From positions 1 through 46,616 of the forward strand of contig JAJCYI010000225.1 in assembly GCA_029263015.1 (NCBI GenBank): DNA of 46,616 nucleotides. The letters run 5' to 3'. Of this stretch, positions 1 through 46,616 are shown piece after piece. The position numbers and the translations under genes were made by a program. Source of the DNA: Saprospiraceae bacterium. GTDB taxonomy: Bacteria; Bacteroidota; Bacteroidia; Chitinophagales; Saprospiraceae. Each line of letters opens with the position of its first letter. Positions within the stretch are counted from its first letter, which is position 1. Below the pieces are notes generated by a model. It saw nothing but the letters and a program-made list of their open reading frames with translations, made no database searches and had not been told where the DNA came from.

Positions 1-4
1 GACA

Positions 5-115
5 CATTTTTGAGCAGCTCTTTTTCCGATATACTGTGTTAAAAAATAATTCCGTAGCTGGGCTATGCAATGATTTTTTGCCTTGTCTATCGAAAAAATA
101 GTTCACTCAAAAATG
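5..115. repeat. 111-bp imperfect palindrome, MITE-like
   Basis: The ends CATTTTTGAG (5-14) and CTCAAAAATG (106-115) are perfect inverted repeats. Inner blocks are symmetric about position 60: the AAAAAAT run at 41-47 faces ATTTTTT at 73-79, and TAGC at 55-58 faces GCTA at 62-65. The apex reads CCGTAGCTGGGCTATG (52-67) and resembles those of two other elements here (about 208-225, and the minus strand near 12250). It could be a non-autonomous mobile element or a structured RNA. Confidence 0.6.
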
Positions 116-165
116 ACGATTATTTAAGTCAAGGTACTTAGTCTTTCACAAATAACAAATTGGAA

Positions 166-270
166 TACGAAAAAATCTTTTTCCTCCTGAAAAACGAATT
201 TTTTAAGCCCGTAACTGGGGCTATGAACTGAAAAAATTAATTCCTCAGAAGGAAAAATCTAATTTTCATA
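166..270. repeat. Imperfect palindrome, second copy of the CCGTARCT-apex family
   Basis: TTTTTCCTCCTGA (178-190) pairs with TCAGAAGGAAAAA (245-257) with one mismatch. AGCCC (206-210) faces GGGCT (218-222) near the apex. The apex CCGTAACTGGGGCTATG (209-225) closely matches the one at 52-67. The outer limits are approximate because pairing weakens outside 178-257. Confidence 0.5.
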
Positions 271-305
271 TCCTCAATTCTTATTTATGAACAAGACTAA
301 TAAAC

Positions 306-332
306 TTGGAATGTATAATTGTGTTACTTTTG
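306..332 (+). promoter_or_regulatory. Promoter of the PIN toxin-antitoxin pair
   Basis: TTG at 306-308 and TACTTTTG at 325-332 match the Bacteroidota -33 (TTG) and -7 (TAnnTTTG) elements with a 16-bp gap. The -7 box ends 20 bp before the ATG at 353, giving a very short 5' leader. Confidence 0.55.
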
Positions 333-352
333 TGGAATAAATCTAAATAAGC

Positions 353-580
353 ATGGGACTTCAAGCAACTGGATTAAGTAATTTACAAATTGAGCTTTTG
401 AAACTTTATTCGAACAATCTTCCTGAAAAGCAATTGCTCGAAATAAAGCTGTTGCTGGCAAATTACTTTGCAGAACAAGCAACCGAAGCAATGGACAAAG
501 TTTGGGCGGAAAAAAACCTCACGGAGCAGGACATGATAAACTGGACAAATGAACACAACCGTATTAAAAGTCGTCCTTGA
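353..580 (+). CDS. Putative antitoxin partner of PIN toxin
   Basis: A small 75-residue protein with no signal peptide or membrane segment. It is mostly helical in composition, with a central segment rich in Leu, Glu and Ala (about 28-50) and a polar C-terminus. The PIN-domain gene starts inside its 3' end (32-bp overlap), an arrangement typical of type II toxin-antitoxin pairs in which the first small gene encodes the antitoxin. Small proteins of this kind commonly precede COG1569-type PIN toxins in Bacteroidota. No DNA-binding motif is obvious, so the antitoxin role rests on position and size. The start follows a good promoter at 306-332. Confidence 0.7.
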   Translation: MGLQATGLSNLQIELLKLYSNNLPEKQLLEIKLLLANYFAEQATEAMDKVWAEKNLTEQDMINWTNEHNRIKSRP

Positions 581-983
581 CATCAATATCCTAATTGCAA
601 TCATCGGCAGAAAGTCCCCGTTTCGCTGGATTTTTGATTGCATCCTCCAAGGCCAAATAACTCTTTGCATAACTACCGAAATATTACTCGAATACCGTGA
701 AATATTGGAAAGAAAGAACGGCAGGGAGGTTGCTGAAAATGTGGTGAATTTCATTATTGCAAATCCTAACACCAAAAAAACTGAAGTATTTTATAACTTC
801 CTTTTGATTACCAAAGATGAAGATGATAATAAATATGTTGACTGTGCAATAGCATCTGACGCTGTTTGCTTGGTCTCGAATGATAGCCATTTCAAAATTT
901 TAAATAAAATCTCATTTCCAAAAGTTCATTGGCTTACATTGAGTGAATTTGAGGAAAAATATAAACCGCTATTAATTAATTAA
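549..983 (+). CDS. PIN-domain toxin, COG1569-like putative ribonuclease
   Basis: A 144-residue PIN-domain protein, the expected size for a VapC-like toxin of the COG1569 type. Acidic residues expected for the metal-dependent RNase site are visible: Asp11 in VLDINIL, Glu44 in TTEILLEY, Asp98 in the DNKYVDCAIAS segment and Asp112 in SNDSHF. PIN toxins of this type cleave RNA and are held inactive by the protein encoded upstream. The gene overlaps that partner by 32 bp, suggesting translational coupling, and stops 2 bp before the Nfu gene, so all three could share a transcript. The target RNA cannot be inferred. Confidence 0.85.
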   Translation: MNTTVLKVVLDINILIAIIGRKSPFRWIFDCILQGQITLCITTEILLEYREILERKNGREVAENVVNFIIANPNTKKTEVFYNFLLITKDEDDNKYVDCAIASDAVCLVSNDSHFKILNKISFPKVHWLTLSEFEEKYKPLLIN

Positions 984-985
984 AC

Positions 986-1594
986 ATGGATACCGCAACC
1001 ACATCCCCCGTGATGTTATACACCGAACAAACCCCAAATCCAGAATCGCTCAAATTTGTGACCAACCGAATGTTGTACCGAGGCACAGCAGATTTTAGGG
1101 TAGAAAGCTTGGCCCGGGACTGGTCGCCCTTGGCCACAGCACTGTTCGACCTTGCTTTTGTGAACGGCGTTTATATCACCAATAATTTTGTGACCATTAC
1201 AAAGGAGTTCAACTATGAATGGGCAGACATCATGCTCAAGTTGAAAGATTTTATCAAAAAGTATGTGGAAGAAGGTGGTGAAATCATCAAAGATGGCTTT
1301 GCGGACGAAATGGCAAAAAACCAAGCCAAGCAAGCCGAAGAGCAGTTCACAGGTGAAGATGGTGAAATAGCAAAAAAGATCAAGGAACTCATCGACACTT
1401 ATGTGAAACCTGCTGTCGAAATGGACGGGGGGAATATTGAGTTTAAAGCTTTTGACAAAGGAAAAGTGTATGTCGTCATGCAAGGCTCTTGCAGTGGCTG
1501 CCCCTCCTCTTCCGTTACCTTAAAATCAGGAATCGAAGGTATGCTAAAACGCATGGTGCCAGAAGTAGAAGAAGTTGTTCAGGAAATGGGGTAA
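986..1594 (+). CDS. Nfu-type iron-sulfur cluster scaffold protein
   Basis: A 202-residue two-domain protein. Residues about 10-95 match the Nfu/NifU N-terminal domain (TPNPESLKF near the start), and residues about 128-200 match the NifU-like C-terminal domain with the CSGC motif (Cys169 and Cys172) that holds a cluster at a dimer interface. Nfu proteins carry and deliver iron-sulfur clusters to client enzymes. A charged linker (about 96-127) joins the domains. The ATG lies 2 bp after the PIN toxin stop, so the gene may be read from the toxin-antitoxin promoter, though an internal promoter cannot be excluded. A strong hairpin terminator follows at 1709-1749. Confidence 0.93.
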   Translation: MDTATTSPVMLYTEQTPNPESLKFVTNRMLYRGTADFRVESLARDWSPLATALFDLAFVNGVYITNNFVTITKEFNYEWADIMLKLKDFIKKYVEEGGEIIKDGFADEMAKNQAKQAEEQFTGEDGEIAKKIKELIDTYVKPAVEMDGGNIEFKAFDKGKVYVVMQGSCSGCPSSSVTLKSGIEGMLKRMVPEVEEVVQEMG

Positions 1595-1606
1595 GCGAAA
1601 ATGGTG

Positions 1607-1641
1607 ATTGATAATTGATAATTGATAATTGATAATTGATT
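1607..1641. repeat. Tandem 7-bp repeat (ATTGATA)n
   Basis: Four perfect ATTGATA units plus a fifth ending in T run from 1607 to 1641, right after the Nfu gene. Related units in the opposite orientation lie at 1751-1792, so the two tracts flank the terminator as a long AT-rich inverted repeat. Confidence 0.8.
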
Positions 1642-1708
1642 TTATTCATAAACACCTAACAATGTTTCGATTGCGATAATCAATTTTTATTTCGGCGAAT
1701 TTATCATA

Positions 1709-1749
1709 TAAAAAGGGTGTCTTGTTCTGAATACAAGACACCCTTTTTA
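1709..1749. terminator. Bidirectional terminator between nfu and the prohibitin-like gene
   Basis: A perfect 17-bp stem (1709-1725 with 1733-1749) around a 7-nt loop contains the core GGGTGTCTTGT and ends in A/T runs on both sides. It therefore works as an intrinsic terminator in either direction, and it sits between convergent genes. Confidence 0.88.
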
Positions 1750-1750
1750 A

Positions 1751-1792
1751 TTTCTAATTTCTAATTTCTAATTATCAATTATCAATTATCAA
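1751..1792. repeat. Tandem 7-bp repeats TTTCTAA x3 and TTATCAA x3
   Basis: Three TTTCTAA units (1751-1771) are followed by three TTATCAA units (1772-1792) and end just outside the stop codon of the prohibitin-like gene. TTATCAA is the inverted form of the units at 1607-1641. Confidence 0.75.
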
Positions 1793-1796
1793 TTAT

Positions 1797-2612
1797 TTAA
1801 TTCCCCCCCAAAATCAACGGCAACCCTCCATCGCCGCCACCAACTACGATGACTTTAGTGTTCGGTGACTCCGCTAATTTTATGGTCGCTTCAATCCCTT
1901 TGTCTTTTAAGATGTTGCTAGTCAAACTGGCATTCAATATCCGGTTGGATTCAGCCTTACCTCTCGCCTGTATAATTACCCGTTCAGCTTCTTTGCTCTC
2001 TTGCTGGAGGATGTATTCGTATTTTAAAGCTGCTTGTTCGGCCTGTATTTTTTCCTCAATGGCATCTACTACCCTAGTGGGCAAGGCAATATCGCGGATG
2101 AGGGTGGCTTTCAAAGTAATGAAGTTTTTGATCAGGCTGGATTCTATATCTTCTGTAATCATCGCTTGCACTTCTTCCCGCTTGGTGGAGTACAATTCCT
2201 CCGGCTGGAAGCGGCCAATCACTTTACGCACAGCCGCCCGTACTTCCGGACGCACGAGCGAGTTGAGGTATTCTTTGCCAAAATTTTCGTGCAGGTCGCC
2301 AATTTCGCCAAAAGTCGGGTGTACACGGACAGTCACGTCCACGTTAATGTTCAAGCCATTGCTGGAGAGTACTTCCATTTCCTCTTCCAATTGTTTCTCC
2401 CGCACATCATAAACGTACATGTTGTTCCAAGGTGCAATGACATGAAACCCTGGTTGATATATATTGCCTTTGTCCAATCCTGTTGAAAATGGGCGGAAGA
2501 TCACACCTCTTTCCCCAGCATCAATGGTCAAGAAAGTAGAACTCGTCAATATCATAAAAAGGAAAAAGCCGACAACGGCAATGGCAATGGTAGGTGCAAA
2601 TTTCTTATTCAT
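1797..2612 (-). CDS. Prohibitin-family SPFH/Band 7 membrane protein
   Basis: A 271-residue protein with one N-terminal transmembrane segment (about 6-28), then an SPFH/Band 7 domain containing the typical phrase IDAGERGVIFRPFSTG and a long Glu/Ala/Lys-rich helical stretch (about 190-235). This is the usual prohibitin architecture and length. Prohibitin-like proteins form large ring assemblies on the inner membrane and modulate membrane proteases such as FtsH. The start at 2612 was preferred over an in-frame ATG at 2663 because it puts the membrane anchor at the N-terminus. The C-terminus is Gly-rich (VVVGGGDGGLPLILGGN). The gene is convergent with nfu and shares its terminator. Confidence 0.9.
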   Translation of the reverse strand: MNKKFAPTIAIAVVGFFLFMILTSSTFLTIDAGERGVIFRPFSTGLDKGNIYQPGFHVIAPWNNMYVYDVREKQLEEEMEVLSSNGLNINVDVTVRVHPTFGEIGDLHENFGKEYLNSLVRPEVRAAVRKVIGRFQPEELYSTKREEVQAMITEDIESSLIKNFITLKATLIRDIALPTRVVDAIEEKIQAEQAALKYEYILQQESKEAERVIIQARGKAESNRILNASLTSNILKDKGIEATIKLAESPNTKVIVVGGGDGGLPLILGGN

Positions 2613-2923
2613 GTTCTGTTTTGTTTTTTGACTAGCAAAAAGGCAAAATTTGGGTTTAGGCATTTACAAATCTAACTTTCGCTTATGTTCATTATTGTTT
2701 CTAAAAACACAATTTGGTGAGACCTTACTTTTTACTTTTGCCTTCGTACTTTTTATTTTACTAAATCAATGTCGTAAAGCTAATGAATTTAACGGAAGAA
2801 ATGTTTTCGATTATTGATAAATGCCCGAATATAAAAGACAACCATCCTGAAAACTTCTGCGATCTTTGCGTTGAAGTTGTATAGACTTTTTATGAAAACA
2901 AGTATTTCTGTAAATTTTCACCC

Positions 2924-3961
2924 GTGCAATTTTTCCATCTCTACATCCTATGCTACCTTTTTTGCCTGAGCGGTCATTTGGCTTCAGCACAGGTTAATTT
3001 CCCAGAACCCCTTGCCGAACCAGTAAAATTAGCCCCAGTAAAATTCCTTTCACTTGAACCAGCTTCTACTTTCGACAAAAGAAGGTTTTGGGCAAGTGCC
3101 AGTACGGGGGCAGCCCTATACACCACCGCATCCATAGCGATGTGGCATGCTTGGTACCAGGACTACCCCATAACCGGGTTTCATAGTTTCAACGACATGA
3201 AAGAATGGCGAGGTATGGACAAGGCCGGCCATTTCCACGCAGCGTTTGTCCAAACCAATTACACTTTCCAGGGTGCACGATGGACAGGAATGAAGCGGCG
3301 CAAAGCCATGTGGACTGCCGCTGGGGTTGCATTTGGGATTCAGGCAACCATTGAAGTCATGGATGGTTTTTCTGAAAAATGGGGTTTTTCTGCTGGTGAT
3401 CTGGCATTCAATACTTTGGGGATTGGTCTTTTTATGGCGCAGGAAACAGCTTGGCAGGATCAGCGCATATTATTAAAAGTTTCGAGTACGCAACCCAACT
3501 ATCCGACTACTCCAATTTACTCAGTAGATGGGGGACACCAAAGCAGCCTCAAGGAAAGGGCAAACGAACTGTATGGGAGTGAACCGACAGAGACGTTTTT
3601 GAAAGATTATAATGCAATGACCATCTGGGCTTCGTTCAACCCACGTTCATTTATGAGCAATGAAAATGGTAGGTTCCCCCAGTGGCTCAACCTTGCGATT
3701 GGGGTAGGTGCAAACAATATTTATGGGGGTTTTGGGAATACCTGGACTACCCAGGAAGGCATCGAATTTGTCCTTGACAAGGACGCTTATCCCCGCCAGC
3801 AACAATTTTACTTTGCTCCCGATATTGACTTGAGTCGCATTCCAACTCGCCACCGCTGGCTGAAGGTAGCACTTGGTGTATTGAACTGGATCAAAGTCCC
3901 TTCGCCCATCTTGGAATTCAACTCGAACGGGAAGATGGTTTTCCATCCTTTTTATTGGTAA
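2924..3961 (+). CDS. Secreted/periplasmic DUF2279 (YfiM-like) protein
   Basis: A 345-residue protein with a signal peptide (about 1-22, ending ASA-Q). Residues about 50-185 match DUF2279, with MDKAGHF at 98-104 and the region EVMDGFSEKWGFSAGDLAFN at 144-163. Segments at about 55-72 and 128-142 are moderately hydrophobic. The C-terminal part (about 215-345) has no family I recognise. The function of DUF2279 is not established; related proteins are predicted to be periplasmic or outer-membrane associated. The gene stands alone, flanked by AT-rich intergenic DNA. Confidence 0.75.
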   Translation: MQFFHLYILCYLFCLSGHLASAQVNFPEPLAEPVKLAPVKFLSLEPASTFDKRRFWASASTGAALYTTASIAMWHAWYQDYPITGFHSFNDMKEWRGMDKAGHFHAAFVQTNYTFQGARWTGMKRRKAMWTAAGVAFGIQATIEVMDGFSEKWGFSAGDLAFNTLGIGLFMAQETAWQDQRILLKVSSTQPNYPTTPIYSVDGGHQSSLKERANELYGSEPTETFLKDYNAMTIWASFNPRSFMSNENGRFPQWLNLAIGVGANNIYGGFGNTWTTQEGIEFVLDKDAYPRQQQFYFAPDIDLSRIPTRHRWLKVALGVLNWIKVPSPILEFNSNGKMVFHPFYW

Positions 3962-4095
3962 AAAAAATGAGTAGATTTGTCACCCGAAGGCTTGGAAAAC
4001 AAATAAAATTTTGCTTTTTTCGCAAGACCTTATAAATAATAATCGCAAATTACCCCTTCTGCAAAATTTTAAAATAAAAAAATGGCTATTAGGGG

Positions 4096-4126
4096 TTGAC
4101 TTTTAATAAAACAATTAAAACTTTTG
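4096..4126 (+). promoter_or_regulatory. Candidate promoter of the DksA-like gene
   Basis: TTGAC starts at 4096 and AACTTTTG (4119-4126) matches the TAnnTTTG -7 box except at its first base. An 8-bp inverted repeat, TTTGCAGT (4123-4130) and ACTGCAAA (4147-4154), overlaps the predicted transcription start and could be a 5' hairpin or an operator. Confidence 0.4.
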
Positions 4127-4220
4127 CAGTACAAAAATGTATAGTAACTGCAAATTTTAGATGCAGTCAAATTGTAAACCCCATTAAAAATCAATTATTA
4201 ACCAAAATCGAAAGTAATTA

Positions 4221-4640
4221 ATGGCAAACAAAACCACTAATCATATTAATAGGTACTCAGATAAACACCTAGAAGAATTTAAGGTAATTCTTGACAAGAA
4301 GCTGGTCAAAGCTCAAGATGAATTAAAATACTATGAAGAACAAATCCTTGAGATAACCGCCAACAGTGGCGACGACCACGGGGGGGATTGGATGGACGAC
4401 AGCAATACCAACAATGACATGGAGTTCCTGAACGACATGGCCATCCGCCAAAGGAAACTCATCAATGACGTCCAAAATGCGCTGGTCAGAATCGAGAACA
4501 AATCTTATGGCATTTGTGTCGTTACTGGCGATCTCATCGACAAACGCCGCTTGAAGGTGCAGCCCATCGCAACAAAAAGTGTTGCCGTGAAAAATGCCAG
4601 GCCAGCACCAATACCAAAGCACAACCGAAGTATAAAATAA
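4221..4640 (+). CDS. TraR/DksA-family protein without zinc-finger cysteines
   Basis: A 139-residue protein. The N-terminal half (about 12-95) is a predicted coiled-coil hairpin with an acidic stretch around 50-70. The C-terminal part matches the DksA/TraR globular domain (SYGICVVTGDLIDKRRL, 96-112). Only one cysteine (Cys99) remains of the four that bind zinc in classical DksA, so the fold is probably metal-free; this form is common in Bacteroidota. DksA-like proteins bind RNA polymerase through its secondary channel, usually together with ppGpp, and alter transcription initiation. A regulatory role is inferred from family only. Confidence 0.85.
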   Translation: MANKTTNHINRYSDKHLEEFKVILDKKLVKAQDELKYYEEQILEITANSGDDHGGDWMDDSNTNNDMEFLNDMAIRQRKLINDVQNALVRIENKSYGICVVTGDLIDKRRLKVQPIATKSVAVKNARPAPIPKHNRSIK

Positions 4641-4958
4641 GATATTCTGGGCAGGAATTGTTGTGGATAAACGGAGATTGAGGCTGCGCCCAAACCAAAC
4701 AGATACTCACTCGAACTCCATCCGACCATATGTCGGACGTAAAGAACCACCTCTAGGGTGTCGGGCAACCTATAACAATTCCTCCTATCTCCATGCCGGG
4801 CACCCTTTTTTAGTTTTGAGTTGGTTTGTTATTAAGTTAGAGGGTTTCTGAGTTTACATTACCTGAAAAGCCTAAAAACACATTCTCCAACCACACAACC
4901 GACTGATTTTCAACGCCTTGATTGCCCCGCTCATCACTCTCAACTCATCACTTAGCTA
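4641..4958. other. Non-coding gap with a weak terminator-like hairpin
   Basis: No convincing gene is seen. GGGTG at 4756-4760 begins an imperfect stem with TGCCGGGCACCC, followed by six T residues (4805-4810). With a loop of more than 20 nt this would be a weak plus-strand terminator for the DksA-like gene. A short palindrome, TCCGAC-CATAT-GTCGGA, lies near 4720-4737. Confidence 0.4.
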
Positions 4959-6221
4959 CTATCTCAACTTCTCCAAATCCACTTTTCCCAGCATCAGCCT
5001 AATCCAGAAAAGAGGATTCAATGCCTTTTTGCGCACTTCCAAGTCGATATACATCAGTGAAATGAGGTCAATCAACGTTCGGTTGCGAGACACCCAATTA
5101 GCGGTCAGGTTGACCAACCAGGGTCTGGCCATCATTTTTTGCAAACTGTAACTAAGCTGCATTTCTTTGCCCAGCACTCGGGCCACCCTCACATCATACG
5201 CTTTCATAAATTGAGCGGAAAAGTCATTTTCTGCCAAGCATTCCTGCACCTGTTCAGCGGCGATAAACCCACTGTATATGGCATTGCCGATGCCCTCACC
5301 GCTCAATGGATCAATCAAATGCCCTGCATCTCCAACCAACATAAAGTGATCGCCTGATATTTGCCTTTTTTTCGACCCCAAAGGCAGGCCAAAACCTGTG
5401 ACTTTGCCTTCCAGTTCAGCATCTTTAAAGCGCTCTTTCAAAATTGGGTGGGTACTCAACACCCTGTTCAGGCCATCCCTCAAATTGAATTTTTTACGGC
5501 TGATATAGTCGCTGCGCATACCAACACCCACATTCGCATATCCACCTGGGAGGGGGAAAATCCAAAAGTATCCGGGATTGATTTCCTTCAAAAAATGCAG
5601 TTCAATGAACCTATCGGGGTGCATGCCTTGAACATTTTTATAATAGGCCCGGACTGCTCCGGCATGGTGTTTTGGGTCTTTTTCCAAACCTGCAAAATGG
5701 CGTGAAAAATTGGAATTCGCACCATTCGCCACAATCAGCAGCCGCGCATTTATCTGAAACGCCTTCGTCTTGCTGTAAAGCTGAAAACCTTCCGTCGTTT
5801 TTTGGTATCCGTCAATAGCAGTGTTTTCAAAAAAAAGGATGTCCTCCCTCTTTTTAACTTCCTCAATCAGAAAGTTATCAAAGTCTATTCGTTTGCAAAC
5901 AAAACCCTGCTTGGGGTCATTCTGCACGTCATATTTTGGATGGAATGGAACGTCAATTTCTTTATTGTTGGGAGAGACAAAACGAATACCCCAAATATCG
6001 GTTTGCAGGTGGGTAGCAGTTTCAAACTGCTGCATGATAGTGGGATCGATTCGACTGAGAATGGTGGCAGCTTTACCACTAATGGCATCACCACAAATTT
6101 TGTCACGGGGGAAAACGGCTTTGTCAACCAGCACGCATGAAATTCCTAAGTGACTCAATTTCAGTGCAGTAGCAGCACCCCCTGGGCCAGCACCAACAAT
6201 ACAGACTTCTGTTTCGATCAT
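4959..6221 (-). CDS. Geranylgeranyl reductase-family FAD-dependent oxidoreductase
   Basis: A 420-residue flavoprotein. The N-terminal dinucleotide-binding motif GAGPGG (10-15) is followed by the DKICGDAISG segment (40-49) typical of the geranylgeranyl reductase family, and the second FAD motif GDAGHLIDPLSGEGIGNA lies at 297-314. Family members reduce isoprenoid double bonds or act on related lipids and polyketides; the substrate here is unknown, with menaquinone or isoprenoid-lipid metabolism being possibilities. MazG starts 11 bp upstream on the same strand, so the two are probably co-transcribed. Confidence 0.87.
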   Translation of the reverse strand: MIETEVCIVGAGPGGAATALKLSHLGISCVLVDKAVFPRDKICGDAISGKAATILSRIDPTIMQQFETATHLQTDIWGIRFVSPNNKEIDVPFHPKYDVQNDPKQGFVCKRIDFDNFLIEEVKKREDILFFENTAIDGYQKTTEGFQLYSKTKAFQINARLLIVANGANSNFSRHFAGLEKDPKHHAGAVRAYYKNVQGMHPDRFIELHFLKEINPGYFWIFPLPGGYANVGVGMRSDYISRKKFNLRDGLNRVLSTHPILKERFKDAELEGKVTGFGLPLGSKKRQISGDHFMLVGDAGHLIDPLSGEGIGNAIYSGFIAAEQVQECLAENDFSAQFMKAYDVRVARVLGKEMQLSYSLQKMMARPWLVNLTANWVSRNRTLIDLISLMYIDLEVRKKALNPLFWIRLMLGKVDLEKLR

Positions 6222-6232
6222 TTTGGGTTATT

Positions 6233-7042
6233 CTAAACTTTAGCTTTCGCCTCGTTCCACAAATCATCCATTTCTTCTAAGCTCATTTCGGTGAGGTTTC
6301 TGGGTGCGTTTTTTTCGATGAATTCAAAGCGAGCTTTGAATTTTTTATTCACTCGTTCAAGGGCTGTCTCAGGTTCAATGTCGAGGAAACGGGCATAATT
6401 GATGAGTGAAAAAAGCACATCTCCAAACTCTTCTTCTTTTTTCTCTTGCGAAAAATTATTGTCCACTGCTTCCCGTAATTCTCCGATTTCTTCTTCTACC
6501 TTTTCCCAAACCTGTTCAGTCGTTTCCCACTCAAACCCAACTTGTGCTGTTTTTTGCTGCATCCGCCAAGCTTTCACCAAAGCCGGCAACGAATTGGGGA
6601 CACCTTCCAACAGCGACTTTTTGCCCTCTTTCAATTTGAGCTGCTCCCAGTTCTTTTTCACTTCTTCCTCGTCAGCCACTTCAACCTCCCCGTACACATG
6701 CGGATGGCGTTTCACCAATTTATCAGAAATACCGTGGAGGGCATCGCCAATATTCCAAGCCCCAAGCTCCTCCGCTATTTTAGCATAAAAAACCATGTGG
6801 AGCATAATGTCACCCGTTTCTTCCTTGATGCCATCCAGGTCGCCTTTGATGATTTCGTCGGCCAGTTCGTAGGTCTCTTCAATAGTCAGGTTGCGGAGGC
6901 TTTCAGAAGTTTGTTTCCGATCCCAGGGGCATTTTTCACGAAGGTCGTCCATGATTCGCAGCAGGCGGGAGAAGGCTTCCAGTTTGTAGGCTTGGTGAGT
7001 TGTACTGGGGCGGGGTTCAATGGTATTCGTTTTTGCAGTCAT
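6233..7042 (-). CDS. mazG: Nucleoside triphosphate pyrophosphohydrolase MazG
   Basis: A 269-residue protein with two MazG-type all-alpha repeats. The first carries the metal-binding motif EETYE (55-59) and EETGD (74-78), and the second contains EEIGELREAV and EEFGDVLFSLINYARF near residues 185-225. KCPWDRKQT near residue 40 is a hallmark of the family. The enzyme hydrolyses (d)NTPs to monophosphate and pyrophosphate, which cleans up abnormal nucleotides and can lower ppGpp. The start at 7042 was preferred over an upstream in-frame ATG at 7099 because the family similarity begins after it. It heads a likely two-gene operon with the flavoprotein at 4959-6221. Confidence 0.93.
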   Translation of the reverse strand: MTAKTNTIEPRPSTTHQAYKLEAFSRLLRIMDDLREKCPWDRKQTSESLRNLTIEETYELADEIIKGDLDGIKEETGDIMLHMVFYAKIAEELGAWNIGDALHGISDKLVKRHPHVYGEVEVADEEEVKKNWEQLKLKEGKKSLLEGVPNSLPALVKAWRMQQKTAQVGFEWETTEQVWEKVEEEIGELREAVDNNFSQEKKEEEFGDVLFSLINYARFLDIEPETALERVNKKFKARFEFIEKNAPRNLTEMSLEEMDDLWNEAKAKV

Positions 7043-7085
7043 TTTCGCTAATTTTGCAGCAGAATGAATTTGGGGCAAAGGTAAG

Positions 7086-7210
7086 TGGACTTTTGACATT
7101 AGACATATAGATGTTAGACATTAGAATTCTGAAAATAAATGGCATCTGATTGTCAATGATTCACAAAAATTTTTACGCTACTTCATCCAAAATCTAATGT
7201 CAAAAATCCA
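7086..7210. repeat. Inverted repeat element, 18-bp arms
   Basis: TGGACTTTTGACATTAGA (7086-7103) and its inverted copy at 7193-7210 match at 17 of 18 positions and enclose 89 bp. The left arm is followed by repeats of TTAGACAT. The element fills most of the divergent mazG/NqrM-like intergenic region, and the left arm also lies within the possible longer mazG reading frame. Confidence 0.5.
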
Positions 7211-7258
7211 GTAAACTTACTCATCTGGTCTTTGTTTTGATTTAAAACATTTTTCAAA

Positions 7259-7477
7259 ATGGAATTTCTAAAAGTATTCTTCGCCATATTTTCCTTTTTC
7301 CTCTTGGCTTTTGCCATGATTAACATCAGCTATATCATCAAGAAACGCGAGTTCCGTGGCAGCTGCTCGACCAATAACCCAATGTTGAGCGATGAATTTG
7401 GCTCTTGCTCCGTATGTGGAAAAACTGCCGATGAAGCTTGTAAAATGCCTGAAGTGGATGGTGGGAAGGGAAATTGA
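7259..7477 (+). CDS. Small NqrM-like membrane protein
   Basis: A 72-residue protein with one N-terminal transmembrane segment (about 4-26), then a cytoplasmic Cys-containing tail: FRGSC (Cys36), GSCSVCGK (Cys50, Cys53) and EACKMP (Cys62). The layout resembles NqrM (DUF539), which is needed for maturation of the sodium-translocating NADH:quinone reductase, probably in metal delivery. The similarity is limited to the membrane anchor and Cys-rich tail, and no nqr genes are in the window. It could instead be an unrelated small metal-binding membrane protein. Confidence 0.6.
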   Translation: MEFLKVFFAIFSFFLLAFAMINISYIIKKREFRGSCSTNNPMLSDEFGSCSVCGKTADEACKMPEVDGGKGN

Positions 7478-7528
7478 AATTAGAAATTGAGAAATTGCTG
7501 GAAACGGAATTTCTCAATTTCTAATTTC
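7476..7528. terminator. Repeat-built hairpin between convergent genes
   Basis: A perfect 21-bp inverted repeat (7476-7496 with 7508-7528, 11-nt loop) is made of AATTAGAAATTGAG-type units. It lies between the stops of the NqrM-like gene (7477) and the histidine kinase (7539). The AT-rich stem may act as a bidirectional terminator. Confidence 0.55.
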
Positions 7529-7538
7529 CAGTCCCAAA

Positions 7539-8801
7539 TCAAATCGGCAGAAAAATACTGAAAACCGTCCCCTCCCCTATTTTACTCTCCACCGTTATTT
7601 TTCCTTTGTGCGCTTTCACAACCTGGTTCACATAACTCAGACCCAACCCAAACCCTTTTACGGTGTGTAAATTTCCAGTTGAAGCACGGAAAAATTTATC
7701 AAAAACCAATTTTTGGTCGGAGGTTGAAATGCCCATCCCGTTATCTTTTACCGATAAAATAAAATAGGAATTATCGTTTTCAGTAGCCACCTCAATTCGG
7801 GCATTCCTTTCGCTATATTTTAATGAATTGTCCAATAAATTATTCAAGATATTTTTGATGTGAATTTCATCAATCTTTATCTTATACATTGAAGCTGCCA
7901 ATTTGCAGTTAATTTCTCCAGTATGATGTTTCGACTTCGGAAAAAATTCATTTACGACTTCTTTTATTAAACTATGTAAGTCACACAACTCAAATTGCAA
8001 TTGTTCTTTTGCGTTTTCAAGGCTTGCCAATTCAAGTACCTTTTCCGTATGCGATTTTATCTTATCATTCTCATTATCAATGATTTGCATAAATTCCCTT
8101 ACTTTCTCATAATTCCCTTTAATTAAATTTTCTTTTGCCAATTTATTGGAAAGAGCAATCGAAAAAGTAGGCGTTTTTAATTCATGGGTCAGATTGTTTA
8201 TAAAATCATTTTTAATGGTGTTTAGTTTTTGTTCCTTTTTTAAAATGTTTATTAAAAACGCCAAGCATATTATTATGGCAAGGAGGCATAAAACGGAAGG
8301 GATTACCAAATAGTCAAGTTCCCTCAAAAGATAGGCAAACAGGTTTTCTACATCAATATGCAATATTTTTTCACTGAAAAGTTGGTTGGAGAAATAACTC
8401 CCCAACGGAATTATATATTCGCCAAAATCGAATTTTTCAGGATTAAGATTATTACTTGAAAATTCTATTTCAGGCTCTGAATGCCGAGAAACGATGGCAA
8501 ACGAAAACTGGGCGGTGATCTCCACCTCCGCAAATTTATCATTGAGAAAGTTATGCAAGGAATCTGCAAGTATTGCAGCATCTGCTTTGGATGGCTCATC
8601 TGCTTTGAGGTGACCGACCAATGCCATGCTCAAGGGGTTCTCTTCGTTTAATGCCTGTCGGATATTGCGCTGCGCCACCAGTGCCCGTTGGTCGAAACGC
8701 TGCTTTTCCAGCCTCGCCCCAATCACGAGCAACCGAAACTGCACAAAAGTGAGCCCAGCGATGGCAAAAAGTACGATTACGGCAAGCAGGTTGCGTTTCA
8801 T
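7539..8801 (-). CDS. Orphan two-component sensor histidine kinase
   Basis: A 420-residue membrane kinase. TM1 is at about 5-25 and TM2 at about 166-188, leaving a roughly 140-residue periplasmic sensor domain of no recognised type. The HisKA H-box NLTHELKTP has the phospho-accepting His206. The ATP-binding part shows the N-box NNLLDNSLKYS (320-330), DNGMGIS (353-359) and GFGLGLSY (383-390). No HAMP domain is evident between TM2 and the H-box. No response regulator gene lies next to it, so its partner is encoded elsewhere. It is divergent from crcB (82 bp apart); any link to fluoride is only positional. Confidence 0.92.
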   Translation of the reverse strand: MKRNLLAVIVLFAIAGLTFVQFRLLVIGARLEKQRFDQRALVAQRNIRQALNEENPLSMALVGHLKADEPSKADAAILADSLHNFLNDKFAEVEITAQFSFAIVSRHSEPEIEFSSNNLNPEKFDFGEYIIPLGSYFSNQLFSEKILHIDVENLFAYLLRELDYLVIPSVLCLLAIIICLAFLINILKKEQKLNTIKNDFINNLTHELKTPTFSIALSNKLAKENLIKGNYEKVREFMQIIDNENDKIKSHTEKVLELASLENAKEQLQFELCDLHSLIKEVVNEFFPKSKHHTGEINCKLAASMYKIKIDEIHIKNILNNLLDNSLKYSERNARIEVATENDNSYFILSVKDNGMGISTSDQKLVFDKFFRASTGNLHTVKGFGLGLSYVNQVVKAHKGKITVESKIGEGTVFSIFLPI

Positions 8802-8882
8802 TTATTGAGTTTATATAAGGTTGGTTTTCAAAAGTGCGAAAATTTTCCCATCATTGGTTTTTCTAACCAACAATCTTTGTCC

Positions 8883-9245
8883 ATGTCAAATTATCTTTTA
8901 GTTTTTCTGGGGGGCGGCCTCGGCAGTATTTGCCGATTCGGCATAGCCCAATGGATGATAACCTATAAATTTCAGTTGCCCTGGGCCACTATTTTGGCTA
9001 ATGTATTGGCCTGCTTGATATTGGGCATCCTTGTCGGCCTGAACCTGAAAAACAAACTCGGCGGCGCAATGGTCTTTCTCATGATGACTGGCTTCTGCGG
9101 AGGATTCAGTACTTTTTCCACTTTTACCAACGAAACATTCCAAATGATGATGACCGGTGATTTGTGGAAAGCAGTAGCAAATATTTTTATAAGCCTTGCA
9201 ATTTGTTTGATCTCGCTTTTTATTGGAATAAAAATAGTCTCGTAA
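8883..9245 (+). CDS. crcB: Fluoride channel/exporter CrcB (Fluc)
   Basis: A 121-residue membrane protein with four predicted transmembrane segments. Family signatures are GGGLGSICRFG near the N-terminus and GFCGGFSTFSTFTNE in the middle; the latter holds the Phe/Ser/Thr residues of the fluoride pathway. Fluc proteins form dual-topology dimers that let fluoride leave the cell. The ATG at 8883 is chosen because an in-frame upstream extension from 8688 overlaps the histidine kinase and has no family similarity. An AATCTTTG sequence at 8872-8879 resembles a -7 box but would place the transcription start at or inside the start codon. No fluoride riboswitch was recognised in the 81-bp leader. Confidence 0.95.
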   Translation: MSNYLLVFLGGGLGSICRFGIAQWMITYKFQLPWATILANVLACLILGILVGLNLKNKLGGAMVFLMMTGFCGGFSTFSTFTNETFQMMMTGDLWKAVANIFISLAICLISLFIGIKIVS

Positions 9246-9507
9246 TTCCCATCCCCCATTAACAATCCTTAAAATTCTGTTAATAGAATTTTTCCATTCA
9301 TCTAAATTTCCCTGCGCTAAAACGAATTCAGCCTAGGTTTGGGCATACTTCCAAGCGGCGCATCACCAAAATCTGCATCTTTGTACCAATCATTTTAAAA
9401 GTCAGGAACCAAAACTAAACCGTTTCTTTAAAAGATTGTCAATCAGGGACTTACCACGTCTTTTGAACAGCCATTCCTTTATTTAGAAAACACTAAATGT
9501 CACAATT

Positions 9508-10077
9508 ATGGACTACTTAGCTCAGGCCCCGACCCTGCTAAAAGCCTTCTGGTACATTGCCATTTTCACCACCGTCCTGTTCACGGTCTTGATGGCCATG
9601 ACCTTCGCTGGCGGCGGTGATGTCGAAGATGCGGACTTCGACACCGATACCGATTCAGATCACAGCGGTGGCGATTTTAAAACATTCACTTTCCGCAACC
9701 TGATCAACTTCCTTTTGGGGTTTTCCTGGACAGGGATTGCACTGTACAAATTCATTCCGTCACAACTCCTGCTGGTCGTAATCAGCATTGCCGTAGGCGC
9801 TTGGTTCGTCTGGTTTTTCTTTATGATAATGCATGCCGTCATCGGGCTTGGAAGAGACCAGACCATTCTTCCAGAAGACTTCATCGGCCACACCGGACAG
9901 GTCTATTTGACTATTCCCGGAACGCGCAAGGGCGTAGGAAAAGTACTCGTCAGTGTAGGCGGTTCAATCCGTGAATTTGATGCTATAACAGATGGCAGCC
10001 CCATCGACAATGGTCGGGCGATACGCATCAATGAAGTAATTGGAGATAATAAATTGCTGGTTGAAACCATCGTCTAA
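9508..10077 (+). CDS. NfeD-like membrane protein paired with flotillin
   Basis: A 189-residue protein with a first transmembrane segment at about 13-33, an acidic loop (about 36-55), a hydrophobic hairpin (about 62-110) and a C-terminal OB-fold-like domain (about 120-189) containing FIGHTGQVYLTIPG. This matches the NfeD-type partners of flotillins (such as YuaF and YqiJ). They are thought to assist membrane microdomain assembly. The flotillin gene follows 88 bp downstream on the same strand, supporting a shared role. Confidence 0.85.
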   Translation: MDYLAQAPTLLKAFWYIAIFTTVLFTVLMAMTFAGGGDVEDADFDTDTDSDHSGGDFKTFTFRNLINFLLGFSWTGIALYKFIPSQLLLVVISIAVGAWFVWFFFMIMHAVIGLGRDQTILPEDFIGHTGQVYLTIPGTRKGVGKVLVSVGGSIREFDAITDGSPIDNGRAIRINEVIGDNKLLVETIV

Positions 10078-10165
10078 TTACCCAACTGCAAAATGAAAAC
10101 AAGCCCATTTTACCACCAAAAGACCCAACTCAAAACTCATTACTCAAAACTTTAAAACTTTAATT

Positions 10166-11740
10166 ATGGAAGCCACAATCATTGCTATCGTCGTTCTCGC
10201 CTTCGTGGTGGCCGCAACCATCGCTTGGCTCTTATCTCGCTACAAAAGATGTCCGTCCGACAAAATATTGGTCATTTATGGCCGGACCGGGCGGAGTGCC
10301 GACGGGCACTATTCATCTGCACGATGTATCCACGGAGGTGGTGCATTTATCTGGCCCGTCATCCAAGATTATGCTTTTCTCGACTTGAAACCCATTTCGA
10401 TAGAGGCAAATTTGACCAATGCGCTCAGCAAACAAAACATCCGTGTGGATGTACCCTGCCGTTTTACCGTTGGTATTTCTACTGAGGCCAACAACATGAA
10501 CAACGCAGCCGAAAGGTTGCTTGGGTTGGACAAAAAGCAAATTCAGGATTTGGCACAAGACATCCTTTTTGGGCAATTGCGCCTCGTGATTGCGACCATG
10601 AGCATCGAGGAGATCAATTCTGACAGGGACAAATTCCTGGCGAATATCTCAACCAATGTGGAGCAGGAGCTTTCCAAAATCGGCCTGCGCCTCATCAACG
10701 TGAACGTCACCGACATCACTGACGAATCGAGCTACATCATCGCACTTGGAAAAGAAGCTGCCGCCAAAGCGATCAACGAAGCCAAGGTCAGCGTTGCGGA
10801 GCAAGAAAAAATGGGCGAGATCGGCCAGGCGAAAGCCGACCGAGACAAAGACACCAATATTGCTGAAGCAGAGCGGGACAGGGACACACAGATAGCTATT
10901 ACACAAAAAGACAAGGAAGTTTCCATCGCTGCAGCCAAGCGCGATGAGGCTATTGGAAGAGCAGAGGCCGAAAAAACCACCCGTATCAAAACTGCCGAAG
11001 CCAACGCCATTGCCGTGGAAGGGGAAAACGAAGCCAAGATCACTATCGCCGATTCAGAAGCCATTCGTCGCCAGCGGGCAGCCGAGGCTACCAAACGGGC
11101 GGTAACTGCTGAGAAGATCCAGCAGGCAAATGCACTCGAAGAATCTTACATTGCAGAGCAAAAAGCAGAGGAAGCACGTGCTGAAATGGAACGCTCCAGT
11201 CAATTGGCCAGCATCATTGTACCCGCTGAAATAGCCCGTCAAAAAGCGATCATCGAAGCACAGGCCGAAGCAGAGCGCATCCGCGAGCAGGCCAAAGGTG
11301 AAGCAGATGCCATCTTCGCCAAGATGCAGGCAGAAGCCAAAGGATATAAAGAGATCTTGGAGAAGCAGGCCGATGGATATGAAAGGATCGTGCATGCCGC
11401 TGGCGGTGACCCAACAAAAGCATTCCAGTTGCTCCTGATCGAAAAACTGCCCGAACTGGTACGCATTCAGGTGGAAGCTGTTAAAAATATCAAGATCGAC
11501 AAAGTAACGGTCTGGGACAATGCCGTGAACGGTGCCAACGGTACCGGTGGCTCGACGGCCAACTTCATATCCAGCATGATGAAATCCGTGCCCCCACTTG
11601 GCGACCTGATTGGCATGGCCGGGATGGATTTGCCAAAAGCCCTGAGCGGAATGAATGGGAATACACCAACAACATTGCCACAGGAAACAAACGCAGCAGA
11701 GGAAAGTGAGGAGGATGAAGACTTGAAGAAAGCTGCATAA
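10166..11740 (+). CDS. Flotillin-family (YqiK-like) SPFH protein
   Basis: A 524-residue protein with an N-terminal transmembrane or hairpin segment (about 3-24), an SPFH domain (about 28-215) and a long Ala/Glu/Lys-rich coiled coil (about 195-415) with many EAE and AEA repeats, characteristic of flotillins. The tail (about 450-524) has a Gly/Asn-rich linker (NGANGTGGS) and an acidic end. Flotillins scaffold membrane microdomains and influence signalling, secretion and fluidity. The upstream NfeD-like gene is the typical genomic partner. A terminator follows at 11765-11798. Confidence 0.92.
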   Translation: MEATIIAIVVLAFVVAATIAWLLSRYKRCPSDKILVIYGRTGRSADGHYSSARCIHGGGAFIWPVIQDYAFLDLKPISIEANLTNALSKQNIRVDVPCRFTVGISTEANNMNNAAERLLGLDKKQIQDLAQDILFGQLRLVIATMSIEEINSDRDKFLANISTNVEQELSKIGLRLINVNVTDITDESSYIIALGKEAAAKAINEAKVSVAEQEKMGEIGQAKADRDKDTNIAEAERDRDTQIAITQKDKEVSIAAAKRDEAIGRAEAEKTTRIKTAEANAIAVEGENEAKITIADSEAIRRQRAAEATKRAVTAEKIQQANALEESYIAEQKAEEARAEMERSSQLASIIVPAEIARQKAIIEAQAEAERIREQAKGEADAIFAKMQAEAKGYKEILEKQADGYERIVHAAGGDPTKAFQLLLIEKLPELVRIQVEAVKNIKIDKVTVWDNAVNGANGTGGSTANFISSMMKSVPPLGDLIGMAGMDLPKALSGMNGNTPTTLPQETNAAEESEEDEDLKKAA

Positions 11741-11764
11741 GGCAATAACGTGTTTATTTGTATT

Positions 11765-11798
11765 TGCCTGGAGGAAGATTTTCCTTTGGGCATTTTTT
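11765..11798 (+). terminator. Intrinsic terminator after flotillin gene
   Basis: TGCC-TGG-AGGAA (11765-11776) pairs with TTCCT-TTG-GGCA (1181-92 of the same kilobase, 11781-11792). The three middle pairs are G-U wobbles, the loop is 4 nt, and TTTTTT follows at 11793-11798. Confidence 0.75.
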
Positions 11799-11826
11799 AT
11801 TTTCCAATATTACAATCTCAAAATTA

Positions 11827-11983
11827 TTGGTTCTTTGACAATTTTTGCATTTTACAAAGTATAGAAAAGCTCAGGCCTCATTAAAGAATTTTCAATATAC
11901 TGAAAACCAACAAGTTAAAGAGTGCCAAAAGCTTACCCACAATTCTATTTTCTTCTCTTCTGCAAAAATTGTCAAAGAACCAA
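11827..11983. repeat. 157-bp element with perfect 23-bp terminal inverted repeats
   Basis: The arm at 11827-11849, which begins TTGGTTCTTTGACAATTT, is repeated exactly in inverted orientation at 11961-11983. The 111-bp interior is AT-rich and contains no reading frame of note. The structure is that of a MITE, but no clear target-site duplication or related transposase was found in the window. Confidence 0.6.
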
Positions 11984-12169
11984 ATTATTTAACGGCCCTT
12001 TTCATCATTCTCTAACATTGATTGACTACCTTTAGCCCTATCCAACCATCATTAGACACAAACATACACATGCACGCCTCCTATCCCATCTCATTCTCAG
12101 ATGGAGAAAATAGTTAAATTCTACAATCCATTTTGCTGTGAATTTTCCACCTTATTGGTGAATATCATT

Positions 12170-12332
12170 GAAGTTGTTTAAAGTTTTGCAATGAGACTAA
12201 ATATAAATGCTTGATTTTCAAGACGAAGCTCATTTAGAATTTTGTAGCCAAAGCTACGGGGCGAAAAGTAGCCGAAGTATTTGAGGATCAATGATTTGTA
12301 TTTAAGCCGTCAGAATAATTTCGAACAACTTC
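12170..12332. repeat. 163-bp imperfect palindrome with CCGTAGCT-type apex
   Basis: Three blocks are symmetric about position 12251: outer GAAGTTGTT/AACAACTTC (12170-12178, 12324-12332), middle arms at 12198-12221 and 12281-12304 matching at 19 of 24 positions, and the apical hairpin GTAGC-CAAA-GCTAC (12244-12257). Read on the minus strand the apex is CCGTAGCTTTGGCTAC, similar to the apices at 52-67 and 209-225. Confidence 0.6.
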
Positions 12333-12479
12333 ATTTCATAAAATGAAAACAAATCACTTTTCTGAAGCGAATCCTTCTTATTGCAAAAAAGGCAAGGAAC
12401 GACAGCAACGTCCTCCCTAACGCTAATCCTAACTGATAGAACCATCCTCTCATCTTTTCATTTTTAAATCATCAATATC

Positions 12480-13292
12480 ATGAAAACATTAATCAAAACA
12501 CTTCTATTTGCATTTTGCTTCTGCCTCGTTTCACCCAATCTCACAGCTCAAGATCAAGACCCGGATCCACCAACACCCTACCATGTACTTGGCTATATGA
12601 AAGTGAAGCCAAGCATGCACGGTGACTATCTGAAGCTGGAAAAAGCATGGAAGAAAATCCATGCTGCGAAAAAAAAGGCAGGCAGCTTAGACCAATGGGC
12701 ACTGTCGAGGGTCGTCACAGCTGGAGCAAATGCCGAGTACAATTACGTCACCCGAAACACACTTTATGGCGAAGAAAAGCTCGCCAATTACTTTGAAGCC
12801 TCTTATATGCCTGAAAACTGGACCTCCCTGCTGACACCAGATGAACTCGAGCTGGTCATGCGTACAGATGAAATAAGGACGATGGTTAAAACAGAAGTCT
12901 GGGCAACTGCTGAAATCATTCTCGCTGATGATGTCAACAAAGCTACAATCCATGTATTTAATTACTTCGATCATCCGGAAGGTAAAGACCGTGACGATCA
13001 TTTTAAAGTGGAAAGGGACATCTGGATGCCAGTCCACAAGGCCCGCATCGACGATGGTAAAATGAAAGGTTGGGTAATGCTGGGAATGGTTTCACCTTAT
13101 GGTTCAGGAATGCCCTATCACGATGCTACTGTTGACATTTACACAGATATGGAGGAATACTTAACCATTCCGTTTGGAGAATATTTTGACAAAATCCATG
13201 CAGGAAAAGACATGGATGAATTGATGAAAAGAACCAATGACAATACGGATTTGATAAGAGGAGAGTTAAGAATGAATATTGATTCACTTTAA
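12480..13292 (+). CDS. Secreted protein with two tandem alpha/beta-barrel-like repeats
   Basis: A 270-residue protein with a signal peptide (about 1-23, ending LTA-Q). I do not recognise the family. Its two halves resemble each other: KLEKAWKKIHAAKK (52-65) followed by a Trp at 73 recurs as KVERDIWMPVHKAR (176-189) followed by a Trp at 198, each preceded by a beta-type stretch (YHVLGYMKV; ATIHVFNYF). This recalls tandem ferredoxin-like dimeric alpha/beta-barrel domains. Nothing identifies a ligand or activity. It probably acts in the periplasm or outside the cell. It appears monocistronic, with a strong hairpin at 13302-13342 just after the stop. Confidence 0.75.
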   Translation: MKTLIKTLLFAFCFCLVSPNLTAQDQDPDPPTPYHVLGYMKVKPSMHGDYLKLEKAWKKIHAAKKKAGSLDQWALSRVVTAGANAEYNYVTRNTLYGEEKLANYFEASYMPENWTSLLTPDELELVMRTDEIRTMVKTEVWATAEIILADDVNKATIHVFNYFDHPEGKDRDDHFKVERDIWMPVHKARIDDGKMKGWVMLGMVSPYGSGMPYHDATVDIYTDMEEYLTIPFGEYFDKIHAGKDMDELMKRTNDNTDLIRGELRMNIDSL

Positions 13293-13301
13293 TGATTATA
13301 A

Positions 13302-13342
13302 TGACTTTTGGCCATTGGCATTTTGCTTTTGGCCAAAAGTCA
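13302..13342. terminator. 12-bp hairpin after the secreted duplicated-domain protein
   Basis: TGACTTTTGGCC (13302-13313) pairs perfectly with GGCCAAAAGTCA (13331-13342) around a 17-nt loop, beginning 9 bp after the stop codon. There is no T-run on either side, so it may protect the mRNA 3' end rather than act as a classical terminator. Confidence 0.45.
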
Positions 13343-13455
13343 AAATGGTTCATTTACACATTTTAAGGGAATCATAAATAGTTTCGCCACCTGATGAGGA
13401 CAGGAGAAGGGGCAAACAAGAAAGAAATCAGGAAAATGGCATTGCTATTCACTGT

Positions 13456-15930
13456 TTAAAAATTCACCGTCAGTCCCAATAAAAAATTCCGGCCAGCTTG
13501 CGGATAATATCCTGTTAAATTATAAACCCCATTTCCTTCCGACTGGGTATAAGGGTTATCAGCCCGGCCATCATATCCTTCCGAAACATATCGGTACGTC
13601 CAGGCATTGGTGGAGTATTTTTTATCCAAAATATTATTGACCAATAAATTCAAACTTATCTCTTTTGCAATAAGAGGATTTAATACGTATCGCATTTGAA
13701 AACCACCAATCGTATATGCTTCTAAAATGGTATTTTCATTGGAAGTATTGTCGATGAATTGCTCACCGACATGTTTGGCTGAAAGCGATACCGACAGCCC
13801 CTCTATTAAATCATAATTAATTTTTCCAAACGCTATTATATTTGGTGAAAAAGCAAGATTGGTTGTCCCGTTAGATACTACTTCTTGTAAACCTGTGTCC
13901 CAGTTGTCAACATATTCTGTGAAATTTTTTATTTTGTTTTTACTGAAAGAAGCATTCGCCTCTATCGTTATTTTTTTATTAACCAAAATACTCCCCATCA
14001 TTTCCAAACCCACCCGATAACTATCAGGGACATTGACCCGAACCGCACTGCCGACATCATTTATATTTCCCGTCAGAGCCAATTGATCCTTGTACTGCAT
14101 GTGGTAGATATTGACGCCGAACAATCCTTCTTTATTTTTAAAATTAATTCCCGCTTCTGTATCGTAAAGCCTTTCAGGCTGGGGCTGAATACCTGTCCCC
14201 GCATCCGTAAAGTCGTTCCTGTTAGGCTCTCTATTTGCCACCGCAAATGACACGTAAGCACTGGTTTTATTATCCAATAAATAAGTCGCCCCAATTTTTG
14301 GGTTAAAAAAATTATAATCCAGTATTGCGTTTGTTTCTCTCAGATCATTGTCAGTCCCAGATATTTCATAAGCCACTTTCCGAAATTGCAGATCAACAAA
14401 CCCAATTAAATTAGGCGTGATATTATAAAGTGTTTTTCCGTAAACATTAAAATCAGTTTTATCGCCAGTACCAAAATAATAACGTTCATTTTGTTGCAAT
14501 CCATGTGCCTGTTCTGCCCAGGTTATTTCACCAAAATGATCGCCCTTGTATTGATTCCAAGCCCCTCCAAATGTAGTTTGGATATTTTGTCCATTTGAGA
14601 CATGAGATAGTGACCAAACACCGCCATAAAAATTATTATCGAGCCAACGTCGGCGAATTAAATCTGTGTTATTAATACATGTATCACAGCTATTTAACCC
14701 ATAATCGGAAGTTAAATTTTCATTGGCTTTATATTGTTCAAAAAAACCAAAACCACGGGTATAATGGCCATTGACGTTCAGATTCCAGTTTCGATTTAAT
14801 TTTTGCGCAAATAATAATTGATAATGCGTTTGTGTATAATCATCCACTTCATTGTCATGTGGGTATTCGTTTGATTTTTCTGTTCCCGAAACATTATAGG
14901 TCCTCAGTTTTTTATCCTCCACCCATTGAGCGGGCACACCGTTCCAAGCTTGATAAGTAATTTCGTGACCCGAAAAAACATTTGCTCTTATTGAATTTTT
15001 ATTGCCAATATATGCACCAGAAATATAATAGGCTTCCATATCCACATCGGCCCGATCTATATAACCCTCCGAACTTATTTTACTCAGTCTTCCATCAAAA
15101 GTAAAACCCGTTGATTTGTGGTTTTTAATTGATGAATTATTTAAAACACCCGAGCCGAATGAGGCCGTACTTTTTAAGGTATTGAACGACCCCAATGTGC
15201 CAGATAATTTGGCATAAGGTTCCGTATTTAGTTTCCCAGTATTCAGACTGATGGTTGCGCCAAAAGCACCTGCGCCATTGGTGGAAGTGCCCACGCCACG
15301 TTGTATTTGAATGTCATTTGTTGACGAAGCAAAGTCGGGCAGGTCAACCCAAAATACACCCTGCGATTCAGCATCATTGAGTGGTATGCCATTGATTGTC
15401 ACATTGGTGCGGGTCGGGTCGGTGCCACGGATGCGCATACCCGTATAGCCAATCCCCGCCCCTGCGTCGGAACTGACGACGACCGAGGGAGTGGCATCCA
15501 ATAAAAATGGAATGTCCTGGCCGAGGTTGCGGCTTTCTATGGCTTCTTTATCTAGGTTGGTATAGGTAAAAGGTGATTTGTCAGCGGCACGCGTCGCCAG
15601 CACGGTTATTTCATCTAAAATACTTTCGTCCTCGGTTAATTGGATATTCAGCAAAACGTTCTTTTGTTTTTCTCTTATGCTAATTATTTTTGTATTTTTT
15701 TCAAATCCCACATAAGTTGCTTCTATTATATAAATACCTTTTTTCAGGTTTTTAAAAGAATAATGCCCAGCAGCATCGGCAAACGTCCCCTGTGCCTGGG
15801 GGGAAATAACGACGCTGGCACCTTGCAATGGCATGCCGTTTCTGTCTGAAATTTTTCCCGTTAAACTTGATTGAGAGAACACCAAGAATGCCAGCAGCAT
15901 TGCGACTCCTGTCAATAATGTCTTTTTCAT
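13456..15930 (-). CDS. TonB-dependent outer-membrane receptor, probably for thiamin
   Basis: An 824-residue receptor from the start at 15930, chosen because the signal peptide (MKKTLLTGVAMLLAFLVFSQ) begins there. Order: carboxypeptidase-regulatory-like beta-sandwich (about 20-95), TonB-box-like EITVLATRA, plug domain (about 115-215, with MRIRGTDPTRTNVTINGIPL), then a beta-barrel to the C-terminus, which ends in the typical aromatic signal (LLGLTVNF). Such receptors import scarce ligands with energy from TonB. The substrate is inferred from the TPP riboswitch in its leader (16022-16167): TPP-controlled TonB-dependent receptors are known in Bacteroidota as thiamin or thiamin-precursor receptors. 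No inner-membrane thiamin transporter is adjacent. Confidence 0.9.
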   Translation of the reverse strand: MKKTLLTGVAMLLAFLVFSQSSLTGKISDRNGMPLQGASVVISPQAQGTFADAAGHYSFKNLKKGIYIIEATYVGFEKNTKIISIREKQKNVLLNIQLTEDESILDEITVLATRAADKSPFTYTNLDKEAIESRNLGQDIPFLLDATPSVVVSSDAGAGIGYTGMRIRGTDPTRTNVTINGIPLNDAESQGVFWVDLPDFASSTNDIQIQRGVGTSTNGAGAFGATISLNTGKLNTEPYAKLSGTLGSFNTLKSTASFGSGVLNNSSIKNHKSTGFTFDGRLSKISSEGYIDRADVDMEAYYISGAYIGNKNSIRANVFSGHEITYQAWNGVPAQWVEDKKLRTYNVSGTEKSNEYPHDNEVDDYTQTHYQLLFAQKLNRNWNLNVNGHYTRGFGFFEQYKANENLTSDYGLNSCDTCINNTDLIRRRWLDNNFYGGVWSLSHVSNGQNIQTTFGGAWNQYKGDHFGEITWAEQAHGLQQNERYYFGTGDKTDFNVYGKTLYNITPNLIGFVDLQFRKVAYEISGTDNDLRETNAILDYNFFNPKIGATYLLDNKTSAYVSFAVANREPNRNDFTDAGTGIQPQPERLYDTEAGINFKNKEGLFGVNIYHMQYKDQLALTGNINDVGSAVRVNVPDSYRVGLEMMGSILVNKKITIEANASFSKNKIKNFTEYVDNWDTGLQEVVSNGTTNLAFSPNIIAFGKINYDLIEGLSVSLSAKHVGEQFIDNTSNENTILEAYTIGGFQMRYVLNPLIAKEISLNLLVNNILDKKYSTNAWTYRYVSEGYDGRADNPYTQSEGNGVYNLTGYYPQAGRNFLLGLTVNF

Positions 15931-15949
15931 TTTACAAGAATGTTGTGCC

Positions 15950-15985
15950 TGACTTATGGGAAGGCAAGGCACAGATTAACCAAAC
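15950..15985 (-). promoter_or_regulatory. Hairpin between riboswitch and receptor start codon
   Basis: An inverted repeat TGTGCCT / AGGCACA with a loop of about 16-17 nt lies between the riboswitch and the ATG at 15930. No U-run follows in the RNA, so if it is the expression platform it would act on translation rather than termination. Coordinates are approximate. Confidence 0.35.
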
Positions 15986-16021
15986 TTATTCTAATGAATG
16001 CTGCTAAGACATTGGCGAGCA

Positions 16022-16167
16022 CTCATTTTCCTACCTGGCATTATCCGGGCAGGTTCGATGGGTATGATCTCAGCGGGAAGAAATTATGATTGATGATTGA
16101 TGAATTATGGAACAACTCCCTAACTCATTATTCAAAACTCAAAACTTCCCCCAGCACCCCAAATGAG
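16022..16167 (-). promoter_or_regulatory. TPP (THI-box) riboswitch
   Basis: Read on the minus strand, the conserved parts appear in order: P1 strand CTCATTT (from 16167), GGGGTGCTGGGGG, then after a long P3 insertion GCTGAGATCATACCC, CGAACCTG, GATAATGCCAGG, GTAGGAAA and the closing P1 strand AAATGAG (ending 16022). This matches the THI-box consensus, including the CTGAGA pyrimidine-sensing helix. The P3 arm is enlarged by about 50-60 nt of AT-rich repeat-like sequence. It lies 91 bp before the TonB-dependent receptor and should repress that gene when thiamin pyrophosphate is plentiful. Confidence 0.93.
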
Positions 16168-16175
16168 ATATGCTG

Positions 16176-16183
16176 CAAAGATA
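16176..16183 (-). promoter_or_regulatory. -7 promoter box abutting the TPP riboswitch
   Basis: On the minus strand TATCTTTG is an exact match to TAnnTTTG. It ends 9 bp before the first riboswitch pair at 16167, so transcription probably starts at the base of P1. No good -33 TTG was seen; an A/T run precedes it. Confidence 0.6.
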
Positions 16184-16211
16184 GTAATTTAGAAAAAAAA
16201 GAGATTATGGA

Positions 16212-17015
16212 TCAATAGAAAATAGCTGCCAAACGCTGATACATCTCAACATCTGCCATTTTAAATCGCTCTGGAAAGACAAAAAAATGTACGACTGCCA
16301 CAGCGCTCACATCGAGCTTGTTCAAACCCACCCATTTTTCAATAGCAGCTTTTGGGAAATTGCTTATCAATTCGAGTTTTTGCCACATATCATCTCCCAA
16401 CTCAGGCATCTTTACTTCTGGATGGCTCCGCATAAATACCCGTGCATATTCATACAAACCGATGTGAAAAAATTTTTTGGGCTGAGCAAAACCTGCCATT
16501 AGTTGCTCCGCCGAAAACATCACCACACCATCTTCCTCATAATATTCACAAGCATGCCATTCCTTGTATTGCGGCGAGGGGAACGGGTGGGGATAGATAA
16601 TGATGTGGTCAAATTTATTGAGCAGGTAATCGTCATGGCCAAAAGTGAGCTGCACCGCAGTCGCTGCCACAACGGCTTTCACATCTAAGGGCACTTTCTC
16701 CATCCCTTTGGGCATGAACTCAGTGGCTTCCATATAAAGCGCTACCCGGTGGCAAAATTTAGTTTTATTAGGTGGGGATAATTTTTGGAAAAAAGGAAAT
16801 CGGGTAGCGAACATTTCCACCAAACGCCCTGGGAGTTTGGGTGGCCTGCGCTGGTACCACCACCAATCTATCTGCGGCGACATCATATAGATAACGACCA
16901 TGGCAACCACATTTGGCACAATGTACACGGCGTAGTTTCCGTCCTTTTCCAACGTCATGTAAAGGAAGATGACGGCCATGATAAAGAAAGGGGCTATGAA
17001 TACTTTTGAAAGCAT
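16212..17015 (-). CDS. MtfA-like (peptidase M90-type) protein lacking the zinc motif
   Basis: A 267-residue protein with two N-terminal transmembrane segments (about 7-25 and 30-48), then an MtfA-like domain (about 60-260): FDHIIIYPHPF (135-145), a VVMFSAEQLMAGF segment (164-176), and the position where MtfA peptidases carry HExxH. Here that site reads YEYAR (188-192), so the Glu is kept but both zinc-binding His are replaced. MtfA peptidases are soluble; this one is membrane anchored and probably not a zinc protease. The gene ends 45 bp before the riboswitch region and is on the same strand as the receptor, but the receptor has its own promoter. Confidence 0.7.
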   Translation of the reverse strand: MLSKVFIAPFFIMAVIFLYMTLEKDGNYAVYIVPNVVAMVVIYMMSPQIDWWWYQRRPPKLPGRLVEMFATRFPFFQKLSPPNKTKFCHRVALYMEATEFMPKGMEKVPLDVKAVVAATAVQLTFGHDDYLLNKFDHIIIYPHPFPSPQYKEWHACEYYEEDGVVMFSAEQLMAGFAQPKKFFHIGLYEYARVFMRSHPEVKMPELGDDMWQKLELISNFPKAAIEKWVGLNKLDVSAVAVVHFFVFPERFKMADVEMYQRLAAIFY

Positions 17016-17022
17016 TTGTTGG

Positions 17023-17058
17023 TGATTGGTGATTAGAAATTAGAAATTAGAAATTGAG
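17023..17058. repeat. Short AT-rich tandem repeats between the lipoprotein and MtfA-like genes
   Basis: GGTGATT and TAGAAAT units are repeated two to three times between the two genes. They belong to the same type of 7-bp intergenic repeats seen near 1607, 1751 and 7476. Confidence 0.6.
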
Positions 17059-17073
17059 GCGCTTTACAGAGAT

Positions 17074-17514
17074 TCACTTTGCCAACCGATTCACGCCTGC
17101 ATAATATATCAAGTGCCATTCGCTGCTGATAATAGCATATCGGCGCACCATTCCAAGTTGTCCGTTTTTATGGATGATCCGCTCAATGACCATTTCATCA
17201 GTCAAGGGAATAAGGTCCCGTTTATAATCACTCATTTGGAAATCAATTGGGTGCATCATATTCCAGTCTTCTTTTTGCCAGCGGAACGTCCCAGCATCTA
17301 TGGTTTCTCGGTCAGTATTGTCGGGGAGGCCCTGTAATGGGAACGTGATGTGTTCCATTTGAAATAAACTGTCTGCATGGAATCGCTGATAAAATGAAGA
17401 GAAACCTTCCGGCAATTGCATCGAGTCGCCACTATCGGCTGTATCATTCTTTGTTTCGTTTTTACACGCCAGAAAAAATAGGATAAAGATTGGCAATAAG
17501 TATTTCATGTTCAT
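17074..17514 (-). CDS. Putative lipoprotein, DUF4348-like
   Basis: A 146-residue protein with a lipoprotein signal: hydrophobic residues 5-16 followed by LAC with Cys17 as the lipidation site. The mature part is globular, with a conserved-looking FYQRFHADSLFQMEHITFPLQG segment (given here only by its position, about 41-62). This resembles DUF4348 lipoproteins of Bacteroidota, whose function is unknown. It precedes the MtfA-like gene (58 bp apart, same strand), so the two may be co-transcribed. An ATG at codon 3 is an equally possible start. Confidence 0.65.
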   Translation of the reverse strand: MNMKYLLPIFILFFLACKNETKNDTADSGDSMQLPEGFSSFYQRFHADSLFQMEHITFPLQGLPDNTDRETIDAGTFRWQKEDWNMMHPIDFQMSDYKRDLIPLTDEMVIERIIHKNGQLGMVRRYAIISSEWHLIYYAGVNRLAK

Positions 17515-17555
17515 TTAAATGTATGACAAATCAGACGGATAGGCCATTTCCCCTC

Positions 17556-17622
17556 GATCGGACGGCATAGCCATCCGATCGGATTTCAGGGCTGTATGAT
17601 CGGATGGCTATGCCGTCCGATC
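17556..17622. repeat. Perfect 25-bp inverted repeat with self-palindromic arms
   Basis: The arm at 17556-17580 is repeated exactly in inverted orientation at 17598-17622, with a 17-bp spacer. Each arm is itself nearly palindromic: GATCGGA and TCCGATC flank GGC-ATA-GCC with a single mismatched pair. It lies about 40 bp upstream of the lipoprotein start and 200 bp beyond the end of the PKD protease gene. Confidence 0.85.
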
Positions 17623-17710
17623 AATATATCTTATGGCAGTTTAATGCCCTGGAATCAATGACCGCCTTTTTCATTTTCCAATGTGTTTGATTCCTTATTT
17701 CCAGCAAAAT

Positions 17711-17749
17711 TAAAAAAAAGAGGGCTTCAACAATAACGCTGAAGCCCTC
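17711..17749 (-). terminator. Intrinsic terminator of the PKD metalloprotease gene
   Basis: GAGGGCTTCA (17720-17729) pairs with TGAAGCCCTC (17740-17749) around a 10-nt loop. On the minus strand the stem is followed by a run of eight U residues (17719-17712). Confidence 0.9.
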
Positions 17750-17826
17750 CATCGGTAACTATTTTATCCAAAAAAATCAATGACCCGCCGTTGACCGTAT
17801 GCCGTTGATCGTCCACCGGACAAAGT

Positions 17827-20800
17827 TTATTCTACAACAATTTTCCTGTAAAGTGCTTTGTTGCCTGACTTTAATTGGAAAATGTACATGCCAGCGGTTA
17901 GATCGTTGAAGGCAAAATCACGGGTAATATTTCCGGAACGGAAATCAACCTGATCCTGCATAATGACCTGGCCAAGCAAATTGGTGAACGAGACTTGCAA
18001 TTCACCCAATGCTTCGCCCTGAAGCACCAGTGTAAATCGGCCGTTGTTTGGGTTCGGGAAAATATTGAACTCGCTAATGCCTGGAATTTCACCAACAGCT
18101 GTGGCATTGACCGCTATGGTCTGCGTATTTGCCGAGAACCCGCAATCATTGGTTGCAGTTAAGGTCACTTCATACTCACCGCTCGCCGCATAAGTATGGA
18201 CGGGGTTTTCTTCTGTGCTGCTCTCTCCATCTCCAAAGTCCCACTCGAACGATGTCGCATTGGTGGAATTATTGGTGAAAGTAACAGTGCCCATGTCATC
18301 ATCAGCACTGAAGCTTGGAACAGGAGTCGTTTCTACAATGATGTAATCGTCTATTGAAAACGTGTCGCTTCCAAGGCCATTAAATGCAATCAAAACGACG
18401 TTGAAACTACCGACGGCATTGTAATTCACAATCGGGTTTTCTTCTGTGGAAGTAGCTGGATCGCCGCCCTCGAAAGTCCATAGGAACGACTCTGTGTTTC
18501 CAGAAGAGAGGTTTACAAAAGTCACTTCAAATGGCAGGCATCCTTCATTCGATTCCGTTGTAAAAGCAGCAATGGGGCCTTCTGTGGCAATCACTACAAT
18601 TTGAGTAGTTTCCACACTGCCACAATCATTGGTTGCAATTAAGGTCACGGTATAAGCACCATCTTCCATATAAGTATGGACAGGGTCATTTTCTGTGGAA
18701 GTCTCATTATCACCAAAATCCCAGGAAACACTGGTCGTGTTTGTGGACTCATTTGTAAATCCAGCTTGAGAACCATTGACTGTAAATCCAAATCCTGGGC
18801 TTGGTAACACTTCAACGGTAATAAAGCCAACCAACGTTTCAGTGTCATCTCCAGCAGCATTGGAAACCGTCAGCGTAACATCATAGATGCCAGGCGTGTT
18901 ATAAATAATCACTGGGTTTTCGTCGCTGGAAGTGGCAGGCATACCGCCAGGAAATTCCCATTCAAATGATTCAGCGTTGGTTGTGGACTCATTGGAAAAA
19001 TGTACTTCAAATGGCTCACAACCAGTTGTTTGTTCAGCGCTAAACCCAGCCGTTGGAAGTGAAACAACCGTGAACTGACCATTGATGGTTTTTGATCCAC
19101 AATCATTGGTCACAATCAAAGTCACCTCGTAAGTACCATCCTCGTCATAAGTGTGCTCTGGGTTTTCTTCGGTACTCATATTGCCATCTCCAAAATCCCA
19201 CTCGAAAGTCGCATTACCAGAATTCGGTGGATTTGTTGAAGTGTTCATAAACTGTACGGTGAAACCATTCACATCAGCCGTAAAACTGGTATTCGGCACA
19301 TCGCCAACCACGACGTAATCCATTATGGTCACGGTATCATTTCCTGCGGCATTTGATGCAATCAACGTGACATCATAAGTACCAGCGGCATTGTAAGTCA
19401 CAGTCGGATTCTCATCTGTCGAAGTAGATGGGTTGCCACCAGGAAAGTCCCAGTCATAGCTAGTGGCATTCGCTGAGGACTGATTGGCAAACTCGACCGT
19501 AAACGGCGCACAGCCATTGTTTTCGTTTGCTGAAAACCCAGCCGTTGGCATCGACACCACAACCACTGTTTCTGTTGTGGTCGTTGAACCACAATCATTG
19601 GTAGCGGTTAGTTCAACTTCATAGGTGCCATCATCATCATAGGTGTGCGTTGGGTTTTCATCAGAACTTGTATTGCCATCTCCAAAGTCCCAACTATAAC
19701 TCGTTGCACCAGTCGTCGTGTTGGTAAAATTAACGGTCAGCAGGTTATTGACGCTCGTGAAACTAGGTGTCGGAGTGGTGATAACTGTAATGTAATCTGT
19801 TTGGGTCACTGTATTTTCACCCAAAGAATTGCTGGCCGTAAGGGTCACGGTATACGTCCCCACATTGTCATAAACCACGGTTGGGTTCTGATCGGTTGAA
19901 CTTGAAGGGTCGCCTCCTGGAAATTCCCACTCCCAGCTTGTTGTGTTTGAAGAAGATTGATCTTCAAATTCTACCGTAAACGATGAACAACCTACTGTTT
20001 GAGCAGTAGTAAATCCTGCCTGTGGCAAGGATGTTACCACCACTTCACTAGTATATGTCATTGTACCGCAGTCATTTGTGGCCGTCAATACAACGGTATA
20101 AGTTCCATCACCACCGTATTCATGAACTGGGTTGGTTTCCGTGCTGCTTTCACCATCTCCAAAATCCCAGCTATAACTTGTTGCCCCAATTGTCGTATTG
20201 GTGAATGTGGCAACAAATACATTTGTCGAAACAGTATAACTAGGATCGGGCACTGTATTTACCACCACATAACCAATCATAGTAACCGTATCGCTACCTG
20301 CCGCGTTGGACACGATCAAGGTGACGTCATAAGTACCTGGATCGTTATAAACGACAGTTGGGTTTTCGTCGGTGGAACTGGCAGGGTCTCCTCCAGGGAA
20401 ATCCCAGTCAAAATCAGTTGCATTCACAGATGATTGGTTGGAGAACTGCACCGTAAGTGGCGAACAACCTGTGCTTGAATTTGCAGAAAAACCAGCCGTT
20501 GGTACTGTCACCACAACCACAGTCTCCGTTGTCGTAACGGACCCACAATCATTGGTGGCGGTCAGTTCAACTGCATAAGTGCCGTCATCATCATAGGTAT
20601 GCGATGGATCTTCTTCGGTGCTGGTGTTGCCATCACCAAAATCCCAGCTATAACTTGTTGCATTAGTAGAAGTATTATCAAAATCAACTGTCAGCCCATT
20701 GGAGGTACTCGTATATCCTGCAACAGGGACAGTATCTACAATAATATAATTGGTCACAGTAACAGAATTGCTGCCGACTGAATTGGTTACAGTTAGCGTC

Positions 20801-23646
20801 ACAGTATAGGTACCCGCACTGTTATAAACTACGGTCGGGTTTTCGTCAGTGGAACTGGAGGGGTCTCCGCCAGGAAAATCCCAATCATAGTCCACGGCGT
20901 TGGCAGAGGACTGATTGATGAATTCAACAGTAAGTGGTGCACAACCTGTCGTTACATTGGACGAAAAAGCAGCTACAGGAGCAGTCACGACAACAATGGT
21001 TTGAGTTGAGGTAACTGTGTCACAATTGTTAATTGCACTCAATACTACTTCATAAGTTCCATCATCAGCATAAGTATGGCTTGGATCAACATCTGTACTG
21101 GTATTGCTATCTCCAAAATTCCATATGTAGCTTGTAGCTTCAGTTGAGCTATTGGTGAAATCCACGGTCAACCCGTTTATATCGCTTGTAAAGCTTGGCG
21201 AGGGCAATGGATTTACCGTTATATAATCAGTGAAAGTCACGGTATCCGAGCCAGCTGTGTTAAAAGCAATCAAAGTCACATCGTAAGTGCCAGGGGTGTT
21301 ATAAATCACGGTAGGCTCTTCTACTGTGGAGGAATCAGGATCACCTCCTGGGAAATCCCATTCGTACGAGGTGGTATTTGAAGAAGACAGGTTCTCAAAT
21401 GTAACAGAGAAGGGAGGACAACCAACCGTGACTGGTGCAGAAAAACCAGCACTTGGCGGTGTTTCAATGACCACTTCATGGTTGACAGTAGCGGTACCGC
21501 AATCGTTGGTCGCTTCCAAGGTCACATTAAACATACCGTTGGTCGCGTACACGTGGGTGGGGTTTTCCAAGGTAGAAGTATCGCCATCTCCAAAGTCCCA
21601 CAAAAAGGTCATCGGACCAATGCCTTGGGAGTTGTCACTTTGATTGACAAATGTTACTGTATCAACATTTACCGCCGAAGAAAAACCGGGTGTTGGGATC
21701 GTACCAACGAATATATAGTCAGCTATGGTTTTCGAATTATCCCCAGCGGGATTAGAAACAGTCAGTTTCACATCATAAATCCCTGGTGCAGAATAATTTA
21801 CCACTGGATCTTCGGCTCCCGATGTTGCAGGTGTACCACCTTCAAATTCCCAAAACCAGACGATCGCATTTGGGGAGCCAGTAGATGTAAATTCCACTTC
21901 CAACGGCGCACACCCAGTGATTGGATCGGCCATAAAGTCTGCTGCTGGCGGAGTAAACACAGGAATATTAATGGTGAAAATATTATCGCCACAACTGTTG
22001 GACGCAGTCAATGTTACATCGTAAAAATCATCGAACGCATACACATGGACGGGGTTTTCTTCTGTGGATGTATTACCGTCTCCAAAGTCCCAACTATAAC
22101 TCGTTGCATTCAAAGAGTTGTTATCGAAGATCATGGTCAAGTCCACTTGGTCGAAGCCAAACACTGCAAGGGGAACATCATCAACGACAATATAATCTAC
22201 CAATGTAAATTCATCGTTGCCAACACTGTTTGTTGCGATCAAAGAGACATCAAATACACCTGCTACATTATACGTAACGATAGGGTTTTGCTGGCTAGAA
22301 GAACTTGGCGTACCTCCAGCAAAAGTCCAGCTCCAAGAAGTTGGATTATTCAAACTCAAATCCGTGAATTGAACCGTCAACGGTACACAGCCTGAAGTTG
22401 GGTTGCCTGAGAAATTAGCGATTGGAGCCGACAAGCCTGGACAGGTGGTCAAACAATTCCTGGTTGGGTAGTAACCGTTAATCTGTGAAAGGGATTGACC
22501 AGACCAAGTATTTGTGTTGTTTACGGAAGGGGCCATGATCGTACCACTTCCAGGAGCATCGTGCGTTGCACTGAAATTGTGCCCCAATTCATGGGACCAC
22601 AATACTCTCAGAAGATTGGAATTAGACGTGAAGTCCTGTAAACAATGATACCTACTGTTATTACAAATCCCATTCAGGTATGCAATACCGACAGTGCCTC
22701 CATTAAAATTCCGATTAGTCCACAAGCCCGCTACATCATAAGGAAAAGCGAAGCCACCAGAATTGCCCCAACTACGGAAGGAACCAAGCAGCGCACCTGC
22801 ACTAGTAGAATTGGTCCAAGGGTCGCCCCCAGAGGTAGTCACTGTAAAAAATTCTGAAATGAAAAATTGCAATTCATCGTTGAATTCATCGTCATAGTTG
22901 GTTTGTACATTGTTCAAAACAGCAGTTTCTTGAGCCTCAACGGCGGCGCCTGAACCATATTTGTTGAACATCAACTCATCTGAAGCGATAGCAATTTCTA
23001 CCTCTAAGCAGCCCATCATCTTCTGTCCTTCTTCGCCATGACCGTGTCCATCATCATCGTTATCGTGTTGCAAGAACTTTAAAGTTTGCTCGGCCATTTC
23101 CTCGGCACCACATTTAACGCCGGGGCGTGGCTGTACATCTGAAGCAGAATAAATAACAAACAAATCTTTGGGCTGGTCTTTGAGGAAATACCAAAGCGGC
23201 TCAATGAAATACATCCCTCCGTCATTTTTTACGAAGCCATAGATAAAGTTATCATCTACCGTTAAGGCGACCGATCCACCTCCCGGTGCATCCAAGTGGC
23301 CCCGGAAAGTAATGTTTTCTTCTGGAGGAAGGATTTTTATCCCCTCATCCGTCACCACTCTTCTCATGTAGCCAGGCTTTCGAATATCCCTTGGATAAAG
23401 CGAGATGTCCCAATCATACTCACTGCCCAACTGGAGGTTGAACTCCATATAATCTCCAGCATCTTTTACATAGGTGTCAAATGCTGTTACATCAATCTGG
23501 AAAACATCCCAATCTTTGAATTGGTATTGCAGTTCAGGAGATTCATCAAAGTTGCTTTTTAGACTAGCCCCTTTGAAAGAGGGCTTTTGCGAAAACAATA
23601 AAACAGTCGTGAAAAGTAGGAATAGAGTTGTAAATAAACGGGCCAT
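17827..23646 (-). CDS. Secreted reprolysin-like metalloprotease with 18 PKD domains and T9SS sorting domain
   Basis: A 1939-residue exported protein from the start at 23646, where the signal peptide (MARLFTTLFLLFTTVLLFS) begins. The N-terminal region (about 25-190) resembles a propeptide. The protease domain (about 200-395) carries HELGHNFSATHD (352-363), the HExxHxxxxxHD zinc motif of reprolysin/ADAM-type peptidases, followed by the Met-turn-like IMAPS. From about 401 to 1855 there are 18 PKD domains in strict alternation: a longer form with a Gly-Cys pair and W-x-F-x-GG, and a shorter form with W[DN]FGD and usually TNDCG. The last 80 or so residues are a T9SS type A sorting domain (FNIFPNPNNGRF). 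It is probably a surface or secreted adhesive protease. It is monocistronic. Confidence 0.93.
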   Translation of the reverse strand: MARLFTTLFLLFTTVLLFSQKPSFKGASLKSNFDESPELQYQFKDWDVFQIDVTAFDTYVKDAGDYMEFNLQLGSEYDWDISLYPRDIRKPGYMRRVVTDEGIKILPPEENITFRGHLDAPGGGSVALTVDDNFIYGFVKNDGGMYFIEPLWYFLKDQPKDLFVIYSASDVQPRPGVKCGAEEMAEQTLKFLQHDNDDDGHGHGEEGQKMMGCLEVEIAIASDELMFNKYGSGAAVEAQETAVLNNVQTNYDDEFNDELQFFISEFFTVTTSGGDPWTNSTSAGALLGSFRSWGNSGGFAFPYDVAGLWTNRNFNGGTVGIAYLNGICNNSRYHCLQDFTSNSNLLRVLWSHELGHNFSATHDAPGSGTIMAPSVNNTNTWSGQSLSQINGYYPTRNCLTTCPGLSAPIANFSGNPTSGCVPLTVQFTDLSLNNPTSWSWTFAGGTPSSSSQQNPIVTYNVAGVFDVSLIATNSVGNDEFTLVDYIVVDDVPLAVFGFDQVDLTMIFDNNSLNATSYSWDFGDGNTSTEENPVHVYAFDDFYDVTLTASNSCGDNIFTINIPVFTPPAADFMADPITGCAPLEVEFTSTGSPNAIVWFWEFEGGTPATSGAEDPVVNYSAPGIYDVKLTVSNPAGDNSKTIADYIFVGTIPTPGFSSAVNVDTVTFVNQSDNSQGIGPMTFLWDFGDGDTSTLENPTHVYATNGMFNVTLEATNDCGTATVNHEVVIETPPSAGFSAPVTVGCPPFSVTFENLSSSNTTSYEWDFPGGDPDSSTVEEPTVIYNTPGTYDVTLIAFNTAGSDTVTFTDYITVNPLPSPSFTSDINGLTVDFTNSSTEATSYIWNFGDSNTSTDVDPSHTYADDGTYEVVLSAINNCDTVTSTQTIVVVTAPVAAFSSNVTTGCAPLTVEFINQSSANAVDYDWDFPGGDPSSSTDENPTVVYNSAGTYTVTLTVTNSVGSNSVTVTNYIIVDTVPVAGYTSTSNGLTVDFDNTSTNATSYSWDFGDGNTSTEEDPSHTYDDDGTYAVELTATNDCGSVTTTETVVVVTVPTAGFSANSSTGCSPLTVQFSNQSSVNATDFDWDFPGGDPASSTDENPTVVYNDPGTYDVTLIVSNAAGSDTVTMIGYVVVNTVPDPSYTVSTNVFVATFTNTTIGATSYSWDFGDGESSTETNPVHEYGGDGTYTVVLTATNDCGTMTYTSEVVVTSLPQAGFTTAQTVGCSSFTVEFEDQSSSNTTSWEWEFPGGDPSSSTDQNPTVVYDNVGTYTVTLTASNSLGENTVTQTDYITVITTPTPSFTSVNNLLTVNFTNTTTGATSYSWDFGDGNTSSDENPTHTYDDDGTYEVELTATNDCGSTTTTETVVVVSMPTAGFSANENNGCAPFTVEFANQSSANATSYDWDFPGGNPSTSTDENPTVTYNAAGTYDVTLIASNAAGNDTVTIMDYVVVGDVPNTSFTADVNGFTVQFMNTSTNPPNSGNATFEWDFGDGNMSTEENPEHTYDEDGTYEVTLIVTNDCGSKTINGQFTVVSLPTAGFSAEQTTGCEPFEVHFSNESTTNAESFEWEFPGGMPATSSDENPVIIYNTPGIYDVTLTVSNAAGDDTETLVGFITVEVLPSPGFGFTVNGSQAGFTNESTNTTSVSWDFGDNETSTENDPVHTYMEDGAYTVTLIATNDCGSVETTQIVVIATEGPIAAFTTESNEGCLPFEVTFVNLSSGNTESFLWTFEGGDPATSTEENPIVNYNAVGSFNVVLIAFNGLGSDTFSIDDYIIVETTPVPSFSADDDMGTVTFTNNSTNATSFEWDFGDGESSTEENPVHTYAASGEYEVTLTATNDCGFSANTQTIAVNATAVGEIPGISEFNIFPNPNNGRFTLVLQGEALGELQVSFTNLLGQVIMQDQVDFRSGNITRDFAFNDLTAGMYIFQLKSGNKALYRKIVVE

Positions 23647-23804
23647 GTGTGATCGAGATTTATTTAATGAGCGATTATTATTTCCAGATGGATAATTTGA
23701 AAAGATGGAATGAAACGAAAGAAGAACCATTGGTGTTCCGTCTTTTTTTTTAAAATTGGAGGACAACATAAACGAACAGGCAAACAAAAAACAGAATTTA
23801 TAGG

Positions 23805-23951
23805 TAATCTAAGTTGCGATGAATCCATGTCTGAAAAGGAAATCGGTCTACCGGTTTATGGTTTATTGGTGTAAAGACGCTCCGAAAGACCAAAACACCT
23901 TAAACCAATAGACCCTTTAATCTTGATCTGTATTTATCGCAACTTGGATTA
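23805..23951. repeat. 147-bp inverted-repeat element
   Basis: TAATCTAAGTTGCGAT (23805-23820) is repeated in inverted orientation at 23936-23951 with one mismatch. Inside and just beyond are further inverted pairs: GGTTTATGG (23853-23861) with CCATAAACC (23958-23966), and GGTTTATTGGT with ACCTTAAACCAATAG-type sequence near 23897-23911. The region could fold into alternative long hairpins. Confidence 0.5.
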
Positions 23952-24218
23952 GGTAATCCATAAACCATTTGTTTTCTTGGAGCCCTGCTCTTTGGCGATA
24001 TTACCCAACAGGCTTATTTCCAACACTTTGCATAAATCACATAGTCATCTCCTGCTGGTTAGGAATGTTTTTCAACTGGGGCTTCAAAATCGGCCAGGTG
24101 AGATTTGGTGCAAAAATAGAATTTGGAAACCACGTTTTAGAAAAATCCACAGTATTCCTTCCATTAAATTATGTCACCGCACCGACGCACAAGATTTTAG
24201 GCGCAACTAAAACCTTAT

Positions 24219-24385
24219 TAAGTAGTCGGATAATAATAACTTAACAACTCCTTGAATCCTCTTTTCCCCTGACTCTTTGTTGTGAAAATACTCATTATAC
24301 AAAGGTATGATTCCGTTTTTCACGCCTTGGTTCAGGAAAAAATAGAACCCAATTAGTTGTCAACTTATCATTGTCCGACTACTTA
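24219..24385. repeat. 167-bp inverted-repeat element with arms of about 31 bp
   Basis: TAAGTAGTCGGATAAT (24219-24234) and ATTGTCCGACTACTTA (24370-24385) are inverted with one mismatch. The match continues inward through ATAACTTAACAACT and AGTTGTCAACTTAT to about 31 positions with about four mismatches. The interior lacks a gene. Confidence 0.55.
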
Positions 24386-24554
24386 CATTAGCAAAAACTT
24401 TGCAAACTTTTCATTTGGTTTATCCAAAAGAAAATAACGTAAAGGCGCACAAAAGATACAATCACCCTCAATATCGTTGGGTCTATTTACCGACACAAGG
24501 TTAATGAAGGGAAGTCTTGTTTCCTATTTGATTAGTCAGCCTTTTTCAAAAGTT

Positions 24555-24595
24555 CCTGATTATCAGGAAGAAAACCCTTCTTTATCTTACATTTG
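24555..24595 (+). promoter_or_regulatory. Promoter and palindrome of the lipoprotein gene
   Basis: TACATTTG (24588-24595) is an exact TAnnTTTG -7 box, 63 bp before the ATG at 24658. The palindrome CCTGAT-T-ATCAGG (24555-24567) lies where the upstream promoter element is expected and could be an operator. No TTG was found at the usual -33 position. Confidence 0.45.
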
Positions 24596-24657
24596 AGCCA
24601 CCGTTTTATAGGAGTCACACAGCCCTCTGCCTTTATATTACAATTACAAATTATACT

Positions 24658-25728
24658 ATGAACCTTGCTGTCCGTTCTTTGCTCCTACCCCTCATATTGC
24701 TTTCATTCTATTCGTGCCAACGCCCTTTTCTCTCTGGCGATGAAGAAGCTATTACTAATAATAGTGATTGGGAATTGGTTGACTATCAGTCAGAAAGATT
24801 AATACTTGGGTTGCATACGACCCCGTTCGAGTGGTATGTCATTTCGGAAAACCAATTCTCCCGTTTCGATGAAGAGAATCAGTTGTTGGAAAAAAGGACC
24901 CTGCTGTCCAACGGCGGTGCAAAGGGCGTCCCCGTTATGTCCGACAACACCTTTTTTAGGTTAACCAATAATGCCGATGCCAGCCAAGTTGCCGAGTTCC
25001 ACCTATCACGCAATCCTTCCGAAGTTTATAAAATACCTGTTGACGACCTCGTTGGGCCTGACGACAGCTTTATCGAAGTGGACATTTTCGCAAGAAAATT
25101 GGGGGCCTTCAGCAGCGATGGCACATTGTTTATGCTTCCCGTTACGGTACTCCCTGACAGACATTATGTGTTACTGATGTTCGAGATATTGCACAATCCT
25201 ACTCACGATTCTTTTTCATCTATTGAAATGGTGAAACGGATCAAATTGGAGGACCTCAGTGCCGATGTGGCCAACCTGAACAACATCCGGTTTCTCGACG
25301 GAAATTTTTACGCAATATCAAAGGAAGGAGCATGGCGGATCACTCCATCAGGTCAAACAGAAAAAATTTTCCACCAATGGATGCTTGACTGCTTCTCGTG
25401 GCAAGGTGACCTTTATATCACAGGAAACAACAGCTTCGATCTTCATAAAAGCACCGACAATGGTCTCACCTGGAAACGGCTCAATCAAAATTCTGACCTG
25501 CAATTTGTGGAAACAGCCAACGAATACATTTTTACCCACCTTGTTCTTGGGCATCGATTTAAAATGATGAGTGGAGATGGCTTGAGCACAGCAAAGGATA
25601 TTGTTTATCCCAGCGAAGGCCCCGCTCCCACTTCTGTTGCATTTTATGCCGTCGGGGCATTTGCCGATAGTTATTATTTCACGATGGACAAAGACGTTTA
25701 TGTAACGGATGAGGTGATTGTGGAATGA
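24658..25728 (+). CDS. Putative lipoprotein with beta-propeller-like features
   Basis: A 356-residue protein with a lipoprotein signal peptide: hydrophobic residues 6-19, then SFYSC with Cys20 as the lipid attachment site. The mature protein is rich in short beta-type stretches. KSTDNGLTWKRL (about residues 262-273) is a sialidase/BNR-type repeat motif (S-x-D-x-G-x-T-W), suggesting a beta-propeller. No catalytic residues are recognised. It is flanked by its own promoter and by the Hsp20 control region, so it is probably transcribed alone. Confidence 0.7.
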   Translation: MNLAVRSLLLPLILLSFYSCQRPFLSGDEEAITNNSDWELVDYQSERLILGLHTTPFEWYVISENQFSRFDEENQLLEKRTLLSNGGAKGVPVMSDNTFFRLTNNADASQVAEFHLSRNPSEVYKIPVDDLVGPDDSFIEVDIFARKLGAFSSDGTLFMLPVTVLPDRHYVLLMFEILHNPTHDSFSSIEMVKRIKLEDLSADVANLNNIRFLDGNFYAISKEGAWRITPSGQTEKIFHQWMLDCFSWQGDLYITGNNSFDLHKSTDNGLTWKRLNQNSDLQFVETANEYIFTHLVLGHRFKMMSGDGLSTAKDIVYPSEGPAPTSVAFYAVGAFADSYYFTMDKDVYVTDEVIVE

Positions 25729-25845
25729 TTTAATACAGACTATTTATTGGATTTGTCCATATTACATAACCGGAAGATGCACTTCCGTCGACTCCATATC
25801 CAGAAGTACACCTTCCGATTGGTTTCCCTTCTCTATAATGTAATT

Positions 25846-25889
25846 TGACAAAATGTCAGTTAATTTTTATATTTTTTGACAAAATGTCG
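25846..25889. promoter_or_regulatory. Two palindromic operator-like sites upstream of hsp20
   Basis: TGACA-AAA-TGTCA (25846-25858) is a perfect palindrome. A second copy, TGACA-AAA-TGTCG (25877-25889), differs at one base. The copies are 31 bp apart, about three helical turns, so a bound regulator would sit on the same DNA face. They lie 113-156 bp before the hsp20 ATG. Confidence 0.55.
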
Positions 25890-26001
25890 CAATATTTCAA
25901 ATCCTATCAGCCATTTTATCGTGAAACCCTAAGTGGAACGTAGATTGATCTGACCTGCTCGAACTTTTTATTCAAATTATTTAAACAAAAAAATTATAGT
26001 T

Positions 26002-26454
26002 ATGAGTTTGATCAAATTATTTCCAGCACCAGTTTCTAAGAACCAAGCAAATGCATTTGACGGATTTTTCAACAACATCTTCAGGGACGACTTTCCCGTT
26101 TCTTTCCAACATGGCGCTGTCCAAAAAAGTCCAGCTGTCAACATCGTTGAAAAGGAAGACAGCTACCGAATTGAAGTTGCTGCACCAGGCTTGAACAAAG
26201 GAGACTTCGATGTTAAAGTGGATCAGGATTTGTTGACCATTTCGGCAACAAAAGAAACGGGAAACGAAGACAAAGGTGAAAAATACACTCGCCGGGAATT
26301 CAGTTATTTTGGATTTACCCGCAATTTCCACCTGCCCGAATCCGTGAACGCCAACGACATCAAAGCCCAGTACAAAAATGGAATCCTTCATGTGACATTG
26401 GCAAAAATAGAGGAAGCCAAACCTGCTCCTGTGAAGACCATTGAGATTAAATAA
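26002..26454 (+). CDS. Hsp20/alpha-crystallin small heat-shock protein
   Basis: A 150-residue protein of normal length for the family. An N-terminal arm (1-40) precedes the alpha-crystallin domain (about 42-138): VEKEDSYRIEVAAPGLNKGDFDV-type opening, REFSYFGFTRNFHLPESV, and the closing motif YKNGILHVTL. Small heat-shock proteins hold unfolding proteins in oligomers for refolding by other chaperones. Two operator-like palindromes upstream (25846-25889) suggest stress control. The gene ends at a strong terminator (26542-26584) and is monocistronic. Confidence 0.95.
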   Translation: MSLIKLFPAPVSKNQANAFDGFFNNIFRDDFPVSFQHGAVQKSPAVNIVEKEDSYRIEVAAPGLNKGDFDVKVDQDLLTISATKETGNEDKGEKYTRREFSYFGFTRNFHLPESVNANDIKAQYKNGILHVTLAKIEEAKPAPVKTIEIK

Positions 26455-26541
26455 AAGGAGCTAAAACAGGAGGGTAGGAGGGCTTGGATAATGAGAAGAT
26501 AAAGAAAACGAAACATTTAATTTTCGTAAATACCTGACTTT

Positions 26542-26584
26542 CAAGCCTGTTGGAAATTATTTCCAGCAGGCTTGGTTTTTTTTT
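26542..26584 (+). terminator. Intrinsic terminator of hsp20
   Basis: CAAGCCTGTTGGAAAT (26542-26557) pairs with ATTTCCAGCAGGCTTG (26559-26574), with one G-U pair, followed by a run of T residues from 26576. Confidence 0.92.
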
Positions 26585-26706
26585 GATAACTCCCGAACAT
26601 TCCAAAACTTGTCCACCTTTATATGATCGTCGGACGTTATCAAATACACGGCATCCCAAACGCCAAAAGGAAAAAACATTTAATAGGGTTTTAGGTGTTT
26701 ATTCAT

Positions 26707-26739
26707 GGGGTCAAGACTTTGTTCTTGACCTCTTTTTTT
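26707..26739 (+). terminator. Second terminator-like hairpin before the ABC-F gene end
   Basis: GGTCAAGA (26709-26716) pairs with TCTTGACC (26723-26730), extendable by two pairs, and is followed by seven T residues on the plus strand. It separates the Hsp20 and ABC-F transcription units, which converge here. Confidence 0.65.
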
Positions 26740-26782
26740 GTTTTGAGTGGTTCTTTAATGTAGCTGCAAAGGACAAAAAACG

Positions 26783-28654
26783 CTATCGATCTTCCAATTC
26801 CATCCATCGCATTTCTTTCTCCTCTAAAGTGGATTCCAACCCTTTTAATTCTTTCGACAGTTTTTCGATTTCATCAATGGAAATACCCGCATTGGAAAAT
26901 GCTGTATGGATTTCTTGCTTACGGGTCTCAAGTGCTTCCATGTCCCGTTCTACGCGCTTGAGTTCGTTCTTTTCTTTGTTAGTGAGACCAGAAGCTGTTC
27001 GGATTTGGGGTTCAATGGATTTATATTGCTTTGGCTTTTCAAATTCCTTTTGCTGGCGCTCCTGTTCAATTTGCATGGCTCGGTAATCCATGTAGCGACC
27101 ATTGTAATCTTTGACCCGTCCATCACCTTCAAATACAAAAAGATGGTCACATAGCTTGTCCAAAAGGAATCGGTCGTGGGAGACTATAAGCACACAGCCT
27201 GGGAACTCCATCAGCCATTCTTCCAATATATTGAGCGTGATCACATCAAGGTCGTTTGTCGGCTCATCCAAGATCAGAAAATTGGGGTTCCTCATCAAAA
27301 TGGACAACAAATAAAGGCGTCTTCGTTCGCCCCCGCTCAGTTGTGAAATATAAACCTGTTGCTGTACACGGGAGAATAAAAAACGTTCGAGCAATTGCCC
27401 TGCCGTAAGCTTGCGGCCTTTATCCATCGGAATGTACTCGGCAATATCTGTGATGAAGTCCAGTACCCTTTTATCGCTTTCGAGCGAGATGCCAATGCCA
27501 TCCTGTGTGTAATAACCAAAAACCACCGTTTCGCCGACCACAACTTTACCTGTATCCGGCCGCTCTTCTCCAGTGAGCATTCTGAGGAAAGTTGATTTTC
27601 CAATGCCGTTTTTTCCGACTATTCCGACCCGTTCCCCTTTTTTGAACTTATAGTGAAAATCCTCAATAATTTTTAGGTCGCTGTATGATTTACCAATGTT
27701 ATGTAGTTCTAAAATTTTGCTACCCAACCGTTGGCCTTTTATTTCGATCTGGATCTCATCTGTTTCATTCTGACGGTGGGCTTTTTCTTTTATTTCATAA
27801 AACCGGCCTTCCCTTGCACTCGACTTGGTGGTGCGGGCTTGGGGCATGCGGCGCATCCATTCTAGTTCTTTTTTATAGAATTTTTTTGTTTTATCCAAAA
27901 CCACCGTTTCGTTCTCCGTCCGAAGTGCCTTTTTTTCTAAAAAATCAGAATAACCACCTGTGTACCTGTATAATTGAGCACGGTCAAGCTCAAGGATATG
28001 ATTGCAGATATTTTGCAAAAAATAGCGGTCGTGTGTGACCATCAAAAGGGTGATGTTCTGCTTCGACAAGTAAGACTCCAACCACTCGATCATGTCAAGG
28101 TCGAGGTGGTTGGTCGGCTCATCAAGGATCAGGAATTCAGGCTCTTCGATAAGAAGCTTGGCGAGGGCAAGCCGTTTTTTCTGGCCACCCGAAAGAATGG
28201 CGATGGGTTGCTCCAAGTCCGTGATATTGAATTTGAACAGGATTTCCTTGGCCTTGGCTTCAAAGTCCCATGCCTTGAGATCGTCCATTCGGGAAAGGGC
28301 CTCCTCCATTTCTTTCACGTCATCGGGAAAGAGCATGGCCCGCTCGTACCCCTTCACGGCCTGCACCACTTCCATTTCACTGTCAAAAATGGCCTCCAGT
28401 GCATTGTGCTTTTCATAAAGGTCAGGCTCTTGCTGCAGGAATCCGATGCGGATATCCTTCTTGAAAAGTATTTTGCTCACAGCCCCTTCACTCGGCTCAA
28501 TTCCTGCAATGACCCTCATCAGGGTTGTCTTGCCGCTGCCGTTTTTGGCAATTAGCGCCACCTTCTCCCCTTTGTTGATCTGCAAAGAGACATTCTGGAA
28601 CAGCACTTTTTCGCCATAACTGCGGGAGACATTTTCGAGGGTCAGATAATTCAC
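26783..28654 (-). CDS. ABC-F family ATPase (Uup-like)
   Basis: A 623-residue soluble protein with two ABC ATPase domains and no membrane segments. Domain 1 has Walker A AKNGSGKTT (about 36-44), signature LSGGQKKRLALAKLL and Walker B LILDEPTNHLD. Domain 2 has GKNGIGKST, LSGGERRRLYLLSIL and LILDEPTNDLD. The linker between them is rich in basic and aromatic residues (EWMRRMPQARTTKSSAREGRF-type, near residue 270). The C-terminal 85 residues form a charged coiled coil (KNELKRVERDMEAL), which favours the Uup type. ABC-F proteins act on the ribosome. No antibiotic-resistance context is seen. It appears monocistronic. Confidence 0.93.
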   Translation of the reverse strand: MNYLTLENVSRSYGEKVLFQNVSLQINKGEKVALIAKNGSGKTTLMRVIAGIEPSEGAVSKILFKKDIRIGFLQQEPDLYEKHNALEAIFDSEMEVVQAVKGYERAMLFPDDVKEMEEALSRMDDLKAWDFEAKAKEILFKFNITDLEQPIAILSGGQKKRLALAKLLIEEPEFLILDEPTNHLDLDMIEWLESYLSKQNITLLMVTHDRYFLQNICNHILELDRAQLYRYTGGYSDFLEKKALRTENETVVLDKTKKFYKKELEWMRRMPQARTTKSSAREGRFYEIKEKAHRQNETDEIQIEIKGQRLGSKILELHNIGKSYSDLKIIEDFHYKFKKGERVGIVGKNGIGKSTFLRMLTGEERPDTGKVVVGETVVFGYYTQDGIGISLESDKRVLDFITDIAEYIPMDKGRKLTAGQLLERFLFSRVQQQVYISQLSGGERRRLYLLSILMRNPNFLILDEPTNDLDVITLNILEEWLMEFPGCVLIVSHDRFLLDKLCDHLFVFEGDGRVKDYNGRYMDYRAMQIEQERQQKEFEKPKQYKSIEPQIRTASGLTNKEKNELKRVERDMEALETRKQEIHTAFSNAGISIDEIEKLSKELKGLESTLEEKEMRWMELEDR

Positions 28655-28811
28655 TTTAGGTTGGAAATTTGAAATTGAGAAATTTGAAATTGGTGATTTT
28701 CGGTTGCAGGGGCAAATGTAGGGTTTTCAAGAGACAGGAAATTGGTTTTACTGGAAATCAAAACCCTGACTTTTGAGGTAAGATGGATTGCCTGAACCAA
28801 CAATACACTTG

Positions 28812-28819
28812 TATCTTTG
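28812..28819 (+). promoter_or_regulatory. -7 box of the T9SS-cargo gene
   Basis: TATCTTTG is an exact TAnnTTTG match, 32 bp before the ATG at 28852. A TTG at 28788-28790 is a possible -33 element with a slightly long spacer (21 bp). The box supports the 28852 start over an upstream ATG at 28783, which precedes it. Confidence 0.6.
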
Positions 28820-28851
28820 CGCTCCATTATTGTCAGGCAAAACCTATTATT

Positions 28852-30492
28852 ATGAAAACCAAATCCTACTTCTTCCACCTCCTTGTTTTTTTGTTTTTAC
28901 AAAATGTGAACGCACAAACGCCTGACAGTGCTATTCTGGAAATAAACAATGTGAAAGTACAAGTCAATGCTAATGGTGCATTGTTCACCGATTTTACCAA
29001 CGGGCAGTTCATTGCCCCCCATTTGCCGGGTGAACCTGAAATCAGCACTTTTCGGGCTGCAGGAATTTGGATAGCCGGGCTTGACCCAGGAGGCAACTTA
29101 AAAGGAGCTATCCAGCTTTACAATGAAACCGGAAAAGCCGATTTCCAGCCTGGGACTTTGGATAAAAATGGATCACCATCTGGACAACTGAAAGATATTT
29201 TTCGGGTGACCAAAGAAGATATTGAAGAACACCGGGCCGATTTCAATGACAATGGCGTCATTGACAACCCCAACCCAAATGTGTTCGGCTGGCCAGCGCA
29301 AGGCAATCCCCATTTTTCACAATACAATAATGGTGACACCTTGCCCAACCCAACTTATGGCCTTGCGGGTTTTTGGGATGAAAATGTAGATGGAACCTAT
29401 GATCCATCTAACGGGGATTTTCCAATTGTGGACAAGAGAGGTTGCCATTTTGATTTGCCCGTTGCCGAAATACTGTGGTTCGTTTTCAACGACAACACCG
29501 CACACACGGAATCCCAAATGCTGCCCATAAATATAGAAATCCAATGTGAAGCTTTTGCTTTTGATTGCCAAGAGCCACTTATCGCCAACTCAGTATTTAC
29601 GAGGTATGAAATCGTGTACCGTGGCCTCGAAGATGTTGACTCTTTATTCATTGGAACCTTCGCAGATTTCGATATTGGAAATCCAAACGATGATTTTTTT
29701 GGAAGCTCTTCGCTGCACAACCTATTTTTTGGATACAACGGCGACGAGGTAGATGAAGGCGGTTACGAGAATAACCCGCCCGTCATGTCGGTCAAACATA
29801 TTCGAGGCCCATTGAGTGAATTCCTCGGGGAAGTCCCATTGTCGTATGTGATGCCAATTAATGCCCCGCTCCCGCTGAATGCTATCCAATATTATCAACT
29901 ACTTTCAGGTACACCCCAGGACTACCAGCTTGCTCCAGCCAATGGTTTTTTTTACGATGGCAATCCCAACGACCCGACAGCCACATCGGAAATAAGCGAA
30001 GGCAACACGCCGGGCAACCGCCGGGTGCTCAGTTCTTACGGTCCTTTTTCATTAGAGCCAGGGGCTGTAAATGAAGTAATAATTTCTTATACATTTTACC
30101 AAAGCCCAGGGAATACAACTTCCCAAAACCTGGAAGAAATGTACACCAGTTCGGATACGCTGGAAAGGATATTTGAAAACTGCATTAACCCGCCTCACGA
30201 CATCCCATGCTCACAGGGGCCGGTCAGCCTTTTTGATGTATCCGCAGGTAGCCTCCATGTTTTCCCAAATCCTGCAATGCGTACAATGTTTTTGGAATTC
30301 CCAGAACTTGGTTTTTCGAGACTGCTGCTCTTTGACCTGAACGGAAAGCTGGTTTTTGGGGAAACCCTTCGACAGCAGAGTCTAAAAATCGAAATTGACA
30401 TCCAGCATTTGCAAAACGGTATCTATTTTTTGGCTGCCCAAAAAGAAGATGGCACTTTTTTCCGGCAAAAGTTAATCATTGTAGGGCGATAA
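28852..30492 (+). CDS. Secreted protein with T9SS type A sorting domain
   Basis: A 546-residue exported protein with a signal peptide (about 1-21, ending NVNAQ). The central region (about 25-465) has no family I recognise. It is rich in Asp, Asn, Gly and Pro and contains ENVDGTYDPSNGDFP (about 178-192), resembling calcium-binding loops of secreted Bacteroidota proteins. The last 75 or so residues are a T9SS type A sorting domain (LHVFPNPAMRTMFLEF, then LNGKLVFGE and NGIYFLAAQ), which directs secretion through the outer membrane and surface attachment. The ATG at 28852 follows a promoter at 28812. The stop codon lies within the terminator hairpin. Confidence 0.85.
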   Translation: MKTKSYFFHLLVFLFLQNVNAQTPDSAILEINNVKVQVNANGALFTDFTNGQFIAPHLPGEPEISTFRAAGIWIAGLDPGGNLKGAIQLYNETGKADFQPGTLDKNGSPSGQLKDIFRVTKEDIEEHRADFNDNGVIDNPNPNVFGWPAQGNPHFSQYNNGDTLPNPTYGLAGFWDENVDGTYDPSNGDFPIVDKRGCHFDLPVAEILWFVFNDNTAHTESQMLPINIEIQCEAFAFDCQEPLIANSVFTRYEIVYRGLEDVDSLFIGTFADFDIGNPNDDFFGSSSLHNLFFGYNGDEVDEGGYENNPPVMSVKHIRGPLSEFLGEVPLSYVMPINAPLPLNAIQYYQLLSGTPQDYQLAPANGFFYDGNPNDPTATSEISEGNTPGNRRVLSSYGPFSLEPGAVNEVIISYTFYQSPGNTTSQNLEEMYTSSDTLERIFENCINPPHDIPCSQGPVSLFDVSAGSLHVFPNPAMRTMFLEFPELGFSRLLLFDLNGKLVFGETLRQQSLKIEIDIQHLQNGIYFLAAQKEDGTFFRQKLIIVGR

Positions 30493-30537
30493 AAAAAGCC
30501 CACCCGGCATTCCCCGGATGGGCTTTTTTTATCGCCC
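30484..30537. terminator. Bidirectional terminator overlapping a stop codon
   Basis: A 24-bp stem (30484-30507 with 30514-30537, one mismatch, 6-nt loop) contains the A7 and T7 runs inside the stem, so it terminates in either direction. The TAA stop of the T9SS-cargo gene (30490-30492) is within its left arm, and the converging protease gene ends at 30549. Confidence 0.92.
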
Positions 30538-30548
30538 TGCAATTCGTA

Positions 30549-32645
30549 TCATTTTATCACCAACATATCGTGTATGATATTCAAAGTCTCTTTCAAATAC
30601 ACATCTTTTTTTACGCCTTTGATCCACTCATCGTTCCTGGCTTTTTTGCTTTCGTCAGCAGCAAAAGCAGGCAAGTCGATTTCGAGGTTTTGGACATTGG
30701 ACACAACTTCTTCTCCAAACAGCTTCTCATACATTTCCGATTCATTTTTCCATGCTTTGTCCTGGGCTTGGTAAGCTTCAAGATTTAGCAAATGCTTGCT
30801 GTCATCACGCTGTTCTTTGATTTTCTTTGCCCTGTCATATACCCCTTTGAATACATCATTATTACGCACACGGGCGGCACTCCTTTCCCTTATTTGTGGA
30901 AGCCCATTCAATGAATAGACATCTTGGCTGTATTCCACAGGTGCTATTTGAGTCCACTGCAACGGGAATTCTTCTTCTTTTTCGCCAGTATCAATGTACA
31001 ACCAAGTATTCGGGAGCACGATATCAGGCGTCACTCCTTTAAGTTGGGTGGAGCCACCATTTACACGGAAAAATTTCTGCACAGTGAGTTTAACATTTCC
31101 GAGCGGTTTCAATTCTGGATTGCCACGCACTACTGCATCAAGGTCAAAAAAGCGCTGAACAGTCCCTTTCCCAAAGGTGGAGTTACCTGTCCCAACAATT
31201 ACCGCACGCTCATAATCCTGTAATGCGGCTGCAAGGATTTCAGAGGCAGAAGCACTAAATTGATTAACCATTACGATAAGTGGCCCATCATACTTTACAC
31301 TTGGATCGTCATCGGTTAGCACTTCCGGTTTGCGACTCCGTGATTTCACTTGAACCATCGGTCCTTCCTCTACGAAGAAGCCACTCATTTTTACCACATC
31401 CCGTAGCGAACCTCCTCCATTGCTTCGGAGATCGAGAATAATACCATCTACACCTACTTCTTTCAATTTGTCCAACTCAATAGCTACATCCTTTGCACAT
31501 CGGCGTCCGTTCCTATTTTGGAAATCAGCATAGAATTTTGGCAACCTCAAGTAGCCAATCGATTCATCTGTTTCAGTTTCAATTATCAACGATTTCGCAA
31601 AACTTTCAGAGGTGACTACGATATCGCGGATGATGCTGATCTCTTCCGTCCCCCCTTCTGCTTTTTTCACATACAAGCGGACTTTTGTATCAGGCGCACC
31701 TCGTATCAGTTGCACCACGTCATTGAGGACCATGCCTGTGATGTCCGTCCATTCAAGATCGTCACCCTGAGCAACTTTCAAGATTTTGTCACTTTTCTTT
31801 AACTCACCAGCCTTCCATGCCGGCCCTCCCACGATGATTTCGGATACTTTTGTGAACTCGCCATCTGGTTGCAACCTTGCTCCAATTCCTTCAAAACGGC
31901 CAGACATGCCAATATCAAAATTTTGTTTGTCAATCGGCTCGTAGTATTCTGTATGGGGATCAAAAATATTGGTAAAGGCATTCAAGTACATGCTCACATG
32001 GTCACTACGCTTACGTTTGCCGAGGCGGTTGTACCAATTATCAAAAACCTCAAGTACATCTTCGCGCGCTTCTGCCTCCAGTTCTTCAATGGTTTTATCA
32101 ACGTATTCTTCCTCCTCCTTCTCCTTACTTATCAACTTATCAGAAAGACGGGTCATTGTTTCCCATTTGAGCGATTGTTCCCAATACTCCCGCAGGCCAG
32201 CATCATCTTTTGCAAATGGTTTTTTGTCAGAGCTGGTCTCTATCGTTTCATCACCATCAAAACTAAAAGGTTTTGCCAAAATCTCTTTGTACCAACTTTC
32301 CGTCTTGTCAATCCCTGCTTCTTGCAATTGAACTGCCAGGTCAAGAAACGAATAAGTTCCTTGTTGCGCCTCATTGTCCAATTCCGCACGCCAACGTGAT
32401 AGTTGGTCAATGTCATGCTGGGTGAGCCATCTGCGCCCCCCATCCAAACGGTCCATAAACAAGTCATAGACTTTCTCGGAAAGTTCGTCATTGATCTCAA
32501 GCGGTTTATAATGGTAATAATTGATTTCCGTAAGGATGGATTCCATTAATGCGGCTTCTTTGTGCGCATTATCGAAGGGTGGGTAAAAAGCTAAAAACAA
32601 TACTACTGCAACTCCCAGAGAAAGCAAAATGCCCCTGTTTTTCAT
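30549..32645 (-). CDS. Tail-specific (carboxy-terminal processing) protease, Prc-like
   Basis: A 698-residue protein from the start at 32645, which places the membrane signal (about 4-22) at the N-terminus. Order: helical N-terminal domain (about 30-230), PDZ domain (about 235-330), and S41 peptidase core (about 345-520) with GIILDLRSNGGGSL, FSASASEIL bearing the catalytic Ser, and FGKGTVQ bearing the Lys of the Ser-Lys dyad. The C-terminal part matches the DUF3340-type tail of Prc. Prc acts in the periplasm, cutting proteins with non-polar C-termini, including envelope proteins and cell-wall hydrolases. It is transcribed alone. Confidence 0.93.
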   Translation of the reverse strand: MKNRGILLSLGVAVVLFLAFYPPFDNAHKEAALMESILTEINYYHYKPLEINDELSEKVYDLFMDRLDGGRRWLTQHDIDQLSRWRAELDNEAQQGTYSFLDLAVQLQEAGIDKTESWYKEILAKPFSFDGDETIETSSDKKPFAKDDAGLREYWEQSLKWETMTRLSDKLISKEKEEEEYVDKTIEELEAEAREDVLEVFDNWYNRLGKRKRSDHVSMYLNAFTNIFDPHTEYYEPIDKQNFDIGMSGRFEGIGARLQPDGEFTKVSEIIVGGPAWKAGELKKSDKILKVAQGDDLEWTDITGMVLNDVVQLIRGAPDTKVRLYVKKAEGGTEEISIIRDIVVTSESFAKSLIIETETDESIGYLRLPKFYADFQNRNGRRCAKDVAIELDKLKEVGVDGIILDLRSNGGGSLRDVVKMSGFFVEEGPMVQVKSRSRKPEVLTDDDPSVKYDGPLIVMVNQFSASASEILAAALQDYERAVIVGTGNSTFGKGTVQRFFDLDAVVRGNPELKPLGNVKLTVQKFFRVNGGSTQLKGVTPDIVLPNTWLYIDTGEKEEEFPLQWTQIAPVEYSQDVYSLNGLPQIRERSAARVRNNDVFKGVYDRAKKIKEQRDDSKHLLNLEAYQAQDKAWKNESEMYEKLFGEEVVSNVQNLEIDLPAFAADESKKARNDEWIKGVKKDVYLKETLNIIHDMLVIK

Positions 32646-33280
32646 AATCACTTTTTTTATGGTATTAAATTTATTTGATTCTTGTGAATGCATGGCCAGA
32701 CAATCGGGATTTTTTTTTAAAATTTTCCGAAGGCATAAAGATAGACAATTGGAGGCTATCTTTAGTTGCCATTTGACTGGTTCAATATTTTGAAAAAGCT
32801 GCTTGCCAATCTATTGGAAAAATTGATATACCAGCGTTGATCAAAACGAAATAGTCGTAAGACAAAACGAGTCAGCAGCTTTATTAAAAAACTGACAATC
32901 AACAGTTTCACATATTTTCCCCGTACCCGTAAGCAGGAATTCACCATATAAAAACGATAACCTTCACAATACCTTCCTGTGAAGGAAATTGTTTGCCCAG
33001 CTCAAAACGGAGATCAATATTTAACTGTTTTTAACGTCAATGGGTTTTATACCAACTGGGCAGTATAAGAGACCATCTTGTTGTCCAAGGTAACAAAAAA
33101 TATTTCTGGGTATGGCAACGCACTATTTCAAACAACATAAATACATAGACGAAATTTTAGGAAAAGGATTGCGTCGGGAGGGTTTTTGGTATGAAATACG
33201 CCATTTTTGAGCCAAATTCATTTATGGTTTCATTGTTCCATTAACACATGGTTTCATTGAAACAATAGAACAGTGAATCA
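32646..33280. other. Divergent intergenic region between prc-like and HD genes
   Basis: This 635-bp stretch has no convincing gene. A perfect 8-bp hairpin CCTTCACA/TGTGAAGG (32961-32985, 9-nt loop) lies within it; on the minus strand a T-rich tract follows. Repeats of ATGGTTTCATTG occur at about 33220-33262, close to the HD gene start. A 32-codon open frame at 33112-33210 has no recognised similarity. Confidence 0.5.
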
Positions 33281-34489
33281 ATGAACAAAAAGAAAATAAT
33301 CAACGACCCCGTTTATGGCTTCATCACCATCCCTTTCGACATTCTGTTTGACCTGATCGAGCATCCATATTTCCAGCGGCTGCGACGCATCAAGCAGGTC
33401 AGCCTGACACATTATGTGTACCCAGGGGCGCTGCACACTCGCTTCCACCATGCCATCGGGGCACTGCATTTGATGGGCCAGGCCATTGAGGTACTGCGGT
33501 CGAAAGGAGCGGAGATCACGGAAGAGGAGGCGAGGGCTGTTTCAATCGCTATTTTGCTGCACGACATTGGGCACGGGCCATTTTCACATACGCTCGAACA
33601 CACTTTGGTAAACGTGCCCCACGAAGAAATCTCGCTATTGTTCATGGAACGTCTCAACGAGGAATTTAATGGTAAGCTTGACCTGGCTATTTCTATTTTC
33701 CAAAACCAATACAAGAAAAAATTTCTCCATCAGCTCATCTCAGGCCAACTCGATATGGATAGAATGGACTACCTCAACCGCGACAGTTTTTTTACAGGGG
33801 TTCACGAGGGCGTAATCGGTTACGACCGCATCATTAAAATGCTGGCAGTTCACAATGGCGAGTTGGTGGTGGAAGAAAAGGGTATTTATTCCATCGAAAA
33901 ATTCCTGATTGCCAGGCGGCTGATGTACTGGCAGGTGTACCTGCACAAAACAGTATTGGTAGCTGAACAAATGTTGGTGAAAACATTAAAAAGGGCCAAG
34001 CAACTGGCCTCCCAGGGCATAGCATTAAACATCCCAAAATCTCTTTCCTTTTTCCTTTACCAAAATTTTTCTCTCGAAGATTTTGATAAAAACAAAGAGT
34101 TGCTCGACCACTTTGCCAAGCTTGACGACCATGACATATTCAGTTCACTTAAAGTCTTCAGGGATCATCCTGACCCAGTCCTGTCCTTTCTATCTTCCTG
34201 CATTGTTGACCGCCGATTGTTCAAAATCGAAATAAAGGACGAGCCTTTCTCACCTATAGATATTTCTGAAATCAAGAACCGAATTGAATCATTGAATATT
34301 TTACCAAAAGAAAACCTGGATTATCTGGTATTTGGAGGAGCGGAAACGAACCATGCTTATAGCACATCAAAAGATGAAATCAATATCCTTTTTAAAAACG
34401 GGGATGTGCTGCCGATGTCCCAGATTTCTGACTTTGGCATCCAGACGAGGTTGGTGAAGAAGTATTATCTGTGTTATCCGAAAGGGTGA
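33281..34489 (+). CDS. HD-domain phosphohydrolase, dNTPase-like
   Basis: A 402-residue soluble protein. The HD domain (about 45-200) shows TRFHHAIG with His56 as first ligand, LLHDIGHGPFSH (92-103) with the His94-Asp95 pair and His98/His103, and the later DRMDYLNRDSF with the distal Asp. This motif order is shared with deoxynucleotide triphosphohydrolases and the YwfO type of HD protein. The C-terminal half is a helical region without a recognised family. It probably cleaves phosphates from a nucleotide; the substrate is not evident. The small antitoxin-like gene starts about 80 bp downstream. Confidence 0.88.
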   Translation: MNKKKIINDPVYGFITIPFDILFDLIEHPYFQRLRRIKQVSLTHYVYPGALHTRFHHAIGALHLMGQAIEVLRSKGAEITEEEARAVSIAILLHDIGHGPFSHTLEHTLVNVPHEEISLLFMERLNEEFNGKLDLAISIFQNQYKKKFLHQLISGQLDMDRMDYLNRDSFFTGVHEGVIGYDRIIKMLAVHNGELVVEEKGIYSIEKFLIARRLMYWQVYLHKTVLVAEQMLVKTLKRAKQLASQGIALNIPKSLSFFLYQNFSLEDFDKNKELLDHFAKLDDHDIFSSLKVFRDHPDPVLSFLSSCIVDRRLFKIEIKDEPFSPIDISEIKNRIESLNILPKENLDYLVFGGAETNHAYSTSKDEINILFKNGDVLPMSQISDFGIQTRLVKKYYLCYPKG

Positions 34490-34571
34490 TGAAAAATTTT
34501 ATGCAGACCAAATCATCAAACACAGTCCGCATGACAAATTGCTTAACTTTGTTGAAAACAGAAATAAAATC

Positions 34572-34805
34572 ATGGGTGAAAAAAAAGAATTTGACGACAG
34601 TATTGAACAAATTTTGGAAGTCACAAAATCTTCCGCAGCTATTGCCATTGCTGAATCGAAAGCATTAGGACTTCCTATTACATACTTGAAAAACGGGAAA
34701 ATCATTAAGGAGTACCCTGACGGGAAAATTGAAATTTTAGAAAACATTGACCCTTCTGACAGCACATCCTATAAAAAAGGACAAAAAATCAATGTCAAAA
34801 AATAG
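34572..34805 (+). CDS. Small protein, putative antitoxin of the zeta-like toxin
   Basis: A 77-residue protein. It begins with a charged helix (GEKKEFDDSIEQILEVTKSSAAIAIAESKALG), here cited only as residues 2-34, then short beta-type segments ITYLKNGKIIKEYPDGKIEIL. It overlaps the next gene by 14 bp, indicating translational coupling. Together with a downstream zeta-toxin-like P-loop protein this is the usual antitoxin position. Similar short proteins with a NGKIIKEYPDG-type motif are common partners in such pairs. The start at 34572 was chosen over 34539 as it is nearest the conserved part; the choice is not certain. Confidence 0.65.
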   Translation: MGEKKEFDDSIEQILEVTKSSAAIAIAESKALGLPITYLKNGKIIKEYPDGKIEILENIDPSDSTSYKKGQKINVKK

Positions 34806-35532
34806 CACAAGTCGTCTCCGCATGTTTGCCGGCCCAAATGGCTCAGGGAAGAGTACTATATTTCACAGTATAAAAAGAATGCTCCACATCGATCTCTTCA
34901 TCAATGCAGATGAGATAGAGAAAGAATTCAATGATTCAGGATTCATCAACCTTTATGACTTTGGCATTAAACCAATGGAAAGCAATTGGCAAGAGTTCTT
35001 AAAAAACTCAACCCTCGTTTCAAAAATCAAAAGCACTGGAATTGAAATTCAACTCTCACTGAAAAACAACATCATTGTACATCAAACCAAACGATCCTTT
35101 TCCTATGAAGCCGCATTAGTAGCTGAATTTCTAAGATTGCAACTCATACAAACCAACCGATCCTTTTCATTCGAAACCGTCATGTCTCATAGCTCGAAAG
35201 TTGACATCCTTGATTTTTCGATGCAGAATGATTTCAGGAATTATCTATATTTTATTTGCACAGAATCCCCTCTTATCAATAAAGAAAGGGTCAGGCTCAG
35301 AGTCGAGAAGGGCGGCCACCCTGTACCCCTCGAAAAAGTAGAAGAAAGATATTTTAGGTCGCTGGATTTACTTGCCCTTGCTGTTAAAAGAACTTATAAA
35401 TCTTTTATTTTTGATAATTCTGGTTCGGAACAAAAGCTCATAGCAGAAGTATATCAAGGAAAGAAAATCACCATCCACAACGACTCCGTTCCCAATTGGG
35501 TCAACAGACATCTTTTTGAAAAACTTATTTAA
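34792..35532 (+). CDS. Zeta-toxin-like P-loop kinase
   Basis: A 246-residue protein. Walker A motif AGPNGSGKST lies at 13-22, followed by LFINADEIEKEF (35-46) and RSFSFETVMSH (about 121-131), the pattern of zeta-toxin-type P-loop kinases. Zeta toxins phosphorylate UDP-N-acetylglucosamine and block cell-wall synthesis; other members of the fold phosphorylate other nucleotides, so the target is not certain. The gene overlaps the small upstream gene by 14 bp. The start at 34792 fits the overlap and avoids an N-terminal extension from 34747. An inverted-repeat element follows 12 bp after the stop. Confidence 0.8.
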   Translation: MSKNSTSRLRMFAGPNGSGKSTIFHSIKRMLHIDLFINADEIEKEFNDSGFINLYDFGIKPMESNWQEFLKNSTLVSKIKSTGIEIQLSLKNNIIVHQTKRSFSYEAALVAEFLRLQLIQTNRSFSFETVMSHSSKVDILDFSMQNDFRNYLYFICTESPLINKERVRLRVEKGGHPVPLEKVEERYFRSLDLLALAVKRTYKSFIFDNSGSEQKLIAEVYQGKKITIHNDSVPNWVNRHLFEKLI

Positions 35533-35544
35533 CGTGAGTTCTGG

Positions 35545-35704
35545 ATCAGGGCGAACGAAAAGTCATTTCAATAATATATAACTAACTGATTATCAATATA
35601 AATTTTGAGTCCTCGTTTCTTCTATTTTGATAGTGCAATTAATGAAAGTCAGTAAAAACAAGGGTTCTGTCATATTATAAAAATGACTTTTCGTTCACCC
35701 TGAT
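35545..35704. repeat. 160-bp inverted-repeat element with 33-bp arms
   Basis: ATCAGGGCGAACGAAAAGTC begins the left arm (35545-35577); the inverted right arm is 35672-35704. They match at 30 of 33 positions. The interior (94 bp) contains weaker inverted pairs (AACTGATTATCAA with TTGAT..TCAGT) and no gene. The structure is MITE-like, sitting between the zeta-like toxin gene and the end of the phosphoesterase gene. Confidence 0.65.
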
Positions 35705-35779
35705 TAAAAACAAGTAGATGCTGATAATCAATCAGTTATGGCAAAACAAGTCTATTCTAAATTGGTTGAATAATTCATC

Positions 35780-38700
35780 TTACCTCAACGGCGTTCCAAC
35801 ACTGAACACTGGATATACTGATTCTTCTTCAGAAAAACCGAAGGTCAATGATAGGGTCAAGGCTTCATTTAACGGAACAATATAAAAACCAAAACCATAT
35901 CCATTGTGCCAGTCGCCGTTTTCGACAGCTACATCAGAAAAGACCCGCCCAAAATCATAAAAAGTTTTCAGCCCGATTTTCAATGGTACTATTGATGTTC
36001 CCGCTTCTACGAACTGATAGCGCAATTCCACATTAAAAAATGCAGTGGATTCACCCGTGAAACGATTTTGCACAAAACCCCTAAGTCCATTGTTGGTACC
36101 CAAGTTCGGTAGTTTGTACCAAGGGGCTGCGCCCCAGCTCGTCGCCCCCCCTGCCCTGAGACCTAAAGTGACTGGGTGTTTTCTCTTGGTGGACATATAA
36201 TATTCCATGTCTCCTTTCAAAATACCAAAACTAAAATTAGAGGTCGTACCGTCTATGACAGAATAATTTTCGTAACCTATTACTGCCCTTGCACCATTGT
36301 AGGGCAAACCTTTCCGATCCCTAAAATCCAAATCGATTTTTAAGCTCCAAGGTATCATGGTCCACTGTTCATTGGCTCCGCGAATATCAGTAGCATTTTC
36401 AGTGAGAAACGTGTTTTCAATACGCTCCGACTCATCCTGCTCAAATCCAACTTTTATTTCAAAAAGACTCTTTTGCCAAAAATCACGAATTAGCCCAATC
36501 GAAATATGCTCGGCATTCACGGCTGACTCGTAATAGCCAACGCCAAACTCATCATCCATGTTTTCGGAACTATTGCCAAAACCATAGAAACGGTTCTGTA
36601 ATCTCGGCTGGGCGACAAATGCATCTACCATAAAATCCCATTTACGTACCGCCTGGTGAAAACGACCTTGATAACCAAATCTTACATTTCCTTCGGTCGT
36701 GTACCCTAAACCAACTTTGTGCTTGCTGTGATAGTCGTCTTTTTCAAATTTCCGTACGGTCCAACTGCCAGATACCCCAATGCCAAAACCTGTGTAACTA
36801 CTGTAGCCAAGACTAAATAAAGGCAAAAAATAATTATAGTTGAACCGTTGGCGATCATATTCGTAAAGATTTGAATTCCAGTTATTTACAACCTTGCCTT
36901 TACCTTTCAATCCTTTTTTGGAGATAAATGATTTGTCATAGAGTAAAGTTTTGGCCTGCGACTCATCATTAAAAATATCTTCGCCGGGGCCACCAAAAAC
37001 GCTTACTTTGATCTTGCTTTTTTTTCCATTTCCAGCGATGTTGAATTGGTCGTCGTCGCCAAGTCCCCACACCCGAACTTCTTTGGTTTCATAAGGAAGA
37101 AAAGTGCGGTCGTATAAAAGCTTGTCCCCCTTCTCATTGTTTTTCATGTCATACATCCGCACGCGTACCGAACCGTCCGTCTGGTGTTCTATTTCAAAAC
37201 ATTCTTCATCTTTTGAACCTGTTACATCTACTTCTTTATTGAGTAGCGAATAATAAGTTTCCGCAGCTTCTGAAAGGTGCTTAATACGGTTTTTCAATTT
37301 GCCCTCCACTTCTTTTCCTGACAAAGCCATCACTTCGGGAGGCAATTTGCTAACCGCATTTTCAATATCGGTTTCAGAAATATGATCCTGGATATATTTT
37401 GCCTGTTCCATAAATAGGCTTTTCGGAGCCTCTTGCATCAGGAAACGATCCATGTGTTTTGCCTGAAACGTGAGTGAGCGGATATCACTAAAGTCAAACC
37501 CGAAATCCTCAAGGTTCTGCATCCCGAACTTGCGGTCGGCCAACCAGTTGATGAGGCCGTCCTGACGGGAAAAAACGTGATCCCGGTCACGCGGGATGGG
37601 TCGGTACATCCGCCCTTTATCCGTTTTGTACATGGCCCATTTCCAATTGTCTTCGTGCTTGCTCCAATCCCCAACGAGTATGTCAAAAAGACGTGCCCGC
37701 ACAAATTCCTCCACGTCAAGATGAGCATCTTGATCCTTATAAAAGCGGTTGAACATATCCACACTCTTCTCAATTTTATCTGCTTTTGCAAAGTGTTCCC
37801 CTTTAGAATTAGTCTTGCCAGGATTCTCTTCCAACATACCAAATAGGTTGCCGTATTTTTTCCGAAACGGGCCAAGTTTAGCATCATCTGGCAAACGGTA
37901 AAGCGTTGGGGTTGCATGGAGTATGCTGATTTCTTCCAACAATGGTGCAACCACCATGGCGCCATATGGGTGCTGTGTAGAGGTGAAATCTTGGACCACG
38001 GGTGCGGCAATGGTATTTTTCAAAATATAGTTCAGCGCCTTTGTCGGGTCTTTGTCAACAGAGCGGAAGGTATAGACGGAACCATTTCCCGAGCGGAATT
38101 TCAGGGAAGTTGTTTGGCGGCCACCGCCTTTTTTATAAATAGCCAACCCGCCGTATGTTTCATCCAAATCGAGATAAGGAACAGTAACAGGCTCAGCCCA
38201 GGTAGTCCTATAATGCCGACCAAACAAGAAGCGTTTCATTCCCTGAGCCTCATACCCTTCACCTCCGGGAATGGTTGCTTTTACCGCGAATTTGAACTGC
38301 ATTTGATCTGTGGCCCTTGCGCCAGATTTACACGGCGCGAATGAGGTGTTAAAAATAATACCCTCACCTTGAACAGGGTCTTCTGTACAGGAACTGTGAA
38401 ATAATTTACGAGTTGCTTTTTGTTGGAAAACGCCATTTTCATTTTGCAAAAAAGCGGCATCCACCTGGCCATTATCATAATAATCCAGCCGCATGATGCC
38501 TGCTGCTTTTTTACTGAAAACTGTCTGGTTATTCCTTCCTGCATACTTGGCCTTGGTCGGTGCCCCACTGTTTATACAAATATTGTCGCTGCCTTCCAAT
38601 ATCTGCTGATTGTGCTCATGAGCGGAGGCATAAATGAGGTTTTCATGAAAATAAAATAGGTTTTTCATGGTGCTGACAAAAGGATCCAGATGTTCGTTGG

Positions 38701-39472
38701 CGAGGTCATATTGGTTGCCTGCGTTGGCATGGAAAGAGGTGGTAAAAAGGCCAACAATAGGAAGTGGTTTGAAGTGGTCGCCAAATGAATAACGCCCTCC
38801 ATAATTACCTAATGAATAAAATGGGTGGTGTCCAACGATCAGCACGTTCCGGTCTTGGTATTCCTCAACAGCATCTTCGAGTTCTTCTTTCAAATTTTCT
38901 TCCGAAAGTCCTTCGCAGATGGCATCGGTAGGCCGGGGTTTGTCATAAGGGTGGTTCCACCATTGCGTGTTGAGGGTGATGATGGCGAGACTTTCTCCCA
39001 TATCAAACACTTTTGGCCCAGGGCAACCATTTTTCACTGCCCAGTGAGTCCGGTCATATTTTTTATCTTTTAGATAATCCTTTATCCGATTTTCTAAATT
39101 CCCTAAACTACCCTGTCCTCCCTTTTTACTACTGTTCCATTCACGGTCGCCAGGTACAATGATGAGGTTGCCATTGGGATATCCTTCAACCTTGTCAGCC
39201 ACTCTTAAAATTGGCTCGATCTGCTCTTGGTGATCGTATTTGCCAATCTTGACATTCACAAGATCGCCGTTGAGGATGAGGGTAAACGGCATTTCTGTTT
39301 CACTAAAAACCTGATCTAATTGTTGGATAAAGGCTGGTTTGTCTTCGACATCGGTGAAGTTACCAAACATGAAAACCCGGTGGGCAAAATTAGATTGAGA
39401 AAAGAGCGGATTCAAGGCCAGTAGGCAAAGAACCCATTGTAGTTGTATGCAAAAAGTTGATTTGGTCATCAT
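35780..39472 (-). CDS. Phosphoesterase-like / kinase-like / Omp85-barrel fusion, copy 1 (degenerate phosphoesterase)
   Basis: A 1230-residue exported protein with a signal peptide (about 1-26). Domain 1 (about 30-320) is calcineurin-like: LNGDLVN (67-73), GHHPF (214-218) and SAHEHN (283-288) are kept, but the first motif is FGNF (36-39) in place of GDxG and the third is PGDREW (107-112) in place of GNHD. Region 2 (about 395-740) has GGGRQTTSLKF, GDWSKHEDNWKW near 602 and YRPIPRDRDHVF near 627, recalling the catalytic and metal loops of HipA/CotH/FAM20-type kinases (inference). The C-terminal part (about 890-1230) is an outer-membrane barrel with the Omp85-type LRGF motif near 1127. It is a paralogue of the gene 180 bp upstream. 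Confidence 0.8.
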   Translation of the reverse strand: MMTKSTFCIQLQWVLCLLALNPLFSQSNFAHRVFMFGNFTDVEDKPAFIQQLDQVFSETEMPFTLILNGDLVNVKIGKYDHQEQIEPILRVADKVEGYPNGNLIIVPGDREWNSSKKGGQGSLGNLENRIKDYLKDKKYDRTHWAVKNGCPGPKVFDMGESLAIITLNTQWWNHPYDKPRPTDAICEGLSEENLKEELEDAVEEYQDRNVLIVGHHPFYSLGNYGGRYSFGDHFKPLPIVGLFTTSFHANAGNQYDLANEHLDPFVSTMKNLFYFHENLIYASAHEHNQQILEGSDNICINSGAPTKAKYAGRNNQTVFSKKAAGIMRLDYYDNGQVDAAFLQNENGVFQQKATRKLFHSSCTEDPVQGEGIIFNTSFAPCKSGARATDQMQFKFAVKATIPGGEGYEAQGMKRFLFGRHYRTTWAEPVTVPYLDLDETYGGLAIYKKGGGRQTTSLKFRSGNGSVYTFRSVDKDPTKALNYILKNTIAAPVVQDFTSTQHPYGAMVVAPLLEEISILHATPTLYRLPDDAKLGPFRKKYGNLFGMLEENPGKTNSKGEHFAKADKIEKSVDMFNRFYKDQDAHLDVEEFVRARLFDILVGDWSKHEDNWKWAMYKTDKGRMYRPIPRDRDHVFSRQDGLINWLADRKFGMQNLEDFGFDFSDIRSLTFQAKHMDRFLMQEAPKSLFMEQAKYIQDHISETDIENAVSKLPPEVMALSGKEVEGKLKNRIKHLSEAAETYYSLLNKEVDVTGSKDEECFEIEHQTDGSVRVRMYDMKNNEKGDKLLYDRTFLPYETKEVRVWGLGDDDQFNIAGNGKKSKIKVSVFGGPGEDIFNDESQAKTLLYDKSFISKKGLKGKGKVVNNWNSNLYEYDRQRFNYNYFLPLFSLGYSSYTGFGIGVSGSWTVRKFEKDDYHSKHKVGLGYTTEGNVRFGYQGRFHQAVRKWDFMVDAFVAQPRLQNRFYGFGNSSENMDDEFGVGYYESAVNAEHISIGLIRDFWQKSLFEIKVGFEQDESERIENTFLTENATDIRGANEQWTMIPWSLKIDLDFRDRKGLPYNGARAVIGYENYSVIDGTTSNFSFGILKGDMEYYMSTKRKHPVTLGLRAGGATSWGAAPWYKLPNLGTNNGLRGFVQNRFTGESTAFFNVELRYQFVEAGTSIVPLKIGLKTFYDFGRVFSDVAVENGDWHNGYGFGFYIVPLNEALTLSLTFGFSEEESVYPVFSVGTPLR

Positions 39473-39652
39473 GTTTTTTTAACAAATAATAGGGATCAAT
39501 AGAATAATTTTTCGCCTAAAGGCAAATTACAATTAGGTAGAGTCGGGGCGCTGCCCCTCAACAATTCTTTCCGCTTATTATCTGCTACAAGCGGGAGGGG
39601 AGGCCTCTTTTACAACTGTCTCGTAGTCTCACCTCAGGTCAATAAAACATTC
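39473..39652. other. 180-bp spacer between the two fusion genes
   Basis: It holds a hairpin CCGCTT/AAGCGG (39571-39576, 39589-39594) and GC-rich stretches such as GGGGCGCTGCCCC (39545-39557). It could carry a terminator or attenuator between the paralogues. No gene is seen. Confidence 0.4.
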
Positions 39653-42600
39653 CTAAAATCCCATCCCCATTTTAAAGGTAAATCTCGGGCCATCTTCATT
39701 ATCCTCACGGGGTTGATAAAGCCCAAACGACATGGTCAACAGATCGACCGGGGCGATATACAATCCTCCGCCATAGCTGTAATGCCAGGTATCAGATTCA
39801 ACATCTTCCACCCAAACTTTGCCATAGTCAAACCCAGTAAAAATGCCAAGCGTGAAAGGTAGCGTCCGGTTATAGCTGCTAAACAATTTTGCCCGCAGGT
39901 CAAAATTTTGCCAATAGGCCGTTTTACCAAAAAAGCGGTCGGATCGATAGCCTCTCAAGTTGGAGGTAATGCCGCCGCCGATGCGTTGTTGCTGGAAAAA
40001 TTCAAACTCGTTTCCGAGGTTGGTGCCGAAGCCAATGCGGGTAGCAAAAATGACCGTCTCTTTGCGGTCGATCGGTTGAAAAAGAGAAAGCTCGGCATTC
40101 AAGGAGCGGTACTCGCCATGCTGGTCGCGGAGGTTGGTCAACCAGTTGATGTGGCTGATAAAACTAATCCCTCTTTTTGGAGAGAAAAAGTTGTCGAGGC
40201 TGGAGTACTCAAAACCAAGCTCAAGCCCACCGTAATATTTCCGTTCAAAAATATCATCGGTCGGTTCAAATTGATCGGTAATAAAACGTCCTGCCGTCTC
40301 TTCAACATCCGTGAGGTCGAATACTGGTCCGATGCGGAAAAATCCAGCATTGCCTGCGACCCGCTTTTTAATAGCTGGAGCAATATAGACCTTGCTCTGA
40401 CGAGTGCGGTAAAAGTCAATGCCTTTCACTACCTTGGGGCTGTCATTTCCATCACCAAAATAATTGAAGGCATAAGAAGGGGTATGGAAAATGCCTTCCA
40501 AATAAAAATCCCATTTGCCAAAAACTTCTAAATAATCGCCTACATAATCGAAGTTAAAAGCTTTGGTTTCAATGGCAAAGCTCGTATAAAAGGTGTGAAG
40601 CGTGGAATAAGGTATCTTTCTATATTTATAGGTCGTCAGTATTCCAGAAAAACCAAGCAGAAACCCATCGTCGGGATTGGAACCGATCACTGGTAGCGGC
40701 AATAAAAAATCATACTCATGGTCAATGGAACGGCGATCGTATAAATTATACTCCCTATTGCTACTCCGCTTGTCCTTGGCCTCGGAGCCTAATGTCAGCT
40801 CGTTCTTACGAAGGTCGTCGTAAAAAAAAGTCTTTTTCCCCGCTCCGCTCACCTTGGATTCGTCAACAAATTCGTCCTGGCCAAGCCCTCCGATACTCCT
40901 AATTTTAATCCCCTTGTTCACATCTCCAGTTATGTGAAATTGGTCTTCGTCGCCGATACCAAAAAGATGGACTTCTTTGGTGACAGAACGTTCAAAAACA
41001 CGCTCAAAAACCTTCTCTTTTTTCTTTCCTTTTTTCTCTGAAATTTCCCAGACTGTCACCTGAGTGCGCTTGTCGTCAAGGCGTTCGACTTCAAAGAGTT
41101 CGTTCTCGTCGGTTCCATAAACATCTACTTCTTTCGACAATATTTCATAAAACTTACGGGCATAAACCATGAGATCATCCCGCCGTTGCTTTAAGGACAT
41201 TTTAATATGATCGGCAGTGAGTTCTTGAACTTTATCCGGCCACACATCGAAAGCGTTGTCAATGACCTCATCAGTCAGGTTTTCTTTTATAAATTTCACT
41301 TCCCGCTCCCAGTCCTCCCATTCGAGTTCGTTGATAAAAGCATTGTCGAACGAAAGGGAACTCCAAGCCAAATATTTCACCGTCTTAATCTCTGGGCCGT
41401 ACTCCCGCAACTGCCTGGCAAAGGGATCAACCCAATTGGCCAGCCGGATCAAAAGGCCATCGTATTTGGAAAATGGCTGGTCGCGATCACGGGGGATTGG
41501 TCGATATATTTTTTTGCCATCTTCCTTAAAACTCGCCCAGCGCCATTGGTCGTCATGGCGGTCGAAGTCGCCGACCAGCATATCTAAGAGGCGACTCCGT
41601 AATGCCCAAGGTTGGTCTATTTTGTGGTCGTTGTTTTTGGTGATCTTTTCCGCCACATCGAATGTACTGATGATTTTCTCAGAACCACCAAACACTTCAG
41701 CATCGCCGTAATCCCCTGCGGGTCGTTCTTCCACCAGATAAACCCCTCCGCCAAATATGTCATTATTGACACCTAGGGCTGGCTGTTTTGGAACATAATA
41801 AAAATTGGGCGTAGTGTGGTAAACATTGATCGCATCGGCCATTGAAGGAATGGCTGTCGGGGCAAATGGGTGGGCAGATAAAAAATTGTCTTCCAAAATA
41901 AAAACCGCCGCTGTCATTTTGTTCAATGGATACGGCAGGATGCGCGACGCATCTTTGGTCAGGCCCCGCATGGCAAACTGCCTCCCCGTCTTTGGGTTTT
42001 GCAGGCGGAGTGAATTGGTCTGGCTGCCCCCTCCCCTTTTTACCGGCACAACGCCGCCATCAAATTTGGTGATGTCGAGCACAGGGAACTTGTACTTGTT
42101 CATATAAATCTCCCGGTTGAGGTCGCCCAAAAACATCCTGTGCAGCGCTCCGGCTCTGGGGATTTCATTTTGGACCACAAAAACCTCCATGCTGTCCAAA
42201 CCCTTTTCAAACTCTGGAAATGAAGTCGGGATGTTTTCTTCGATGATGTCGAGCTTGTCATTCACCTTTTCACGGAAAACAACCTTGGCATCCGTCCCTT
42301 CCTCATTGGGCTGCCAGAATTGCACCCAAGCTTCTCCATTTTCATAAAAATCCAAGGTTGAATAACCCATTGTCCCATAAGCGAAATGAGCCCCTTTTCC
42401 AATGCGGCTGGGGTCTTTTTGGGACCCTCCTCCGCTCACGACAAACTTCTGTAACCCGTTTTCCAAATATTGCAAATTGTGCTCATGCCCAGAGACAAAA
42501 ATAAAGCTGCCAAAAGTATTTGCACTGACAAGCATGGTTTCCATCAGGTCTTTGTTGAGTTGGTGAACCTGATCCTGCTTGCTGCCAATAGACCCGCGGA

Positions 42601-43456
42601 TCAGCGCCGCTAGAGAGCCGATGCCAGGCATTGGGATATAAAGCGGATCAGCAATATCCGTCAGTGGGAAAAGATGCTGCTTGGCTGTAAAATTGCCACC
42701 ATGCGGGCCATTGGTAAAAGGTGGGTGGTGGGTGGCAATGACGATGTTGCGGCTGCGGTATTTTTTCACCGCATTCAGAAAAAGGTATTTAAACATTTCT
42801 CTGCTTTTCGCCAGACAATCATCGTTGATCTTAGGTTGCTTGTTCCAGTCTTCCAGCCACCATTGGGTGTCCACCACTATAATGATAAGCTTCTTCCCGA
42901 TCTCGATGACCTCTGGACCGGGGCAGCCATTTTCCGGAAGAAAATAATCCTCCCAATCATCATCGTCTTTATCATCTATGCCCCTTTGTTTGTTGATGTA
43001 TTTGTTGACGTATTTCTGCTGTCTTTTTAAACCTTTCAGGCCCTGTCCCCAATCATGGTTTCCAGGTATGAACACAGGTCTGCCTTTGTAATCAGCCAAT
43101 GCATCCAACTGGACTTTCAGGCGGTGTTCTGACAGTTCTCGCCCATCATCGTCACGGTGCTGAAGGCCGGAAGGGTACACATTGTCGCCAAGAAACAGAA
43201 TGGAGCTGTTTTCACTTTCGTTGGCCAGCACACCTTTCAGGTATTTTAATGCCGGCGGCGTTTCACCCAATTTAGCATGACCAGCATCACCTACCAAATA
43301 AATGGTGTGTTCCAGTTTCAGCGAAGGATCGGGTGTATTCTGCTCCCATCCCTGGGAATCGTTGGAGAGGTTGTATTTATAATTGGCACATGAAGTGACC
43401 AGCAAAAAGCAAAAGGAGGAGATGAGAGGGTAAACCTGTAATTTCATGTAGTTCAT
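39653..43456 (-). CDS. Phosphoesterase / kinase-like / Omp85-barrel fusion lipoprotein, copy 2 (intact phosphoesterase)
   Basis: A 1267-residue protein with a lipoprotein signal (FLLVTSC, Cys23). Domain 1 (about 48-360) is a complete calcineurin-like phosphoesterase of purple-acid/TRAP type: GDAGH (56-60), GDNVY (90-94), GNHDW (132-136), THHPPF (242-247) and GHEHN (323-327). Region 2 (about 440-780) has KRGGGSQTNSLRL near 470, GDFDRHDDQWRW near 627 and YRPIPRDRDQPF near 650. The C-terminal barrel (about 920-1267) has LRGY near 1165 and an aromatic end (FKMGMGF). It is probably anchored in the outer membrane with phosphoesterase and middle region on one face. Its substrate is unknown. The start could also be Met4. 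Confidence 0.82.
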   Translation of the reverse strand: MNYMKLQVYPLISSFCFLLVTSCANYKYNLSNDSQGWEQNTPDPSLKLEHTIYLVGDAGHAKLGETPPALKYLKGVLANESENSSILFLGDNVYPSGLQHRDDDGRELSEHRLKVQLDALADYKGRPVFIPGNHDWGQGLKGLKRQQKYVNKYINKQRGIDDKDDDDWEDYFLPENGCPGPEVIEIGKKLIIIVVDTQWWLEDWNKQPKINDDCLAKSREMFKYLFLNAVKKYRSRNIVIATHHPPFTNGPHGGNFTAKQHLFPLTDIADPLYIPMPGIGSLAALIRGSIGSKQDQVHQLNKDLMETMLVSANTFGSFIFVSGHEHNLQYLENGLQKFVVSGGGSQKDPSRIGKGAHFAYGTMGYSTLDFYENGEAWVQFWQPNEEGTDAKVVFREKVNDKLDIIEENIPTSFPEFEKGLDSMEVFVVQNEIPRAGALHRMFLGDLNREIYMNKYKFPVLDITKFDGGVVPVKRGGGSQTNSLRLQNPKTGRQFAMRGLTKDASRILPYPLNKMTAAVFILEDNFLSAHPFAPTAIPSMADAINVYHTTPNFYYVPKQPALGVNNDIFGGGVYLVEERPAGDYGDAEVFGGSEKIISTFDVAEKITKNNDHKIDQPWALRSRLLDMLVGDFDRHDDQWRWASFKEDGKKIYRPIPRDRDQPFSKYDGLLIRLANWVDPFARQLREYGPEIKTVKYLAWSSLSFDNAFINELEWEDWEREVKFIKENLTDEVIDNAFDVWPDKVQELTADHIKMSLKQRRDDLMVYARKFYEILSKEVDVYGTDENELFEVERLDDKRTQVTVWEISEKKGKKKEKVFERVFERSVTKEVHLFGIGDEDQFHITGDVNKGIKIRSIGGLGQDEFVDESKVSGAGKKTFFYDDLRKNELTLGSEAKDKRSSNREYNLYDRRSIDHEYDFLLPLPVIGSNPDDGFLLGFSGILTTYKYRKIPYSTLHTFYTSFAIETKAFNFDYVGDYLEVFGKWDFYLEGIFHTPSYAFNYFGDGNDSPKVVKGIDFYRTRQSKVYIAPAIKKRVAGNAGFFRIGPVFDLTDVEETAGRFITDQFEPTDDIFERKYYGGLELGFEYSSLDNFFSPKRGISFISHINWLTNLRDQHGEYRSLNAELSLFQPIDRKETVIFATRIGFGTNLGNEFEFFQQQRIGGGITSNLRGYRSDRFFGKTAYWQNFDLRAKLFSSYNRTLPFTLGIFTGFDYGKVWVEDVESDTWHYSYGGGLYIAPVDLLTMSFGLYQPREDNEDGPRFTFKMGMGF

Positions 43457-43975
43457 TCGTTAGTGATTCCCAAAGGTAGTGAATGCATTGAATTTTGGTT
43501 TTTCTTCAGTGCCAACAAATAACCGCCCCCCTTTGAGGAAACCTTATCGGCAGTGGGCCTGTTGCAGCCCATCGCATCGATACTGACCAAGTCATCCAGG
43601 AGTGCCGGGATCGCTGTCTTTTCACTGCTCTTCTTTTGTACTTTTTTCCCAAAAGGCCAGCTTTTTGATGACCGTATCTTTCAATTTCTTCGCAATCTTC
43701 CGCTCCACTCAGCACTGCACAAAGTGCGACCACCAAAATCTCGTTCAAATAATGCTTTACCTTTTTCGCTATCCGGAAATCCGGTACTTCTTTGAATATC
43801 TCTTGTAATTCCATCCGATAAAACCAACAATCTTAGCCTTATCATAATTTCGTGCGTTTAACCTATACAAAGGCTATTAAAAAAAGTTTAGAACAAAACT
43901 TCCCTATTCAAAAATAACTACTTCTTACCTTCACCTTTTATTTTGTGATCTTAATTTAATACATACACCTACAGA
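43457..43975. other. Gap holding a transposase remnant and a leader
   Basis: This stretch between divergent units contains the ISAs1-type transposase remnant (about 43490-43814) and about 160 bp of AT-rich leader for the Pycsar-effector-like gene. No terminal inverted repeats of an insertion sequence could be identified around the remnant. Confidence 0.6.
43490..43814 (-). pseudogene. ISAs1-family transposase remnant
   Basis: The first 55 or so codons from 43814 read FKEVPDFRIAKKVKHYLNEI and a LSGAEDCEEIERYGHQK segment, matching the ISAs1 transposase N-terminal domain. After GLLGKKYK the similarity continues in another frame as KTAIPALLDDL, VSIDAMGCN and GGYLLALKKNQ, which correspond to the middle DDE region. 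The stretch expected between them, including the DGK catalytic segment, is missing, and the C-terminal third is absent. It is thus frameshifted, internally deleted and truncated; full-length transposases have about 370 residues. Confidence 0.8.
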
Positions 43976-44614
43976 ATGGAAGATGAAAAAAGGAATTTGA
44001 AAGGAATAAACAAAGTCCTCATGAAAGAGCTGAGTATCGACAAAGAGCAGTTAAAAGCCCTGAAAAAAAAGCTCAAGAAATTAGAGGGCTACCCTGAAAA
44101 AGGAATTGAAACCTGGTTTCGGATAACTTCAAAAAACCTGTACACCAGGCGGCAGATTGTGGATACCAAATCAAACATCCTCATTACAGTCAACTCCATT
44201 ATCCTGTCTATCATTTTGGGCAGTTTATATCCGCTTTTGGACGAAGATCCCCACCTGCTTTGGGCGATGGTGCCCATGATTCTGACCAACCTCTTTTCCA
44301 TTGCTTATGCCATTTTTGCCACCCGTCCAGTGATCGCTTCCGGCAAATTTACCAAAGAAGAAATCAAGCAAAAGAAAGCGAGGTTGATGACTTTTGATGA
44401 TTTCAGCCAGATGCCGTTGGAAGATTATGAATGGGCTGTTGATGAAATGATGCAGGACAGGGGTTTTCTTTATGACACCATGAAAAGGGACATCCACCAG
44501 CTTGGTGTGGATTTGAGGAGGCGGTACCAGTTCATCAAAATTGCTTACAATATCTTTTTGACCGGCATCACTATTTCAATCCTTGCATTTGGGGCGTGCC
44601 ATGCATTTTTTTAG
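43976..44614 (+). CDS. Pycsar-effector-type membrane protein (PycTM/DUF5706-like)
   Basis: A 212-residue protein. A charged coiled-coil start (about 1-45, LKALKKKLKKLEG) precedes a core with three hydrophobic segments at about 66-88, 93-117 and 188-210. TKSNILITVNSIILSIILGS and the ARLMTFDDFSQMPLEDYEWA region match the PycTM (formerly DUF5706) family, membrane effectors that can be triggered by cyclic pyrimidines in Pycsar phage defence. The full core is shared with residues about 215-408 of the next gene, so the two are paralogues. No cyclase gene is adjacent, so a defence role is only inferred from family. Confidence 0.82.
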   Translation: MEDEKRNLKGINKVLMKELSIDKEQLKALKKKLKKLEGYPEKGIETWFRITSKNLYTRRQIVDTKSNILITVNSIILSIILGSLYPLLDEDPHLLWAMVPMILTNLFSIAYAIFATRPVIASGKFTKEEIKQKKARLMTFDDFSQMPLEDYEWAVDEMMQDRGFLYDTMKRDIHQLGVDLRRRYQFIKIAYNIFLTGITISILAFGACHAFF

Positions 44615-44805
44615 GGAAAGTGAAAAAATAAATTCAAAATCGCGATACAAGGAATGTACCTTACACCCCGAATTTCAAAATCAACATGAAATCCATCGGT
44701 TTATTCTATAAATAACTGGAGTTTTGGCCTTCCGTTCTAAACAACTTTATTGTCAAAACTCTGGAAAAAAAGGGGAAAAAAAAGGAAAAAAATTAATAAT
44801 TTAAT

Positions 44806-46032
44806 ATGTCTGAGAACAATAACCTCCTCACAAAAGCTGAAAAACTGGCTTCTGAAATTCTTCAGAATGAGATTTCGTCTGAATTGACATTTCACAATTA
44901 CGGCCATACCAGAATGGTTGTCGAAGCAGTCAACACAATTGGCAAGGCTGAAAAGTTGGATGAAGGTGAAATTGAAATAGTGCAGTTGGCGGCCTGGTTT
45001 CACGATACTGGTTACCGTGACACTTATGAGGGGCATGAAGAAAAAAGCCAGGAAATTGCAGTAGAATTTCTAAAATCGGAAGACGTTCCATCGGCTAAAA
45101 TAGAAAAAGTGACAGGATGCATTCTGGCCACACAATTGGACGTGGCGCCAAAAAATAAATTGGAAGAAATACTGTGCGACGCTGATATGCTTCATATTTC
45201 AAATGAAAAATATGAAATGTATGCTGACAACCTAAGGGCAGAATGGTCCAAAGTAAACAATAAGAATTACACTGATTTTGAATGGCACCAGATGAACCTG
45301 GAGTTTGTTTCCAAATATAGATTCTATACCTCGTTCGGACAAGAAGCAGTCGCCAAAGAAAAAGAAAAAATTATCGACAAATTGCAGAAGAAATTGAAAA
45401 AATTACAAAAGCAATTTGATACGGGCTTGATAAATGAGCTGGGTGTTACCCCGGAAGAATTAAAGGCGATGAAGAAGAAATTGCAAAAGGCCGAGGGGAG
45501 GCCCGAAAGGGGTATTGAAACCATGTTCAGGCTTACCTCAAAAAACCACCTTACCCTGAGCAGCATGGCCGACAGCAAGGCCAACATCATGATCTCGGTC
45601 AATGCTATTATTATTTCCATACTCATCGGGTCGCTCATGCAAAAATTGGATAGCAATCCCCATCTAATTGTCCCCACGACTATCTTGTTATCGGTCAATC
45701 TTGGATCAATTGTTTTCTCGATACTGTCCACAAGGCCCAACATCTCCACCGGGTTTTTCACCAGGGAGGACATTGAAAACCAGCGTACTAATTTGCTGTT
45801 CTTTGGCAATTTCCACAAAATGAAACGGGACGATTACCATTGGGGAATGACCCAGCTAATGGATAATGGGTCCTATTTATATTCAAGCCTTATTGACGAC
45901 ATCTATTTCCTGGGGGTTGTTTTGGCAAGGAAATATAAATACCTGAGAACTTCCTACAACATCTTTATGTATGGATTGGTGGTGGCAGTTATTGCCTTCG
46001 TGGTCTCGAACTTCTTTATTCAACCCAATTGA
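44806..46032 (+). CDS. HD phosphohydrolase fused to a PycTM-type effector domain
   Basis: A 408-residue two-part protein. Residues about 8-185 form an HD domain: FHNYGHT (29-35) with His34, WFHDTGY (64-70) with His66-Asp67, and CDADML (124-129) with the distal Asp. A lysine-rich coiled coil (about 185-235) leads to a PycTM/DUF5706 domain (about 236-408) with hydrophobic segments at about 258-282, 288-312 and 380-404. HD domains of this kind hydrolyse nucleotide-type phosphodiesters or phosphates. A purine-rich tract (44763-44795) precedes the ATG. The gene follows its paralogue by 191 bp on the same strand, and they are probably functionally linked. Confidence 0.85.
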   Translation: MSENNNLLTKAEKLASEILQNEISSELTFHNYGHTRMVVEAVNTIGKAEKLDEGEIEIVQLAAWFHDTGYRDTYEGHEEKSQEIAVEFLKSEDVPSAKIEKVTGCILATQLDVAPKNKLEEILCDADMLHISNEKYEMYADNLRAEWSKVNNKNYTDFEWHQMNLEFVSKYRFYTSFGQEAVAKEKEKIIDKLQKKLKKLQKQFDTGLINELGVTPEELKAMKKKLQKAEGRPERGIETMFRLTSKNHLTLSSMADSKANIMISVNAIIISILIGSLMQKLDSNPHLIVPTTILLSVNLGSIVFSILSTRPNISTGFFTREDIENQRTNLLFFGNFHKMKRDDYHWGMTQLMDNGSYLYSSLIDDIYFLGVVLARKYKYLRTSYNIFMYGLVVAVIAFVVSNFFIQPN

Positions 46033-46038
46033 CTTCAG

Positions 46039-46401
46039 TTACCGGAAGCCTTTCAACAACAGCAAAGCGGAGAACATGGCAAAAGAAAGGTAGCACATCG
46101 GAAAGCCCCCTGCTGTTTTGGGGCATTCCAACCAGCCCAAAACCTGCCCTGCAGTGCCGACCGCCGCTATCAGCCAAGCGAGACCTCCACCAATAAAAAA
46201 GAGTTTTGAATTGTCTTTTAGAAAACCGGTTTCGGAAATGAATATAAATAGCAGGCAAATGAATATAATATAGCAAGCAGGTATCCCTAATATTTTCGGA
46301 CAAATATTTCCTTCTATAAATTCCTTCCGGGAGAGGCCGAATGCGCCGTTCAGTCCAAAAAGGGCGATAATCCAGATAAGTATGGAAATTGCTGTTTTCA
46401 T
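46039..46401 (-). CDS. Four-helix membrane protein with duplicated CPK...CY motif
   Basis: A 120-residue membrane protein from the start at 46401, with hydrophobic segments at about 4-22, 43-58, 67-88 and 102-117. The motif CPKILGIPACY (34-44) recurs as CPKTAGGFPMCY (93-104), each just before a helix, suggesting an internal duplication of a two-helix unit with paired cysteines. I do not recognise the family. Disulfide or thiol chemistry at the membrane is possible but unproven. Its ATG overlaps the upstream stop (ATGA), and its stop is 6 bp from the end of the HD-PycTM gene, which runs toward it. Confidence 0.7.
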   Translation of the reverse strand: MKTAISILIWIIALFGLNGAFGLSRKEFIEGNICPKILGIPACYIIFICLLFIFISETGFLKDNSKLFFIGGGLAWLIAAVGTAGQVLGWLECPKTAGGFPMCYLSFAMFSALLLLKGFR

Positions 46402-46598
46402 TTTAATTCTTTTGCTTTTTTTCTTTTTATAAAAAACCAATACGCCAGCCCGGTCAGAGCAAGTCCTGCAATTACATAGGGTTTCCTCAGCGGCAGATAA
46501 CTGCTTGGAAATGAATGGAATAAATTGACATTTCTATTATTTATGTACAAGGTTATTCGTATATTTGTTGAATAACTTTGCATTATGTTAAAATACAT
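46398..46598 (-). CDS. Small single-pass membrane protein, start uncertain
   Basis: At most 66 residues. The C-terminal half has one hydrophobic segment (about 42-57, VIAGLALTGLAYWFF) followed by a basic tail KRKKAKELK, suggesting a single-pass protein with a cytoplasmic C-terminus. The stop TGA overlaps the next gene's ATG by 4 bases, indicating coupled translation, which supports it being real. The N-terminal 25 or so residues are polar and of low complexity, so the true start may be Met6 or further downstream. The window edge lies 18 bp beyond. Confidence 0.45.
   Translation of the reverse strand: MYFNIMQSYSTNIRITLYINNRNVNLFHSFPSSYLPLRKPYVIAGLALTGLAYWFFIKRKKAKELK
46552..46576. promoter_or_regulatory. 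Short inverted repeat near the start of the small membrane protein gene
   Basis: GTTATTC (46552-46558) and GAATAAC (46570-46576) form a 7-bp inverted repeat with an 11-bp spacer. It could be an operator if the true start of the small gene lies downstream of it on the minus strand. Confidence 0.3.
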
Positions 46599-46616
46599 TT
46601 CTCAGCACCAAGGTAA

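Follow-up and report, generated by a model that had tools for sequence, protein, structure and literature searches.

Fusions of a phosphoesterase with an Omp85-type barrel were named in 2014 as the 'Metallo' subfamily of the Omp85/TpsB superfamily, which includes members without POTRA domains (PMC4104836). In that paper, Heinz and Lithgow term the PF00149 domain a metalloprotease and give the subfamily as conserved at the genus level, apparently as one of the architectures that lack POTRA; their main text makes no use of the word kinase. Translocation across the outer membrane, in analogy to patatin-Omp85 proteins, is one of the possibilities put forward there. A second system for comparison is PlpD, in which a patatin-like enzyme domain is fused to an Omp85 barrel (PMC11116518).

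The window analyzed here is a stretch of 46,616 nucleotides from a Saprospiraceae bacterium (assembly GCA_029263015.1, contig JAJCYI010000225.1). It contains two complete tandem ORFs on the minus strand, which are separated by a gap of 180 bp and lie exactly where the first-pass annotation had placed them. Copy 2 (39653..43456) encodes a protein of 1267 amino acids in which, according to the ORF and Pfam, a phosphatase domain is followed by a kinase-like domain, a beta domain, and an Omp85 barrel. Copy 1 (35780..39472; 1230 amino acids) is of the same architecture by alignment and belongs to a degenerate subfamily. The phosphoesterase-like, middle, and Omp85 regions read earlier in each protein were confirmed from the ORFs, the alignment, and relatives. 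The architecture is not due to chance, because many relatives share this arrangement and a third paralogue, copy 3, is found elsewhere in the same genome. The previously noted motifs are present as GGGRQTTSLK, GDWSKHEDNW, PIPRDRD, and LRGF in copy 1, and as GGGSQTNSLR, GDFDRHDDQW, PIPRDRD, and LRGY in copy 2; the catalytic-loop motif, however, reads SKH in copy 1 where copy 2 has DRH. Copy 2 retains the key residues of both the phosphatase and the kinase-like domain, while copy 1, which clusters with L089, L092, and L094 in a quick tree (99% SH-aLRT), belongs to a small subfamily that has lost residues of both.

As in the 'Metallo' proteins, PF00149 is located N-terminally to the Omp85 barrel, which is seen by Pfam in copy 2 and by alignment only in copy 1, and POTRA domains are lacking from the architecture as read (PMC4104836). 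The genus-level conservation of that subfamily differs from the spread of the kinase-like module over 74 of 171 sampled genera, the two memberships being set side by side by description only. The enzyme-barrel fusion is shared with PlpD, which carries a patatin-like domain instead of a phosphatase and a kinase-like domain (PMC11116518). The earlier view that such a device was "not described as such" is thus correct in part: the phosphoesterase-Omp85 fusions had a name, whereas the kinase-like domain is absent from the main text of PMC4104836, and no description of it was found in the literature searched. The 'Metallo' proteins, labelled as proteases, would have to be relabelled as phosphatases that carry a kinase-like domain. 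The Riemerella metallophosphoesterase (Niu 2021), considered as a studied member of the family, was set aside, since it appears in the table of a review among the type IX effectors (PMC10202324).

The phosphatase domain of copy 2 (residues about 50-395; 42272..43309, minus strand) is related to purple acid phosphatases. It gives a Pfam Metallophos match (7.6e-7) and a phmmer match to human TRAP/ACP5 (3.5e-5), and a larger model of copy 2 matches pig purple acid phosphatase 1ute in Foldseek (3.5e-14, TM 0.66 by target). With the ligand string DDYNHHHHH, all nine ligand-motif positions checked are present and the set is complete. Fold and ligand motifs are thus shared with purple acid phosphatase, the present domain being distinguished by its fusion partners, a kinase-like domain and a barrel. 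In copy 1, the corresponding domain (approximately 38393..39391, minus strand, by alignment with copy 2) is without a Pfam Metallophos match and reads ND-DRHHHH, so that several metal ligands are gone. The full set is likewise lacking in copy 3 and in other members; it is complete in 65 of the 85 distinct sequences in a table of 90 rows. The N-terminal phosphoesterase postulated for both proteins is therefore borne out for copy 2, while copy 1 carries a degenerate version.

The middle region of both copies is without a match in the Pfam and NCBIfam libraries, and comparison of the middle domain with Pfam, NCBIfam, and PDB sequences did not assign it to any family, and none of these libraries calls it a kinase. 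When 69 members were compared with families, the 25 listed out of 30 weak families had a best E-value of 0.036. Neither CotH (PF08757) nor HipA (PF07804) is among these 25, and in Pfam neither copy is matched by either of them. The affiliation comes from structure prediction. An AlphaFold2 model of copy 2 residues 415-800 (pLDDT 93.9, pTM 0.91) gave nine PDB matches with E <= 0.001 in Foldseek, led by CtkA (3akl; 5.6e-5, TM 0.52 by target) and with PI4KIIalpha (4hnd), HipT (8ezr), and HipA among the other top kinases. Kinases account for 49 of the 50 matches listed, as judged by title or by known identity, and the larger model of copy 2 again matches PI4KIIalpha and CtkA. In the confident model, the middle domain of copy 2 is thus a two-lobed kinase-like fold, as the first-pass annotation had proposed, with modest TM-scores (0.40 by query). 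CtkA, HipA, HipT, and PI4KIIalpha differ from the present family, which would be exported and membrane-anchored.

The kinase-like domain of copy 2, delimited by AlphaFold2 and Foldseek, comprises residues about 430-775 (41132..42169, minus strand). On the same strand, it includes the Gly-rich segment GGGSQTNSL (42008..42034, by alignment), the catalytic-loop-like GDFDRHDDQW with putative catalytic Asp632 and Gln637 (41543..41572), and PIPRDRD with the putative metal-binding Asp657/Asp659 (41480..41500), the latter two assigned by profile comparison. The putative catalytic Asp, Asn/Gln, and metal-binding Asp follow each other in kinase order in the copy 2 sequence. The putative catalytic assignment follows the roles of the matching residues in HipA and CotH. 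The profile comparison covered two kinase families, of which the atypical CotH kinases, whose own architecture differs, fared better: hhalign gave P = 6.3e-4 and a score of 35.4 against 25.8 for the best decoy, at a probability of only 28%, and aligned the loop of copy 2 together with the following Asp segment, placing PIPRDRD on the D of the CotH WD segment. The window's own genome contains 13 separate CotH matches. HipA was rejected by profile, its score being on a par with that of the best decoy (25.9 versus 25.8) and below it in a second comparison (20.9 versus 25.0); PIPRDRD falls off the HipA Asp expected at this place. The D-x-H loop spacing is common to HipA and the present family. In copy 1, the domain lies at approximately 37232..38263 (minus strand, by alignment), and its loop GDWSKHEDNW (37643..37672) carries Asp to Ser, Arg to Lys, and Gln to Asn exchanges relative to copy 2, the loop Asp being thereby lost.

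The motif [LIV]RG[FY] is characteristic of the Omp85/TpsB superfamily, and it is found as LRGF in copy 1 and LRGY in copy 2. The barrel of copy 2 (39656..40741, minus strand) is matched by Pfam Omp85 above the cut-off (4.5e-8); copy 1 shows only a sub-threshold ShlB match in Pfam, and NCBIfam Omp85_fam is matched below the cut-off in both (4.5e-25 in copy 1, 2.6e-21 in copy 2). Taken together, these matches uphold the assignment of an Omp85 barrel. It is preceded in copy 2 by a beta-rich linker domain (residues 776-905; 40742..41131, minus strand), which is recognized from the secondary structure of the model and as a recurring module; in copy 1, beta domain and barrel together occupy approximately 35783..37231 (minus strand, by NCBIfam and alignment). 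At the N-terminus of copy 2, a signal peptide with the lipobox-like VTSC (Cys23) was read by eye (43388..43456, minus strand), and a loose pattern places copy 2 among the 34 sequences, out of 60 at full length, that have a lipobox-like site.

With the kinase-like domain or whole copy 2 as the only queries, the kinase-like module was found in 143 of 395 Bacteroidota genomes sampled, and it would appear to be the core of the family. More than one in three sampled genomes of the phylum thus carry a domain that has so far been nameless. The relatives fall into four architectures. The three-part arrangement recurs in many of them together with conserved neighbours; there are also kinase-like ORFs that lack a phosphatase part and ORFs that do not extend into a barrel. 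In two genomes of a single genus, L205 and L206, the kinase-beta part, the phosphatase, and the barrel are encoded by three consecutive genes on one strand, the phosphatase genes having complete ligands. From this adjacency it follows that the phosphatase, kinase-like, and barrel parts probably act together.

Conservation was assessed on 59 profile-found relatives, which are mostly the best-scoring survey rows, supplemented by rows from 20 genomes and by hand-picked stretches; one of them has the sequence of a named row, and segments under 250 residues and duplicates were left out. The loop Asp is kept in 46/59 and the His in 44/59, the two Asps of DRD in 51/59 and 49/59, Lys501 in 54/59, and Glu576 in 56/59. 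The conservation predicted for DRH and DRD thus holds for the family as a whole; it does not hold for the joint set of loop Asp, Gln/Asn, and both DRD Asps, which is kept in only 41/59, nor for copy 1 with its missing loop Asp. In the barrel branch without phosphatase, from which the three most divergent or cut rows had been removed beforehand, 13-14 of 24 sequences keep the Gly-rich loop, and 16/24 and 14/24 have the respective DRD Asps. Of the 21 profile-found long-form relatives, one row being cut at the start, 18 keep the four kinase residues and 15 the phosphatase ligands. In a table of 79 distinct sequences that is biased by motif patterns, the kinase residues (75) look better kept than the phosphatase ligands (59). 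Among the 80 named loci, motif conservation is partly there by construction, because these loci had been found via peptide patterns built on the two key motifs.

From these data, we regard it as about evenly balanced whether the two copies are outer-membrane-anchored periplasmic phosphotransfer proteins within a phosphate-linked envelope system, copy 2 being active in both domains and copy 1 an altered paralogue. Each gene would give rise to an exported protein that is anchored in the outer membrane by its C-terminal Omp85-type barrel. The soluble part, most likely in the periplasm, would consist of the purple-acid-phosphatase-like domain, the CotH/HipA/CtkA/PI4K-like kinase-like domain, and the beta-rich linker. 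The phosphatase of copy 2 would free phosphate from an envelope phosphoester, and its kinase-like domain would phosphorylate a protein, lipid, or sugar of the envelope, both domains of this copy having putative catalytic function. Copy 1, with both active sites altered, would probably serve as a regulatory or structural partner. If true, opposing phosphotransfer activities would be combined in a compartment in which such activities are hardly known.

A tentative alternative, to which we give a rather low probability, is that the kinase-like domain is non-catalytic, binding nucleotide, phosphate, or a partner and regulating the phosphatase or the barrel, the real function being phosphate release for nutrient acquisition. 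No ATP is expected in the periplasm, which would suit such a role, as would the retention of the domain with an altered loop in copy 1 and three relatives, the loss of one or more of the four putative catalytic residues outside the 41 relatives mentioned, and the complete phosphatase ligands in 65 of the 85 distinct sequences. In the long forms, however, the phosphatase is not better kept than the kinase residues, and kinase-like ORFs occur without any phosphatase part. Even if inactive, the domain would define a large uncharted pseudoenzyme family. The Omp85-type barrel with LRG[FY] would also fit a factor for assembly or translocation at the outer membrane, such as BamA, TamA, or TamL, with the soluble domains in the role of POTRA. 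POTRA gives no Pfam match in either copy, the soluble part has conserved enzyme residues, and barrel-less ORF versions occur, although L205 and L206 encode the barrel in the next gene but one; such a factor is improbable. Comparably remote is the earlier proposal that the barrel carries the phosphatase and the kinase-like domain out to the cell surface. It has in its favour the translocation named as a possibility by Heinz and Lithgow (PMC4104836), while the patatin domain of PlpD was found, by experiment, exclusively in the periplasm (PMC11116518). By analogy, the soluble part of the present proteins is probably periplasmic and not on the surface. On inspection by eye, no lipoprotein surface-export signal was noticed after Cys23. 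The initial interpretation therefore persists with regard to kinase-like fold, phosphatase, and Omp85 barrel, and is weakened with regard to the surface site.

The role of these putative periplasmic phosphotransfer proteins may be sought in their gene neighbourhood. Next to copy 2, the window encodes a PycTM protein of 212 amino acids (43976..44614, plus strand; Pfam PF18967, 1.4e-24) and an HD-PycTM protein of 408 amino acids (44806..46032, plus strand; PF18967, 1.1e-34; HD, 5.4e-6), both of which are conserved neighbours. Within 15 kb, PycTM genes were found in 51 of 60 carriers (36/36 in one set, 15/24 in another) and a polyphosphate kinase in 20/60, the latter not being seen in 40/60 and genomes being counted regardless of kinship. 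The genomes were hand-chosen from the survey, and the form without phosphatase was judged by ORF length. The comparison-set count was 5/20, this set being the first 20 survey genomes listed without the domain, which are nearer to the window's genome than many carriers are, and the test was likewise made regardless of genome kinship. At least 15 of 51 relatives, counted by eye, have a class III cyclase close to the kinase-like gene. Among the window genes scanned, no polyphosphate kinase or cyclase was seen; the genome's two polyphosphate kinase matches are both on other contigs.

The combination of PycTM-type proteins near the family with a class III cyclase near some relatives recalls the cyclase and PycTM effector of Pycsar, from which the present neighbourhood differs in that PycTM is partly fused to HD, no cyclase showed up in the window, and the surroundings include a large outer-membrane protein and polyphosphate kinase. 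The family would work together with the PycTM and HD-PycTM genes and in part with polyphosphate kinase and class III cyclases; given this conserved neighbourhood, its probable role is in an envelope response linked to phosphate or polyphosphate. The neighbours point to phosphate, polyphosphate, and cyclic nucleotides and make the function testable. A more far-reaching scenario, which we consider unlikely, would place the family at the outer-membrane end of a phosphate system that spans the envelope. Polyphosphate kinase, HD-PycTM, and cyclase would act in and on the cytoplasm; an active periplasmic kinase-like domain, fed by ATP or exported polyphosphate, would phosphorylate an envelope component, the fused phosphatase would reset it, and degenerate paralogues such as copy 1 would tune the system. 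A further neighbour of about 792 amino acids was dropped as a candidate class III cyclase (hhalign P = 0.24); one member of this neighbour group shows sub-threshold GAF matches.

The two fusion proteins are encoded in tandem on the minus strand by complete ORFs, copy 1 (35780..39472, 1230 amino acids) and copy 2 (39653..43456, 1267 amino acids), which are separated by 180 bp. A paralogue of 1238 amino acids, copy 3, is located on a different contig of the same genome; identity to copy 2 is 38% for copy 3 and 28% for copy 1. Both the phosphoesterase and the Omp85 barrel of copy 2 are recognised by Pfam, which returns only a sub-threshold barrel match for copy 1; with NCBIfam the barrel stays below the cut-off in either copy. 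Judged by eye, the N-termini resemble signal peptides, that of copy 2 including a lipobox-like VTSC.

The middle region of both copies is without a match in Pfam or NCBIfam. A profile of 69 middle-domain sequences found no match among PDB sequences at E <= 10, and these sequences gave only weak, scattered matches against Pfam (best 25 of 30 families). For residues 415-800 of copy 2, AlphaFold2 yielded a model with a pLDDT of 93.9 and a pTM of 0.91 from the 69-sequence input, to which nine PDB entries were matched by Foldseek with E <= 0.001. The list is headed by CtkA (5.6e-5), PI4KIIalpha (2.4e-4) and HipT (4.2e-4), with HipA ranking lower. Kinases, by title or by known identity (the latter including HipA, HipT, Yck2 and Gcn2), make up 49 of the 50 matches listed; the remaining one is an unclear MTNK-DHOM model, and CotH is absent among the 50. 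These matches of the predicted structure argue for the two-lobed kinase fold that the first-pass annotation had proposed, albeit with modest TM-scores (0.40 by query and 0.52 by target for CtkA).

In profile comparisons with 30 CotH and 30 HipA sequences, the middle domain matched CotH at P = 0.0021 (6.3e-4 with 128 sequences, probability 28%) and HipA at P = 0.09 (0.019 in a second comparison). The scores were 31.7 for CotH, 20.9 for HipA and 25.0 for the best decoy in the first scoring, which gave 42.3 for CotH versus HipA as positive control, and 35.4, 25.9 and 25.8, respectively, in the second. Since CotH lies above the decoys and HipA below or level with the best of them, CotH stands out as a profile match and HipA does not. 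In both profiles the segment GDFDRHDDQW of copy 2 aligns with what we take to be the catalytic loop, while PIPRDRD aligns with the Asp in the WD segment of CotH and not with the Asp expected in HipA. Conservation of the DRH and DRD positions, on which the kinase reading had been made to depend, is seen for the single residues in most of the 59 profile-found relatives (loop Asp 46/59, DRD Asps 51/59 and 49/59); it is less complete for the four putative catalytic residues taken jointly, including the loop Gln/Asn, which are present in 41/59. Losses occur mostly in the branch without phosphatase. Lys501 and Glu576 are kept in 54/59 and 56/59, respectively.

PDB sequence matches of the phosphatase part are tartrate-resistant purple acid phosphatases (six sequences, best 3.5e-5), and a model of copy 2 residues 41-905 (pLDDT 91.9, pTM 0.79) matches pig purple acid phosphatase with a Foldseek value of 3.5e-14. 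The metal ligands are complete in 69/90 rows, corresponding to 65/85 distinct sequences, copy 2 among them; several are missing in copies 1 and 3. Kinase rows are available for 79 distinct sequences, most of which stem from a motif-based scan of named genomes: both domains are intact in 59, phosphatase ligands alone are lost in 15, and residues of both domains are lost in four, namely copy 1 and its relatives at loci L089, L092 and L094; in the remaining one the phosphatase is cut and the kinase residues are intact. In 21 long-form rows (all four parts in one ORF) from profile searches, kinase residues are kept in 18 and phosphatase ligands in 15. Copy 1 clusters with L089, L092 and L094 in a quick tree (99% SH-aLRT) and, on that grouping, looks like an old degenerate subfamily rather than a case of recent decay.

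The architecture recurs in Bacteroidota, as a survey suggested by the first-pass annotation revealed. With a profile of three rows the domain was found in 143/395 genomes of the phylum (140/371 good genomes, 74/171 genera). The scan of named genomes gave at least 583 relatives, of which 80 were retained, one being a Chlorobiota record; among the named relatives, L004, filed as 'Bacteroidetes bacterium', stands closest. Besides the long form there are three shorter arrangements: without phosphatase (~870 amino acids), kinase-like plus beta domain only (~530-580) and kinase-like domain only (~430). L205 and L206 belong to two congeneric genomes (G251, G055); at each of them kinase-beta, phosphatase and barrel are three consecutive genes on the same strand, the phosphatase having complete ligands; at L193 a separate phosphatase ORF adjoins a kinase-like ORF truncated at the contig end. 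The other short forms lie in stretches L195-L202, where neither a barrel nor a phosphatase ORF of this kind was found. The kinase-beta ORFs form divergent pairs at L200 and L201 and a group of three at L202, barrel and phosphatase ORF both being absent from these stretches. Relatives occur in 5/72,556 plasmid records, annotated as hypothetical protein in four and without a feature at the site in one, and in none of the phage records.

Barrel, phosphatase and fold are each already known. An Omp85 subfamily with PF00149 was named 'Metallo' by Heinz and Lithgow, who labelled it metalloprotease and weighed periplasmic or surface roles (PMC4104836). In the accessible portions of openly licensed papers no description of the kinase-like domain or its neighbourhood was found, nor one of the combination of parts with this domain family.

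By analogy with PlpD, whose enzyme domain is described as periplasmic (PMC11116518), the soluble part of the fusion would be located in the periplasm. Because the parts occur as three consecutive genes at L205 and L206, both found in searches that start from the kinase-like domain, kinase-like domain, phosphatase and barrel are considered to serve one common task, in which either enzyme part may lead. The chief objection to the kinase reading is the donor, as no ATP is expected in the periplasm. Since neighbourhood genes suggest polyphosphate, this polymer might, speculatively, act as donor.

The neighbourhood set consists of the window plus 80 named loci, 81 sources in all, with Dyadobacter over-represented. 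Within the stretch available for each source, an HD and/or PycTM protein is found in 49/81, a ~792-amino acid protein in 31/81, SdiA-regulated-like proteins of two groups in 24/81 and 14/81, and polyphosphate kinase in 8/81. In Dyadobacter psychrophilus (L020) the genes for the ~792-amino acid protein, HD-PycTM, polyphosphate kinase, the SdiA-regulated-like protein and the fusion follow in one direction, almost gapless. The ~792-amino acid family, with members also at L027 (4157-6532) and L241 (1401-3767), has no Pfam match above cut-off and in one member a sub-threshold GAF. In 36 long-form genomes, with an average of 1.4 PycTM matches, PycTM lies within 15 kb of a kinase-like match in all 36 and within 5 kb in 31; in 24 genomes with the phosphatase-less form it is present in 22, within 15 kb in 15 and within 5 kb in 10. 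Presence in 58/60 carriers versus 5/20 genomes without the domain gives a Fisher p of 2.7e-10, with genome relatedness ignored. Polyphosphate kinase occurs in 60/60 carriers, within 15 kb in 20 and within 5 kb in 14. In five genomes (G005, G066, G087, G152, G359) it lies within 15 kb of PycTM, with the kinase-like gene elsewhere or on another contig; as the pair persists away from that gene, PycTM and polyphosphate kinase may form a unit of their own. A class III cyclase lies within 6.1 kb of at least 15/51 relatives, and histidine-phosphatase genes, SixA-like by our reading, occur at 2/9 loci listed. The genome of the window itself holds, on several contigs, 13 CotH and 11 class III cyclase matches.

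In the window, a 102-amino acid ORF with a DDE_Tnp_1-associated match (43506-43814, minus strand), which separates the PycTM gene from copy 2, is probably a transposase remnant. Copy 1 is adjoined by a plus-strand P-loop ATPase (34747-35532) whose matches to AAA_33, Zeta toxin and a PADLOC ATPase are weak, and slightly beyond lies an HD-domain protein with an HD-associated region according to Pfam (33281-34489, plus strand). The minus strand at 17827-23787 encodes a protein of 1986 amino acids in which a reprolysin-like metallopeptidase is combined with 17 PKD stretches and a tail for type IX secretion.
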